A stretch of 46,026 bases of DNA from a virus: positions 1-46,026 of the IMG/VR virus record IMGVR_UViG_3300017605_001531, one strand, 5' to 3'. Below the pieces are notes generated by a model. That model ran no database searches. It saw only the letters and a program-made list of their open reading frames with translations, and had not been told where the DNA came from. Both the position numbers and the translations under genes were made by a program. Of the stretch, positions 1-46,026 are shown one piece after another. Within the stretch, counting starts at the first letter, position 1; the number at the start of each line of letters is the position of its first letter.

Positions 1-141
1 AGGCGCTGCCGCCGGACCAGTTCCAGCAGGTGATCGCGACGCTGCAGGCCGACGGCAACCGCGGCGTGCAGGGCGACCTCGCGGCGCGCGGCGTCATGCC
101 TCCGAACCTGCAGGGCGACGCCGACCAGTCCGAGGTCGGGC
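1..141. repeat. Terminal direct repeat, left copy (circular contig overlap)
   Basis: These 141 bases are identical to 45886-46026. The repeat lies inside a coding frame that continues in phase across the junction, because the implied circle of 45,885 bp is a multiple of three. It therefore marks a circular or circularly permuted molecule rather than a gene-free terminal repeat. A length of 141 equals the largest default k-mer of the MEGAHIT assembler, so the exact length is probably an assembly product. Confidence 0.95.
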
Positions 142-653
142 AGCTTCGTCGCCAGGTCGCCGAGCTCACGCAGAGCATGCACGGCTTCGCGTACGGAGTG
201 AACTCCGCAGCCGTGCGATCCGAGGTCTTCGCCCAACTCGCGTCGGTGCCGCTCATGCGCGTCGTCGAGCGCGCCGGGAAGCTCGAGGGCGTCGTCGAGA
301 GCGTGATCCAGAATCTCATCAAGGCCGAGCAGCAGAACCCTGGGACCGTGAACCCGCTCGACTCGCGCTCGCTGCGCGCGGCCGTGAAGGGCCATGTCGA
401 TGCCGCGATCCGCGAGCAGAAGTCGGTGCGCGACGCCTTCGTGCGCGACTGGATCGAGGGACGGCGCGCGAAGAACAAGAACGCGCCGGCGCCGATGCGT
501 GGACCGGGCGGCAGCGCGCGCTCGATCCAGGCCGCGCCGACCACGAAGCTGCCTGCGAGCCTGAGCCAGTCCGAGAAGCTCGACAAGTGGACAGAGCAGA
601 TGATCGCCGCGGGACGCGGACCGTCCACGGGGATCGCCGCCGAAATCGGCTGA
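1..653 (+). CDS. Scaffold-like protein, C-terminal part (gene continues from right end)
   Basis: This is the 3' part of a gene that starts at 45432. On the closed circle it encodes about 368 residues: an Ala/Pro-rich acidic N-terminus, a central Gln/Glu-rich coiled-coil-like stretch (QIAQLNEQVRNLSAQVRG), and a basic C-terminus with a GRRAKNKN segment ending in EIG. Low-complexity, helical and charged composition directly upstream of the major capsid gene is typical of phage capsid scaffolding proteins; that role is inferred from position and composition. An ATG at position 30 is in frame but is not a real start. The stop lies 38 bases before the capsid gene, whose own ribosome binding site is between them. 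Confidence 0.75.
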   Translation, partial: ALPPDQFQQVIATLQADGNRGVQGDLAARGVMPPNLQGDADQSEVGQLRRQVAELTQSMHGFAYGVNSAAVRSEVFAQLASVPLMRVVERAGKLEGVVESVIQNLIKAEQQNPGTVNPLDSRSLRAAVKGHVDAAIREQKSVRDAFVRDWIEGRRAKNKNAPAPMRGPGGSARSIQAAPTTKLPASLSQSEKLDKWTEQMIAAGRGPSTGIAAEIG

Positions 654-691
654 TGACGGTCCGCGTCACAGCACAGGAGAGGTGAAAACCG

Positions 692-2239
692 ATGCCGGAC
701 AATCTCACGACCTTCGCACCCGCGAAGAAGGAGGTCTACGAGGGGATCGTGAACGAGACCCTCAACAACCGCAGCCAGCTCTTCGGCTGGTTCGACAAGG
801 TGCCGATGGATGGCGGCGGACCCGTCGCCAACCTCAACACCGGCGCGCTGGGCGTGACGACCCAGCGAGCGGTTCACTTCACGTCCCACATCGGTCGCTC
901 CGGGTCCGGCGGCTACCAGGACGCCGAGGCGAACTTCCCCACGTCGGCGAACCAGAACTACGTCTCCGGCTACGTGCAGGGCCGGACGATGTACTGGCCG
1001 GCGACGGTCTCGCGCGCCCTCATCGCGACGACTCGCACCGACGAGGCCGCGTTCGCGCGCGCGATGGTCGAGGCCGCGGTCCGCACCGGCAACGATCTCC
1101 GCGTCCACCAGGACATGGTGATCGCCGGCGACGGCTCCGGCACGATGGGCACGATCTCGGGCGCCGGCACCTTCAACGCCGCGACCCCCGTCGCGAACTC
1201 GATCACGCTGCCGCTCGACAACTTCCAGGACCTCCGGCGCTTCCAGATCGGCCAGATCGTCGCCGTCTTCGGGAACGCCGGCACGCCCGCGCTCTCGCGC
1301 ACGAGCAACGGCTCGACGCAGATCGCCTTCGGCGCCGGCGCGACGATCAACAACGCCGGCCGCGTCGCGGCGATCACCGTCTCGCAGACGGCGCCGGCGA
1401 TTCACGTCGTCGCCCTCTCCGGCACCTTCTCCGGTCTCGGCACCGCCGTCGCCGGCGGGTTCGTGATCGTGAAGATGAGCGCCGATCTCTCGCAGGCGCT
1501 CACCACCGTCACCGTCGGCGAGCGCACGGCGTCCGTGCGCTTCGGGCCGTGCGGCATCGACGGCATGGTCCTCGACTGCGACTCGCCGATGGAAGCGGCC
1601 GGCACGCCGACCGGCTACCTCGGCATCCTCGCGCCGGCCACCTACGGGTCGACCGGCGGCGTCAACACGCAGGGCGCGGGCGGCGCGGTGAACGGCGCCG
1701 GCTTCCCGCAGTGGTCGTCCTTCGTGAACCGCAGCTCGACGCCACGTCCGCTGTCCGACGCGCTCCTGCAGTCGATCATCGACATGCCGATGATCTCCTA
1801 CGGCGAGCGCCCCACGCTCATCACCACGAGCTACGGCGGCCGCTGGGAGTTCGCGAACAGCAAGCTCGGCATCCGCCGCTACGTCAACACGACGGACATC
1901 AGCGGCTCGACGGGCGGCGGCTTCAAGGAGAACGAGAGCTCCCGCCAGTTCCCGACGTACGACGACATCCCGATCGTGCCGAGCCGGTTCGGTGCGACGT
2001 GGAACTTCCAGCAGTCGGGCAACCTCGTCACGAACTACTACGCGTTGAACCTCAACGTCATCAAGTGGTTCCAGTGGTACCCGACGAAGATCATGGACGA
2101 CGACGGGCTGACGTGGCGCATGATCCAGCGCACGCCGTTCTTCGAGTGCATCTTCGAGTCGTGCGGTGAGCTGATGACCTTCGCACGCAACGCGCACGCG
2201 AAGGCGATCAACGTCACCGCGAACGACTTCGGCGCGTAA
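692..2239 (+). CDS. Major capsid protein (HK97-fold type)
   Basis: The 515-residue protein is the likely major capsid protein. It lies directly downstream of the scaffold-like gene and has the look of the family: a short N-terminal arm (VYEGIVNETLNNRSQLFGWFDKVPMD begins near residue 14), a Gly/Ala/Thr-rich body with DEAAFARAMVEAAVRTGNDLR (about 117-137), and a C-terminal part with PSRFGATWNFQQSGN and a final ECIFESCGELMTFARNAHAK. AGGAGAGG sits 7 bases before the ATG, one of the best Shine-Dalgarno sites in the late region, as expected for an abundant protein. Two hairpins follow the gene. The family assignment comes from context and general pattern; no homologue search was possible. Confidence 0.8.
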   Translation: MPDNLTTFAPAKKEVYEGIVNETLNNRSQLFGWFDKVPMDGGGPVANLNTGALGVTTQRAVHFTSHIGRSGSGGYQDAEANFPTSANQNYVSGYVQGRTMYWPATVSRALIATTRTDEAAFARAMVEAAVRTGNDLRVHQDMVIAGDGSGTMGTISGAGTFNAATPVANSITLPLDNFQDLRRFQIGQIVAVFGNAGTPALSRTSNGSTQIAFGAGATINNAGRVAAITVSQTAPAIHVVALSGTFSGLGTAVAGGFVIVKMSADLSQALTTVTVGERTASVRFGPCGIDGMVLDCDSPMEAAGTPTGYLGILAPATYGSTGGVNTQGAGGAVNGAGFPQWSSFVNRSSTPRPLSDALLQSIIDMPMISYGERPTLITTSYGGRWEFANSKLGIRRYVNTTDISGSTGGGFKENESSRQFPTYDDIPIVPSRFGATWNFQQSGNLVTNYYALNLNVIKWFQWYPTKIMDDDGLTWRMIQRTPFFECIFESCGELMTFARNAHAKAINVTANDFGA

Positions 2240-2246
2240 CCCGAAG

Positions 2247-2270
2247 CCGTCGGGTTGCAGGCCCCGACGG
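2247..2270 (+). terminator. Hairpin after the capsid gene
   Basis: CCGTCGGG (2247-2254) and CCCGACGG (2263-2270) form a perfect 8-bp stem with an 8-nt loop, starting 8 bases after the capsid stop codon. No long U-run follows. It may be an attenuating terminator or an RNA-stabilising element separating the highly expressed capsid gene from downstream genes. Confidence 0.5.
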
Positions 2271-2290
2271 TTGCCTTACCAGCTCCGCCT

Positions 2291-2318
2291 TCCCGCGCCT
2301 GAATCCTCCGGCGCGGGA
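2291..2318 (+). terminator. Second hairpin after the capsid gene
   Basis: TCCCGCGCC (2291-2299) pairs with GGCGCGGGA (2310-2318): a 9-bp GC-rich stem with a 10-nt loop, extendable by outer pairs at 2288-2290/2319-2321 that include a G-U wobble. It ends 14 bases before the ribosome binding site of the next gene. Together with the first hairpin it forms a tandem structured spacer. Confidence 0.45.
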
Positions 2319-2345
2319 GGGTGGGGTCTTCAGGAGGACTCGAGC

Positions 2346-2969
2346 GTGAACGTCCCCTTCTGCCGCTGGGAGCAGAAGACGATCGAGTACCGCAACTGCG
2401 TCGGCCGAACGGTGTCCGACGTCATCGCGTGGCCGGTCGAGTGCGGGCACTTCCACCGCGCTCTCGACTTCGCGGAGACGCTCGAGAGGAACTGGCCGCA
2501 ACTCCACTTCGGATTCGACCGAAGGAAGGAGCGGCACGTGATCTTCCGCTGGACGCCGCAGATCACGCCGGTCGGGTCGGGGATCACCGAGTTCTCCGAC
2601 CTGCTCGTCGTCGAGAACTTCCTCGACATCGTGATCGACATGAAGTTCCAGATCGAAGTCATTACGAAGGAGAAGGGGCGGCGGATGATCTTCCCGCCGC
2701 GCAACTACGGAGCGTGGGCCCTCGAGGAGATCGCGAAGTACGACCCGCGCCGCCTGACGCCGGACTCGTCGTGGGTCAGCGAAATGCTCGACGCGCGCGC
2801 TGATGCGGCCGAGGCCGCTGCGCAGAAGGAACTTCGCCGCAAGAGCGAGGACATGGTGAACGACATGATGTCGTTCGCCGATCGTGGCAACCCGTGGTTC
2901 CACCGCAAGCAGTTCCGCCAGCGCAAGGTGCGGCCGAACCACCCGAAGCAGGAGCTCGCCGTCGCGTGA
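2346..2969 (+). CDS. Hypothetical virion-module protein
   Basis: The 207-residue product is not recognised. The GTG at 2346 is chosen because AGGAGG (2332-2337) is 8 bases upstream; an upstream TTG in frame would run the protein through the hairpins. The protein starts NVPFCRWEQKTIEYRN, contains a beta-rich middle (residues about 50-130) with several hydrophobic and acidic stretches, and ends in an Ala/Glu helix followed by a strongly basic tail (RKQFRQRKVRPNHPKQ). It sits between the capsid gene and a probable adaptor gene, so a head-completion or capsid-accessory role is possible. Its stop overlaps the next start as GTGA. Confidence 0.75.
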   Translation: MNVPFCRWEQKTIEYRNCVGRTVSDVIAWPVECGHFHRALDFAETLERNWPQLHFGFDRRKERHVIFRWTPQITPVGSGITEFSDLLVVENFLDIVIDMKFQIEVITKEKGRRMIFPPRNYGAWALEEIAKYDPRRLTPDSSWVSEMLDARADAAEAAAQKELRRKSEDMVNDMMSFADRGNPWFHRKQFRQRKVRPNHPKQELAVA

Positions 2970-3703
2970 ACTTCGGAGAGCTCAAGTCCTGGGTGATGGA
3001 CTTCCTTCAGGCCACGTTCTCGGACGGGAACTGGGGCGAGACGGAGATCGAGCGGTACATCCGCGACGAGGAACTCCGCCTCTTCACGCACGTCGTCGGG
3101 AAGGACGAGGACTTCTTCTACGTCGAGGGGACGCCGATCTCCGAGGTCGCCGGCCAGAAGCTCTACCAGCTTCCGACGAACCTCTACAAGCTGCTCCGGC
3201 TCGAGCGCATCGCCGGCCTCGAGGCGTCTCCAGAGAACCCGATCACCCTCGCGGTCGTCGACCACAACTACTCGAGCATCCAGCGCGCGCGCTCGCGCAT
3301 GCTGATGACGTCGACCGTGCGCACCGTCTTCGCTCCGATGCACTACCAGCTTCACGGGCAGAGCCAGTTCGAGCTCATGCCGACGCCGTCGTCTGCACTC
3401 GCGAACTCGCTGCGCCCGGTCTACGCCGCGCGGCCGGCGGGGATGGTCGATCCGAGCGACGTTCCATTCCAGATCACGACGGGACCTGGCGGGGCCGGCA
3501 AGGACGACCTGCGCGAGTACCACGACATCATCGCGCTCGGCGCGTGCGAGAAGGCGCTGCTCCACGAGGAGGCTTACCCGCAAGCCGACCGCGTGAAGAT
3601 GTCGAGGCTCGAGCGCACGCGCGAACTCGACCAGTACCTCTCGCAGATCAACGTGCAGACGCCGCGATTCGTCCACCTCACGGACGAAACGCTGTGGGAG
3701 TGA
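2966..3703 (+). CDS. Putative head-tail adaptor protein
   Basis: A 245-residue protein starting at the GTG at 2966, coupled to the previous gene by a GTGA overlap and preceded by AGGAG. The N-terminal helices (WGETEIERYIRDEELRLF), a beta-rich middle (EVAGQKLYQLPTNLYKLLRLERI) and a helical C-terminus (DIIALGACEKALLHEEAYPQADRV) resemble phage adaptor/head-completion proteins that attach to the portal ring, such as P22 gp4-like or T7 tail-tube-A-like proteins. Its place between capsid and the giant tail gene supports this. The assignment rests on architecture and position and is moderately secure. Confidence 0.6.
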   Translation: MNFGELKSWVMDFLQATFSDGNWGETEIERYIRDEELRLFTHVVGKDEDFFYVEGTPISEVAGQKLYQLPTNLYKLLRLERIAGLEASPENPITLAVVDHNYSSIQRARSRMLMTSTVRTVFAPMHYQLHGQSQFELMPTPSSALANSLRPVYAARPAGMVDPSDVPFQITTGPGGAGKDDLREYHDIIALGACEKALLHEEAYPQADRVKMSRLERTRELDQYLSQINVQTPRFVHLTDETLWE

Positions 3704-3707
3704 TCCC

Positions 3708-6700
3708 GTGGCGTATCGGCAACTGATCGTCGAGGGCGGGACCCGCGGACTCAACCTCGCCAAGAAGGTCGACGAGCTCGATCCAGGCGAGTCATCGGTC
3801 GCGAACAACATCGAGTTCTTCGGCAGCGCCATCGCGCGCCGCAAGGGCTTCCGGCTTGCGTGCAAGGGTGCGCTCGATCTCGTGCTGCGCGGCGGCCCGG
3901 CGTCGCAGAGCATCGGCCTCGTCGGAGAGGAGCGCTGGGTCGACACGCGCCCGACGATGCGCAGCGCGCTCTTCACCGAGGACACGCCGATCACCGGCGG
4001 CGCGGTGAACGGTCGCCGCGACTTCTTCAACCAGCGCCCGTCGATCGTCGTGATCCCGGAAGGGAACACGCCTGGACTGCGCCTCAACGTGCGCGACGCC
4101 GACTCGAGCTGGGCGATCGAGTTCCTGATCCGTCCCGACGAGGTCCCGTTCTTCCACGGATCGTCGCTCTCGACCTCGCCGGTCGTCGTGCCGATCCCTG
4201 CGCAGAAGGGCATGGGGACGACCGGGCAGTGGGCCGTGCGCGTCCTGCAAGACGCCACGTCCGACCGCTTCTACGTCGCGCTCACGCTCTACGAGGGCGG
4301 CGTGCTCGGCACCGCCGGCGCGGTCGGCAATCCGACGACTCCGACGGCGAACGCGACCGACTTCTTCTTCCAGTCCGGCGGGAACCGGGCGTGGATCGAG
4401 CCAGGCAAGCGTCACTGGTTCGCATGGAAGTTCATCAAGGGCGCTCCCGGCGTCGTCACCTCGCTCTACTGGCAGCAGGGGATGACGTCGACCTCGAGTT
4501 CGACGCAGAACTCGGACTACCTGCACGCGACGCTGCGCACGAACGGCGTCGGCTCCTCGAACGCTCCGATCACCCTCGGCCGCCGCCCGTTCCAGGCGGC
4601 TGGGCGCCTTGGCATCGGCACCTTCGTCGCGAACAACGCGATCGACGAAATGGGCTTCCTCGGCTCGATCCCCGAGCTTCGCTTCTGGCAGGACACGGCG
4701 CAGGGCGTGGCCGGGACGCTCGAACTCCCGGCGAACTGGGGCGTTGTCACCGCCTCGCCGCCGGCATCGACGGACTGGTACGTCGAGCGCGAGATTCCTC
4801 AGGAGCAACTCACGACGGACGCCGCGGTCGAGGCCGCGAACCTCGTGCAGACGACCGACCTGCAGCTCTACTTCCAGCTCAAGCCGGAACTCATCGGCTT
4901 CGCGCTCGACGGCACCGCCATCGCCGGCGAGAACGATCGCATGATCCGGCCGCGTTTCACGCGCGGCACCGCGCTCGACAATCTCGCGTGGGTCTCCGGC
5001 GCCGACGCGACGTGGGTCGATGCGACCGGCATCCTCGGCAAGAAGGCGCTCGCGTTCTGCCCCGCCCTCGCGCTCGCCGGCCAGAAGTACGTCTTCGCCG
5101 ACGTCTGCCGCTCCGGCAAGACCGACAGCTACAACGGCAAGCGGCTCTTCTGCGCCGGCATCCGAATCCCGAACGCCAACCTCTACATGCGGCGCGCCTC
5201 GAGCGGCACCGCGAGCGCGTGGGAGTTCCCCGACGAGTTCGGGATTCGTGCTCCGGTCCGCCTCGACGCACTGCCGTCCAACACGGCGTTCCGCGCGACG
5301 ATCTACGAGATCAACGTCGCCCGCAGGGGCACGGGACCGAACTTCGATCGCTACGGCGTCTCGTCGATCTTTCGGGTCGGCGTCGCCTTCGACGGCGCGA
5401 ACTGGAAGTTCCGCCTCCAGATGCGCGACGCGACCGGCGTGGCGACGACGCTCGATTCGACGACGAACGTGGTTGAAGGCACGGCCTACACGATCCAGGC
5501 TGCTGTGCGCTTCGAGCAGGGAAACCGAGTCCTCTCGATCTTCGTGGACGGTGCGCGCGAGAACACGGTCTCTGCCGCGGCGACGAAGCCGTGGATGTCG
5601 GAGACCTCGGCGACCGACTCGACGGACCCGAACCGGGACGACGACGACGGGCGCGACAGCAACTTCCCCACGTTCATCGGCTGCTCGGTCGAGACACCGA
5701 TCAGCGTCGACTCGCACCCCGACCCCTTCGCGTTCCGCTACGGCGCCTACGGGATCGGAGGCGGCGGCATCGGCGTCGTCGGTGCGAACCGCGCCTACTG
5801 GGGCTGGGGCACGAACGATACGCAGCGCACGCCGAACGACGGCATCGGCTACCACGGCCACGACGTGTGGGTCGGACCGATCGGCTCGCTCCAGGTCTGG
5901 CAGAAGTACCCGAGCGAGAGCGAGGCGCGAGCGCTCGCGCCGCGCGGTCCGAGCGGCGAGGAAATGCAGCGCGACGGCGCCATCCTCGTCTCGAACTGGG
6001 AGTTTGAAGAGGGCCAGGGCACGGCGTGCTTCGACCTCGGCTACCTGAAGAACCACCTGCGCATCAACCCGCTGCCGACCGGCTTCGTGTCGATCGGATC
6101 GTGCGACCGGGTCGAGCGGCCGCCCCTCCTCGGCATCTTCCAGCAGCGCCAGCTTTCGACGATCGGCGCGCCGGACAACCGCCTCTTCGGACTCTCGCAT
6201 GGCGTGCTGCACGAGATCGTGAAGGACGGCTCGAACGCGCTCTACGCCACGCCGATCGGACGCTGCCGGACGCCGGAGCAGTGGTCGTCGCGCTCGCGCT
6301 CGCCGCGGCTCCCGACCGCCTTCCAGTTCTCCGGCGCGCTGAACGTCTGCACCGGCTCCGGGCCGGTGAAGCGCGTCTTCGACGGGAAGGTGTCGGACCT
6401 CGGGCTGACGCCGGTCTACGGCGACATCGGCTCCGACCAGACGCACCTCGGCTGGCGCGAGCCGGACCGCGACGGCACCTTCCAAATCTTCACCGTCTTC
6501 GCCGCGGCGACTCCGGCCGACACGGTCTTCGCTCCGAACCGGAAGTACGGCTGGTGCTGCACCTTCTACGATCCCGACTCCGGCCTCGAGTCGGCGCCGT
6601 CGAAGCTCATGTACCTCAAGATCGACCCAGCGCTCGGCGCGAACGGGCAGAAGGCGATTCTGCTCACGAGCCTCCCGAAGTGCCCGCAGCTTCAGGCGGC

Positions 6701-8186
6701 GAAGCGCCGCATCTACAGGACGACCGCGGACGGCGGCGTCTTCCGCTTCCTCGCCGAGATCGACGCGGACGCCACCGGGTTCACGGACTCCATCCTCGAC
6801 AGCAAGATCACCGCGAACTCGGTGCTGACGAGCTGGCTCAACTACCCGCCGCCTCAGAACGCGTGCATCGGACTCGCATTCGGCGCGCGCGCCCTCTACT
6901 TCGGAGTCCACGAGAAGCCGGACACGCTCTTCTACTCGCTGCTCGGCTTTCCTGGCGCGTGCCCGACCCAGTACCAGCTCACGCTCGCCTCCGGCCACTC
7001 GACCGAACTCGTCGCCGGCGTCGTCATCAACGATCGCTGCTACCTCTTCACGCGCACGTCGACCTTCGCGGTATTCGACTCCGGCGGTGACATCACGGTC
7101 GACAACCCGTTCCAGCCGCCGGTCCAGCTCTACCAGCTTCGCGACGACCTCGGGTGCATCAGCCACCAGGGGATCGTCGTGATCGAGGGCGTTGGCGCGA
7201 TCATCCCGACCGAGCAGGGCCTCTACCTCTTCGACGGCCAGAGCTTCCGCAACCTCGGCATCGACAAGAACGGCGACGACCGCGTCAAGCTGTTCTGGCA
7301 GCAGATGAACCTCGCGAACTCGAGGAACTTCGTCGCGGTCGCGCACAAGCGCAAGAAGCAGTACATCCTCTGGTGCTCGACCTCCTGCTCGCTGGACGCC
7401 GCGAACGATCGAGCGCTCGTGTACGACTGGGGCAAGGACGCCTTCTCGATCCAGACGCAGCGCGACGTGCTCTTCGCGACGACGATCGCCGACGACGCGA
7501 GCGGCCAGGAGCGCGTCTGGACGACGACGCTCGGCGGCGAGGTCTTCGAGTTCGACCCGCCGGAAATCGACATCGACAGCGACGGGCCGGAGGTCTCTCC
7601 GTTCTCCGGCTCGATCGTCGCCGCGAAGCTCGACCCGCTCGGCTCCGGCCGCTTCACGCGGCTGCAACTCGTCTCCGACAACTCGCTGCCGACGACCGGC
7701 AAGGGACTGCGCGGTGTCAACCTCTACGTCACCGACGACGGGACGCAGTGGCACTTCCGTCCGCTGAAGATCCTCTGGAACGACGCGAACAACGTGCTCG
7801 TCGCCGGCGACGCAGGAACCACGACGCCCATCGGATTCGAGTGGCGCCTCGGCCCGATCGGGGCGCAGTGGCTCTCCGGCAAGTTCAACCAGGGATCGGA
7901 CGTCACGAACGTCCGCATCCTGCGCGTCCAGTTCAACCTGAACCCGTCGAGCGGCCAGCGCTTCGTCACGCAGTGCATGTACGACGAGCAGAGCGACACC
8001 GCGAAGTTCGCTGACCCGGCGCTGCAGTTCGCGATCCTCTCCGGCGTATCCGGTCGAGGGAAGCGCTACCAGATCAGGATGCACGACATCACGCGCTTCG
8101 GCGGTCTCCCGCAGAACGCGTGGAGCGTCGCGCGCTTCGAGATCCACTACCAGCCGCGCGGCCGCTCGAGCTACGTGCCGTCGTGA
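3708..8186 (+). CDS. Giant tail protein with lectin-like (LamG/ConA-type) domains
   Basis: This 1492-residue protein starts with GTG 7 bases after GGGAG. The first 60 residues (GTRGLNLAKKVDELDPGESSVANNIEF) and the last 600 resemble phage tail-hub/nozzle proteins: repeated beta-strand blades such as IPTEQGLYLFDGQSFRNLGI near residue 1165. Between them are two concanavalin-A/LamG-like regions, about 125-325 and 480-790. The second ends with the characteristic LVSNWEFEEGQGTACFDLG segment preceded by LQVWQKYPSESEARALA. LamG-type domains bind glycans, so the protein may be both structural and adhesive. This is inference from motif style; domain borders are approximate. Confidence 0.7.
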   Translation: MAYRQLIVEGGTRGLNLAKKVDELDPGESSVANNIEFFGSAIARRKGFRLACKGALDLVLRGGPASQSIGLVGEERWVDTRPTMRSALFTEDTPITGGAVNGRRDFFNQRPSIVVIPEGNTPGLRLNVRDADSSWAIEFLIRPDEVPFFHGSSLSTSPVVVPIPAQKGMGTTGQWAVRVLQDATSDRFYVALTLYEGGVLGTAGAVGNPTTPTANATDFFFQSGGNRAWIEPGKRHWFAWKFIKGAPGVVTSLYWQQGMTSTSSSTQNSDYLHATLRTNGVGSSNAPITLGRRPFQAAGRLGIGTFVANNAIDEMGFLGSIPELRFWQDTAQGVAGTLELPANWGVVTASPPASTDWYVEREIPQEQLTTDAAVEAANLVQTTDLQLYFQLKPELIGFALDGTAIAGENDRMIRPRFTRGTALDNLAWVSGADATWVDATGILGKKALAFCPALALAGQKYVFADVCRSGKTDSYNGKRLFCAGIRIPNANLYMRRASSGTASAWEFPDEFGIRAPVRLDALPSNTAFRATIYEINVARRGTGPNFDRYGVSSIFRVGVAFDGANWKFRLQMRDATGVATTLDSTTNVVEGTAYTIQAAVRFEQGNRVLSIFVDGARENTVSAAATKPWMSETSATDSTDPNRDDDDGRDSNFPTFIGCSVETPISVDSHPDPFAFRYGAYGIGGGGIGVVGANRAYWGWGTNDTQRTPNDGIGYHGHDVWVGPIGSLQVWQKYPSESEARALAPRGPSGEEMQRDGAILVSNWEFEEGQGTACFDLGYLKNHLRINPLPTGFVSIGSCDRVERPPLLGIFQQRQLSTIGAPDNRLFGLSHGVLHEIVKDGSNALYATPIGRCRTPEQWSSRSRSPRLPTAFQFSGALNVCTGSGPVKRVFDGKVSDLGLTPVYGDIGSDQTHLGWREPDRDGTFQIFTVFAAATPADTVFAPNRKYGWCCTFYDPDSGLESAPSKLMYLKIDPALGANGQKAILLTSLPKCPQLQAAKRRIYRTTADGGVFRFLAEIDADATGFTDSILDSKITANSVLTSWLNYPPPQNACIGLAFGARALYFGVHEKPDTLFYSLLGFPGACPTQYQLTLASGHSTELVAGVVINDRCYLFTRTSTFAVFDSGGDITVDNPFQPPVQLYQLRDDLGCISHQGIVVIEGVGAIIPTEQGLYLFDGQSFRNLGIDKNGDDRVKLFWQQMNLANSRNFVAVAHKRKKQYILWCSTSCSLDAANDRALVYDWGKDAFSIQTQRDVLFATTIADDASGQERVWTTTLGGEVFEFDPPEIDIDSDGPEVSPFSGSIVAAKLDPLGSGRFTRLQLVSDNSLPTTGKGLRGVNLYVTDDGTQWHFRPLKILWNDANNVLVAGDAGTTTPIGFEWRLGPIGAQWLSGKFNQGSDVTNVRILRVQFNLNPSSGQRFVTQCMYDEQSDTAKFADPALQFAILSGVSGRGKRYQIRMHDITRFGGLPQNAWSVARFEIHYQPRGRSSYVPS

Positions 8187-8785
8187 ACATCCAGGCGATC
8201 GACCAGCTCCTCGCGCGCCTGCAGATGGTCGGGCGGGCCGGCGCGCTCCCGAAGAACGCGAACCTCCCGCAACTCATCGACGAACTGCAGCGCCAGCTCG
8301 GCATCCTTGGAGACGCCGCGCGCGCGCTGCTCTCCGAGCTTCGACAGGGACCGCGCTTCCCGAAGGACGGGCTGCTCTTCGTCGTCGACTGCCGGACGGC
8401 GACGACGAACCTCCTCTCGACGGCGCAGGCCGCCGCCGAGGGGCTCGGCGCCATCGCCGGCCTCGCGATCTACCGTCACGGGCTCGGGCTCCGCCTCAAT
8501 CGCGCCGCGCAGCCGTTCGCATCGAACATCCCGACGGTCGGCGTCGTGAACGGGCAGGCGTCCAGAAACGGGACCTGCTTCCTCTACGGCTGGGACGACA
8601 ATCGGACCGTCTTCCAGGTCGACCAAGACGCGCAGTCGAACCAGTCCGTCTTCATCGTCTCTTGCTATCCTTCCCGCGTGCAGCCCTCGACGATCACGAA
8701 TCCGGGTGCGGCGCAGAAGACCGGCGCTGCAGCACCGCAACTCGGATTCGAGCTCGCCAGTTCGCCGCTCGCGGAGTTCCCGTAG
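8183..8785 (+). CDS. Hypothetical tail-module protein
   Basis: A 200-residue protein beginning at the GTG at 8183, which overlaps the stop of the giant tail gene as GTGA. It opens with an amphipathic helix (NIQAIDQLLARLQMVGRAG and LPQLIDELQRQLGILGDAARALL), then a beta-rich region with an aromatic cluster (NGTCFLYGWDDNRTVFQVDQ) and a C-terminus ending in SPLAEFP. No family is recognised. Translational coupling to the tail gene suggests stoichiometric expression and a virion role. Confidence 0.7.
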   Translation: MNIQAIDQLLARLQMVGRAGALPKNANLPQLIDELQRQLGILGDAARALLSELRQGPRFPKDGLLFVVDCRTATTNLLSTAQAAAEGLGAIAGLAIYRHGLGLRLNRAAQPFASNIPTVGVVNGQASRNGTCFLYGWDDNRTVFQVDQDAQSNQSVFIVSCYPSRVQPSTITNPGAAQKTGAAAPQLGFELASSPLAEFP

Positions 8786-8794
8786 GAGCCGGCC

Positions 8795-9673
8795 GTGGCA
8801 CTCCTCTCCCCACCGCCACTTCCAAGCACGCGCTTCAACCCTGGCTTCGGATTGATGCCGGGCATGGACTTCAACGGGGGAGGTTCCGGCTGGCTGCGCG
8901 GCGCAATCGCTGCGCGCGGAGGTGCAGCCCCCGGCGCGCCGGGCTCGTCCGACCCGATGGCGTCCACGCAGGTCCAGCCCGGACCTCTCACCCGCAGCAC
9001 TCCGCCTCAAGGCGGTCGCTACGGCGACGTGAACCTCCCGCAAGACTTCGGGTACGGGTACGACCCTCGAGACCCGCTCTCCGCCAGCCGCGCGTCCGCC
9101 GCTGGTCCGTTCAACCGCACGAGCGCCGAGGAGCCGTACGGCGCCGGCGCCTACGGGCTCCCCGAAGCGTTCGCTGGATGGAGCGGGCCGTCGCGCAACG
9201 CGCTCCTGAACGCGATGGTCTTCTCGAAGCAGCAGCAGCCGGCCATCGACCTCTACCGCGGCCAGATGGACACCGACTGGTCGAAGGTGCTGATGGATCA
9301 GCAGTCGGATCTCATCAGCACCGCTTCGGCGGACGCGTCGCGGCAGCGCTCGGGCGCTCTCGCGCGCGCGGGGTACGGCGGCGGCGGAGCGGTCTCGCCG
9401 TTCCAGGCGTCGCAGCTTCAGGCCGAGGCGATGGCGCGCGCCGGACAACTCGGCGTCGCCGCGCGCGCTTCGGTGCTGCAGGGTCAGCAGATGAAGGCCG
9501 AGGCGGGCCGCAACTACCTGAACTCGATCGCGCAGAACCTCCAGGCGTTCCTCACGCCGGCGCAACTCGAGACCTCGCGGCAGGCGCGCGTGCCTGGCAC
9601 GAGCGGCGTCAACTACATCGGCCCCGCGATCCAGGCCGCCGGCAGTGTGCTCGGCGGCTTCGCGGCTGGGTAG
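8795..9673 (+). CDS. Putative small ejection or tail-module protein
   Basis: A 292-residue protein with GTG start and AGGAG 8 bases upstream. The first 120 residues are Gly/Pro-rich and unstructured (FNPGFGLMPGMDFNGGG). The rest is mainly helical and Ala/Gln-rich (QASQLQAEAMARAGQLGVAA) and ends in a Gly-rich hydrophobic segment, IQAAGSVLGGFAAG. Such proteins lie just before large internal virion proteins in many podoviruses. Function is inferred only from position. Confidence 0.7.
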   Translation: MALLSPPPLPSTRFNPGFGLMPGMDFNGGGSGWLRGAIAARGGAAPGAPGSSDPMASTQVQPGPLTRSTPPQGGRYGDVNLPQDFGYGYDPRDPLSASRASAAGPFNRTSAEEPYGAGAYGLPEAFAGWSGPSRNALLNAMVFSKQQQPAIDLYRGQMDTDWSKVLMDQQSDLISTASADASRQRSGALARAGYGGGGAVSPFQASQLQAEAMARAGQLGVAARASVLQGQQMKAEAGRNYLNSIAQNLQAFLTPAQLETSRQARVPGTSGVNYIGPAIQAAGSVLGGFAAG

Positions 9674-9682
9674 GAGTGAGCG

Positions 9683-10654
9683 ATGCCTCGATTCGCGTAC
9701 GGGATCGCCGCCTCCGACCAGGACATCGCCTCGAGCGACGCGCGCACGATGCGTCGTCAGCAGACGGTCGCCGACGTGTCGCTCGGCGTCGGGACGCTGC
9801 TCGGCGCGCTCGGCCAGTTCCGCGCCAAGTCGCAGCGACAGGCCGACGCGGCGAAGCAGGCCGAACTCCTCGCCGGCATGGCCGAGAGCCCGGCGGGCCG
9901 TCCGACCGGCCAGGAGTCGCCGATGCCTCCCGGCGTCGCCGGACCCGGCGCCGAAGTGCTGCAGCCGTGGGAGCAGGTGATCGGCCAGCAGATGAAGAGC
10001 TACCACCCGCCGAGCCTCATCGCGAACCTGGGCGCGATGTTCTCGCAACTTGGCGGGTCGCAGCCGGTGGGGCAACTGCAGCCCCAGGCCGGCGCGGAAC
10101 TCCTCGCGCTCGCCGGCAACCGAGCATTCCAGCGTTCGCAGATCCAGCTCAACACGATGCGGGCTTCGGCGGACGATCGTCGCGCGCGGGCGGCTGAAGC
10201 GACGGCTGCGGCCGCGCTCAACAAGGACCCGATCGCCGACCTGCTCGTGCGCATGCGCGGGCAGAGCGTGAGCGCGGCCACCTCGCTCGCCGGCAAGCAG
10301 GCGTCGATGATCGACCCGGCGCTGTGGGCGCAGATGAGCCCTGGCGCGCGCGACGTGGCTGCGATGCAGGGCCACCTGCCCGGCAACGCATCGACGATCG
10401 GTCCGATGGTCGAGGGCGCGAAGACGAACGCGGCGAACCTCGAGAAGCTGATCTTCAGCCGCCTCGGCAACAAGGGCGGCGGCGGAGGCATTCCGGCTCC
10501 TGGCGGCGGCGCTCCGAAGTCCACCTATCCCGAAGGCTCGATCGAGAAGTTCTTGCAGGACAACCAGATCGACCCCAACGATCCCGAGATCATGTCGGGG
10601 AAGTACGACGAGATCCTGAACCGCTTCGTGGCGCCGGCCGGTGGCGGAAGGTGA
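9683..10654 (+). CDS. Putative ejection/internal virion protein
   Basis: A 323-residue, Ala/Gln-rich, largely helical protein with a clear AGGAG site before the ATG. A hydrophobic segment (VSLGVGTLLGALGQF, about residues 32-46) precedes helices, and a Gly/Pro linker (GGGGGIPAPGGGAPK) lies before a C-terminal tail with DNQIDPNDPEIMSGKYDEI. Its 3' end overlaps the 1805-residue gene by 14 bases, so the two are probably co-translated. Together with the neighbouring genes it fits an ejectosome set, by position only. Confidence 0.65.
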   Translation: MPRFAYGIAASDQDIASSDARTMRRQQTVADVSLGVGTLLGALGQFRAKSQRQADAAKQAELLAGMAESPAGRPTGQESPMPPGVAGPGAEVLQPWEQVIGQQMKSYHPPSLIANLGAMFSQLGGSQPVGQLQPQAGAELLALAGNRAFQRSQIQLNTMRASADDRRARAAEATAAAALNKDPIADLLVRMRGQSVSAATSLAGKQASMIDPALWAQMSPGARDVAAMQGHLPGNASTIGPMVEGAKTNAANLEKLIFSRLGNKGGGGGIPAPGGGAPKSTYPEGSIEKFLQDNQIDPNDPEIMSGKYDEILNRFVAPAGGGR

Positions 10655-13600
10655 CGCTGGGTCGCCGTCTGCGGCGGCGATCCGTCTCGGACAGCTTCAG
10701 CAGCAAGCGGCCCCGCCGTCGCTCGCTGCGCAGCGGATGATCGGACTCGGGCTCCACAAGGCACTCGAGTCCGCGCCCGGCGCCGCGATGCCGCCCGGCC
10801 ACAACGAAGTCGCGAACGAAATGTTCCGGCTTCCTCAGGGTCGCCTGCAGGCCGCTGCGGCCGCCGCGAAGCCGCCGGAAGGCGCCGGCGTCGTCGAGCA
10901 ACTGAAGCGCACGCTCGACGCGGTGAAGTACGCGCAGATCGCCGGCATCGGCCGACCGCCGACGCACGACGAACTGCTCGCCTCGCCGATGACGGCCGAG
11001 AGCGTGAACCAGCTCGACAAGGTCGCCGCCGTCTCGCAGCAGCAGTCGGACGCTCGCTACGGCAAGAACCCCGACCCGTCCGTCTACGTGAAGGCGCTCG
11101 AGAAGCTCTCGAAGGACAAGGAGAAGGAGGTCGCGGAAGAGCGCGCCGCGATCCGCGAGCGCGTGAGGCTCGGCTACTGGCCCGTCGATCAGTGGGGCGA
11201 GCCGCCCGAATGGACGACGCGGTCGGAAGACGACGCGCCAGCCCCGCAACGCTTTCCCACCTTCGAGGAGCTCGCCGGCCAGGGCGTGACCGCATTCGAG
11301 GACGCTTTGCGTGCCGAGCGACCGCCGCCGGCCGCGGAGTGGTTCAAGGCGAAGGAGGAGGGCGAAGTCCAGGCCGAGGCGCTGAAGCGCGCGAGGAACT
11401 CGGCGCTGCCCGGCGTCCACGCCCCGCCGCTCTCGAAGGACGATGTGGCGACGCTCGCGTTCGAGTTCGCGCAGGCGAAGGCCGCGGGGCGCGAGGCCGA
11501 GTTCGACCGCAACCACCCGATCATTTCGACGATGCTGCGCGAGACGGGGTCGATGGCTCCGATGCTCGCCGGCGGAGCCGCGGTCGGACCCGCGCTCGAG
11601 GGTCTCGGGGTCGCGAGCGCAGGGCTGCGTGGTGCGCTCGAAATGGCCGCGCTCGACAGCGCCGACCAGATCGCGAGGATGCGGAGCGGTGCGCAGGGAG
11701 AGTACGACCCGATCCGCATGCTGACATCGGTCGGCACATTCGCCGGCGCTGCCGCGGTCTCGCAGAACGTGGCCGAGTGGGCCCTGACGCGCCGACTGAA
11801 GCCGCTCGTGGAAGCCTCCGGCAAGGAGGCCGTCGAGAAGGCGATGGTCTCGGCGACGCACGGCATCGACATCAAGATCCTGCAGGACGTGACCAAGGAG
11901 CAGGTCGCCGCGATGAGCGGCCAGCAGATGGAGCTCATCCGCCGGATCGAGGCGGCGCGGCAGGTTGCCAACCTCGTCGGCGCCGCGTCGAACGTCGCGA
12001 CCTACAACTCCGTGCTCGCCGCCCAGCGCATGCTCGAGGACGCCAAGAAGGCCGACCTCGGCGGCGAGCTCGGCAAGGAGGGCGCCCGAGCCGTCGTCGA
12101 CCTGCTCCTCTCCCTGGCCGCCTCGCGCGCGTTCCCCGCACACGTCGGGAGGGAGAAGGCGGCCGAGGTCGCCGATCGGATCGCCGACGTGGAGTCCGAG
12201 ACGATGCGCGCGATGGCCGCGGAGGGCCCTCCGGCGGCCGCCAAGCGCGTCGCGCGCGAGACCCCTCCGCCTACCGCTCCGTCCCCGACGGGAGCCTTCG
12301 AGCAGGCCAGGAACGCCCTCGTGAACGACATGCGGCGAGCCCCGGACGAGCAGTTCCGGCAGGCCCTCGCCGACCCCATCGTCCTCGAGAAGTACGCGAA
12401 CGCCTTCCAGCTCGCTGGCGAGGAGCGGGTGCGCCTGCGCCGGGCCGCCGAGGAGTTCGTCACTGCCCCCGAAGGACCCCGTGACCGGCCGCTGCAAGCC
12501 CTTCGTGGCGCGGAGATTATGACGCCGTCGGACCAGCCGCTCGAGCGCGTCGCTCCGGCGGAGCGCCCGGCGCTGCACGTCTCCCAGGGCGAGCCGATCA
12601 CCGTGCCTGGCCGCGACCGCGCCGGCGTCCACGCGGCGCTCAAGGCGGCCGAGGGGATCGCCACCGCGACCGGCGACAAGATCCTGGGCTCCCACATCGC
12701 CTCGGCGATCGAGGTGGCCGACCGGCTCTCAAGGAACGGGGCGGCGACGGCGAGCCCGAGTGAACTTGCCGCGTTCGCCAGCGCCGCGTCGCACCTGCGC
12801 ATCGCCGCCGAGCCGCGCGGTGACGTCGAGCCGAACGCGAAGCCGATCGGCGAGTACATCGAGGCGGCGCACGTGATCGAAGACGCGGCTGCCTCGGCGC
12901 TGCGCAACCGCAACTCGCGGCTGCAGCAGGTCTCGCGGAACACGTCGGAGACGGCCAAGGCGGACGGGCCGACGATGCGTGCCGCCGCGGCCATCGAACT
13001 CGGGAGTGTCGCCGTCGTCACGACCGCGGCTGGCGAACTCGCGACACTCTCCTCGACGGGGCAGCGGCAACTCGCACGCGACCTGCGCGAAGGGAACCTG
13101 AAGGCGGAGGCGCGCGCGGAGATCGGCGGCGAACTCTCCGTCCACGCCTTCAAGATCCACCTGTCGGACGGCTCGACGGTCGACGTGGCTCCGCCTCACG
13201 ATCCCGACGGCGTGGCGATTTGGCGCTCGCTCCACGACGCCTACAAGAAGATCGACGCGCAGGGAGGCGCCGCGTTCTTCGGAAGTTCACCTGCCGAAGT
13301 CGCCTTCCAGCGCACCGTCGAGCACCAGATCGCCGAGAACGCTCACGACATCTTCACGAAGGAGGTGATCGAGGGGACGCTGCGCGACATCCTCGGCAAG
13401 ATGCCGACGGAAATGGGGCGAGCGGTGCGGAGTCTCCTGCTCGACGCGTTCGGCTACGGAGAAGAGGCCGAGGCGGCGCGCGGACTCGCCATCGCCGAGA
13501 AGGAAATGGCCCCGCTGCGCGGCGAACTCGCCGATGCGAAGGCGACGCTCGACCGCTTCCTCGCCCCGTTCAAGAACAAGGACGAGCTCCTCTCGGTCCT

Positions 13601-16058
13601 CGTCGAACTGCAGCAGCGCAAGGGCAAGAGCGACTCCGAGCGGCTGTGGCGACCCGAGATCCTCGAGCGCGGGAAGGAGGCGCTTCGCCCGCTGCTCGAG
13701 GTCGCCGACAAGATCGGCAAGACGCTCTACAACCTCGACCGGCTGCCGTGGGCGGTCCACAAGCCGCCGAAGGGCCGCAAGCTGATCGTGATGAAGTCGG
13801 AGCGCGCTGCGTACGAGAAGGCGCCGCCCGATCCGACCAAGTGGGGCCCGCTCGTCGGCGGCGTGAAGTTCTACGAGCGCGAGGGCTACCTCACGCACGC
13901 GCTGGCGAACGAGGTGATGCGAGAGGCGCAGGCGACGGACGGGAAGCGCTGGCCGTCCTCCCGTCTCGGGGCGATCACGAAGACTCTGAAGAGCCTCGCC
14001 GGCTCCGCCTTCAAGAGCCGCAAGTATCAGGGCGAGGAGGCGTGGCAGCGCGGCGTCCGGGCGAACGTCCCGCGCACACTCGACACGCTGCTCCGCGAGA
14101 TCGGCGGAGCGATCGAGGCGCGCGCGCAGGAGCACCTCGCGAACGTCGGGCTGCTCGTGAAGGAGAAGCCCGAGCCAGGCAGCATGGCCGATGTCCAGCT
14201 CGCGAAGATGCGGATTCAGGCGTCGATCAAGGTCGCGCAGGATCTCTTGCACGCGCGCATGGCGATGGCGACGAAGGCGCGCGCCGCGAACGATCGACCC
14301 GCCCTTGCGCGCGCGCTCGCCGAGGCCGGCGTCGCGAAGCAGGTGCTCGTCGAGCACTTCCGCCAGCTCTACGCCGCGGACCAGATCACGTCGGGGTGGA
14401 AGCAGGTCTCCGGCAAGGAGTGGGGGCCTCGCGAGAACTGGTTCATTCGGAACGACGCGCTCCACACGCTGAAGGAGCGTTCGGCGCAGATCGGCGCGTC
14501 GTGGCGCGCGCTCTTCGCGTTCACGGGGATGCAGCGCATCCTCCGCAACCGATACTCGTTCCTGCGCATGCCGACGCAGAACTGGTTCTCGAACATCGAA
14601 GCGAACCACGAGATCCTCGGGGCCAGTCCTTTCGGCGAAGGCGCCAAGGTCTTCGGCGACGCGCACCGCAAGATGTGGGACTACGTCTTCAAGGGCGTCC
14701 TGCCTGAGAACGAGCCGGTGCTGCGCGAACTCGTGGCGCGCGGCCTCGTCCAGACGGCGGCCGGGCAAGCCGAGTCCTTCATGCACGGTTCGGCAGAGCG
14801 CGCCCTCTCGAACGCAGATCGCGCGGCGCAGGACGGCCGATACGGCGACGTGGTCTCGCACTACTTCGAGGCCATGTTCCACACGATCGCGGCTTGGCCG
14901 GAGAAGCTCCCTGGCCGCGTGGGCGGCGCCTTCAAGTGGATGGCTCGGCTCACGCAGTGGTCCGACGCGGCGCCGATGTACGCCGCGGTGCGGCAGATGG
15001 TCGAGGGCAAGGGCACGCCGTTCGGCCGCAAGCTGACGCTCGACGAGGGGATCACGCGCGTCTCGAGGCTGTACGACTTCTCGCGCATGAACCCGATCGC
15101 GCGCAAGATGATGCGGCTCGGCTTCTACCTCGTCGGCTACTCGAGCAAGGTCGGCGAGGCTCTCTTCGGCCCCCCGGTGAAGCCGCGCTTCCTCGGCATG
15201 CCGATCCCTGGAGGCGAAGGTCTCGCGTGGATGGCGCGCGACCCGACGACGCTGGCCGGCAAGGCGGCCTACGCCGCGTACAAGGGTCTCGGAGTCGCCG
15301 GCGCCATCGCCACGTCGATCGTCCCATTCCTCATCGTCGGGAAGATCGCGCAGCACGTCTTCGTCCCCAAGATCAGCGATGACGACCTCGCCCGCGCTCG
15401 CGATGAGTACCTGCGCAGCGAGGGCAAGGGCTGGCTCGCTCGCTTCGCCTCGAGGCCGTTCCTGGTCCCGTGGCGGGTCGCGCCGGACGGACGCCCCGAG
15501 TTCTTCGACCTTCGTCCGATCTCCTGGATCGGCGCCGCCATCGACTTCGGGTCAGGCTGGATCGGGACCTCGCGCAAGTCGATGCTCACGTCGATCGCCG
15601 AGAAGTCGACGTGGGGCGGCCTCTGGCATGCCGCGACCGATCGGCCGACCGACCCGCCGGAGGACGTGATCTCCGGCGTGCGCCACAGCGCTCCCTATTG
15701 GCTGACGCGCATGGTGACGCCGGGCGTCGTCTTCAACGCGATCGACTCGGCGCTGCGGCAGTGGAAGGACCACGGAGAACTGAACCTCGTGCCGTGGCCG
15801 GCGGAGGTGCTGCAGTTCTTGACGAGCATCCGCACGGTCCGCGGCGACACGTCCGAGGCTCGCCAGCGCTACTACGAGCTCGAGGACGAAGGTCGCTACG
15901 AGTGGACGAAGCCGGAACTCGTTCCGAAGAACCCGGCCGACGCCGAGGCGATCTCGACGCAGAAGCTCCAGGGCGTGAACTTCCAGACTTCTCCGGCCTA
16001 CGCGCGCTGGCGCATGCTGCAGGCGCGACGCCGGATGGAGAAGATCGACCGGAAGTAA
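10641..16058 (+). CDS. Giant internal virion/ejection protein (1805 residues)
   Basis: At 1805 residues this is the longest gene in the window. It starts at a GTG inside the end of the previous gene. It is mostly long charged helices rich in Ala, Glu and Arg, with a Gly/Ala hydrophobic region near 295-345 (MAPMLAGGAAVGPALEGLG), a helical region near 1290-1520 (NRYSFLRMPTQNWFSNIEA; MNPIARKMMRLGFYLVGYS), and a hydrophobic segment near 1550-1575 (GVAGAIATSIVPFLIVGKI). I see no clear lysozyme or peptidase motif. Length, composition and place after the tail genes match podovirus internal proteins injected with the DNA. The late helical part recalls domains of large polyvalent phage proteins, but I cannot verify that. 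Confidence 0.7.
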   Translation: MAEGDAGSPSAAAIRLGQLQQQAAPPSLAAQRMIGLGLHKALESAPGAAMPPGHNEVANEMFRLPQGRLQAAAAAAKPPEGAGVVEQLKRTLDAVKYAQIAGIGRPPTHDELLASPMTAESVNQLDKVAAVSQQQSDARYGKNPDPSVYVKALEKLSKDKEKEVAEERAAIRERVRLGYWPVDQWGEPPEWTTRSEDDAPAPQRFPTFEELAGQGVTAFEDALRAERPPPAAEWFKAKEEGEVQAEALKRARNSALPGVHAPPLSKDDVATLAFEFAQAKAAGREAEFDRNHPIISTMLRETGSMAPMLAGGAAVGPALEGLGVASAGLRGALEMAALDSADQIARMRSGAQGEYDPIRMLTSVGTFAGAAAVSQNVAEWALTRRLKPLVEASGKEAVEKAMVSATHGIDIKILQDVTKEQVAAMSGQQMELIRRIEAARQVANLVGAASNVATYNSVLAAQRMLEDAKKADLGGELGKEGARAVVDLLLSLAASRAFPAHVGREKAAEVADRIADVESETMRAMAAEGPPAAAKRVARETPPPTAPSPTGAFEQARNALVNDMRRAPDEQFRQALADPIVLEKYANAFQLAGEERVRLRRAAEEFVTAPEGPRDRPLQALRGAEIMTPSDQPLERVAPAERPALHVSQGEPITVPGRDRAGVHAALKAAEGIATATGDKILGSHIASAIEVADRLSRNGAATASPSELAAFASAASHLRIAAEPRGDVEPNAKPIGEYIEAAHVIEDAAASALRNRNSRLQQVSRNTSETAKADGPTMRAAAAIELGSVAVVTTAAGELATLSSTGQRQLARDLREGNLKAEARAEIGGELSVHAFKIHLSDGSTVDVAPPHDPDGVAIWRSLHDAYKKIDAQGGAAFFGSSPAEVAFQRTVEHQIAENAHDIFTKEVIEGTLRDILGKMPTEMGRAVRSLLLDAFGYGEEAEAARGLAIAEKEMAPLRGELADAKATLDRFLAPFKNKDELLSVLVELQQRKGKSDSERLWRPEILERGKEALRPLLEVADKIGKTLYNLDRLPWAVHKPPKGRKLIVMKSERAAYEKAPPDPTKWGPLVGGVKFYEREGYLTHALANEVMREAQATDGKRWPSSRLGAITKTLKSLAGSAFKSRKYQGEEAWQRGVRANVPRTLDTLLREIGGAIEARAQEHLANVGLLVKEKPEPGSMADVQLAKMRIQASIKVAQDLLHARMAMATKARAANDRPALARALAEAGVAKQVLVEHFRQLYAADQITSGWKQVSGKEWGPRENWFIRNDALHTLKERSAQIGASWRALFAFTGMQRILRNRYSFLRMPTQNWFSNIEANHEILGASPFGEGAKVFGDAHRKMWDYVFKGVLPENEPVLRELVARGLVQTAAGQAESFMHGSAERALSNADRAAQDGRYGDVVSHYFEAMFHTIAAWPEKLPGRVGGAFKWMARLTQWSDAAPMYAAVRQMVEGKGTPFGRKLTLDEGITRVSRLYDFSRMNPIARKMMRLGFYLVGYSSKVGEALFGPPVKPRFLGMPIPGGEGLAWMARDPTTLAGKAAYAAYKGLGVAGAIATSIVPFLIVGKIAQHVFVPKISDDDLARARDEYLRSEGKGWLARFASRPFLVPWRVAPDGRPEFFDLRPISWIGAAIDFGSGWIGTSRKSMLTSIAEKSTWGGLWHAATDRPTDPPEDVISGVRHSAPYWLTRMVTPGVVFNAIDSALRQWKDHGELNLVPWPAEVLQFLTSIRTVRGDTSEARQRYYELEDEGRYEWTKPELVPKNPADAEAISTQKLQGVNFQTSPAYARWRMLQARRRMEKIDRK

Positions 16059-16062
16059 GCGG

Positions 16063-16638
16063 CTACGTGATGTCGCCCCACGCGATCTCGACGTGGACCG
16101 TCGTGGTCGCGTTCACGGCGCCGACGATGTTGATGGCGAGTCGCGCGTAGTCGCCACAGAAGCCAGGGAGCACGCCAGGGGCGGCTCCGAAGTGGATCGG
16201 GAACGCGGCCGTCTGCGTCGCCGTGAGCGGCGCGGAGGCCGGGCACACCCACGGCGTGTTCGTGAGGCTCGAGGCGTTCAACGGGTAGGCCGTGCCGGTG
16301 ATGAACGGGGCTCGCTGCCCGAGCGTGTCCGACGTGTGGTCGGTCTTCTCGATGTAGGTCGCGTCTTCGACGAGGCGGGCGTCGGCGCCGAAAATCTGCA
16401 TGCCGAACTGCACGCTCGTCTCGGAGCCTTTGACGAAGGCGACGAGGAGCATCGCCGCCTGCGACAAGATCCTGAACGGGAAGCTCACGTCGATGGCGCC
16501 GCCGGTCAGCGGGCCAGGGACCTGCGTCGCGATCAGCGCGGCCGGGATGATGCCGCGGGTAGTTCCCGCCGCATTCGTGCCGTGGCAAATCTCCTGGATG
16601 ATCCCGCGGTAGGCCACGACGGTCTCCTTCTCAGCCAC
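16063..16638 (-). CDS. Reverse-strand hypothetical protein in the late module
   Basis: A 191-residue protein on the strand opposite to the surrounding virion genes. It starts with GTG (MAEKETVVAYRGIIQEICHG) overlapping the 3' end of the upstream reverse gene by 8 bases, and ends 5 bases from the stop of the 1805-residue gene. It is beta-rich and neutral (IDVSFPFRILSQAAMLLVAFVKG; VQFGMQIFGADARLVEDATY; AINIVGAVNATTTVHVEIAWGDI), resembling a beta-sandwich of the kind seen in phage decoration or receptor-binding proteins. No homologue is recognised. It forms a two-gene cassette with the gene at 16631-16933. Confidence 0.65.
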   Translation of the reverse strand: MAEKETVVAYRGIIQEICHGTNAAGTTRGIIPAALIATQVPGPLTGGAIDVSFPFRILSQAAMLLVAFVKGSETSVQFGMQIFGADARLVEDATYIEKTDHTSDTLGQRAPFITGTAYPLNASSLTNTPWVCPASAPLTATQTAAFPIHFGAAPGVLPGFCGDYARLAINIVGAVNATTTVHVEIAWGDIT

Positions 16639-16933
16639 CCACGCGCAGCGCGCGCGGGTCGATTCCGTTGGGGAGGGCGATGTGACTCGGGCTCGGACGC
16701 TGCATCCGCTGGATCGGCTCGTCGGTGTCGAACTGCAGCCGCTTCACGGCGAGGTGGCACACGAACTCGGAGAAGACGGCGAGCGGGTTCTCGCCGCGAG
16801 CGACGCGTTCGAGCGTCGCGACGACGCTCTCGGGGTCGAAGGAGACCTCGAGGTGGACGGCGATTCCGACGGCCTTCGTGATGTCGAGCTTCACGCACGG
16901 ACGAAGGGCCGACGCCTTGTCTGGATTGTCCAT
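16631..16933 (-). CDS. Reverse-strand hypothetical protein, first gene of the cassette
   Basis: The product is 100 residues if translation starts at the ATG at 16933; an in-frame ATG at 16969 would add 12. I prefer 16933 because a TATAAC element lies 9 bases upstream, as at two other unit starts here. The protein (MDNPDKASALRPCVKLDITKAV, then LEVSFDPESVVATLERVARG and VCHLAVKRLQFDTDEP) has an alternating alpha/beta pattern and no recognised family. No ribosome binding site is seen, so the message may be leaderless. The 3' end overlaps the next reverse gene by 8 bases. Confidence 0.6.
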   Translation of the reverse strand: MDNPDKASALRPCVKLDITKAVGIAVHLEVSFDPESVVATLERVARGENPLAVFSEFVCHLAVKRLQFDTDEPIQRMQRPSPSHIALPNGIDPRALRVGG

Positions 16934-16942
16934 GTTGCGCTG

Positions 16943-16948
16943 GTTATA
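16943..16948 (-). promoter_or_regulatory. TATAAC -10-like element of the reverse cassette
   Basis: On the reverse strand TATAAC is followed by 9 bases and then the ATG at 16933. TTGAAG lies 15 bases upstream as a weak, rather closely spaced -35 candidate. The AT-rich patch stands out in GC-rich DNA. If this is a promoter, transcription would begin at or near the ATG. Confidence 0.4.
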
Positions 16949-16989
16949 CCCTACCCACCTGCCCTTCAATGCCGCGGAGCCGCGAGCCG

Positions 16990-17274
16990 ATGGAGCCGGA
17001 AACCCTCACCAGGCTCGGGCAGTTCGGCCCCTTGGTTCTCGGTCTCATCGCCCTCATCCTGTTCCTCGCGCTCGCCCTCGTCCTGGCGCCGCGGCTGATG
17101 GACTTCTGGACCGCCGGCTCGAAGCGGGACTCTGCGATGGCCGAGGAACTCCCCCTGATGCGCGGCTCGCTTCAGGAGATCGCGACGAACACGAAGCTCC
17201 TGCAGCGCATGGACGAGAAGCTCGACGGGATCGACGACAAGCTCAACATCGTCCTGGGGAGGCGGCCAGCATGA
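16990..17274 (+). CDS. Single-pass membrane protein (holin candidate)
   Basis: The product is 94 residues from the ATG at 16990, or 101 from the ATG at 16969. It has one strong membrane segment (FGPLVLGLIALILFLALALVLA, split here as FGPLVLGLIALILF and LALALVLA), followed by a heptad-like helix (LQRMDEKLDGIDDKLNIVL) ending in basic residues. The gene starts divergently from the reverse cassette and resumes the + strand late module. A small one-pass protein with a charged coiled coil late in the virion region could be a holin or an inner-membrane lysis partner, but size and position are the only evidence. The stop overlaps the next start as ATGA. Confidence 0.65.
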   Translation: MEPETLTRLGQFGPLVLGLIALILFLALALVLAPRLMDFWTAGSKRDSAMAEELPLMRGSLQEIATNTKLLQRMDEKLDGIDDKLNIVLGRRPA

Positions 17275-17471
17275 CGGGCGGCAAGAAGGTGACGGTCCAC
17301 TACGCGAACGGATCGGAGAAGATCGGACACGTCGACTCGTCGCACGCCGCGGCCGTCGTCCTGAATACCTCCGGCGTCACGTTCCACGGCCACCTCGCTT
17401 CCGAGACGATCGACAAGGACTACGCGTTCGACATGCCGGCGGACGGCTGGATCTCCGTCGAGGACGAGTAA
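17271..17471 (+). CDS. Small hypothetical protein
   Basis: A 66-residue acidic protein starting at the ATG at 17271, coupled to the membrane-protein gene by an ATGA overlap and preceded by GGGAGG. The sequence alternates beta-like segments (KKVTVHYANGSEKIGHVDS; FHGHLASETIDKDYAFDMP) and ends in ISVEDE. No family is recognised. It lies just before the glycosidase-like gene and may belong to the tail-fibre group. Confidence 0.7.
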   Translation: MTGGKKVTVHYANGSEKIGHVDSSHAAAVVLNTSGVTFHGHLASETIDKDYAFDMPADGWISVEDE

Positions 17472-17477
17472 GCGATC

Positions 17478-20354
17478 GTGTCGACCGTTCTCTCGAACCG
17501 CCTCGCGACCTTCACCTTCGAGTCGGACGGCTCGACGGGGATGCGCCTCGCGAACTTCGAGTCTGCGGTCGGCAGCAAGACCTGGATCAACTCGGACGCC
17601 CGCCTCTGGCGCGCGAAGGTCTTCGACTCGACCGGCGTCGACCCGAACGTGCTGCCGGCGCTCGACCCGACGTTCGCTCAGTTCTCTGCCGGACCGATCA
17701 CGGTCGACGCGACCGGCAAGCAGATGATCCTGCGCTGGACGGCGATCCCGATGCCGGCCGGCACCGACAAGCTCGACGTCACGCTCACGCTGCGGCTGAA
17801 CGACAACGAGGACTGGCTGCGCGCGCGAATCTCGGCCGCCTGGAACGGCGCGGCGACGCGCTTCTCGCTCGACTCGATCGCGCCGCTGCCCCTCGCGATC
17901 GGTCCGCACAACGCCGGATACGACGCGGCTGTGGTCCCGTGCGTCGAGGGGATCATTTCGCGCGAGCCGCTCTCCTTCCTGCGCGACCCGTTCGAGCGCG
18001 ACTACCCGACTGCCGTCGGCGGGTGGTCGATGGCGCTGTGGGGCTACTACGAGCGGCTCACGAAGCAGGGATGGATGCTCTGGCTGGACGACAACCAGCT
18101 CGAGACGATCCGCATTCAGTGGACGAGCGACGGCGCGGCGGTGAAGTTCCTGCCGCTGCAGTACCAGCCGAACAACCTCGAGGCCGGCAACACCGCTGCC
18201 GCGCTCGGCTCGCTCTTCACCTTCTGCCTTCGGCCGATGACGATTCGGACGCGCCACGGCTGGAAGGACATGGGGAAGTTCTACCGGCAGCGCCTCGAGG
18301 CGAACCCGCAGTCGTGGTTCAAGCCGGTCCGCACGAAGCGCTCGGACTTCTCCGCTCAGGAGAAGAAGTTCACGATCTTCTGCGACATGTCGGCTAACGA
18401 CACGACGCACCTGCCGACGCAGCCCGGCCTCACCGACGCACTCATGGACGCGATCCGCACCGGATCGCTCGCGCCGGCTCCGACCCCGATCCTGATGCTG
18501 CTCGAGTTCGGGTCCTACCGCATCGACAAGGTGAACGAGACCGCGACGGTCGGCGACCTGCGCACGCAGATCCAGTCGATCTACACGAACAAGAACACCT
18601 TCACGGTGTGCTGGTTCCCTGGCGGCCCGTGGCCGTCCTCGACCCTCTCGAACGGCGTGCAGCCGGGCGGCTGGTCGGTCCACCGCTGGTTCAACGAATC
18701 GGGCGGCGGCGTCGACTCGGACGACCTCCGCTGGTGGACGACGAACGACATCCTCGGCGGGATGAGGATGTCGCGCCTCGGCAAGCTGCAGGGCGGCGGA
18801 AGCGATCGACTTGGCGAGCGTCCGACCGCGAAGTTCTATCGCGAGCGCATCTACCCGATCACCGCGTGGAACCCTGGAACGAGGACGGCGACCGTCACTG
18901 GCACGCCGAACGCTGACGGGTTCGTTGGGACGCTGAACGCGGTCGTCATGCCGGCGTCTGGCGCGGCGCGACTCGGCATCGCTCTCGTTACCGCGCTCGG
19001 CGCGACGACCGTCCAGGTTGCGGCGGACTTCGTCGGCGGAGACGACGTGGTCGTCACACCGGCGCCAGGCGACTCGCTCGTCGTCTTCATTCAGGACAAC
19101 GGCGACACGAATCCGTGCCCGCACGCAGTGACCCACTCCGCCGATCATCTGCGCCAACTCAAGCGCAATACGACCAAGGGCACGGCGAAGCTCTTCCGAC
19201 AGTCCGGCACGTACCTCGACACGTGGGCGCCTCCGCAGATGCGCCTCGGCCTCGACTTCCAACAGTTCTGCTACCGCGACCACACGGGTTGGTCGAAGAT
19301 CGACGGCGGCTACGTACCGCATCCTCGCGGCGGCGGTGCCTGGCTCGTGCGCGCCTGGAAGGACATCGCTGTCGCGCTGAAGCAGGCGGGTCGCGACGCC
19401 CAGGTCGCCCTCGGAGGACCGTCCTTCTACTGGTTGACCGGAGAGGGCATCGCCGAGCCGCTGATGGAAGAGTTCGACATGAACTTCCACCGCTGCGGCA
19501 GCGGTGGTCTCTGGCAGGGCAGCCCCGTCCCGAACAAGTGGCTCGCGGTGCCGCTGATGTCCGTGACGCACGCCGGGCGCTTCTTCAGCCGCGGGCTGAA
19601 CCAGGAGTTCTCGTCGGCCGCCCTCAACGCGATCGCCCCGTTCAACGATCCCGAGCTCCACTTGACGATGGCGTACTGGCTCGCCTACGAGTGGCCGTAC
19701 GGCGCCGTGATGCCGGTGCTCTCGTTCTTCGAGTCGACCGGGCTTCCGGCGAAGAACTTCTTCGACGACACGCTCTACGTGAGCGGCGGTGGCTCGATCT
19801 CGAACGTCGTGAAGCAGATCCGCGACCTGTGGGTGCAGATCACCCAGGCGGAGACGAACTGGCTGTGCGCCGAAGGCTTCCGCTACGGCGAGTTCCTCGG
19901 CTGCGGAGAGATCGACCCGACGGGAACGGACGTGACGACGGGTCGAGCCGAGACGACCTACGCGAATATCTACACGAGCTTCGACGTGATCGAGGATCGC
20001 GCGACCACGCCGCGCGTCGTGCATGGCGTCTGGCGGGCCGACGACGGCTCGGTTCGCGTCGTGATGGCGAACTGGACGGACACCTCCGGCGCGCTCTCCG
20101 TCCGGCTCGACACCGAGGACGCCGGCCTCGGCGCCCCGAAGTCGAACCTCTTGCGCGCCGTCACCGCCACGCGCGTCAACTCGGCGCGCGCCACCCAGCC
20201 CGACGTCGCGTTCGACGCGGAGACCGGGCAACTCTCGATCGAGTCGCTCGCCCCCTTCTCCGTGGCAGTCGTCATCCTCGAGCCCGCCGACCTCGGCGAC
20301 GTGGCCGGCGACCCGCGCGGTGACGAGTGCTCGTGCACCGGCTTCTCGATCTAG
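17478..20354 (+). CDS. Glycoside-hydrolase-like protein (DUF6259-like), probable tailspike enzyme
   Basis: This 958-residue protein has the three-part layout of large carbohydrate-active enzymes: an N-terminal beta-sandwich (about 1-290), a TIM-barrel-like centre (about 300-760) and a C-terminal beta-sandwich ending near 930. The centre contains LGLDFQQF (Asp593), HPRGGG (615-620) and TGEGIAEPLMEEFDMNF (Glu656 and Glu660). These match, in order and style, what I remember of DUF6259/alpha-galactosidase-like proteins. Asp593 and Glu656 are plausible catalytic residues by inference. The barrel is interrupted near 470-540 by a beta-rich insertion (TRTATVTGTPNADGFVGTL). As the last large gene of the virion module it is a good candidate for a receptor-degrading tailspike. 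Substrate unknown. Confidence 0.7.
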   Translation: MSTVLSNRLATFTFESDGSTGMRLANFESAVGSKTWINSDARLWRAKVFDSTGVDPNVLPALDPTFAQFSAGPITVDATGKQMILRWTAIPMPAGTDKLDVTLTLRLNDNEDWLRARISAAWNGAATRFSLDSIAPLPLAIGPHNAGYDAAVVPCVEGIISREPLSFLRDPFERDYPTAVGGWSMALWGYYERLTKQGWMLWLDDNQLETIRIQWTSDGAAVKFLPLQYQPNNLEAGNTAAALGSLFTFCLRPMTIRTRHGWKDMGKFYRQRLEANPQSWFKPVRTKRSDFSAQEKKFTIFCDMSANDTTHLPTQPGLTDALMDAIRTGSLAPAPTPILMLLEFGSYRIDKVNETATVGDLRTQIQSIYTNKNTFTVCWFPGGPWPSSTLSNGVQPGGWSVHRWFNESGGGVDSDDLRWWTTNDILGGMRMSRLGKLQGGGSDRLGERPTAKFYRERIYPITAWNPGTRTATVTGTPNADGFVGTLNAVVMPASGAARLGIALVTALGATTVQVAADFVGGDDVVVTPAPGDSLVVFIQDNGDTNPCPHAVTHSADHLRQLKRNTTKGTAKLFRQSGTYLDTWAPPQMRLGLDFQQFCYRDHTGWSKIDGGYVPHPRGGGAWLVRAWKDIAVALKQAGRDAQVALGGPSFYWLTGEGIAEPLMEEFDMNFHRCGSGGLWQGSPVPNKWLAVPLMSVTHAGRFFSRGLNQEFSSAALNAIAPFNDPELHLTMAYWLAYEWPYGAVMPVLSFFESTGLPAKNFFDDTLYVSGGGSISNVVKQIRDLWVQITQAETNWLCAEGFRYGEFLGCGEIDPTGTDVTTGRAETTYANIYTSFDVIEDRATTPRVVHGVWRADDGSVRVVMANWTDTSGALSVRLDTEDAGLGAPKSNLLRAVTATRVNSARATQPDVAFDAETGQLSIESLAPFSVAVVILEPADLGDVAGDPRGDECSCTGFSI

Positions 20355-20362
20355 GAGCGCCG

Positions 20363-20698
20363 ATGGACTCCGTGAAGGATGACCTGAAGGTATTCCTCTG
20401 CGCCTGCATCCTGCCGGCGTGCGCAGCCTTCGCGCTCTTCTGCGTGATGTCGTGCGGCTGGTCGCAGCAGCCAGGCGAGAGCGACATCGCCTACCTGCGC
20501 CGGCGCGCCGAGACCGCGGAGAAGGCGAGGTCGACCGCGGAGGAGGTGACGAAGGCCGCGGCCCCGTTCCTCCCCCCTCCGCTCAACTACATCGCCACGC
20601 TCGGCGCAGCGGCGCTCGGCGAGTACGGCAGGAAGACGATCACTCGCAAGGCTCGGAACAGGCGGCGTCGTAAGCCGAAGGAAACACGAGCAGCCTGA
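20363..20698 (+). CDS. Membrane protein at the end of the late module (lysis candidate)
   Basis: A 111-residue protein starting at the ATG at 20363 after AGGAG. It has an N-terminal hydrophobic segment with four cysteines (LCACILPACAAFALFCVMSC) whose end, VMSC, loosely resembles a lipobox. A charged helix (YLRRRAETAEKARSTAEEVT), a short second hydrophobic stretch (LNYIATLGAAALG) and a very basic tail (RKARNRRRRKPKE) follow. It could be a spanin-like lipoprotein or a holin; neither is certain. The 3' end overlaps the convergent glycosylase-like gene by 59 bases. Confidence 0.65.
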   Translation: MDSVKDDLKVFLCACILPACAAFALFCVMSCGWSQQPGESDIAYLRRRAETAEKARSTAEEVTKAAAPFLPPPLNYIATLGAAALGEYGRKTITRKARNRRRRKPKETRAA

Positions 20699-21224
20699 GG
20701 AACTTCCTCGCGCGCTCCAGGTTCTCAGGTTCCTTCCACCAGTCCGTCGACCCGAGTGGGTTCGGCATCACGGCCACGCGGCAGCCAGGCGGGCCGGAGG
20801 CAAGCGGCGTCCACTCGAACCACTCCCTGGTCTCGGCAAGCCCGAACGCCGCTGCGACGCGCCTGCCGAGCACGACGAGCCTCGCTGGCTCGGGCAGCGC
20901 TTCTCGGTTGCCACGACGTTCGAGGTAATCGTCGTTCAGGTCGATCAGGACGTGCTTCGCAGCCATCCGCGCCGACTTGGCGTCGAAGATCGAGACGCCC
21001 GCCTCGTCGACCCCCTCGTAGCGACTGAGGAGCGCGATGCGCGCGAAGGCGACCATGAAGCCGTTCGGCCACGTGACGCCGGCGAGTTCGGCGATCCTCT
21101 TCCCGATGGCTCCTGCGAGCGGATGATGTCGGTCGCCGTCCGGCCCGATGCATTCTCCGACCAGGAGCGGGCGGCCCTCCGCAACGCGCTTCGTCATTAC
21201 GCGCATGACGATGGGGTTCGTCAC
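20640..21224 (-). CDS. Uracil-DNA-glycosylase-like superfamily protein
   Basis: A 194-residue protein from a GTG start with GAGG 5 bases upstream. Three segments fit the uracil-DNA-glycosylase fold: LLVGECIGPDGDRHHPLAG (20-38), LVVLGRRVAAAFGL (116-129) and MPNPLGSTDWW (153-163), which corresponds to the usual HPSG-type loop. In place of the loop His there is Asn155, so the chemistry may differ from standard uracil excision. It is the last gene of the - strand recombination operon and runs tail-to-tail into the late module. A role in base repair or modified-base processing is inferred. Confidence 0.6.
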   Translation of the reverse strand: MTNPIVMRVMTKRVAEGRPLLVGECIGPDGDRHHPLAGAIGKRIAELAGVTWPNGFMVAFARIALLSRYEGVDEAGVSIFDAKSARMAAKHVLIDLNDDYLERRGNREALPEPARLVVLGRRVAAAFGLAETREWFEWTPLASGPPGCRVAVMPNPLGSTDWWKEPENLERARKFLRLLVFPSAYDAACSEPCE

Positions 21225-21327
21225 GAGATCCTCAAGTGGCGGGCTTCGGACACGCGGCCCGCCAGCGCGTTGGTCTCCTCCAGCGCCAAGTCAAAGAGGG
21301 GAACCTTGGCGATGAAGTGTGGTCCCT

Positions 21328-22653
21328 TCAGATGCCGCGCTCCAGCAGCGCGTAGTAGATGTCAGCGTACCGTGCCTTCTCGTCCCACGCGGGCTCTCCC
21401 GGCTTCGGCAGCAGCGCGGCGAGGTCAGCGATCGAGCCGTCCGTCGATCCGAGCAGCATCGCCCACGCCCCGACGAAGAGCTCGAGGTCGGCCAGTCGCG
21501 GCGTGTCCTGGATGAAGTTCGGAGCCGGACCTACCAGCCGGTAGACGTGCCCCTTGTCCTTCTCGAGCAGATTAGCGCGGTCGACCGTCGCCTGGTCGAA
21601 CCCCGAATTCGTCGAGAACGCGTACGACATGCCGGCCTTGTCGATCGCGCGCACGCCGAAGTCGCCGAGTCGCGCGAGCGCCCACGAGCGCAGCTTCTCG
21701 GCGAGGAGCTTGTCCGAGATCAGGTTCGAGCGCAGCAGGTAGCCGATCCCGTTGAAGAGGATCGCTTCCTGAAAGCCGAGCCCTCCCTTGATCTCCCCGC
21801 TGCCGTCGTGCAGGTCGACCATCGTCGACTCGCTCACGTGGTCGGCGCCGAGCGGAATCGGGTTCGACAGCAAGTCCTTCACGTAGGCGACCAGGTGCTC
21901 CTTCGGGCCGTGGCCGGCGAGGAAGCGGTCCTTGAACTCCTGGTCGGCCGTGTCGAACCCCAGCAGGCAGGCGCGCGTGAAGAACTGCAGCATCCATCCG
22001 ACCGCACGCGGTTGCTGGCTGCCGGTCCAGCCCTTCGCGCACGCACCGTTCGGCATGATGCCGGGGAACGATGAAGCGACCCACGCGAGCAGCATCGTGA
22101 AGTTCGCCAGCGACGCGTCGATGCCGAGCGCGGCGCCGCTGAAGAGCGACGACGACTCGAGGTGCGCGGGGTCGAAGATGTCGTACCCCTCTCCGTCCGT
22201 CATGTCGTACTTCCACCCGTCCACGCAGGTCCCGTAGTAGGCGGTGTAGCTGAACTTGAACGGCAGGTGCGCGACCGGGCGCTGGAACTGCGTGTCGTTC
22301 CACGGCATCAGGTCAGAGACGTTCCCCTCGCCTCGGACGACCTTCTCGAAGACCGTCGACAGGAACGAGCGCCGGCCACCTCCCGTCGTGTGGGTCTGCC
22401 GCGTCGAGTCGAACTCTTCGCCGCCAGGAGGATTCGGGGGCGGCCCCTCGAATCGGCAGAAGCCGGACTCGAACCCGAGCGCCGGTGCGATCACCGGCCC
22501 GCGGTACGCGGTGTCGGTCGAACTCGCGAGCTTGTGCGTCCGAGCCGCGTCGAAGACGAAGATGTTCCCCGTCTTCGGGCTGTTGAACGCGAGGTAGTGG
22601 TCGTCCTTCGAGGTGTTGAACTGAAAGTCAGGTCGGAACTTCGTCACGAGCAT
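21328..22653 (-). CDS. Unknown 441-residue protein in the recombination operon
   Basis: A large protein with a strong AAGGAGG site before its ATG; it overlaps the RusA-like gene by 26 bases. The N-terminal third is beta-rich with many aromatics (FRPDFQFNTSKDDHYLAFNS; LPFKFSYTAYYGTCVDGWKY). The rest is mostly helical (SLFSGAALGIDASLANFTML; LQFFTRACLLGFDTADQEF; LADLELFVGAWAMLLGSTDG). I recognise no catalytic motif or domain family. It lies between a resolvase and a glycosylase-like gene, yet its composition looks more like a structural or carbohydrate-active protein than a DNA enzyme. Confidence 0.75.
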   Translation of the reverse strand: MLVTKFRPDFQFNTSKDDHYLAFNSPKTGNIFVFDAARTHKLASSTDTAYRGPVIAPALGFESGFCRFEGPPPNPPGGEEFDSTRQTHTTGGGRRSFLSTVFEKVVRGEGNVSDLMPWNDTQFQRPVAHLPFKFSYTAYYGTCVDGWKYDMTDGEGYDIFDPAHLESSSLFSGAALGIDASLANFTMLLAWVASSFPGIMPNGACAKGWTGSQQPRAVGWMLQFFTRACLLGFDTADQEFKDRFLAGHGPKEHLVAYVKDLLSNPIPLGADHVSESTMVDLHDGSGEIKGGLGFQEAILFNGIGYLLRSNLISDKLLAEKLRSWALARLGDFGVRAIDKAGMSYAFSTNSGFDQATVDRANLLEKDKGHVYRLVGPAPNFIQDTPRLADLELFVGAWAMLLGSTDGSIADLAALLPKPGEPAWDEKARYADIYYALLERGI

Positions 22654-23107
22654 CGCCCCCTCCTTCTTCTTCCAGATTGACGACCGAGACGAGCGCGCGC
22701 GGCGTCAGCGTCGGGGTCGCGTAGACCTTCTCGATCCGATGCGTCACGATCCTCGAGTCATCTTCGTACGCGATGCCAGTGAGCGCGTCCTCAAGTGCGC
22801 GCACGAGCTTCGAGAGATCCGGCCTCGTAGCAGGGAATCGAGGCGCCTTCGGCCTGAGCCCTCTCTTTCCGTAGTGGCCGACGGGCCGCGGCAGAACGAA
22901 CGTGACGCGCAGTTCTACCGGACCACTCGCGGGCCACGCCTCGTCGCTCTCGGCAATCGCGCGCTGCGCCATCGCGGCGAGTTCCTGGCGCCACGGCATC
23001 GTGCGGCTGTTGTCCTGGCGCAAGAACGGCCTGCCATCCTTCGTCACGCCAGGAATGAAGCTGCCCTGCGTCGCAGCGACGCCGAGCACCTCGAACGAGA
23101 GGCTCAC
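22628..23107 (-). CDS. rusA: RusA-like Holliday junction resolvase
   Basis: A 159-residue protein with the RusA signature: SRTMPWRQELAAMAQRA (34-50), VTFVLPRPVGHYGKRG (68-83) and, in the active-site region, RPDLSKLVRALEDALTG (95-111) followed by YEDDSRIV (114-121). RusA enzymes are dimeric, Mg-dependent nucleases that cut four-way DNA junctions. Asp97, Asp107 and Asp116/117 fit the acidic cluster, but the second residue of the usual DxD is Ser99. It lies next to the RecT and exonuclease genes, consistent with resolving recombination or replication intermediates before packaging. Confidence 0.8.
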   Translation of the reverse strand: MSLSFEVLGVAATQGSFIPGVTKDGRPFLRQDNSRTMPWRQELAAMAQRAIAESDEAWPASGPVELRVTFVLPRPVGHYGKRGLRPKAPRFPATRPDLSKLVRALEDALTGIAYEDDSRIVTHRIEKVYATPTLTPRALVSVVNLEEEGGGDARDEVPT

Positions 23108-23109
23108 GG

Positions 23110-24258
23110 CTAGGTCGCCGCGATCAGTTCGTCGCGGAGCTTGCGCAGGCCGTCCGTGCCGAGCGAGTAGCCCTTGCCGGCGAGCTCGCCGCCGTGCTTC
23201 TTCAGGAGTGCGGTGAAGAGTTCTTCGCCGACCTGATCGCGCAGGGAGTTCACCTCCGAGAGCAGGGACGACGCGAGCCGCTCGTACGCCGTGCGATCGT
23301 CCGCGGGAGCCGAGGTGGCCGCACCAGCCGGCTCCGTCTGCTCCTTCGGCTTGTTCGGGCGCCGGCGCGGCGGGATCGCTCCAGCAGGAGAGGTCGGCCC
23401 AGGTTCAGGCGGCGTCGGCGACGATGGAGTGGTTGGGGACCCCGCCGCCGCCTCCCTCCCCTGGTCCGACCCCTCCACTTCTTCTCGCAGGTCAGCAACG
23501 GACGTCGGCGCGGCAGGCTTCGTCGGCGCCACGTCGATCACGCCTTCTGGCAGGTCGAGTTCGCCGCGGTCGTCCGCTTCGATCGCGCGCGCGGTCTCGA
23601 TGCTCTTCGGAGCGTACTTCATCACGGAGATCAGCAGCGTCTTCTTCGCCATCGACGCCCAGTCGGTGTTCCACACCGAGTCTTCGCGGCCGTCCTTGCT
23701 GAAGCGGCGCCGGTGCGCTTCGACCTTCTCCGCCTGCCACACGTCCCAAAAGACGCCGCCGCTCTGCGTGCGGATGATCGCGTAGACGTGCGTGATCTCC
23801 GCATCGAAATTGTCCTTCCCCTCGCGGTGCTCGAGCTTCTCGTTCAGCCCCTTCTCGAAGAGGATGTGGTCGCCCTTGCGCACCACGTCGGCACGCACGC
23901 TCGCGATGTCTCCGGTGCGGTAGCAGAGGTCGAGGAGCCCCTGGTAGCCGATTTGGAAGTTCGCCTCGAGCGCGCCGTTGTTGCGGTTGTTCTTGCGCGG
24001 GATCAGGTAGGCGCGTCCGAGCGTGCCGTCGGGTTCGAGCCCGACCTGCGCCGCCGTCATCAGCGCGGCGAAGACGCTCTTCGGCGTGCAGTCGAGGAGC
24101 TTGGGGTTCTTCTGGCAGGCCGTCACCGAGATCCGCATGAGGCGCTCGGCCGTCATGTGCCTCGGAAGGGCCATTTCGAACTGCGGCTTCATCCGAGCGA
24201 GCATCCCTCGGAAGTCGGCCATCTTCGGATCGGCAACAGCAGGCGCTTGCGCGTTCAC
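23110..24258 (-). CDS. recT: RecT-family single-strand annealing protein
   Basis: A 382-residue protein starting at the GTG at 24258, which overlaps the exonuclease stop as GTGA and has AAGGAGG 7 bases upstream. The first 220 residues match RecT proteins: LMRISVTACQKNPKLLDCTP, VFAALMTAAQVGLEPDGTLG, AYLIPRKNNRNN, FQIGYQGLLDLCYRTG and DWASMAKKTLLISVMKYAP. RecT anneals complementary single strands made by its partner exonuclease. After it comes a long Pro/Ser/Thr/Ala linker (about 245-320) and a separate C-terminal helical domain (ERLASSLLSEVNSLRDQVGE) that is larger than usual for the family and may bind a partner. Confidence 0.9.
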   Translation of the reverse strand: MNAQAPAVADPKMADFRGMLARMKPQFEMALPRHMTAERLMRISVTACQKNPKLLDCTPKSVFAALMTAAQVGLEPDGTLGRAYLIPRKNNRNNGALEANFQIGYQGLLDLCYRTGDIASVRADVVRKGDHILFEKGLNEKLEHREGKDNFDAEITHVYAIIRTQSGGVFWDVWQAEKVEAHRRRFSKDGREDSVWNTDWASMAKKTLLISVMKYAPKSIETARAIEADDRGELDLPEGVIDVAPTKPAAPTSVADLREEVEGSDQGREAAAGSPTTPSSPTPPEPGPTSPAGAIPPRRRPNKPKEQTEPAGAATSAPADDRTAYERLASSLLSEVNSLRDQVGEELFTALLKKHGGELAGKGYSLGTDGLRKLRDELIAAT

Positions 24259-25229
24259 TCCTTGTCCTCCTTGAGTTCGAGCCACTGCGCGTCGTTCACC
24301 GTGTGCGACGCGCGCTTCTTCAGCTTCGACACGAGACGCAGGCCGGAGTTCGGGAAGGTCGCGAGCGACGCTCCGTTCATCCTCGAGAGGAGCGCGTTCT
24401 GGTCAGCCTTCGCGAGATCGTCCCAGCCATCCGCGATCTTGCGATAGGAGGACGCCTCGGCGCGTCGCTGCCTCCAGCGCTCCGCGAGCTCCAGGTCCGC
24501 CGGCGCCATGATCGCCACCTTCTCCGGCACCGGCGGACACGCAGCCGCGAGCAGGGCCGAATCGTCGGGTCCGGCGTCGGGCAGCGGCACGTCTTCTCCC
24601 CTGCGACGCGCGAGCACCGTCTCCCATGCGGCGCGCAGGCGGCGAACCAGCGTCGCCTGGAACCTCTCGTCAGCCACGTAGGAGTAGATCCGAAACTCCG
24701 GCTCCCTCGCCATGAAGAGCACCGCGAGGTCCGCGTCTCGCAGCCCCGTGCAATACATCTGTTGCTGGACCTGGACTTGGTACGTGAGCGGCACACCCTT
24801 CTCGTCCCAGTCTTCGGAGTCGCCGGCGGTCTTGAACTCGACCAGGCGGCGTTCGTGCCCCTTCTCGTCGACCCAGCCGTCCGGCGTGCCGAGCACGAAC
24901 GGCGCCTCCGTGCGCAGGAAGATCGTGCGCTTCGACGGCGCGATCACGAAGAACGGGCGCTGCACCTCGAGCCCGCGCCAGTGCTCGTAGTTCGCGGCGA
25001 TGCCGGCTTCAAGGAGTTCGCGGATCTTGAGCGACCGCTTCTGCTCCTCGCTCTCCTGGCGCAGCTTCGCCGCGACAACGTCGGCGCCCGAGCGCCACTT
25101 CTTCCACTTGCCTGGCGGGAAGAACGCGGCCGACTCGCTCGCCCCGAAGCCGTGCTCGCGACGGAACGCGAGCCACTCATGGTCGAATTCGAACTCGAAC
25201 GATCGGACCGTCGAGACCTCGCTGCTCAT
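24255..25229 (-). CDS. YqaJ/lambda-type recombination exonuclease
   Basis: A 324-residue protein with GGAGGAAG before the ATG. Family motifs appear in order: GFGASESAAF (27-36), GTPDGWV (114-120), LVEFKTA (129-135) and PLTYQVQVQQQMYC (147-160), which form the metal-binding nuclease centre of lambda-exonuclease/YqaJ enzymes (Asp117, Glu131, Lys133). Such enzymes chew one strand of double-stranded ends and load an annealing protein, here encoded immediately downstream with a 4-base overlap. The C-terminal third is charged and helical. The start overlaps the stop of a zinc-ribbon microprotein as ATGA. Confidence 0.88.
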   Translation of the reverse strand: MSSEVSTVRSFEFEFDHEWLAFRREHGFGASESAAFFPPGKWKKWRSGADVVAAKLRQESEEQKRSLKIRELLEAGIAANYEHWRGLEVQRPFFVIAPSKRTIFLRTEAPFVLGTPDGWVDEKGHERRLVEFKTAGDSEDWDEKGVPLTYQVQVQQQMYCTGLRDADLAVLFMAREPEFRIYSYVADERFQATLVRRLRAAWETVLARRRGEDVPLPDAGPDDSALLAAACPPVPEKVAIMAPADLELAERWRQRRAEASSYRKIADGWDDLAKADQNALLSRMNGASLATFPNSGLRLVSKLKKRASHTVNDAQWLELKEDKE

Positions 25230-25372
25230 CGGCTCGCTTCCTCCGCTTCAATCTGCCGCTGCTCGCGACAGGATCGGCACTCGTTCACGCCGTCGCTGCG
25301 CTTGGCGCCGCAGGTCGGGCACTCGCGCGGGTCGATGCACGGGACTTCAGGAGGCTTCTTCGCTTCATCCAC
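25226..25372 (-). CDS. Zinc-ribbon microprotein (48 residues)
   Basis: A 48-residue gene between the methyltransferase and the exonuclease. The GTG at 25372 has AAGGAG 8 bases upstream and lies inside the last codons of the methyltransferase (8-base overlap); the stop overlaps the exonuclease start as ATGA. The protein holds a compact four-cysteine cluster, CPTCGAKRSDGVNECRSC (18-35), which should bind one zinc, and ends with a Gln/Glu-rich helix. Tight coupling on both sides suggests a real small protein, possibly an accessory to the exonuclease or methyltransferase. Confidence 0.75.
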   Translation of the reverse strand: MDEAKKPPEVPCIDPRECPTCGAKRSDGVNECRSCREQRQIEAEEASR

Positions 25373-26696
25373 GTGGGGACTCCTTCACGGCACGAGCCGC
25401 GAGAGTTCGGAACGCCACAGCCGCAACCAGCGGGACCACCGCGTTCCCGATGGATCGGAGGCGATCGGCTCGGTCCACCCAGGCGGCAGGCCCATCAACG
25501 CCTCGACGAAGGACGGGGCGAGCACCGCCGTCGCGGAGGTAACGCGCCCATCCGACACCGTCCGAAGGACTTGGCGGCCAAGCGGCTCGCTCCCCTCGAA
25601 CTTGCACGCCGTCGAATCGTTCCTCGCGTCCCGCGCGATCGGCGTCGCCCACAGGCTCGCTTGGTTCGCAAGCTGTTGCCCGTGGTCGACCTGCCTCGGC
25701 GCATGCGTCCGCTCGTGGCTGGTCGGCGTCGCCCACAGCAGCGAGGCGATCGTCAGCGGCGTCCCCATCCCGTTGCCGTTGCAGTGCTTCGCGAGGTTCT
25801 TCTTCTGGCGCGCTCGCCACGACTCGATCGCCTCCCCGTCGTTCACCACCGAGGCGTTCGGTGTCGGCCAGAGGTACGCCGCGTCCGTCAGCGTCTTCCC
25901 GTCGTGGCGCCCGCTCTTCGTCGAGAAGCCCTTCGCGCGCGATCCGTCGCAGTCCTTCGCGGTCGCGGTAGGCCAGCGCGAAGAGGCGCTCGCGTCGATG
26001 CGGCGCGCCCACGCTCTCCGCGGAGAACACGTCCCACTCCGCATCGAACCCGAGGTCGGCAAGGTCGCCAAGGACTTCGGCGAAGCCAAGCGCCAGGTGT
26101 CCGCGGACGTTCTCGAGGAAGACGGCTCGAGGCTCGACCTCGGCGACGATGCGTCGAACATGCGGCCAGAGGTGTCGTTCGTCGCGCTCGGCAAGCTGCC
26201 TGCCAGCGACCGAGAACGGCTGGCACGGGTAACCGGCAGTGACAAGATCCACTCGCCCACGCCAACCGCGGCCGCTGAAGGTTCGGAGATCGTCGGCCAC
26301 AGGCGCTCGATCCAGCGCCGCTTCTTCCATCCTCGCCACGAGGACGGACGCGGCGAAGGCGTCCCGCTCAACGTAACACACGCACTGGGCGTCGCAGGCG
26401 AGGCGGAGCCCGAGCTCGAGTCCGCCGATGCCGGTGCAGAGGGAGAGGGTCGCAGGCCGGGCACGAAGAGCCATCCCATGTTGGTCGACGTCCTTGTCCT
26501 CGAAGACGAGCGGGTCGATCCAGGCCGACGCAGCCCCGCCGCACGCGAGGCAGAAGTGGAAGCCGTAGAACGGAAAGTTCGCTGCGTTCGTGCAGGGATC
26601 ACCGTCGGGACGAATCCCTTCGCAGTATCCGTCGTGCGCGCGCGCCTCCGCGGTCGCGTGGACGAATCGAAGGCGAATCGCGTCGGCGGCCTTCAC
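25365..26696 (-). CDS. DNA cytosine-5 methyltransferase with N-terminal cysteine cluster
   Basis: A 443-residue protein, GTG start coupled to the upstream gene (GTGA). C5-methyltransferase motifs are clear: LSLCTGIGGLELGL (84-97, AdoMet binding), GYPCQPFSVAGR (155-166, with catalytic Cys158), FLENVRG (193-199), VGAPHRRERLFALA (229-242) and RLRSIGNAVVPLVA near 413-426. It methylates DNA cytosines at an unknown site, likely shielding phage DNA from restriction. An extra 80-residue N-terminus carries Cys25, Cys35, Cys49 and Cys52, a probable zinc ribbon. From motif VIII onward the +1 frame is also open and encodes another methyltransferase-like C-terminus, described separately. Confidence 0.88.
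   Translation of the reverse strand: MKAADAIRLRFVHATAEARAHDGYCEGIRPDGDPCTNAANFPFYGFHFCLACGGAASAWIDPLVFEDKDVDQHGMALRARPATLSLCTGIGGLELGLRLACDAQCVCYVERDAFAASVLVARMEEAALDRAPVADDLRTFSGRGWRGRVDLVTAGYPCQPFSVAGRQLAERDERHLWPHVRRIVAEVEPRAVFLENVRGHLALGFAEVLGDLADLGFDAEWDVFSAESVGAPHRRERLFALAYRDREGLRRIAREGLLDEERAPRREDADGRGVPLADTERLGGERRGGDRVVASAPEEEPREALQRQRDGDAADDRLAAVGDADQPRADACAEAGRPRATACEPSEPVGDADRAGREERFDGVQVRGERAAWPPSPSDGVGWARYLRDGGARPVLRRGVDGPAAWVDRADRLRSIGNAVVPLVAAVAFRTLAARAVKESPRG
25385..26044 (-). other. Second coding-like frame inside the methyltransferase gene
   Basis: In the +1 frame relative to the methyltransferase, an open frame ends at 25385. From about 25975 down it encodes four tryptophan-centred repeats (RWPTATAKD, LWPTPNAS, LWATPTSH, LWATPIARD) and a C-terminal FVEALMGLPPGWTEP segment. 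These resemble the variable region and end of another common class of phage cytosine methyltransferase. In the main frame the same bases encode matching repeats of LADTERLG/VGDADRAG type and the IGNAVVP motif. Expression could come from an internal ATG at 26044 (219 residues, no Shine-Dalgarno seen) or a +1 frameshift near 25975. Whether it is translated is unknown. Confidence 0.5.
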
Positions 26697-26974
26697 TCGA
26701 GCGAGATCCCTTCTCGCTGCGCGAAGCCGCGAATCGCGTCGGCCACCGTCAGCAGCAGGCGACCCGTCGTCACCGCCTGCACATGATGCTCTACGAGGTT
26801 GTCGCGGCGAGGAAGCCCGTCGACCGCCGTGAACCCGATCGCGACGATCACCTTCCGCTTCCCGCCTCCGTTGTCGACCTTGAGTGCGAAGCGCAGGTCG
26901 CCCTTCTCCGCGAGCCCGCCATGCACGATCGCGTCGAAGACGTGCGGTTCGAGGAAAATCTGAAGCGCTTCCAA
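26693..26974 (-). CDS. Hypothetical protein
   Basis: A 93-residue protein starting with TTG; GGGAGG is 8 bases upstream and no better start exists. It contains a beta-rich middle (LRFALKVDNGGGKRKVIVAIG) and a helical end (LLLTVADAIRGFAQREGI). No family is recognised. It is the first gene of the stretch leading into the methyltransferase, with which it shares a GTGA overlap. Confidence 0.65.
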   Translation of the reverse strand: MEALQIFLEPHVFDAIVHGGLAEKGDLRFALKVDNGGGKRKVIVAIGFTAVDGLPRRDNLVEHHVQAVTTGRLLLTVADAIRGFAQREGISLE

Positions 26975-26975
26975 G

Positions 26976-27398
26976 TTAGCAACCTCCCGTAATCATCTTT
27001 CGGTTGACCCAGCGCCGCATGTGGACCCAGCGAGCGCGTGCCGCGTTGGTGTGGCGCCACGTTGGGCACTCGTCGTTCTCTTCCGCGATCTCCGCCGCAA
27101 GCGCCGGTGCAATGCCGAGCAGGGAGGCGACATCGTCCTTCTCTTCGGGATCGACCTCCTGGATCTTCTCCGCAGGAATCCCGCGCGCAACGGCAACGCA
27201 CCCCATCGCGCAGACCTCGCCGTCCAGCGTGACGAGTTCCTCCGCGACCAGTTCCTTCACTGGCATGGCGTCGAGCGCGGCGGCGAGTTCGCGCAAGAAT
27301 CGCTGCCCGCGCTTGCCGCGAATCGCCGCCTTCACCGCGCCCCTCCAGCGGATCAGGTCCCACTGGTCGATGTCGTACGAGTACCCGCTGCGGCTCAT
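26976..27398 (-). CDS. Conserved-type phage hypothetical protein
   Basis: A 140-residue protein from the ATG at 27398, overlapping the upstream stop as ATGA. Its start, YDIDQWDLIRWRGAVKAAIR, followed by GKRGQRFLRELAAALDAMP, LDGEVCAMGCVAVARG and a C-terminal MRRWVNRKM, matches a hypothetical protein I recall from many phages of GC-rich hosts. Function of that family is unknown to me. It lies in the early small-gene chain. Confidence 0.75.
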   Translation of the reverse strand: MSRSGYSYDIDQWDLIRWRGAVKAAIRGKRGQRFLRELAAALDAMPVKELVAEELVTLDGEVCAMGCVAVARGIPAEKIQEVDPEEKDDVASLLGIAPALAAEIAEENDECPTWRHTNAARARWVHMRRWVNRKMITGGC

Positions 27399-27730
27399 TC
27401 CTCGCACCTCGCTTCTTCGGTGAACCCGTACAGCTTCGCCGCGTCGCGGATCGAACCTTCGACGATGCCGACCTTCTCGCCTTCGCGCGAGTCCTTGTCC
27501 GCGTACTGGCGCAGCAGTTCCAGCACGCGCTCGCCGAAGTCTGCGTAGAGCATCGGGTTGACGATCGTGCGTCGCGGCCGCTCCTCTTGCTGCTCGTGCT
27601 CGCGCAGCGCGGCGCGGATCAGCGAGTGGACGGCGAGGTTCCATGCCGCCTGTTCTTGCGGGGTCTTCGCGCCGATCGAAACGTCGAACGTGCGCCGCAG
27701 CGCGTTCGCCTCGTCTTCGGTGAGTCTCAT
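27395..27730 (-). CDS. Hypothetical helical protein
   Basis: A 111-residue mostly helical, charged protein starting at the ATG at 27730 and coupled at both ends by ATGA overlaps. Segments such as LTEDEANALRRTFDVSIGAK and ERVLELLRQYADKDSREGE are amphipathic helices. No family is recognised. Confidence 0.7.
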   Translation of the reverse strand: MRLTEDEANALRRTFDVSIGAKTPQEQAAWNLAVHSLIRAALREHEQQEERPRRTIVNPMLYADFGERVLELLRQYADKDSREGEKVGIVEGSIRDAAKLYGFTEEARCEE

Positions 27731-28065
27731 GCGTGGCAGGCTCCGCAGATGGTGCCGGCTTCGTGGCACAGGCACGCGCAGTTCAGCCCGCACTCGCAGC
27801 CGTCGCACGCGACCGGCTTCCCGTCCTTGACGAGCGGCAGGCCGTGCTCCTCGCACCATGTCGGAGCGCGCGCAGCGTCGTACGGCAACGGCGAATCGAC
27901 CAGCGCGATCTCGGCGAACGTGAAGTGCTGCTCGCATTGCGGGCACCACACGTCGTCGAGAGGGTAGTCGTCCTTCACCTCGTTCGTGTTCGGGTCGATC
28001 CACGCCGCGACTTCGATGTCCGTGCAGCCGCAGCAGCCGCACGCTTGCAGCTTCTTGTCGCTCAT
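27727..28065 (-). CDS. Cysteine-rich zinc-binding protein
   Basis: A 112-residue protein beginning MSDKKLQACGCCGCTDIEV, with more than a dozen cysteines: CGCCGC near the start, CPQCEQH (42-48), and a dense C-terminal group CDGCECGLNCACLCHEAG followed by CGACH. Two or three zinc sites are likely. The start ATG at 28065 overlaps the preceding stop; the upstream in-frame extension is arginine-rich shadow sequence and is excluded. Function unknown. Confidence 0.7.
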   Translation of the reverse strand: MSDKKLQACGCCGCTDIEVAAWIDPNTNEVKDDYPLDDVWCPQCEQHFTFAEIALVDSPLPYDAARAPTWCEEHGLPLVKDGKPVACDGCECGLNCACLCHEAGTICGACHA

Positions 28066-28454
28066 CGTGAGCACCCCGCGCATGAGTGCGCCGCACGTGG
28101 GTATGGGTTCGGGCGCCCGTCCGGCGTGCGGCGATTCTGTCCGCAGATCGGGCAGCGGTCGGGCGTGCTTCGAGCGCCGATCGGTCGCCCGAGTTTCTCC
28201 TTCAGTGCGAGGAGCGCGTGCATCGCGTCGCACGCGATGGAGAAGACGCTGCCAGGCCCGTCCCCGCCTTCGTCTTGCCACTTCGCGACGAACGGCAGGA
28301 ATCGCGGATGCGTCAGCCCCACCGATCGCCGCGTCCGGTCCTTGTGGATGATCTCGCGCACGTGCGCGAGGAGGACGTGGTGTTCGCTCGCCGCGTGCGC
28401 CGCCTGGAAGCGGTCGCCGCGCGTGATGACGTAGACGTTGTGCGAATCGCTCAT
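28062..28454 (-). CDS. Hypothetical protein with C-terminal zinc motif
   Basis: A 130-residue protein from the ATG at 28454 (MSDSHNVYVITRGDRFQAAH). It has an alpha/beta body and a C-terminal CPICGQ...CAGC pair that probably binds zinc. It is coupled to both neighbours by ATGA overlaps. No family is recognised. Confidence 0.68.
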   Translation of the reverse strand: MSDSHNVYVITRGDRFQAAHAASEHHVLLAHVREIIHKDRTRRSVGLTHPRFLPFVAKWQDEGGDGPGSVFSIACDAMHALLALKEKLGRPIGARSTPDRCPICGQNRRTPDGRPNPYPRAAHSCAGCSR

Positions 28455-28639
28455 CGCGCACCGCCGTTCGGACCGCAGAGTTCGTAGAGGTAGTCGATCC
28501 ACCGCTGCCGGAGGAATCGCGGATTCTGCCGGCCGCAGAAGGCCGCGAGCGCTTCGACCACGCGCTCGCGCTCCCACTTCGCGCGAGGCAGCACCGGACG
28601 GATCGCGTCGGCGAGCGCGACGAATTGCTTCTTCGTCAT
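28451..28639 (-). CDS. Small hypothetical protein
   Basis: A 62-residue basic helical protein (TKKQFVALADAIRPVLPRAK; NPRFLRQRWIDYLYELCGP) starting at the ATG at 28639 with ATGA overlaps on both sides. The FVALADAIRP opening resembles short phage proteins often found next to early genes. Function unknown. Confidence 0.68.
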   Translation of the reverse strand: MTKKQFVALADAIRPVLPRAKWERERVVEALAAFCGRQNPRFLRQRWIDYLYELCGPNGGAR

Positions 28640-28989
28640 GGAATCACCGGAACGATCGTCGCCGCAAGGCGCTGCGCCTCTGCCGTCGCACCCTTGCGGC
28701 GGTTCCAGTGCTGGAACTCGCCGACCGTGTCGATTCGGCCTGGTCGATGCCCGCCGAGCGGGACCAGCGTCGCGACGCGGATCGTGAATCGACGCGGCGC
28801 CTTCACGCCATCGGACCCGACGAACTGCTCGCCCGTCACGAAGTAGGCGAAGCGTCCATCGCGCGACTTGAACGCTTCGGCAGGAATCGACGACCGGAAG
28901 AATCGGATCGTCGCGCTCTCGAAGAAGTATTGCCCGGCCGCTTCGTTCAGGCGGCGAATCTCGTCTAGGGAAACCGTTTCCAGTTTCAT
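28636..28989 (-). CDS. Conserved-type phage protein, first gene of a leader-A unit
   Basis: A 117-residue protein starting MKLETVSLDEIRRLNEAAGQ and continuing with YFFESATIRFF, RFAYFVTGEQFVGSDGV and RRFTIRVATL. This matches a widespread small phage protein family of unknown function; I believe it is a numbered DUF (possibly DUF7447) but cannot confirm. The ATG at 28989 is preceded by AAAGAGGAG with a 7-base gap, part of the repeated leader. It heads a long chain of overlapping genes running down to the glycosylase-like gene. Confidence 0.78.
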   Translation of the reverse strand: MKLETVSLDEIRRLNEAAGQYFFESATIRFFRSSIPAEAFKSRDGRFAYFVTGEQFVGSDGVKAPRRFTIRVATLVPLGGHRPGRIDTVGEFQHWNRRKGATAEAQRLAATIVPVIP

Positions 28990-29045
28990 CAGTGAACTCC
29001 TCTTTGGTGGACCTCAGGAGCGCGCGCGCGACCGTGCGCGCCGCT
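28990..29045 (-). promoter_or_regulatory. Repeated early leader, copy A
   Basis: On the - strand: inverted repeat GCGCGC-ACGGTC-GCGCGC (core 29026-29039), then 28 bases from GGTC to AAAGAGGAG (about 28997-29005), then 7 bases to the ATG at 28989. Copy A shares AGGTCCA just before the ribosome site with copy C. The element lies at the 3' end of the upstream gene. Confidence 0.65.
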
Positions 29046-29328
29046 CCTCTCGGTAGTCGCATGATAGCACCCACAACGCGCGCTCTCGAAGCGTCTCGGT
29101 CGGCGCCGAGAGCAGATCATCCCACGCGCCGAACTGCCGCAGGAATCGCGTCAGCCCCTCGCGCTCGACCAGCCATTCGACGGACGAATCGCGCGCCCAG
29201 TGCCGGACATCCTCATCGCGCCGACCAGGTTGTCCACATTGGACAAATACGAACGCTGGCGCCGTCACGATCGCGCGCCCGGATTCCCCATCGTGCCGCG
29301 TGATGCGGCGCCTCTCCCATCGTGTCAC
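29014..29328 (-). CDS. Hypothetical protein
   Basis: A 104-residue protein from the GTG at 29328, chosen because AAGGGG is 6 bases upstream; a GTG at 29364 would add 12 residues. It contains FVFVQCGQPGRRDEDVRHWA and SVEWLVEREGLTRFLRQFGA-WDDL, a pattern I recall from small phage proteins of unknown function. The last residues (RRARSRARS) are encoded by leader copy A, so the coding end and the regulatory hairpin overlap. Confidence 0.6.
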   Translation of the reverse strand: MTRWERRRITRHDGESGRAIVTAPAFVFVQCGQPGRRDEDVRHWARDSSVEWLVEREGLTRFLRQFGAWDDLLSAPTETLRERALWVLSCDYREERRARSRARS

Positions 29329-29389
29329 GCTCGACCCCTTCTGAAACGCGGCGCGCGCGTTCACGCTGCACGCGCGCGCCGCATCGACC

Positions 29390-29878
29390 TTAGAACCGTT
29401 CCGGCAACCAGCCTTCGTCCCTGAACGAACGGAAGCCTTCGGCGACCACTACCACGTGGTCGATGAGACGGACCCCGAGCACGCTGCCAGCCTCGGCCAG
29501 CCGCAGCGTTACTTGATGATCCTCAACGCTCGGGGTCGCGTCGTCGCTCGGGTGATTGTGCGCGAGGATCACGCCAGCCGCGTTGTCCGCGATGGCGTGG
29601 CGGAACACCTCGCGCGGATGGATGACGGACGACATGAGCGACCCGATCGACACCTCATGCGCCGCGATGATGCGGCGCCGAGAATCGACGCTGAACGAGA
29701 GCACGTGTTCTCTCTCCTTCATGCCCGCGCCGACGATCGCTCGGAACGCTTCGGCCGCACCCTTCGCGTCGGCGAGTTCCTTGCCGCGCGTCGCCACGCT
29801 CGGCGCCTCACGTGCAGCGCCATCACGCAGCGTCAGCGTCCCGTGCAGCCCGGACGCTAGGGATACCTTCATCCTCAA
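29390..29878 (-). CDS. RadC-like JAMM-domain protein
   Basis: A 162-residue protein consisting of only the RadC/JAMM metalloprotease-like domain, without the helix-hairpin-helix part of bacterial RadC. The metal motif is complete: Glu57, HNHP with His107 and His109, Ser117 and Asp120. Around it are FSVDSRRRIIAAHEVSIGS and LIDHVVVVAEG, typical of the family. The start is a TTG at 29878, exactly 7 bases after AAAGAGGAG and overlapping the previous stop as TTGA; the ATG six bases on has no proper spacing. Role unknown; such proteins are common accessory genes. Confidence 0.85.
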   Translation of the reverse strand: MRMKVSLASGLHGTLTLRDGAAREAPSVATRGKELADAKGAAEAFRAIVGAGMKEREHVLSFSVDSRRRIIAAHEVSIGSLMSSVIHPREVFRHAIADNAAGVILAHNHPSDDATPSVEDHQVTLRLAEAGSVLGVRLIDHVVVVAEGFRSFRDEGWLPERF

Positions 29879-30087
29879 GGGGAGTCTCCTCTTTGGCATT
29901 GCCAGTAACACGCGGCGGGGACCATCCCGGCGCGATGCTCCCCTGCCCTTGCGGGCAGGGGAGCGAAACCGTTCACGAACGCTGCGAGTTCTTCGACATC
30001 ATGCGCGAGCGCGTGCGCCGCGTTGTCGTCCATCGGCGCGAGCGCGTGCGCGATGAGAAGAAGAAGCGTTGCCGTCTCGCGCCTCAT
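29875..30087 (-). CDS. Small hypothetical protein overlapping leader B
   Basis: A 70-residue protein from the ATG at 30087 (MRRETATLLLLIAHALAPMD), with ATGA and TTGA overlaps at its two ends. The first half is helical (AAHALAHDVEELAAFVNGF). The second half is encoded by a 12-bp perfect hairpin and by leader copy B, so its sequence may be constrained by the nucleic acid rather than the protein. The overlaps support translation. Confidence 0.55.
   Translation of the reverse strand: MRRETATLLLLIAHALAPMDDNAAHALAHDVEELAAFVNGFAPLPARAGEHRAGMVPAACYWQCQRGDSP
29879..29930 (-). promoter_or_regulatory. Repeated early leader, copy B
   Basis: On the - strand: inverted repeat CGGGATGGTCCCCG (29916-29930), 29 bases from GGTC to AAAGAGGAG, then 7 bases to the TTG at 29878. 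Its stem GGGA/TCCC replaces GCGA/TCGC of copies C and D, a compensatory change of one base pair. Confidence 0.65.
29937..29964. terminator. Perfect 12-bp hairpin upstream of leader B
   Basis: GCTCCCCTGCCC (29937-29948) and GGGCAGGGGAGC (29953-29964) pair perfectly around a 4-base loop (TTGC on +, GCAA on -). GCAA is a stable GNRA tetraloop on the - strand, the direction of local transcription. No U-run follows. It may end or stall the upstream transcript before leader B. Confidence 0.55.
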
Positions 30088-30158
30088 TCGTCGTCGCGAC
30101 CTCTTGTCGCGAGCAACGCGAACGCGAGCACGGCAACCAGAAGAACAACGGCGATCAT
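30084..30158 (-). CDS. 24-residue membrane microprotein
   Basis: The ATG at 30158 has AAGGAAGG 6 bases upstream and overlaps the previous stop (ATGA); the stop TGA overlaps the next ATG in the same way. The peptide is a single hydrophobic helix (MIAVVLLVAVLAFALLATRG) with a charged end RDDE. Spacing, ribosome site and overlaps make it credible despite its size. It probably sits in the inner membrane. Confidence 0.6.
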   Translation of the reverse strand: MIAVVLLVAVLAFALLATRGRDDE

Positions 30159-30373
30159 GCGGGACCTTCCTTGCCATCCGGCCGCGAGCAACGCGCGCAG
30201 AAGACTTCGGTACGCTCGGCCACGTGAAGTCGATCCACACGGCGCACGCTGCCCTTCGTCTTCTCACCCATCGCGCCGAGGTGCCGAACGAGGTCAAAGA
30301 GGAGCGCCGTCACGTTGTCCAGCCGCTCGCGCACGCGCTCCAGTTCGTGCGTGACGGGGTCCTTGCACCTCAC
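30155..30373 (-). CDS. Small protein with C-terminal CxxC
   Basis: A 72-residue protein from the GTG at 30373, overlapping the preceding stop as GTGA with GGGGA upstream. A helical body (HELERVRERLDNVTALLFDL) is followed by a basic stretch and FCARCSRPDG. No family is recognised. Confidence 0.6.
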   Translation of the reverse strand: MRCKDPVTHELERVRERLDNVTALLFDLVRHLGAMGEKTKGSVRRVDRLHVAERTEVFCARCSRPDGKEGPA

Positions 30374-30588
30374 GTGAGGTCCCCAGCGTTCGGGGCGTCG
30401 ATCGTGCAAGCGGACCATCCGATCCGGGCCCGGATGTTGTCTACGTGCGCGAGCGCGGCAGGGTGAGAGAGCGGCGACACCATCGCTCGGTAGCGTTCTT
30501 CCCAAGAAGACGAATGGGAAAGGCCAAGTTCCGCGAGGTCGAAGGCGCCGAGCGACGACGGGTCGGGGAATTCGGGTGCGCAACCCAT
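30370..30588 (-). CDS. Small hypothetical protein
   Basis: A 72-residue protein from the ATG at 30588, one base after the upstream stop. It reads MGCAPEFPDPSSLGAFDLAE followed by WEERYRAMVSPLSHPAALA. No ribosome site is obvious and no family is recognised. Its existence is supported mainly by the GTGA overlap with the next gene. Confidence 0.55.
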   Translation of the reverse strand: MGCAPEFPDPSSLGAFDLAELGLSHSSSWEERYRAMVSPLSHPAALAHVDNIRARIGWSACTIDAPNAGDLT

Positions 30589-30589
30589 G

Positions 30590-31084
30590 TCAGCGGTAAC
30601 CACGGAAGGCGCCGTCGTCTTCGTCTTCGCCGCCGCGCGGGAGGATGCGCGCGATGCCAGCCTTCGGCATCGGGCAGCCGTCCGCGTGGCCGATCGGCGA
30701 GAGCGTTCCATCCTCGTTCATTCCGACGATCGCGCCGCATCCGGCGCACGGGTAGTGCCGATCGGAGTCGCGCGCCTCGGGCTTCCATGTGACGAAGAAC
30801 AGCGCCCCGGCTTCATGCGCCAGCCTCACGCTTTCGTCGTCGCTCATCACGCGCGCGACCGCTTCGCCGCGCGCGCGTTCGGAGTCTTGCCACCATCGCG
30901 CGAGCGCGGCAGCGTCGCGAAGGGGAACGCGGAGCATCGTCGCCGCGCCACCCGCAACGATGGCCGAGAGCAACATCGGCGCGAGCGCGTTGCGCGGCTG
31001 AATGACCGTTCCATGCACGCCCCAGCGTTCGGCAGCCTCTAGCGCTTCGCGCTCCGACCCGACAACAATCGCCATTGCGAACAT
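30590..31084 (-). CDS. Hypothetical protein, first gene of a leader-C unit
   Basis: A 164-residue protein whose ATG at 31084 lies 8 bases after AAAGAGGAG of leader copy C. The N-terminal half is Ala-rich and helical (MLLSAIVAGGAATMLRVPLR). The C-terminal half has a zinc-type cluster CAGCGAIVGMNEDGTL followed by HADGCPM and an acidic end. No family is recognised. Confidence 0.7.
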   Translation of the reverse strand: MFAMAIVVGSEREALEAAERWGVHGTVIQPRNALAPMLLSAIVAGGAATMLRVPLRDAAALARWWQDSERARGEAVARVMSDDESVRLAHEAGALFFVTWKPEARDSDRHYPCAGCGAIVGMNEDGTLSPIGHADGCPMPKAGIARILPRGGEDEDDGAFRGYR

Positions 31085-31152
31085 CGTTCGTGCTCCTCTT
31101 TGGACCTTGAGAGGAGCGCGCTCGCGACCATCGCGCACGCGCTCCTGAAACG
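31085..31152 (-). promoter_or_regulatory. Repeated early leader, copy C
   Basis: On the - strand the 13-bp inverted repeat CGCGATGGTCGCG (31123-31135) is followed, 28 bases from GGTC, by AAAGAGGAG and, 8 bases later, the ATG at 31084. An outer GGAGCGCG/CGCGCTCC stem encloses the core, as in copy A. Confidence 0.65.
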
Positions 31153-31193
31153 GCGTGGGGCCCGTCGCGCACGCGCGCGTCCGGGCCCCACGC
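31153..31193 (-). terminator. Terminator-like hairpin after the histone-tail-like gene
   Basis: GCGTGGGGCCCG (31153-31164) and CGGGCCCCACGC (31182-31193) form a perfect 12-bp stem with a 17-nt GC-rich loop. On the - strand it comes 10 bases after the stop at 31203 and is followed by CGTTTC. It fits a terminator separating the leader-D unit from the leader-C unit. Confidence 0.6.
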
Positions 31194-31202
31194 TTCATCG
31201 GA

Positions 31203-31484
31203 TCAGCGTGCCGCGCGAGCGGGGCGCCGCGTGCTCGGCGCCTTCTTCGTCACGCGCGCCTTCTTCGTCGCGGCCTTCGCGGCCTTCCCCTTCTTCGGCG
31301 CGAGGTCGCACGGAGTCGGGCAAGCGTGCCGCTCCGCGACCTCGGGACCTTCGTCCGTGCTCTCGTCGCGCGACCCGCAAGCGTTCGGGTCGCTCGGGGT
31401 CGCGCACCCGTTCCGCTCGCCGCTCGCAGCGCTCTCGGCCTTCGCCATCGCGGCCGCGAGCATGAGGCTTAGGACATCGTTCAC
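31203..31484 (-). CDS. Small protein with histone-tail-like C-terminus
   Basis: A 93-residue protein. The GTG at 31484 is 7 bases after AAAGAGGAG of leader D. An N-terminal helix (MNDVLSLMLAAAMAKAESAA) precedes a Cys-containing acidic region (four Cys) and a Lys/Ala/Arg-rich tail, PKKGKAAKAATKKARVTKKA, like the C-terminal tails of histone H1 or bacterial H1-like proteins. DNA binding or host nucleoid interference is possible. It is the first gene of the - strand early region, with its own leader and terminator, which suggests strong immediate expression. Confidence 0.65.
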   Translation of the reverse strand: MNDVLSLMLAAAMAKAESAASGERNGCATPSDPNACGSRDESTDEGPEVAERHACPTPCDLAPKKGKAAKAATKKARVTKKAPSTRRPARAAR

Positions 31485-31540
31485 GTGTTCGCTCCTCTTT
31501 GCGCTGTGCGCGCGAGCGCTGCCGCGACCATCGCGAGAGC
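31485..31540 (-). promoter_or_regulatory. Repeated early leader, copy D
   Basis: On the - strand CGCGATGGTCGCG (31523-31535), the same 13-mer as copy C, then 29 bases from GGTC to AAAGAGGAG, then 7 bases to the GTG at 31484. Surrounding sequence differs from copy C, so the shared parts appear selected. Confidence 0.65.
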
Positions 31541-31560
31541 ATCCGCGCGCGATGTGTTCA

Positions 31561-31603
31561 AGTTAACGCGAACATCGGCACGCGCAACGGGGCAGCGTTA
31601 ACT
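31561..31603. promoter_or_regulatory. Inverted repeat in the divergent control region
   Basis: AGTTAACGC (31561-31569) and GCGTTAACT (31595-31603) are perfect inverted copies with centres 34 bp apart, about three helical turns. They lie between the - strand early region and the + strand replication region and look like a pair of operators. The 31541-31637 gap holds this repeat and the TAGGAT element; no gene is seen in it. Confidence 0.5.
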
Positions 31604-31622
31604 AAATCCGGCGCGCGTTCGG

Positions 31623-31628
31623 TAGGAT
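31623..31628 (+). promoter_or_regulatory. TAGGAT -10-like element
   Basis: TAGGAT is followed by 9 bases and the ATG at 31638, the same geometry as TATAAC at 16943-16948 (reverse strand) and 38485-38490. Transcription would begin close to the ATG. No good -35 is seen. Confidence 0.35.
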
Positions 31629-31637
31629 GCGCGGACC

Positions 31638-32543
31638 ATGAAGACGCACAACAAGACGACCCCGAAGAAGGCGCGCCGATCCGACAAGGGCGGGCGCCCG
31701 CCGATGCCGCGCGCGAGCGTGCGATCGGTGCTCGTCGCACTCAAGGTCCGACGCGCGCACGCTGCCACGATCCGACGCGCGATGCGAGCGCTTCGCTCCG
31801 ACCTCGAGACGGGCCCGATCGGTCGCTCGAGCTTGGGGTCGGATGCTCCCGCGCCGGCGTCACCTGGTGACGAGCGACCGGCTTCGCGACCCCGAGGGAA
31901 GAAGGCTGCGGCGAGCACGTGCGCGGAGAGCATGGGGAATGTCCCGAATGGTCGTCCGTTCGCACCCTTGCGGAAACCGTGCGCCGTTGGTACTGACTCC
32001 TCGACGGACATCGGTTCACGCTCCCGATGCGCGTGCGAATCTCCCGGCGGGGAAGCGGAGCGGGGACGGGGCGCGATCGTCCCTTCGCCCCGGAGCGGGG
32101 AAGTGTCCGATAATCATGGTTATGATGCGCTCGCCTCGGAACGCGCGACCCACGCCCCCACCCACCCCGCCCATGATCTCCGGGAACCCGCGACGCGCGT
32201 CCCCCATGACTCCCTTCCACCTCCTCGCGTGCGTCACCTCCTGGAACGGTCCCTTGAGGGTGGTCGCGAGTCCGAAGGAGTGACTCCCGAAGGACTTGCA
32301 GCGCCCGTGCAGCTGCCGCAGGGAGGTTCCTTTCCGGTGGTCGAGTCCGTGCAGGGGAAGGTGTTCTTCCTCGACGGGCGCGGGCGGAAGCGGGTGAAGG
32401 AGGTCCCTTCGGCATTCCGAGAGGCGCTCGAGGGTGGTCGGGCAGGAGCGCTCGATCGGTTCTGGCAGGGAGTGCGGCGGAGGGAGAAGGCGCAGGACCG
32501 AGGAATCCTGAAGGCGCTGCGGAATGGGATGGGACCAGCATGA
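31638..32543 (+). CDS. Hypothetical protein, uncertain extent
   Basis: The open frame gives 301 residues from the ATG at 31638. The first 60 residues are basic and may bind DNA (TPKKARRSDKGGRPPMPR; KVRRAHAATIRRAMRALRSD). Residues about 60-210 are low-complexity Ser/Pro/Arg and look weakly coding. The last 80 (VQGKVFFLDGRGRKRVKEVP; FWQGVRRREKAQDRGILKAL) look real and end in an ATGA overlap with the next gene. A near-palindrome lies in the middle. It may be one gene, or a short regulator plus a second gene starting near the GTG at 32280. Confidence 0.4.
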   Translation: MKTHNKTTPKKARRSDKGGRPPMPRASVRSVLVALKVRRAHAATIRRAMRALRSDLETGPIGRSSLGSDAPAPASPGDERPASRPRGKKAAASTCAESMGNVPNGRPFAPLRKPCAVGTDSSTDIGSRSRCACESPGGEAERGRGAIVPSPRSGEVSDNHGYDALASERATHAPTHPAHDLREPATRVPHDSLPPPRVRHLLERSLEGGRESEGVTPEGLAAPVQLPQGGSFPVVESVQGKVFFLDGRGRKRVKEVPSAFREALEGGRAGALDRFWQGVRRREKAQDRGILKALRNGMGPA

Positions 32544-32668
32544 GCGCGGCGGCGTGCGTGCGTCAACTGCTGTGGGACCTGCGCTTCCGGGCGATGATCC
32601 GAGCCATGCTCCGGGGTCCGCGGATTCGCGGGTGGAGTGATCGGCGCCGCGCGAAGAGGCGAGCGTGA
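32540..32668 (+). CDS. Small basic protein (42 residues)
   Basis: Starts at the ATG at 32540 overlapping the previous stop (ATGA) and ends in a GTGA overlap with the next gene. The product is arginine-rich and helical (CVRQLLWDLRFRAMIRAMLR; GWSDRRRAKRRA). No family; support comes from the unbroken chain of overlaps. Confidence 0.5.
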   Translation: MSAAACVRQLLWDLRFRAMIRAMLRGPRIRGWSDRRRAKRRA

Positions 32669-32829
32669 GCACGAAGAGGCGGAGGCCGCGGCGGAGCGTG
32701 CGCGTGCAGAGGGCGCTCGAGCGTCGCCAGCGCGGCTACACGCTGCGCATCAACTCGTTGCTGAATAAGCTCTTCCGACCGTTCTTCGTGAAGTTCCAGA
32801 ACGGGTCGCCCAGGGTCGAGTGGCAGTAG
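32665..32829 (+). CDS. Small basic protein (54 residues)
   Basis: Starts at the GTG at 32665, coupled to the gene before it, and ends inside the start of the next one. It begins STKRRRPRRSVRVQRALERR and has an aromatic segment LLNKLFRPFFVKFQNG. Strong positive charge suggests nucleic-acid binding. No family is recognised. Confidence 0.5.
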   Translation: MSTKRRRPRRSVRVQRALERRQRGYTLRINSLLNKLFRPFFVKFQNGSPRVEWQ

Positions 32830-33119
32830 CCGTCGTGAGCCAGGCCGGCGACCAGAGGAAGATCGGGCGCCTGATGATGCGGCTGACGCTGCTGCATCGG
32901 CAGTTCCGAGACGTCGGTGACCTGCTGCGCCAGCTCTCCGACCCGGCGACCGTGCCGTGCGTCATGTGGGGCATGAAGCCGGAGCTCGACGCCGAGCGCT
33001 TCGTCCACGTGCGGGAGCGCCTGCAGGAACTCCTGCTCGCCGTGAAGCTCGAACTCGAGCTCACGAGGAAGGCGCTCTTCGAGGCGGGGACGCTGAACTC
33101 GGACGTCGACGTGGATTGA
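32820..33119 (+). CDS. Hypothetical helical protein
   Basis: The product is 99 residues from the GTG at 32820; a GTG at 32835 would also fit. It is helical and Leu/Glu-rich (MRLTLLHRQFRDVGDLLRQL; RLQELLLAVKLELELTRKAL) and ends in an acidic NSDVDVD. Last gene before the inverted repeat that precedes the replication gene. No family recognised. Confidence 0.65.
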   Translation: MAVAVVSQAGDQRKIGRLMMRLTLLHRQFRDVGDLLRQLSDPATVPCVMWGMKPELDAERFVHVRERLQELLLAVKLELELTRKALFEAGTLNSDVDVD

Positions 33120-33131
33120 GCTTGTCACGTA

Positions 33132-33158
33132 CGGTTACGTCGTTATCGTGCGTAACCG
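33132..33158. promoter_or_regulatory. Inverted repeat upstream of the replication gene
   Basis: CGGTTACG (33132-33139) and CGTAACCG (33151-33158) form a perfect 8-bp inverted repeat with an 11-bp spacer that is AT-richer than its surroundings (TCGTTATCGTG). It ends 27 bases before the ATG. It is a likely operator or initiator binding site. Confidence 0.5.
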
Positions 33159-33185
33159 GCCTGCGACGCGTAGGGGAGACGCTCG

Positions 33186-34136
33186 ATGCCGTTCGTCAAG
33201 CTCGACTGCGGGATGCTCGACAGCTCGATCTGGCCGGACCGAGAGGCTCGAGCGCTCTTCATCACGGCGCTCTTGATGGCAGACCCCTTCGAGGTCGAGC
33301 GTCCGGAGAAGACCTTCAAGTCCTCCGGGGAGGTCGACGAGTCGTTCGTGGTCCCAGTCGGGTGGTACGGCCGCGTGAGCGCGTCGGGCTCGGGGATCAT
33401 TCGGCGCTGCGGCATCGACGAGCAGGAGGGGTTCGAAGCGCTCTACCGCCTCGCGCAACCCGACCCCGACAGCAGGACGCCGGACTACGAGGGGCGCCGC
33501 ATGGTTCGTGTCGACGGCGGCTACCTGATCTTGAACTTCGACCGGCACCGCCGTCGCGACCACTCCGCCGCGGAGCGCCAGCGCCGATACCGCCTCCGGT
33601 TGAAGGAGTCGTCACCTAATAACAACGTCACGTCACACGTGACAACGTCACGAGTAACGCAAGCAGAAGGAGAAGGAGAAGCACAGGATTCGAATTCCTC
33701 GCCGCAGTCGGTTCCTTCGGAACCTCCTTTGGCTTCCCCTCCGCCGTCTGCGACGGCTGCGGGAGACCCTGCCGGTGCGGTGACGTCGACGCCGAAGAAG
33801 AAGCCGGAGCCGGTCGACTCGAGGCCCTGGCCGCCGCCGACGCCCGAACTGCAGCCGTTCTCGCGCTGGTGGACGCCGGCGATCCCGCCGATGCACCGCG
33901 CCGCGCAGCGCCGCTTCGTCGAGGACTTCGACGCCTACATGCAGACGCTCGACGCGGCCTACCCCCACGTCGACCTGCAGGGCGAGCTCGCGAAGGCGTA
34001 CGCGTGGGAGGAGGCGAGGGGCGCGAAGACCCCGAAGGGCAGGAAGGCGTTCCTGCGCAACTGGATCGAGCGCGCGGCGAACAGCTACCAGAAGCCGATG
34101 GCGCAGCAGCCCTACGGGCAGGCGATCCCGCGATGA
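33186..34136 (+). CDS. Lambda O-like replication initiation protein
   Basis: A 316-residue protein with AGGGGAG 7 bases before the ATG. The N-terminal 130 residues match the winged-helix domain found in many phage replication proteins: LDSSIWPDREARALFITALL, FEALYRLAQPDPDSRTPDYE, GRRMVRVDGGYLILNFDRHR and a basic RQRRYRLRLKE. A Ser/Pro/Ala-rich linker (about 140-215) follows, then a helical C-terminal domain with AKAYAWEEARGAKTPKGRKA-FLRNWIERA, similar to helicase-loader or primosome-interaction domains. By analogy with lambda O it would bind repeats in its own gene and recruit the host helicase. This is a family-level inference. Confidence 0.7.
   Translation: MPFVKLDCGMLDSSIWPDREARALFITALLMADPFEVERPEKTFKSSGEVDESFVVPVGWYGRVSASGSGIIRRCGIDEQEGFEALYRLAQPDPDSRTPDYEGRRMVRVDGGYLILNFDRHRRRDHSAAERQRRYRLRLKESSPNNNVTSHVTTSRVTQAEGEGEAQDSNSSPQSVPSEPPLASPPPSATAAGDPAGAVTSTPKKKPEPVDSRPWPPPTPELQPFSRWWTPAIPPMHRAAQRRFVEDFDAYMQTLDAAYPHVDLQGELAKAYAWEEARGAKTPKGRKAFLRNWIERAANSYQKPMAQQPYGQAIPR
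33611..33660 (+). other. Candidate replication origin with iteron-like repeats
   Basis: Inside the linker-coding part of the O-like gene there are four direct GTCAC sites (33611, 33627, 33632, 33647) and one inverted GTGAC (33639). The 10-mer CAACGTCACG occurs twice exactly 20 bp apart (33623-33632 and 33643-33652) around the near-palindrome GTCACACGTGAC. A purine-rich run of GAAGGA type follows. Lambda has its origin iterons in the same relative place in gene O. Confidence 0.5.
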
Positions 34137-34243
34137 TCGACGACTTCGCGGTCGGGGTCCTGCTCTCCGTCGGCGCAGTGCTTTGGATCACGGTCGCGGC
34201 GATCGAGCTGCGCCGCATGTTCCGCGACTGGCCGCGCCGATGA
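34133..34243 (+). CDS. 36-residue membrane microprotein
   Basis: Starts at the ATG at 34133 (ATGA overlap with the replication gene) and ends with an ATGA overlap. One membrane segment (VGVLLSVGAVLWITVAAIEL) is followed by a basic end (RRMFRDWPRR). Function unknown. Confidence 0.6.
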   Translation: MIDDFAVGVLLSVGAVLWITVAAIELRRMFRDWPRR

Positions 34244-34431
34244 ACGAGCGCGACGAGAAGCTCGAGTTCCGCAAGGAACTCGTCAACGCGATCTACCTGA
34301 AGGCGGTCGAGGCGCTCGATCACCTGCTCGAGTGCGCAGCGGGAGGTCTCGACGCCGCGGAGAACTGCCCGAAGTGCCGAGAGCTCCTGAAGGACTACGC
34401 GCTGCTCCGCTGCTCGTACGGGAAATTCTAG
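34240..34431 (+). CDS. Small protein with CPKC motif
   Basis: A 63-residue protein from the ATG at 34240. It is helical (KELVNAIYLKAVEALDHLLE) with Cys at LLECAAGG, ENCPKCREL and LRCSYG, so a zinc site is possible. No family recognised. Confidence 0.6.
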   Translation: MNERDEKLEFRKELVNAIYLKAVEALDHLLECAAGGLDAAENCPKCRELLKDYALLRCSYGKF

Positions 34432-34441
34432 GAGGATGCCG

Positions 34442-34564
34442 ATGCGTGCCTGGGAACTCGTCCTGCTCTGCGGCACCGCGCTCACCTGCTTGCTCTTGGG
34501 CGCGCTCGTCGCGGTGATCGCCGTGCGCTCGAGCCTGAACGACGTGTTCAGGAATCGCAAGTGA
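34442..34564 (+). CDS. 40-residue membrane microprotein
   Basis: The ATG at 34442 lies 6 bases after TAGGAGG. The protein is nearly all one hydrophobic helix (ELVLLCGTALTCLLLGALVA) with a short polar end (SSLNDVFRNRK). Its stop overlaps the next start as GTGA. Function unknown. Confidence 0.65.
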   Translation: MRAWELVLLCGTALTCLLLGALVAVIAVRSSLNDVFRNRK

Positions 34565-34785
34565 ACCTGCCGCGCAAGCAGGACGTCGCGTGCTCGCGCT
34601 GCGGCGCGCACAGCTTCTTCCTGGTCACGAACCTCGTGCGTGCTGTCGTGCTGCGCTGCGCGTGCTGCCCGTACTGGGTCGAGGCCGATTCGATCGCGGA
34701 CGCGTTGAAGAAGATCGAGGCGAAGCCTGCAGCGAAGGAGGATCACGATGCCGTGGCCGACAAGACGCCCGAAAACGCCGGCTAA
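34561..34785 (+). CDS. Small zinc-ribbon protein
   Basis: A 74-residue protein from the GTG at 34561. It has CSRCGAHSF near the start and CACCPYWVE in the middle, a two-pair zinc ribbon, followed by a helix and a polar tail. It overlaps the next gene by 38 bases. Confidence 0.68.
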   Translation: MNLPRKQDVACSRCGAHSFFLVTNLVRAVVLRCACCPYWVEADSIADALKKIEAKPAAKEDHDAVADKTPENAG

Positions 34786-35215
34786 GGACGCGTTCGAGTC
34801 AGGGTTCGAGGCGCCGAGCGAGACGTGGGCGTTCGACAGCGCGCACCTCTCGCCGGTCCAGTGCGAGTTCGTGCGCCTCTTCGCGCGCAGCAGGAACCAG
34901 GAGCCGTGCAACGAGGAATGCATGGTGCAGCAACTCGCGCAGGGCGAGCAGAGGAAGGACGACGACACGCGTCGCCTCGCGATTCGGGCGAGGATCGGCG
35001 TCTCCGGGCACGAGGCGCCGTGGTCGCGCGACGAGGTCGCCACCTTCGTCGCCGACGCGATTCGAGGCGCGCGACGCCTGACGCGCGAGAAGCTCGCCCG
35101 AGAGGGACTCCTGCTTTGCAAGTGGAGCGGCGACGAACTCGGTACGCTCGACGAGGTTCAGTGGCCGCCTCGTGTTGTGTTTCAGCCTGCAACCGACAAG
35201 GAGGAGAAGTCGTGA
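34748..35215 (+). CDS. Hypothetical protein
   Basis: A 155-residue protein with AAGGAGG 6 bases before its ATG. Helical charged segments (VQCEFVRLFARSRNQEPCNE; WSRDEVATFVADAIRGARRL) and an acidic/polar end. No family recognised. The stop overlaps the next start as GTGA. Confidence 0.65.
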   Translation: MPWPTRRPKTPAKDAFESGFEAPSETWAFDSAHLSPVQCEFVRLFARSRNQEPCNEECMVQQLAQGEQRKDDDTRRLAIRARIGVSGHEAPWSRDEVATFVADAIRGARRLTREKLAREGLLLCKWSGDELGTLDEVQWPPRVVFQPATDKEEKS

Positions 35216-36060
35216 CGGACAGCGAAGCGGAGGACCCGTGGGAGGACCACGACGAGCACGTGAAGGCGAACCACGCCTTCTCGAAGTGGCTGATCCACCC
35301 GGCGGTGATCGTGCCAGGGTCGCTCATCGCGCCTCGCAGCGACAAGGAGCGCGTGATGGCCGCGCTGGCACTTCCAGACTTCGAGGACCCGACGGCGCAG
35401 CTCGAGAAGCACGAGCGCTGGGCGGCGCAGATGGAGAAGGCGATCCGAAGCGACGAGCTGATCGAGGCGCAGAAGCGAAGGAACACCTACGTCCAGGAGA
35501 TCGCCGATCGACTTGCTGGCGCGCTGAAGAAGACGGAGCCTGCGACACCCAAGCGTCCGAGGCTCCTCGCAATCGCGTCCTGGTCGGTCGAGGAGGCCGT
35601 CTGCACCGCGTGTCGCATGGTGACGCGCATTCCGTTCCGACTCACCTACGACGCCGGCGGCGCCGAGCCGAAGTGGACGCCGTCCGCGGAAGCGTTCTTC
35701 TGCGGACCGTGCGCGACCGACTCGACGAAGGAGCCGGAGGCGTGCTACGACGTGTTCAAGCGGCGAAGGGAGGCCGAGCAGGCGACTCCTCCGATCCGTC
35801 GCGCGATCCCGAATCTCGTACGCCCCTACGTCGCGAAGTTCGAGACGAACCACGCGGTGAAGGTCGAGCTCGCACTCGAAACGCAGGAGCGCGGCTACGG
35901 GATCGAGAACTCTCTCGACGATCGGATCGCAGCGGCGAAGCGCGAGATCGCCGACTCGCTCGAGGAAGGGCGCCGGTTCTGGCCTGCCATGCAGCGCGCT
36001 ACGCGGACAGAGACCTCGCGCCCGCTCGACTGCTTCCCGACGCACGGGTGCCCGCGATGA
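35212..36060 (+). CDS. Hypothetical protein with zinc-type cysteine pairs
   Basis: The product is 282 residues from the GTG at 35212, chosen for the GTGA overlap and AAGGAGGAG just upstream. Helical N-terminal part (QLEKHERWAAQMEKAIRSDE), then CTACRMVTRIPF and FFCGPCATDS that would form one zinc site, then a charged helical C-terminus. No family recognised; the layout suggests a DNA- or protein-binding accessory factor. Confidence 0.68.
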   Translation: MTDSEAEDPWEDHDEHVKANHAFSKWLIHPAVIVPGSLIAPRSDKERVMAALALPDFEDPTAQLEKHERWAAQMEKAIRSDELIEAQKRRNTYVQEIADRLAGALKKTEPATPKRPRLLAIASWSVEEAVCTACRMVTRIPFRLTYDAGGAEPKWTPSAEAFFCGPCATDSTKEPEACYDVFKRRREAEQATPPIRRAIPNLVRPYVAKFETNHAVKVELALETQERGYGIENSLDDRIAAAKREIADSLEEGRRFWPAMQRATRTETSRPLDCFPTHGCPR

Positions 36061-36323
36061 GCTCCGGCGGCACCGAGCAGCTTCACGCGCTCTTCGACCT
36101 GATGAAGTCGGTCGGAGGGCCGACGTACGCCGGCTTCAGGAAGACGATCCGGCAACTCGAGCTGCGCGAGAAGGATCGGATGCGCGTGCAGGTCGTCATC
36201 GAACGTCGACAAGACGGCGTGGCGATGTTCTTCTGCGTCGAGAGCCACGCGCCGCACCTCGGGCCCTGCGAGGAGGCGCACCTGAAGGAGCCTGCAAGTG
36301 GCGAAGAGAAAGAGCAAGGTTGA
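36057..36323 (+). CDS. Hypothetical protein
   Basis: An 88-residue protein from the ATG at 36057 (ATGA overlap). It contains LHALFDLMKSVGGPTYAGFR and a beta segment MRVQVVIERRQDGVAMFFCV, and ends in a charged tail. It overlaps the next gene by 26 bases. Confidence 0.62.
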   Translation: MSSGGTEQLHALFDLMKSVGGPTYAGFRKTIRQLELREKDRMRVQVVIERRQDGVAMFFCVESHAPHLGPCEEAHLKEPASGEEKEQG

Positions 36324-36783
36324 GCTCGAGCGCGCGGCGCTGCGACGAATCGGGCGTCGCGCCAAGAGGAAGCCGCGGCGGCGACAGACGTTCGAGCATC
36401 GCATGGCCGCACTCATGCAAGAGATCGTCCAGAAGGAGGTCGCCCCGATTTGGGACTTCCTGAACGAGCGGATGAAGACGGACCCCACGCTCGACAAGAA
36501 GCTCGAGGTGCTCGAGCACCGCTGCCTCGACATCGCCGACGAGCAGCGACGCCGGCGCGCCGACGAGAAGCACAACGGCCTCGAGGCGCTGCAGCGCGCG
36601 TTCACCGGGCACCTGATCGACCACGCGTTCTCGCGAGCCGAGACGGCGACCGACGAGCAGATCAGGAAGTTCCTCGAACTGCAGAGCGCCCCGCGTCCGC
36701 CGCGATCCGAGGTCGAGAAGTTCGAGAGGGAGAAGCGCGAGCGGATCTTCGGGAACGATGCGGAGAAGGAGACGCTGGCTTGA
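36298..36783 (+). CDS. Hypothetical basic coiled-coil-like protein
   Basis: A 161-residue protein; AAGGAG is 7 bases before the GTG at 36298. It begins with a strongly basic region (AKRKSKVELERAALRRIGRR) and continues as long charged helices (LEVLEHRCLDIADEQRRRRA). Possible nucleic-acid binding. No family recognised. Confidence 0.65.
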   Translation: MAKRKSKVELERAALRRIGRRAKRKPRRRQTFEHRMAALMQEIVQKEVAPIWDFLNERMKTDPTLDKKLEVLEHRCLDIADEQRRRRADEKHNGLEALQRAFTGHLIDHAFSRAETATDEQIRKFLELQSAPRPPRSEVEKFEREKRERIFGNDAEKETLA

Positions 36784-37022
36784 AGATTGTTCCGAACGAC
36801 GACGCCGCACTCGTGGCTGCCGCGACGATCGCGACGCTGCACCGCTCGAACCGCGAGATCGAAAAGGCGGTGGTCGACGAGCTCGAGCGGCGGTGGGACG
36901 AGTACGAGAAGCGCGCTGGCCGCCAGCCGCTCAAGTGCTCGGCGTGCGGTCAACACATCGCCCCTGGATCGCTCATGGTCGACGACAACGGACGCCTTCG
37001 CCACGTCGAGTGCCGGCTGTGA
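36780..37022 (+). CDS. Small zinc-finger-like protein
   Basis: An 80-residue protein starting at the TTG at 36780 (TTGA overlap, AAGGAG 9 bases upstream). Helices (ALVAAATIATLHRSNREIEK) precede a C-terminal CSACGQHIAPGSLM and HVECRL, a C2HC-type zinc site. No family recognised. Confidence 0.6.
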   Translation: MKIVPNDDAALVAAATIATLHRSNREIEKAVVDELERRWDEYEKRAGRQPLKCSACGQHIAPGSLMVDDNGRLRHVECRL

Positions 37023-37420
37023 TCCTCGCCGCGCTCCTCCTCGCCGCGTCGCCGCTCTCGTCGACCTGGCTCGACGCACTCGCGAAGGCGCCGCACGGCA
37101 ACGTGCGCGTGCAGACGCGACTCGTCGCGATCGCGAAGGGGCTGCCAGCGCTCGAGTCGGCGACGGGCGACCAGAAGAAGATCCTGACGGGCGCCGCGCT
37201 GCTCTACCTCGCGAAGACCGGGATCGACCGCCAAGATCCGGTCGCCGACGCGATGGCCGTCTCGATCCTGCAGGCGGGCGGTCGCATGAACCTGCCGAAC
37301 CGAATCTGCAGCGGGATGGCCGAACTCTCTGCGCGTGGATCTAAAACTTCCGTCGAAGATCGGCTGCGGCTGCGGAAGGAACTCTACGATGCCGCGCGAG
37401 CGGCCCTGGTAACGCCATGA
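37019..37420 (+). CDS. Exported hypothetical protein
   Basis: A 133-residue protein from the GTG at 37019 (GTGA overlap). The first 17 residues (MILAALLLAASPLSSTW) look like a short signal peptide, so the product may reach the periplasm or membrane. The rest is helical (KILTGAALLYLAKTGIDRQD; VADAMAVSILQAGGRM) with a basic C-terminus. No lytic motif is recognised. Confidence 0.65.
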   Translation: MILAALLLAASPLSSTWLDALAKAPHGNVRVQTRLVAIAKGLPALESATGDQKKILTGAALLYLAKTGIDRQDPVADAMAVSILQAGGRMNLPNRICSGMAELSARGSKTSVEDRLRLRKELYDAARAALVTP

Positions 37421-37749
37421 AGCGAAAGGCGCCAAGGAAGAAGGAGCGGAAGAAGATGAACGCATCACTTCGAGAAGGCCGGTCGGACGAGCATCGCGAG
37501 CCAGCCGCGGCGCGCCCCCACGCGCCGGAGCCCGTTCACACGCGTCCACCGTTCCAGAGCCCTGGGCTGAAGTCGGCCGCCTCCAGCGACGCGAAGAACG
37601 AGTACACCTTCCCCGTCGCCGTCACGATCCACGCGAACGACCCGGCTCGCAGGTTCGACCTCGCCCTGACGCTCGCCGACGTTCGCGAACTCGCGATGCG
37701 GCTTCCTGCGATCCTGACCAGCGCCGAGGCAGCGTACGGCGGGCAGTAG
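37417..37749 (+). CDS. Hypothetical protein
   Basis: The product is 110 residues from the ATG at 37417 (ATGA overlap), or 97 from the ATG at 37456, which has AAGGAG 9 bases upstream. A basic, disordered N-terminal half is followed by EYTFPVAVTIHANDPARRFD and LTLADVRELAMRLPAILTSA. Last gene of the + strand accessory chain, ending 6 bases from a convergent stop. Confidence 0.6.
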   Translation: MKRKAPRKKERKKMNASLREGRSDEHREPAAARPHAPEPVHTRPPFQSPGLKSAASSDAKNEYTFPVAVTIHANDPARRFDLALTLADVRELAMRLPAILTSAEAAYGGQ

Positions 37750-37755
37750 CGCGCG

Positions 37756-38019
37756 TTACTCCGCCGGCTTCACCTCGGGCGCCTTCATCCCAACGATCGT
37801 GAGGTTCGGCTTCCTCAACTTCTTCTCCGCCGACTGGATCACCTGGAACAAGTCGGGGTGCGCGATCTTCACGTAGTCGCGGAAGCGCTCCTTCACGAGA
37901 TCACCGGCAAGTCCGATGCGGATGTGGTTCGGAGGCAGGAACACGAACTCCGTGTACGCCTCCGCGAACTTGCCGGCCGCGCGCGCCATTTCCTCCGCCT
38001 CGCCGTCGAGCTGGATCAC
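37756..38019 (-). CDS. Small reverse-strand hypothetical protein
   Basis: An 87-residue protein from the GTG at 38019, overlapping the upstream stop as GTGA. It reads IQLDGEAEEMARAAGKFAEA then FVFLPPNHIRIGLAGDLVKE, with a Lys-rich end. No family recognised. Confidence 0.62.
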   Translation of the reverse strand: MIQLDGEAEEMARAAGKFAEAYTEFVFLPPNHIRIGLAGDLVKERFRDYVKIAHPDLFQVIQSAEKKLRKPNLTIVGMKAPEVKPAE

Positions 38020-38384
38020 TTCGGCGCCCTCATCAGCCCGATGCGGAAGAGCTCGCGATCGTCGACCACGAGCGCGTTCCAGTCGGTCGTCTCGTCGAAG
38101 ACCAAGAGCCCGATGCCGAAGTCGTCGGCGATGCGCGAGAGGTTCCTCTCCGCGAGCACGAAGTCGTCCGTGTTGCGCGGGAACGGGATGCGGACGAAGA
38201 CGAGCTGCCCCTGCTTGAATCCCTGCAGGCGGAAGACCTTCTCGAGATCGTCCGCCTTGTGGAACTCGGCGGGCCCTTCCTTCGGAGGAGTGACCGGCGG
38301 CGGAGCGCAGGACGGCGCAGGAGGCGCGACCTCGGGCGGGATCTCGTTGGCGGCGGCAGGTGGAACCGTCTTCAGGGATCGCAT
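38016..38384 (-). CDS. Reverse-strand hypothetical protein
   Basis: A 122-residue protein from the ATG at 38384 with GGAGAG 6 bases upstream. The first 40 residues are Pro/Ala-rich (EVAPPAPSCAPPPVTPPK). The rest is alpha/beta (FKQGQLVFVRIPFPRNTDDF; RIADDFGIGLLVFDETTDWN). With the next gene it forms a two-gene unit divergent from the terminase operon, a place where phages often keep regulators or morons. Function unknown. Confidence 0.62.
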   Translation of the reverse strand: MRSLKTVPPAAANEIPPEVAPPAPSCAPPPVTPPKEGPAEFHKADDLEKVFRLQGFKQGQLVFVRIPFPRNTDDFVLAERNLSRIADDFGIGLLVFDETTDWNALVVDDRELFRIGLMRAPK

Positions 38385-38484
38385 CGCTCTCTCCAAGAGC
38401 GCGGCGAGGGGTCGTGGGTCTGCCGGCCAACCTCGACGGTTTGCCGCCGCGCCCCTCGTCGCGCCGCGGTACGGGGCGGCGGAG

Positions 38485-38490
38485 TATAAC
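38485..38490 (+). promoter_or_regulatory. TATAAC -10-like element of the late module
   Basis: TATAAC, then 8 bases, then the ATG at 38499. It lies in the 114-base gap between divergent genes, where nothing else is seen. GCGTTAAC at 38509-38516, just inside the gene, repeats the half-site at 31595-31602. Confidence 0.42.
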
Positions 38491-38498
38491 GCGCGCCC

Positions 38499-38966
38499 AT
38501 GCCACCTGGCGTTAACCCTGCGCCCGCGCAAGCTGCGCGACGGAACCGGAACAACGAGGCGATCCGCGCCTACCGCCGCATCGCCGCTGGGCTGCTCGAG
38601 AGCGCGAGGACGAAGACCGAGGCGTCGCGCGACCTGAACGACAAGGAGTCGTACGCCGCGCTCTGCCTCGCGTTCACCGGCCTCACGTGGGACATCCGCG
38701 TCCTGCGCGACATGCTCATGTTCCTCGGTCGCATCCACGGCCACGATCAGCAGCGCGCGATCGTCCTCGAGGACCCGTCGAGCTATCACGCGCTGATCGA
38801 CGCGCTGCGTGCGCAGCAGGCAAAGATGATCGACGCCCCGCCGGCGCCTCCGCGCGAAGAGAACGTGATCGACGTTGACACCGCCTCGTTCGAAGGTTTG
38901 CGGGAGGAACTGAACGGCTCCGATGCAGACAGGGTTGACGCAGCAGGCGACCCCAACGAGCGCTGA
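38499..38966 (+). CDS. Possible terminase small subunit
   Basis: A 155-residue protein directly upstream of the large terminase, with which it overlaps by 44 bases. It has a basic N-terminus (AQAARRNRNNEAIRAYRRIA), a helical core (LLESARTKTEASRDLNDKES; WDIRVLRDMLMFLGRIHGHD) and an acidic C-terminus. Position suggests a small terminase, but I see no convincing helix-turn-helix, so the role is inferred from context only. The start follows a TATAAC element by 8 bases and has no ribosome site. Confidence 0.55.
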   Translation: MPPGVNPAPAQAARRNRNNEAIRAYRRIAAGLLESARTKTEASRDLNDKESYAALCLAFTGLTWDIRVLRDMLMFLGRIHGHDQQRAIVLEDPSSYHALIDALRAQQAKMIDAPPAPPREENVIDVDTASFEGLREELNGSDADRVDAAGDPNER

Positions 38967-39726
38967 CGCTCTCGCGCGCGCGTACGCCGACCTGGAACTG
39001 ATCTCGCGTGAACTCCTGCGCGGAGGGCATGGCGAGGAGCGCGAGCTTCAACTCGCGCGCGCGTACGTGCTCGCGCAGGAGCGCGTCGCGCGTCTCGATC
39101 GCTGGTACTTCTGCCGCAACCTCGCGATCACGCAGGACGAGCACAACAAGGTCGAGCCGTTCGCTCCGTTCCCCGACCATCCCTACCTGCGCGAGCTCGC
39201 GCGCGAGTGGGACGAGTGCGCGCGCAAGACCGGCAACCGCATCCTCTACATCCTCAAGTCGCGGCAGATCATGGCGTCATGGAGCGCCTGCGCGATGGTG
39301 CTCTGGTCGTCGCTCTTCGAGCGCGCGCAGACGATCGGCTGGCAGAGCAAGAAGGCCGAGGACGCGAACTGGATGCTGAAGTCGCGGATCTTCGGCATGT
39401 GGGAGCGCCTCCCGGAACTGGTTCGCCGACGTCATCCTTGCGAGGACCGCGAAGGCGAGCTTCGCTTCCCGTACACCTTCGACGACTTCGGGCGCAAGGT
39501 CGACCTGAAGAACGTCGTGATGGGGCTGCCGGAAGGGCCCGACAAGCCGCGCCAGTTCACATGGTCGCTCTTCGTGTCCGACGAATCCGCGTTCCAGGAT
39601 CGCAGCTTCGAGACCTACGTCGCGTGCCAGCCGGCGATCCGCGGCGGCGGCATGTACGTGTCGATCAGCACGGCAGCGATGAGCCACCACTACGACATGT
39701 GCGAGGACAGGAAGTACCAGCAATGA
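38923..39726 (+). CDS. Terminase large subunit, ATPase half (split gene)
   Basis: A 267-residue protein equivalent to the ATPase domain of large terminases, the DNA-packaging motor. A Walker-A-like KSRQIMASW (112-120) follows NRILYILK, a Walker-B-like SLFVSDESAF (215-224, Asp220/Glu221) comes later, and SISTA (247-251) fits the coupling motif. The reading frame stops after KYQQ, where a normal terminase would continue into the nuclease. The nuclease gene starts in another frame at an ATGA overlap. Both halves look intact, so coupled translation of two chains is likely. Confidence 0.75.
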   Translation: MQTGLTQQATPTSADALARAYADLELISRELLRGGHGEERELQLARAYVLAQERVARLDRWYFCRNLAITQDEHNKVEPFAPFPDHPYLRELAREWDECARKTGNRILYILKSRQIMASWSACAMVLWSSLFERAQTIGWQSKKAEDANWMLKSRIFGMWERLPELVRRRHPCEDREGELRFPYTFDDFGRKVDLKNVVMGLPEGPDKPRQFTWSLFVSDESAFQDRSFETYVACQPAIRGGGMYVSISTAAMSHHYDMCEDRKYQQ

Positions 39727-40664
39727 TCTCCGGCACGCACCGCGTCCTCGTGAAGTCGTGGCGCGCCGAAGGTGCGATGACGCGCCAAGAGAACCACAAC
39801 GGCGCGACCGTACTCAAGATCCACTACTCCGCCGATCCGGCGAAGACGAACGAGTGGGCCGACGACTTCGCGAAGACGCTGCAGGGCCGCGACTCGTGGT
39901 CCTGGCTCGCCGAAATGGAAATGCAGGCCGAGGCGTACGGCGGCAAGCGGATCTTCCCGGAGTTCACGCGCGAGACGCACACGATCGAGCCGCTCACCGA
40001 GATTCCTGCCGAGTGGCCGAAGTACCGCGTGATCGACCCCGGCCTCGACCACGCGCTCGCTTGCGGCTTCTACGTGCTCGACCCGCATCGACAGGAGATC
40101 ATTAAGTTCGACGAGCACGTGCAGGCCGACTGGCCGGAGATCGAGCGCCACGCGTCCGTCATCAAGGGCAAGACCGCCAAGCACCAGATCCAGACGACGT
40201 GGATGGACCCGTCCGCCTTCGCCGAGACGCTCGCCGGCCAGGGCAAGTCGGTCGCGCAACTCTTCATCGCGAACGGGATCACGTGCTGCCCGGCCGCGAA
40301 GACCGACAAGCTCGTGCAGATCGCCTCGCTCGCGAACCTGCTCATGCTGCGCGGCGACCAGCCGCGGATGAAGTGGACGAAGAACTGCGAAGTCTCGATC
40401 GACCAGATGCTCAAGTACCGCTGGCTGCCACGGCTGCACGACGACAAGCCGTCCCCGCAGAAGCCCTACAAGGTGTACGACGACTGCGTCGACTGCGACC
40501 TCTACCTCTCTCTCGGGGTCGACCCGGTGAAGGCGTCGGACGCCTGGGTGATGCGCGACCCGCTGAGTCGCTGGTACGGCGGCAACGATCGGCGTAGGAT
40601 CGCCGCCGACACGCGGCGCATGTACGAAGCCATGAACCGCGACCCGGCGAACGAAGAGCCGTGA
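39723..40664 (+). CDS. Terminase large subunit, nuclease half (split gene)
   Basis: A 313-residue protein corresponding to the linker and RNase H-like nuclease of large terminases. The opening has VLKIHYSADPAKTNEW (30-45) and GGKRIFPEF (73-81), typical of the region after the ATPase. The nuclease has YRVIDPGLDHA (101-111, Asp105), TTWMDPSAF (158-166, Asp162) and a C-terminal acidic group YDDCVDCD (252-259), a plausible metal-binding triad. It starts at the ATG at 39723, overlapping the ATPase stop by four bases. It would cut concatemers during packaging together with the separate ATPase chain. Confidence 0.75.
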   Translation: MISGTHRVLVKSWRAEGAMTRQENHNGATVLKIHYSADPAKTNEWADDFAKTLQGRDSWSWLAEMEMQAEAYGGKRIFPEFTRETHTIEPLTEIPAEWPKYRVIDPGLDHALACGFYVLDPHRQEIIKFDEHVQADWPEIERHASVIKGKTAKHQIQTTWMDPSAFAETLAGQGKSVAQLFIANGITCCPAAKTDKLVQIASLANLLMLRGDQPRMKWTKNCEVSIDQMLKYRWLPRLHDDKPSPQKPYKVYDDCVDCDLYLSLGVDPVKASDAWVMRDPLSRWYGGNDRRRIAADTRRMYEAMNRDPANEEP

Positions 40665-41182
40665 TCGGATTCGTCCTGCAGGCAGCCGTGGAGCTCACGA
40701 TGGGCGTCGAACTTCTCGCCTTCGCCACGACGATCCTCGTCGTCGCCGCGCTCTTCGGGCTCGGCTGCATCGCGCTCGCTGCTCGAGCGATCGAGCGCTC
40801 GGCTCGCGCGAACGCGCTGATCCAGGCGCAGTCGGACGAGCACGCGAAGGTCGCGCTCTGCTTCTCCGAGAAGATCATTTCGCGCATGACGGCCGCCTGC
40901 ATCCCGCGCGGCCACTCCGTCTACCGCTCGCTCGCCGGCAGCAACGCGCCGACGAGTCCTATGCCCGACGGGCTGCAGCACAAGGTCGTCCCGCACTTCT
41001 CCTCGCCGTTCCCCGAGAAGAACTTCCAGATCGAGGAGGTGAAGCGTCGGCTCGCGGCCGAGGCTGCGGCGAACATGGCGCGTGTCCGCGCCGAGTCGTT
41101 CCCGATGCAGGAGATTCCGGTCGGGACGCCGACCGACTTCGAGATCCATCCCGAGCACGCGAACGGAGCGGCGCAGCCGTGA
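40661..41182 (+). CDS. Membrane-anchored hypothetical protein
   Basis: A 173-residue protein from the GTG at 40661 (GTGA overlap). A strong membrane segment (LLAFATTILVVAALFGLGCI) near residues 18-37 is followed by helices and a Pro-rich region, then EEVKRRLAAEAAANMARVRA. Placed between terminase and portal genes. No family recognised. Confidence 0.65.
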   Translation: MIGFVLQAAVELTMGVELLAFATTILVVAALFGLGCIALAARAIERSARANALIQAQSDEHAKVALCFSEKIISRMTAACIPRGHSVYRSLAGSNAPTSPMPDGLQHKVVPHFSSPFPEKNFQIEEVKRRLAAEAAANMARVRAESFPMQEIPVGTPTDFEIHPEHANGAAQP

Positions 41183-41874
41183 TCGCGTCGATGCCCCAGT
41201 TCGGGACCGACATCGGACCGCCGGCCGGGCCGCAGGCGGACGACATGACGTTCCAGCAGGCGATCCAGCAGCGCGCGCGCGAAGACGCGATGAAGCTGCG
41301 CCTGCGCACGATGGCGAGGGGCCAGCAGGAGAACTCGGTCGGCTCGCTCATCGGCATGGGCGGCAAGACGCTCGGCACGACGATCTCACGCGGATCGCTC
41401 TTCGCCGTCGCGCCAGCGGCGCCGGCCGCCGCCGCGTCGTCGCTGCCGGCCGAAGCGGCAGGATCAGCCATCGCTCCCGCCGCCGGCGCAGCTGCGCCAT
41501 CGACCCTCTCCTCGATCGCCGGGCCCGCCTCAAGCGTCCTCGGCGTCGCCGCCCTCGGCTACGGCGCCTACACCGGCAACGTCGAGGCGGGCGATTCGAT
41601 CCGAGCGCTGCACGAGGCCATCGCCTCCGGCTCGCTCTCGAAGCACGACGAGGAGGTCGCCAGGCAGAAGCTCTTCAACGCCGCGATGGTCAAGTTCGGC
41701 GTCGGGGGAGTCTCCGGGGTGCTCGCGGGGTCGGAGTTCGGCGTTCCCGGCATGGTCGTCGGGGGCGCGATCGGCGGATTCGGCGGCGCGAAGCAGGCGT
41801 ACGGCGCGTACGACAACCCGGTCGACGCGGTGAAGGCGTTCGCCACCTTCCAGAAGAACCCGTTCAAGCGCTGA
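41179..41874 (+). CDS. Gly/Ala-rich hypothetical virion protein
   Basis: A 231-residue protein from the GTG at 41179 (GTGA overlap). N-terminal helices with many Gln and Arg (TFQQAIQQRAREDAMKLRLR) precede Ala/Pro-rich and Gly-rich hydrophobic stretches (SSVLGVAALGYGAYTGN; FGVPGMVVGGAIGGFGGAKQ). Such composition is common in phage ejection or membrane-interacting virion proteins. Role unproven. Confidence 0.65.
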   Translation: MIASMPQFGTDIGPPAGPQADDMTFQQAIQQRAREDAMKLRLRTMARGQQENSVGSLIGMGGKTLGTTISRGSLFAVAPAAPAAAASSLPAEAAGSAIAPAAGAAAPSTLSSIAGPASSVLGVAALGYGAYTGNVEAGDSIRALHEAIASGSLSKHDEEVARQKLFNAAMVKFGVGGVSGVLAGSEFGVPGMVVGGAIGGFGGAKQAYGAYDNPVDAVKAFATFQKNPFKR

Positions 41875-41878
41875 CAGC

Positions 41879-41922
41879 TTGTACAGGTTGTCCATTTGCA
41901 CTGGCTTGCGCGGTTTGTACAG
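41879..41922 (+). promoter_or_regulatory. Direct repeats upstream of the portal gene
   Basis: TTGTACAG occurs at 41879-41886 and 41915-41922, 36 bp apart; each contains the palindrome TGTACA. They lie in the short gap before the portal gene. They may be regulator sites or part of a promoter; no clear -10 element is visible. Confidence 0.4.
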
Positions 41923-41931
41923 TCCGCGGCC

Positions 41932-43992
41932 GTGCCGACCGTCGCGGATGTCCACGATCTCCGCTCGCAGCGCCGCCGACTCGCCGGGACCTACTTCCCG
42001 ACCGAGGAAGAGCGCGCTGCGCTGAAGCTGTTGCAGAAGAGGTGGCGCCCGACCGATCCGCTGCGCCTTCGCCTCGAGCAGCAGTGGATCACGAACATCG
42101 CCTACCTGATCGGGTTCCAGTACCTCACGTGGGACCCGGCGCGACGCACGCTGCTCTACGCGCAGACGCCGTCGCTGCGCTGGCGCGCGCGCGCGATCCA
42201 CAACCTGATCCGACCCTACGTCGAGCTCGAGATCGGGACCGTCGGCACGTTCACGCCCGCCTTCCGCTGCCGGCCGAAGAACGAGGACCCCGAGAACTCC
42301 GAAGCCGCGATGGCGAACGCCGACCTGCTCAAGCACTACTGGTCGGCGCTGAAGATGCCGCAGAAGAAGTACGAGCTCCTCTACTTGCTGAAGGTGCTCG
42401 GAAACGCGTTCGCCTACATCGGCTGGGACTCGACGCTCGGCAAGCGTGTCGACGGCGGCGAGTCGGAACTCGGCGAGATCGACGGCGGCGCGATGGTGAA
42501 GACCGAGGACCCGCTCTTCGAGGGCGACGTGTGCGCCTCGATCGAGTCCCCGATGACGGTCTACTTCGACTCTGCGTGCTCGGAGTGGCAGGACGTGCGC
42601 TGGGTGATCCACTGCCGCGCGCGGCCACGCGAGTGGATCGAGGAGCACTTCCCCGACAAGGCCGACCTCGTCGCGCAAGGTCTCGGCGACGACAACGGCG
42701 TGCTCAACCGCCAACGCTTCGCGCTCGACTTCGCCGGCCCATCCGCGATCGTCGGCGACTGGCAGAGCGGCGCGACGCGCGAGGACTGGAACCTCGTCAA
42801 GACGTACTACGAGAAGTGCAGCCGCGACTACCCGCGTGGTCGCTACTTCGTCGAGTGCAACGGCGTGATCCTCGACGGCCCGCGCGACAACCCGACGCCC
42901 GAGTACGGCATCCCGTTCATCCACTTCCGCGACATGATGGTCCCCGGTCGCGTGTGGGGTCAGTGCAACGTCGACAACCTCCTCACGATGCAGCGGTCGC
43001 TCAACCGCTTCGTCTCGAAGAAGGAGGAGCACATCGTCCTCACGGCCAACGCGAAGGTGCTCGAGCACACGAGCAACAACCTGCCCGCGTCGGCGTGGAT
43101 GACGGAGATCGGCGAGGTCGTCAAGTGGGACGGCGTGCAGGCGCCGACCTACCTCGTGCCGCCGCCGATGCCGCCCGAGACGGACACGGAGATCAACCGC
43201 CTCGAGCACCACTTCGACCTCGTGACGTCGCAGTACGGTCCCGCGCGCGGCCAGTACCCCGGCAAGCTGTCGGGCAAGGCGATCAACGTCCTCATCGAAG
43301 CGAACACGCAGAACAAGACGCCGATGATCGAGCGGCTCGCCTCGTCCTTCGAGGACTGGGGCCACCTGCTCCTCGAGACGCTGCAGGAGAACGTGCTCGA
43401 GCCGCGGCTCGTGCGGATCGTCGGTCGCGCGAAGGGCGCCACGATCAAGGCGTTCCAGGGCCAGGACATCGCCGGCAACACGTCGGTCGACGTGGAAGTC
43501 GAGTCGATGATCCCGAAGTCGCGCACGATGGCGCTCGACCTGATCCAGACGCTCACTCCGCTCGGATGGCTGCAGCCGACGCGCCCGTCCGATCACGCGC
43601 TCGTGCGCAAGGCCCTCGCGCTCGACGACGGCGACCTGCTCGTCGAGGACACGCGGCTCGACCTCCGCGTCGCGCAGAACGAGAACAAGCTCCTCGCGAT
43701 GGGGGTCCTGCCTCCGAAGGCGAACTTCCTCGAGGACCAGGACACGCACATGCTCTCCCACGCGGAGTGGACGAAGAGCGACGAGTTCAAGGCGCTGCCG
43801 CCGCAGGTCCAGTTCCTCACGTGGCAGCACATCCAGTCGCACATCGACATCGCGCAGCCGCGCGCCGGTTCGATCCCTCCCGCGTCGCAGCCAGGCGAGG
43901 AGACGGCTCTCGAGCCGGCGGTTACCCCCGCGGCCGCGCCGATGCCGATGGCGATGAGCCCGCCGCAGCCGGCGATGGCCGGCGCCTACTAG
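41932..43992 (+). CDS. Portal protein
   Basis: The product is 686 residues from the GTG at 41932; a TTG at 41896 would add 12. It resembles podovirus portals: RLRLEQQWITNIAYLIGFQYLTWD near the N-terminus (FLxGxQ-like helix), IHNLIRPYVELEIGTV, a central VKTYYEKCSRDYPRGRYFVE, and LLTMQRSLNRFVSKKEEHIV, the long helix region of the wing/stem. A QYGPARGQYPGKLSGKAINV segment and a Pro/Ala-rich tail follow. Portals form the dodecameric ring through which DNA enters and leaves. Order after terminase and before scaffold/capsid agrees. Confidence 0.8.
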   Translation: MPTVADVHDLRSQRRRLAGTYFPTEEERAALKLLQKRWRPTDPLRLRLEQQWITNIAYLIGFQYLTWDPARRTLLYAQTPSLRWRARAIHNLIRPYVELEIGTVGTFTPAFRCRPKNEDPENSEAAMANADLLKHYWSALKMPQKKYELLYLLKVLGNAFAYIGWDSTLGKRVDGGESELGEIDGGAMVKTEDPLFEGDVCASIESPMTVYFDSACSEWQDVRWVIHCRARPREWIEEHFPDKADLVAQGLGDDNGVLNRQRFALDFAGPSAIVGDWQSGATREDWNLVKTYYEKCSRDYPRGRYFVECNGVILDGPRDNPTPEYGIPFIHFRDMMVPGRVWGQCNVDNLLTMQRSLNRFVSKKEEHIVLTANAKVLEHTSNNLPASAWMTEIGEVVKWDGVQAPTYLVPPPMPPETDTEINRLEHHFDLVTSQYGPARGQYPGKLSGKAINVLIEANTQNKTPMIERLASSFEDWGHLLLETLQENVLEPRLVRIVGRAKGATIKAFQGQDIAGNTSVDVEVESMIPKSRTMALDLIQTLTPLGWLQPTRPSDHALVRKALALDDGDLLVEDTRLDLRVAQNENKLLAMGVLPPKANFLEDQDTHMLSHAEWTKSDEFKALPPQVQFLTWQHIQSHIDIAQPRAGSIPPASQPGEETALEPAVTPAAAPMPMAMSPPQPAMAGAY

Positions 43993-44001
43993 GAGCACGA
44001 C

Positions 44002-44415
44002 GTGGCGGTCATCAACGGGACCATCACTCCGAAGATGCTGAACGGTGGCAAGCCGCTGGTCGGCCACTGCGACGACGGCACGCGCTGGGCCGTCGCGAAG
44101 ATCACGATTCCGACCGGGACGACGTACTCGCAGACGGACCGCATCCGCCTCACCGGCTTCTACGACAACGACTTCGAGAGCTTCTACGGCGTCAAGATCA
44201 TCCGCCAGGTGATCGCCCAACTCTTCGGCTTCCCCTCGCTCTCGACGAGCCTCGTGAAGTTCCGGTGGAACGCTTCGACGCAGCGTGGCGAACTGCGCGG
44301 CGTCGGCAACGGCGGCAGCGTGGCGCCGGCGGGTCCGATCGACGAGGTGGAGGTGGCGAACGGATTCGCCATCGCGGCCGGACCCGTCACCGCAGACGCG
44401 CACTTCTTCTTCTAG
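44002..44415 (+). CDS. Hypothetical small virion-module protein
   Basis: A 137-residue protein with AGGAG before the GTG at 44002. Mostly beta strands (AVAKITIPTGTTYSQTDRIR; LTGFYDNDFESFYGVKII) and ending in DAHFFF. It lies between portal and scaffold genes with two other small proteins. Possibly a decoration or head-accessory protein; no family recognised. Confidence 0.7.
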   Translation: MAVINGTITPKMLNGGKPLVGHCDDGTRWAVAKITIPTGTTYSQTDRIRLTGFYDNDFESFYGVKIIRQVIAQLFGFPSLSTSLVKFRWNASTQRGELRGVGNGGSVAPAGPIDEVEVANGFAIAAGPVTADAHFFF

Positions 44416-44426
44416 GGCGACTCCCG

Positions 44427-44909
44427 ATGGCGATGAAGTTCAACCGCTGGAACGCGCCGTTCGACAAGATCAGCCCGTTCGGCGTCGGCATGAACGCGCA
44501 GTCGTCGAACCGCCCGATGATCGCGGCGTTCTGCGAGCTCACGTGGGACGCGACCGCCGTCGGACCGATCGCCGGCCAGACGTACGACGCGACGAACCAC
44601 GTCACCACGCTCGTCCAGTTCGCGCTCGACGGGTTCACGCCGTTCCAGAACTGGGGCATGCGCTACGTCCACGACTTCTACTGCCCGGACGGAAGTTCGG
44701 GCGCGAACGTGAGCAACGTGTCGGCGCTGAAGCCCGGCAAGTGCGCGATCAAGTTCAACGAGGCCGGCAGCTTCTTCCAAATCTTCATCGTCGGGAACAC
44801 GGGCGCGGCCGACAACCTCACGCCGGCGCAGTACCTCGAGGCCGACGCCACGATCGCCGGAATCCTGGCGCCGCTGCGGTTCTCCGGCCTCCTGATCGGG
44901 AGCGAGTGA
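44427..44909 (+). CDS. Hypothetical small virion-module protein
   Basis: A 160-residue beta-rich protein from the ATG at 44427, 11 bases after the previous stop. It includes FCELTWDATAVGPIAGQTYD, GMRYVHDFYCPDGSSGANVS and FFQIFIVGNTGAADNLTPA. Only a weak ribosome site is seen; an ATG at 44433 is an alternative. No family recognised. The frame is open far upstream, but that part is antisense to portal composition and excluded. Confidence 0.7.
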   Translation: MAMKFNRWNAPFDKISPFGVGMNAQSSNRPMIAAFCELTWDATAVGPIAGQTYDATNHVTTLVQFALDGFTPFQNWGMRYVHDFYCPDGSSGANVSNVSALKPGKCAIKFNEAGSFFQIFIVGNTGAADNLTPAQYLEADATIAGILAPLRFSGLLIGSE

Positions 44910-45367
44910 TGGCGACGACGACCTCGTTCCCCAACGCCGGTTCCTCGCGCATCCGCGTCGGTGGGCGCGTCTGGTCCTTCGTCGCCATCGGCCAGAACGT
45001 CGCCGGAGACAGCTACCTCGTCGCCACCGGCATCACGTTCAAGGACCCGAACCTGACTCGCGTGAACCTGCTTCGGCGGATGCTCGGCGTGCGCGAGATC
45101 CTCGCGATCTTGAGCAACGGGCTCATGTCCGACCATCAGGCGAACGGCCACGTCCTCATCAACACCGGCGCGTGGGACTCGCGCTTCGACTACACGACGC
45201 AGAAGCTCACCTACTTCAAGGCGGGCCGGTCGAGCGCCCCGGCCACCGTCGCCTCCGAGGTCGAACTCGACAACGACAGCTCGATCAACGCCGCGACCGC
45301 CTTGAAGCCCGTCCTCGTCATCGGAGAAGGAGACGCCACGAGTTCCGACTGCGAAACCCTGAGCTGA
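44909..45367 (+). CDS. Hypothetical small virion-module protein
   Basis: A 152-residue protein whose ATG shares a base with the previous stop (TGATG). Beta-rich opening (SSRIRVGGRVWSFVAIGQNV; DSYLVATGITFKDPNLTRVN), then a helix and a second beta region. No family recognised. Completes the set of three small proteins between portal and scaffold. Confidence 0.7.
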   Translation: MATTTSFPNAGSSRIRVGGRVWSFVAIGQNVAGDSYLVATGITFKDPNLTRVNLLRRMLGVREILAILSNGLMSDHQANGHVLINTGAWDSRFDYTTQKLTYFKAGRSSAPATVASEVELDNDSSINAATALKPVLVIGEGDATSSDCETLS

Positions 45368-45390
45368 CAAGACACACCGGCCAACCGGCC

Positions 45391-45407
45391 GTCGCGGTTC
45401 ACGCGAC
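45391..45407 (+). terminator. Hairpin before the scaffold-like gene
   Basis: GTCGCG (45391-45396) and CGCGAC (45402-45407) form a 6-bp stem with loop GTTCA in the 64-base gap before the scaffold-like gene. CCGGCCAACCGG just upstream is a second short repeat. No U-run; it may be a weak terminator or a processing site. Confidence 0.35.
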
Positions 45408-45431
45408 CTGCTAGGCGCCGAGGAGCGAAAC

Positions 45432-46026
45432 ATGGAAACGAACTTGCCTGTGGGAGTGACGGACACGCAGATCGCTCGGATGGAAGCGGCTATCGCCAAG
45501 GATTCCGGCGACGCAGCTGCTCCGGCGGCTCCGGCCGGCGGTGACGCGCCCGCGCCGAAGCGCTCCGCCGCGAAGCCGGCGGCCCCGGCCGCCGACGACA
45601 TCGGCCTCGAGGCTCCGCCGACGCAGGCGGAACTCGACGCGATGGAGGCGGAACTCGGTGGCGCGCCGACCACGGATGGCGGCCCTGGCCGCACGGACGA
45701 GCGCGACTCGCAGATCGCCCAGCTCAACGAGCAGGTCCGCAACCTCTCGGCGCAAGTGCGCGGCGCCCACGATCGCAACCGCGAGTCGGCGGAGCGCGAG
45801 CAGCGCATCCTGCAGGCCGAGGCGCGCGCGACCCACGCCTACCAGCAGACGATGCTCATGCAGAACGGTCTCGCCGGTCTCGCGAAGGCGCTGCCGCCGG
45901 ACCAGTTCCAGCAGGTGATCGCGACGCTGCAGGCCGACGGCAACCGCGGCGTGCAGGGCGACCTCGCGGCGCGCGGCGTCATGCCTCCGAACCTGCAGGG
46001 CGACGCCGACCAGTCCGAGGTCGGGC
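45432..46026 (+). CDS. Scaffold-like protein, N-terminal part (continues at position 1)
   Basis: The ATG at 45432 follows AGGAGCGAAAC. The frame runs off the right end and is the same frame as 1-653, giving about 368 residues on the circle. The N-terminal part is Ala/Pro-rich and acidic (DAAAPAAPAGGDAPAPKRSA; PPTQAELDAMEAELGG), then QIAQLNEQVRNLSAQVRG starts a heptad-like helix. See the left-end entry for the rest. Composition and position support a scaffold role. Confidence 0.75.
   Translation, partial: METNLPVGVTDTQIARMEAAIAKDSGDAAAPAAPAGGDAPAPKRSAAKPAAPAADDIGLEAPPTQAELDAMEAELGGAPTTDGGPGRTDERDSQIAQLNEQVRNLSAQVRGAHDRNRESAEREQRILQAEARATHAYQQTMLMQNGLAGLAKALPPDQFQQVIATLQADGNRGVQGDLAARGVMPPNLQGDADQSEVG
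45886..46026. repeat. Terminal direct repeat, right copy
   Basis: Exact copy of 1-141. See the left-copy entry; the unit genome length implied is 45,885 bp. Confidence 0.95.

Follow-up and report, generated by a model that had tools for sequence, protein, structure and literature searches.

Two overlapping frames at a methyltransferase locus

The window, by which we mean the whole stretch of DNA analysed here, is a complete virus record of 46,026 bases with a GC content of 67.8%. On its minus strand, two open reading frames (ORFs) lie over the same bases: frame A, which carries the core of a C5-cytosine methyltransferase, and frame B, which is read at +1 relative to A (Table 1). The original prediction had described methyltransferase-like patterns in both readings at this place, without giving the strand, and both are present.

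Residues 83-248 of frame A match Pfam PF00145 (1.4e-32), and the frame matches phrog_363 (1.6e-62). It contains the PF00145 core motifs I, IV, VI and VIII, with PCQ and ENV both present, and it also contains motif X, as the family profile aligns its IGNAVVP with motif X of M.HhaI. The stretch of A between motifs VIII and X shows no selection in the A frame, and a motif IX-like block is found only in frame B, leaving the core polypeptide with neither a TRD nor motif IX. The methyltransferase as a whole would be complete only if A and B combine.

Table 1. Features of the locus and its neighbours in the window.
Feature	Coordinates	Strand	Remarks
Frame A ORF, predicted C5-cytosine methyltransferase catalytic polypeptide (motifs I-VIII and X)	25365..26696	minus	443 aa, GTG 26696; start may be internal
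Motif I, GIGGLELG, frame A	26409..26432	minus	
Motif IV with catalytic PCQ, AGYPCQPFS, frame A	26211..26237	minus	
Motif VIII, GAPHRRERLF, frame A	25980..26009	minus	in relatives, A is the selected frame until this motif ends, then B
Repeat LADTERLG, frame A	25848..25871	minus	
Repeat VGDADQ, frame A	25719..25736	minus	
Repeat VGDADRAG, frame A	25629..25652	minus	
Motif X, IGNAVVP, frame A	25431..25451	minus	selected frame is A again
Frame B ORF, +1 relative to A	25385..26602	minus	
N-part of B, ends ...TLPTSGSMRSG	26033..26227	minus	both frames coding over motifs IV-VIII; B-stop avoidance in relatives
Four WPTP repeats, putative target-recognition region of B	25628..25978	minus	codon-position pattern in relatives
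Repeat RWPTATAKD, frame B	25952..25978	minus	
Repeat LWPTPNAS, frame B	25850..25873	minus	
Repeat LWATPTSH, frame B	25715..25738	minus	
Repeat LWATPIARD, frame B	25628..25654	minus	
Motif IX-like block of B, FVEALMGLPPGWTEP	25466..25510	minus	B family consensus LNPxWVEWLMGxPxGWTD
RecE-like recombination exonuclease	24255..25229	minus	next gene, same direction as A; phrog_434, 5.3e-32
RecT-like ssDNA annealing protein	23110..24285	minus	phrog_148, 3.7e-76
RusA-like Holliday junction resolvase	22628..23107	minus	phrog_140, 4e-26

Two features of the surroundings are recorded here. The roughly 75 residues that precede motif I in the A ORF (26696-26480, minus) show a zinc-finger-like CxnCxnCxxC pattern; the Pfam match of this N-terminal stretch is sub-threshold (zf-primase, E 0.17), and a start of A at ATG 26477 would exclude it. 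In the same run of genes, a 441-aa ORF (21328-22653, minus) has no PHROGs match.

Frame B carries four WPTP repeats and, downstream of them, the motif IX-like block. When single-frame, partly nested and split relatives were combined into an alignment profile, the LNPxFVEWLMGxPxGW block aligned with motif IX of M.HhaI, and GNxVVP aligned with motif X. It had been proposed that four repeats of A and four of B coincide on the same bases; this was found for three repeats of A; opposite the fourth B repeat, A reads LAYRDREG, which directly follows motif VIII. The LADT and VGDAD repeats of A are a shadow of the WPTP codons of B. Frame B also reaches further upstream than originally described, at least to about 26160 and probably to about 26260. 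Its candidate starts in the window are GTG 26260, TTG 26245 and ATG 26161; no Shine-Dalgarno sequence was seen at these three positions, and several relative loci have good pairs of Shine-Dalgarno sequence and start near -99 to -112 codons.

The openness of B is by itself weak evidence at a GC content of 67.8%, as 59% of A-synonymous permutations leave B open. Its content is not due to chance: on a profile built from 100 relatives with the window excluded, the window's B scored 174.1 bits, and the highest score among 1000 A-synonymous permutations was 92.5. The idea that B, being GC-rich, is open by chance was ruled out by this content, by the codon-position pattern and by the loci that are richer in AT.

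Homologues of the +1 frame in other phages, on which the original prediction depended, were found. A tblastn search with the C-terminal part of B matched 54 phages (Paenibacillus, Synechococcus and others); when the same bases were read in A, the same search at the same threshold gave no homologues of this C-terminal part. B matches phrog_1008 (1.4e-11), which is essentially the B family, as phrog_363 is the A family. PHROGs calls both "DNA methyltransferase" and keeps them as separate families, and its annotation is silent on their overlap in the DNA. The annotation of Paenibacillus phage Shelly lists B as "g55 internal gene". A Pfam scan of B found no family, a PDB profile search with B gave no matches, and the AlphaFold model of the window's B (pLDDT 63, pTM 0.28) matched no solved fold. 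Because this model is poor, the putative recognition role of B rests on its place between motifs VIII and X, on motif IX and on the single-frame relatives.

Selected frame and stop avoidance

Base-by-base comparison of related loci (738 pairs, and 23 disjoint pairs) revealed which frame is constrained in each part of the gene. Up to the end of motif VIII, position 3 of the A codons is the most variable. Past motif VIII, the pattern flips within about 30 bases: A position 1, which is B position 3, becomes the most variable and A position 3 hardly varies. Among loci of 90-98% identity, variation past motif VIII is 0.189 at A position 1 vs 0.044 and 0.039 at the other positions. From the end of motif VIII to about 90 bases before the MGFP block, A is thus without protein-level selection. 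In the MGFPxGW block every position is slow or B-like, and at motif X the A pattern is back. An independent set of 36 disjoint pairs gave identical switch points. In single-frame mycobacteriophage enzymes that share this WPTP segment, the ordinary A pattern holds along the whole gene.

The window itself follows this pattern. Where B residues are identical in the window and its relatives within the B-only region, the bases differ at B position 3 (0.483) and not at position 2 (0.006). Third-position variation therefore does not ignore the +1 frame; past motif VIII, it follows B and not A. Since DNA identity between the window and its nearest relatives is only about 65%, the frame-by-frame selection rates describe the family. 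Read from these substitutions, A is the selected frame until motif VIII ends; B takes over for the recognition region and motif IX, and selection returns to A with motif X.

Both frames are also protected from stop codons. In the B-selected region of 27 unrelated loci, no A stop was observed vs 62.4 expected when the B protein was fixed and its codons were permuted, and a repeat with independent loci gave 0 vs 26.0 expected. The four loci with an interrupted A carried 26 A stops vs 22.7 expected. Conversely, with the A protein fixed, the last 75 codons before motif VIII contained no B stops at 53 loci, where 62.7 were expected. The same test in the third (+2) frame gave 120 stops vs 121.3 expected, and 54 other genes from the same loci gave 157 vs 154.8; these genes served as the null since the Streptococcus phage negative control had a +1 ORF of its own. 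In relatives, the stretch over which B is protected from stops starts about 60-100 codons before motif VIII ends, a point that corresponds to about 26260-26160 in the window. Stop avoidance in both directions argues for separate initiation of B and against a frameshift at motif VIII.

A proposed two-polypeptide enzyme and its alternatives

Our data point to a C5-cytosine methyltransferase made of two polypeptides from one nested gene pair, in which A is the catalytic and B the specificity subunit and both are joined in one active enzyme; we assign this reading a probability of about 0.8. A would be translated straight through to give the catalytic subunit, whose motifs I-VIII and X make up the large domain, and these two parts would be linked by about 170 residues with a sequence that is a by-product of frame B. 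For B, translation would begin independently at an internal start that precedes the end of motif VIII by about 60-100 codons, and the product would be the specificity subunit, whose N-terminal extension, WPTP-repeat target-recognition region and motif IX would form the small domain. The two subunits would assemble into one active enzyme. The sequences show the frame selected in each region, the stop protection of both frames and the motifs of each, whereas the separate translation of B, its assembly with A and the methylation activity are inferred.

The closest precedent is M.EcoHK31I, whose small subunit, as Lee et al. are said to have described in 1995, is coded in another frame inside the gene of the large subunit. 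This resembles the window, where a second polypeptide lies in another frame within the larger gene, and B is at +1 of A in nearly all loci. PMC3404938 describes M.EcoHK31I (YGGCCR) as naturally made of two polypeptides, the large one with motifs I-VIII and X and the small one with motif IX alone. By this description, the distribution of motifs is that of the window, with I-VIII and X in A and IX in B. However, the TRD of M.EcoHK31I is predicted in the large subunit (same text), whereas the recognition region of the window is selected only in the small-subunit frame, B. Moreover, M.EcoHK31I is a restriction-modification enzyme, whereas the window genes are phage-borne and belong to a family spread across very divergent phages. 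The window is best seen as a variant of the M.EcoHK31I kind in which the recognition region, too, lies in the second frame.

Other enzymes help to place the division. In M.HhaI-type enzymes, motifs I-VIII and X build the large domain, and the variable region together with motif IX builds the small one (PMC3404938), so the two frames would split the enzyme at its domain boundary. M.AquI (CYCGRG), according to the same text, also consists of two polypeptides and is split in the variable region after motif VIII, which matches the split relatives L004, L006, L085 and L104. Its small subunit carries motifs IX and X and its genes are in tandem, whereas the window has motif X in A and one gene nested in the other; IX and X together in the small subunit were found in L006, L085, L104, L159 and L164. 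The Estave1 gp75-like methyltransferases of mycobacteriophages share the core, the WPTP segment and motifs IX and X with the window and differ from it in having one frame with an ordinary substitution pattern. A model of the single-frame Estave1 enzyme is confident in the core and motifs IX-X (pLDDT mostly >90), predicts the WPTP region poorly and matches M.HhaI best. A literature search, which mostly did not cover subscription papers, found no description of a phage-wide nested arrangement; PMC10885494 only names methyltransferases among frameshift predictions.

It seems improbable that B is translated with another role, such as that of a regulator or a counter-defence protein, and that A alone is an active methyltransferase. 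Such a role would be in line with the C5-methyltransferases of Streptococcus phages, which have the TRD in A and nonetheless carry a different nested +1 ORF over the same motifs. Their +1 frame is stop-free for 124 codons before motif VIII (0 stops vs 72.6 expected, 16 related loci) and encodes about 140 aa assigned to phrog_16143 over motifs IV-VIII (L374-L453; e.g. L381, L177). The end of this ORF differs from that of B (SLSDILEENVPEKYFLS), and phrog_16143 is weakly similar to the N-part of phrog_1008. The single-frame mycobacteriophages, too, retain much of the N-part of B. However, A of the nested form lacks motif IX and a selected recognition region, whereas B has both, and where relatives are single-frame or split, the B segment occupies the exact place of the TRD and motif IX.

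The original prediction had put forward a programmed +1 frameshift; placed where motif VIII ends, such a ribosomal shift would fuse the A core to the recognition region of B alongside the A product. We rejected it on the stop avoidance in both directions and regard it as improbable, although the selected frame does change at the end of motif VIII and single-frame relatives hold the same segments as one ORF. A shift at this place needs neither an open B frame far upstream (0 stops vs 62.7 expected) nor an open A frame downstream, yet both are kept open. Moreover, the fusion product of the nested forms would lack motif X, so that a second, backward shift would be required, and no obvious common slippery site was seen by eye around motif VIII. 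The further suggestion of two recognition versions, in which A, bearing LADT repeats, and an A-B fusion, bearing the WPTP ones, would methylate different targets, fits two open frames with four coincident repeats each and is scarcely credible, as past motif VIII only B shows protein-level selection and no homologues of A's C-terminal part were found at the search threshold. Overprinting, as also predicted, is supported by the substitution patterns and by the stop avoidance in both frames.

Under the two-polypeptide reading, the N-part of B deserves separate consideration. Its amino-acid signal lies above that of A-synonymous shuffles, a null that is imperfect as two of the four single-frame enzymes also lie above their shuffles. 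As A position 3 mostly varies freely there as well, amino-acid constraint on the N-part is suggestive only. Because the Streptococcus phages keep a +1 ORF despite their in-frame TRD, the N-part of B may do more than lead into the recognition region. We tentatively consider, as a rather unlikely possibility, that the +1 frame over motifs IV-VIII of phage C5-methyltransferases is a general site for a second gene: a recognition subunit in most phages, phrog_16143 in Streptococcus phages and a remnant in single-frame enzymes. If so, the N-terminal extension of B would have a function of its own, for example in regulating or modifying the methyltransferase, and phages would change specificity by swapping the nested B segment with the catalytic subunit untouched.

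Spread and forms among relatives

Well over a hundred phages, only distantly related to one another, share the A/B arrangement. We collected several hundred viral and bacterial loci with B, and nearly all have it at +1 to a C5-methyltransferase core. When 80 viral loci were fetched with B alone, the core was in the -1 relative frame in nearly all of them; when 80 were fetched with the A core alone, B was at +1 in 79, and the remaining locus was cut off. Among loci from bacterial genomes, B was at +1 in 74/80 (two also with a match in a second frame), and the other 6/80 had no A core in the stretch examined. The hosts include Pseudomonadota, Bacillota, Actinomycetota, cyanobacteria and more. 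phrog_1008 was found in 12 of 199 Pseudomonas species genomes and in none of 14 well-known control genomes.

In a pattern-based tally of 277 loci with both ends present, motif IX was in B and motif X in A, as in the window, at 172 loci; motif X was in B at 17 (split forms, including L004, L006, L085 and L104), both motifs were in A at 11, and at the remaining loci the patterns recognised the parts only incompletely. Because the loci had been retrieved through their similarity to selected queries, these tallies are not population frequencies. The Estave1-like mycobacteriophages have all parts in one ORF, and their close relatives L205, L206 and L208 are split. The set of WPTP segment, motif IX and motif X is thus retained while the frames re-sort, with IX and X in B, IX and X in A, or everything in a single ORF. 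These relatives, whose layout is single-frame, split, partly nested or nested, bear out the family history of frame switching that the original prediction had offered as an explanation.

Annotations of these loci mostly leave out one of the two proteins or pick the wrong frame. In the Synechococcus phages L002 and L003, the B frame is annotated "hypothetical protein" and the complete methyltransferase core in the other frame is missed; in L168-L172, only A is annotated. Target recognition would not be predictable from A, because the putative recognition region is in B. Taken together, the loci offer a large natural collection in which nested genes appear to split an enzyme at a domain boundary and relatives exist in single-frame, split, partly nested or nested form, and M.EcoHK31I, an old single case, now looks like part of a broad class.

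Several loci depart from the common forms. In L044 (IMGVR_UViG_3300049216_000571), A ends right after motif VIII and has 14 A stops in the middle of the region, with motif X still in A downstream, and B holds the recognition region and motif IX; this is possibly a three-piece or decaying form. In Mycobacterium phage Ochi17 (L007, gp73/gp74), the core is split by a frame change between motifs IV and VIII, and B is still at +1 of the downstream piece. One chromosome, a Roseovarius MAG (OX638333.1; L344-L346, L348, L349), carries at least five similar nested methyltransferase loci, which suggests multiple copies of one prophage or element.

Follow-up and report, generated by a model that had tools for sequence, protein, structure and literature searches.

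A single leader design is repeated in front of four genes on the minus strand of an unclassified bacterial virus, with starts at 31484 (copy A), 31084 (copy B), 29878 (copy C), and 28989 (copy D). Read 5′ to 3′, each copy comprises a hairpin with the loop AYGGU(C), 24–25 nt, AAAGAGGAG, 7–8 nt, and the start codon, and the arrangement occurs at these four sites only in the 46-kb genome, referred to below as the window, that is, the whole stretch of viral DNA analyzed. The contig looks complete, judged by a 141-bp terminal repeat, and gene content and layout imply that the four leader-bearing genes are probably early ones. We tentatively read the leaders, at a probability of roughly 0.4, as an mRNA element by way of which a putative loop-binding factor would affect mRNA stability or the initiation of translation.

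Organization of the four leaders

The layout given in the original prediction, including the positions of the leaders, their spacing, and the start codons GTG (31484), ATG (31084), TTG (29878), and ATG (28989), was confirmed on the sequence. Between GGTC and AAAGAGGAG lie 25, 24, 25, and 24 bases in copies A, B, C, and D, respectively (28–29 if the count begins at the first G of GGTC, the convention used originally), and between AAAGAGGAG and the start codon 7, 8, 7, and 7; the distance from the end of GGTC to the start codon amounts to 41, 41, 41, and 40 nt, all four copies falling at 40–41 nt. The sequence CAAAGAGGAG is present exactly at the four genes, 7–8 nt 5′ of the start codon. Across the four copies, the letters of the loop and the Shine–Dalgarno are invariant except for one pyrimidine, and the orientation is identical, on the coding strand, which is in line with an mRNA leader. 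Most other gene starts listed showed, by eye, a weak Shine–Dalgarno or none, and thus the four initiation regions stand out. Copies B and D are duplicate-like, both harboring AGGAGCG...CGCGCTCCT and AGGTCC.

The copy A hairpin (31508–31550; minus strand, as are all features in this paragraph) folds into 18 pairs with small internal mismatches (−29.7 to −29.9 kcal/mol) and the loop AUGGU at 31531–31527; its AAAGAGGAG lies at 31492–31500, ahead of gene A (31203–31484), which starts with GTG, opens the leftward run, and encodes 93 aa with a basic C-terminal tail. The copy B hairpin (31112–31146) holds 15 pairs and one G/A mismatch (−27.8 kcal/mol), with the loop AUGGU at 31131–31127 and AAAGAGGAG at 31093–31101, and precedes gene B (30590–31084; ATG start, 164 aa), which bears a Cys/His cluster near the C-terminus; neither gene A nor gene B produced a family match. 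Copy C is the weakest, its hairpin (29911–29934; eight pairs, one C/C mismatch, loop AUGGUC at 29925–29920) sitting within the 3′ end of an overlapping upstream ORF (29875–30087); its AAAGAGGAG is at 29886–29894, and gene C (29390–29878), encoding a RadC-like JAB domain, begins with a TTG that overlaps the upstream stop codon (TTGA). The copy D hairpin (29016–29048; 13 pairs, one bulge, −28 to −30 kcal/mol, loop ACGGUC at 29035–29030) overlaps the 3′ end of ORF 29014–29364 and is followed by AAAGAGGAG at 28997–29005 and gene D (28636–28989; ATG start, 117 aa), a DUF7447 member (PF24239). Three other stem-loops intersperse this region: T1 (31151–31194, −39.8 kcal/mol), the strongest local minus-strand hairpin, between gene A and copy B; T2 (29937–29964), stable and immediately 5′ of copy C; and T3 (29341–29386, −33.8 kcal/mol), also stable and just 3′ of the gene C stop codon.

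Rarity of the arrangement within the window and beyond

The sequence AAAGAGGAG was found five times in the window, at the four leaders and at one plus-strand site antisense to the operon. Among the 162 AGGAG sites on both strands, only those of the four leaders have A[CT]GGTC at the matching spacing. In dinucleotide shuffles, A[CT]GGTC recurred at a gap of 24–25 in 12, 20, 17, and 20 of 20,000 sequences for the respective leaders, and at the same gap with a stem of at least four pairs in 1 of 20,000 for each. When local hairpins that place the motif in the loop are ranked by energy over the window's 108 A[CT]GGT sites, the leaders take places 1, 2, 3, and 5, and the minus-strand 44-nt windows folding as well amount to 0.1% (A), 0.2% (B), 1.7% (C), and 0.1% (D). 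A model built from the four leaders scored them at 48–62 bits, by construction, and the next match in the window at about 20 bits; the weak extra match at 24340–24392 (plus strand; 20.1 bits, E 0.0059) is without AAAGAGGAG and lies antisense to a RecE-like gene. No Rfam family matched the window at the gathering score, the leader region giving only sub-threshold, chance-level matches.

Protein scans of viral contigs with the products of genes B and D, the portal, and the head protein found no close relatives, and a portal scan of genome contigs likewise found none. With the element pattern, a first scan of viral contigs gave no comparable hairpin among the best 40 of 131 ranked matches, a second, also on viral contigs, none in the best 25 rows from 47 stretches, and a third, from 34 stretches, none in the best 16 of 36 rows, two of which were the window's own. 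DUF7447 homologues were retrieved at 25 viral and 3 genome loci; the AYGGT hairpin leader was absent upstream of the 18 (of 25) viral loci viewed and of locus L126, and the leader model, run on 33 loci including all 28 of these, produced nothing above 19.2 bits (E 0.071). The same model gave 0 of 4 on whole records, in a run without positive control, and locus L143, which has RecT/RecE-like genes in common with the window, showed one pattern match and, by eye, no hairpin. A background scan at other loci (3.99 Mb, both strands), partly motif-enriched through selection, returned five weak cases, the best with a local fold of −12.1 kcal/mol.

Conservation of pairing in the stems

An upstream repeat with varying letters and kept pairing would separate an RNA from a DNA reading, and such a case would comprise a compact test of how a phage tunes a few genes within a long operon. 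With the loop register set for each copy, 16 of 16 inner-stem cells are paired and the arm letters differ, in support of an mRNA leader; the change on both sides of a stem pair originally reported for the copy at 29878 is also real. Full pairing requires a register shift, with a five-base loop in two copies and a six-base loop in two, and under one fixed register 68.8% of inner-stem cells pair. Against the mRNA reading, common-register covariation, which draws on four copies from one genome, was no better than in shuffles, and a second trial helix failed in the same test (15% paired). The arms of copy D are also (GC)n, for which many registers pair and pairing is nearly trivial, and in copy C a competing fold wins when part of the upstream hairpin is omitted; provided that the upstream ORF is genuine, ribosomes translating it would moreover cross the copy C hairpin. 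The sense fold beat the antisense fold in all four copies by a margin below the average of a control picked for strong sense-strand folds, which therefore constitutes no evidence either way.

Possible modes of action

The four copies would represent one repeated mRNA leader module, which, once transcribed, would fold into a hairpin about 25 nt 5′ of a strong, uniform Shine–Dalgarno, the near-invariant A-Y-G-G-U(C) forming its tip. Action as RNA, binding of a factor, and an effect at translation would each be part of this scheme. The RNA reading is favored because pairing and loop are kept and arm sequence is not, and the near-identical leaders on four genes suggest joint control by a hairpin-tip recognizer. 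Of the earlier proposals, a hairpin under selection, set at a constant distance from the ribosome-binding site, was supported, and a shared promoter was not, a sigma-70-like match being present at one of four copies. The base-pair spacing, constant despite the varying stem length, would fit DNA too and counts against the mRNA reading. It is possible, though doubtful, that the leaders constitute a multi-gene translational operator, with four unrelated genes of one operon under the joint control of a single putative RNA-binding factor that would recognize the AYGGU(C) tip; this would, if true, amount to a post-transcriptional regulon made from a portable leader module, and the loop-binding factor, if it exists, would be well placed to regulate several genes at translation. 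The gene A product and a zinc-ribbon protein encoded at 34561–34785 are conjectural candidates for this factor.

Rather unlikely, in our view, is a passive translation-enhancing leader with no specific binder, whose hairpin would insulate the ribosome-binding site from upstream RNA and shield the mRNA from decay, its copies having spread by duplication. This would accord with the likeness of copies B and D and with predicted folds in which much of the Shine–Dalgarno stays open (mean unpaired 0.44, 0.62, 0.53, and 0.66 in A–D), and the T7 gene 10 leader is laid out similarly, with a 5′ hairpin and then a strong Shine–Dalgarno. The latter is transcribed from a phage RNA polymerase promoter, whereas no RNA polymerase gene was recognized here: the large virion proteins gave no polymerase match in PHROGs or Pfam, and those of 1805 and 958 aa gave none among PDB sequences, searches that distant forms might escape. 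A phage-encoded virion RNA polymerase is what N4-type hairpin promoters would call for. A passive role leaves unexplained both the conserved AYGGU(C) tip and the fixed tip-to-Shine–Dalgarno distance at differing stem lengths, and the conserved loop makes a hairpin acting solely as a passive clamp hard to accept.

We consider unlikely a DNA operator or promoter–operator, as is now proposed for the extended Start-Associated Sequences (ESAS) of cluster K mycobacteriophages, in which a phage regulator would bind the DNA palindrome and control a promoter at each gene. The ESAS of Adephagia are described as combining −35/−10 hexamers (SigA-like promoters) with an inverted repeat (PMC11373665), and the constant base-pair spacing would suit such an operator, as would a promoter-like match directly 5′ of copy D (29061–29089, minus strand; TCGAGA-17-TATCAT, the second hexamer being preceded by TG; a consensus match only). 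This match is the sole one on the minus strand of 28000–33200 in a scan for the sigma-70 consensus only, three of the four leaders thus differing from the Adephagia elements in showing none, and the same scan found no promoter hexamers common to the copies, in favor of an mRNA leader. Moreover, half-site letters vary with pairing alone conserved, from copy to copy the symmetry axis shifts by half a base pair, and the strong stem-loops directly 5′ of B and C leave scant promoter room. A transcription or processing element, either a nut-/put-like antitermination hairpin or an RNase III site, with which the operon would read through T1–T3 or be cut there, is improbable: T1 and T2 do lie directly 5′ of copies B and C and T3 after gene C, and RNase III cleaves T7 early mRNA at intergenic hairpins, but fixed Shine–Dalgarno spacing would be unnecessary and no boxA-like GCTCTTWA (at most one mismatch) occurs in 24720–33254.

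With that sequence, which we take to be the boxA consensus, missing from this interval and thus from the vicinity of every copy, a lambda-type nut site, in which boxA is expected beside the boxB hairpin, was not supported. The Shine–Dalgarno region of copy B contains AGAGGAGC, to which the 3′ arm of that copy, GCTCCTCT, is exactly complementary, and barring the 5′ arm from pairing lowered mean Shine–Dalgarno openness there from 0.62 to 0.23; the values went from 0.44 to 0.52 in A, 0.53 to 0.41 in C, and 0.66 to 0.65 in D, and a Shine–Dalgarno-hiding switch was discarded as the shared mechanism, the large drop being found in B alone. A short upstream ORF starting from the loop, inspected by eye, has a TGA overlapping the start codon in A and C and not in B, and copy D is without the ATG; this we take as a coincidence of spacing.

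Comparison with known phage systems

The closest known kind appears to be the Start-Associated Sequences (SAS) and ESAS of cluster K mycobacteriophages, and the hairpin operator of T4 gene 43 comes nearest in mechanism. The SAS/ESAS were first described in 2011, resemble motifs of Microbacterium cluster EF phages, and are still assigned an ill-defined role in the accounts cited here (PMC3203893, PMC11373665, PMC12699233, PMC7302621). As portrayed there, they share with the leaders a conserved motif 3–9 bp before several non-structural gene start codons, an unusually conserved ribosome-binding-site sequence at a subset of non-structural genes in one orientation, and, immediately 5′ of that site, either an inverted repeat or a motif that is conserved. 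The 13-bp SAS consensus GGGATAGGAGCCC had no match in the window at up to two mismatches, and the EF consensus had two, neither at a leader. The ESAS are reported as imperfect inverted repeats of 17 bp that follow a consensus, departures from which are not supportive of RNA pairing (PMC3203893), whereas in the inverted repeat of the leaders the arm letters vary and pairing is kept. A gp43-type translational operator would call for a phage protein that binds it specifically and represses translation. In the T4/RB69 gene 43 operator, the loop is described as conserved between T4 and RB69 with a differing hairpin length (PMC3014915), and a hairpin with a conserved loop about 40 nt 5′ of the start is observed in all four leaders. 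The T4 operator, in the same account, serves one gene and includes sequence overlapping the ribosome-binding site, whereas the leaders precede four unrelated genes and their binder is putative.

Anatomy and Conservation of the Four Leaders

The minus-strand genes A, B, C, and D, starting at 31484, 31084, 29878, and 28989, are each preceded by the leader that the original prediction described, with a hairpin, a fixed spacing, and a shared motif ahead of the start. In each, GGTC is followed after 24–25 nt by the Shine-Dalgarno-region motif AAAGAGGAG, always preceded by C (4/4), and then, 7–8 nt further on, by the start codon. The distance from GGTC to the start is 41, 41, 41, and 40 (A–D) despite unequal stem lengths, the drawn hairpins comprising 18, 15, 8, and 13 pairs, respectively. 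The loops read AUGGU in A and B, AUGGUC in C, and ACGGUC in D. Copy C has the weakest hairpin; its drawn form was the minimum when folded with the neighboring stem-loop T2 (29937–29964) present, and another fold won when T2 was included only in part.

With the loop register set per copy, all 16 inner-stem cells were paired, running outward as G-C, C-G, G-C, C-G in A and B, G-C, G-C, G-C, C-G in C, and C-G, G-C, C-G, G-C in D. The earlier argument that a stem-pair change speaks for a selected hairpin or palindrome is supported in this register as regards the hairpin, but in a single fixed register only 11 of the 16 cells pair. Whole-structure pairing in the fixed register was equaled by shuffles, the structure compared including a failed second trial helix (the 3′ arm with the Shine-Dalgarno). 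The arms of D are alternating GC, pairable in many registers, and therefore the informative arm change is the one in C.

Because the motif was picked after the data had been seen, the following enrichment figures describe rather than test: four of the five occurrences of AAAGAGGAG in the window fall in these leaders; exactly these four among 162 AGGAG sites in the window have A[CT]GGTC at leader distance, which shuffled leaders reproduced in 12–20 of 20,000; and among 108 A[CT]GGT sites the copies rank 1, 2, 3, and 5 by energy of a hairpin with the motif in its loop, a simpler count of at least four inner pairs retaining 12 of the 108, the four copies included. Even so, with the motif defined from one copy, finding it three more times by chance is very unlikely. 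The four copies were used to build a covariance model, which by construction scored them at 48.3–61.9 bits; the best other match in the window reached 20.1 bits.

Since the arms vary with pairing kept, the loop is conserved, the orientation is single, and the distance to the Shine-Dalgarno is fixed, we favor an mRNA hairpin upstream of the Shine-Dalgarno, the tip of which would be read by a loop-binding factor that may act at translation initiation. A DNA operator or a passive insulator is possible. The shared promoter that had also been proposed was unsupported, the sole minus-strand promoter-like match in 28000–33200 lying upstream of D; tests likewise gave no support for a nut site or for a switch hiding the Shine-Dalgarno.

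Genomic Surroundings

All four leader-bearing genes lie inside the first 2.5 kb of a leftward minus-strand run that extends from 31484 to the RadC-like, DUF7447, RecE, RecT, and RusA genes. The divergent region ahead of gene A contains an inverted repeat, AGTTAACGC/GCGTTAACT (31561–31603), of which the window has no further exact copy and which is perhaps an operator of divergent promoters. Gene A and the stem-loop T1 precede copy B. Copy C is contained in the 3′ end of the ORF 29875–30087 (−), the last in a chain of four small ORFs (29875–30588, −) that leads into the RadC-like gene with exact four-base overlaps at 30370–30373, 30155–30158, 30084–30087, and 29875–29878, and copy D overlaps the end of the ORF 29014–29364. 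The very stable GC stem-loops T1, T2, and T3 (31151–31194, 29937–29964, and 29341–29386, −) lie between or at the ends of the operon genes, two of the three being followed by GTTTCAG; they could be terminators, processing sites, or 3′ protectors.

Comparison with Related Phages and Known Elements

No close relatives of the phage were found, and there was no DNA match among phages; the portal matched four phage records at 21–23% identity, and no match was found for the head protein. Homologs of the DUF7447 gene (D) occur in Streptomyces phages and other contigs, and since the leader was missing from every homolog examined, it seems to be associated with the present phage rather than with the DUF7447 family. 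In Streptomyces phage NootNoot, gaps of ~120–145 bp lie between several of the small genes around the DUF7447 gene, and by eye these gaps carry, besides a ribosome-binding site, a TAGACT-type box and a terminator-like hairpin, a different solution from the present leader.

Cluster K mycobacteriophages carry Start-Associated Sequences (SAS), in which a motif of 13 bp occupies the ribosome-binding site, and extended SAS (ESAS), upstream inverted repeats (PMC3203893), with similar elements in Microbacterium cluster EF phages (PMC7302621). In Pope et al. 2011, departures from the ESAS repeat generally gave no support for RNA pairing and DNA binding was favored (PMC3203893); the Adephagia study places SigA-like promoters in ESAS (PMC11373665). 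The present leader occupies the same place relative to the gene but differs in sequence and mode of conservation, and we therefore file it as a variant of the SAS/ESAS kind, not a member.

Genome Completeness and Other Genes

An exact direct terminal repeat of 141 bp (1–141 = 45886–46026) makes it very likely that the contig, classed as virus in the source record, is complete at ~45.9 kb. Recognized products include a P22-like portal, a major head protein, terminase, RecT, RecE, RusA, and a RadC-like protein. The terminase large subunit appears split: of two ORFs with an ATGA overlap, the first (38923–39726, +) has terminase profile matches and the second (39723–40664, +), without a phage match, looks like its continuation; Manatee Spring podovirus (MW202554) likewise has two CDS annotated as terminase large subunit. 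Separately, 34561–34785 (+) encodes a 74-aa protein with two CxxC pairs, for which zinc-ribbon matches were sub-threshold only. We take its pattern to be like that of Mu Com, and to call it a candidate RNA binder is a mere guess.
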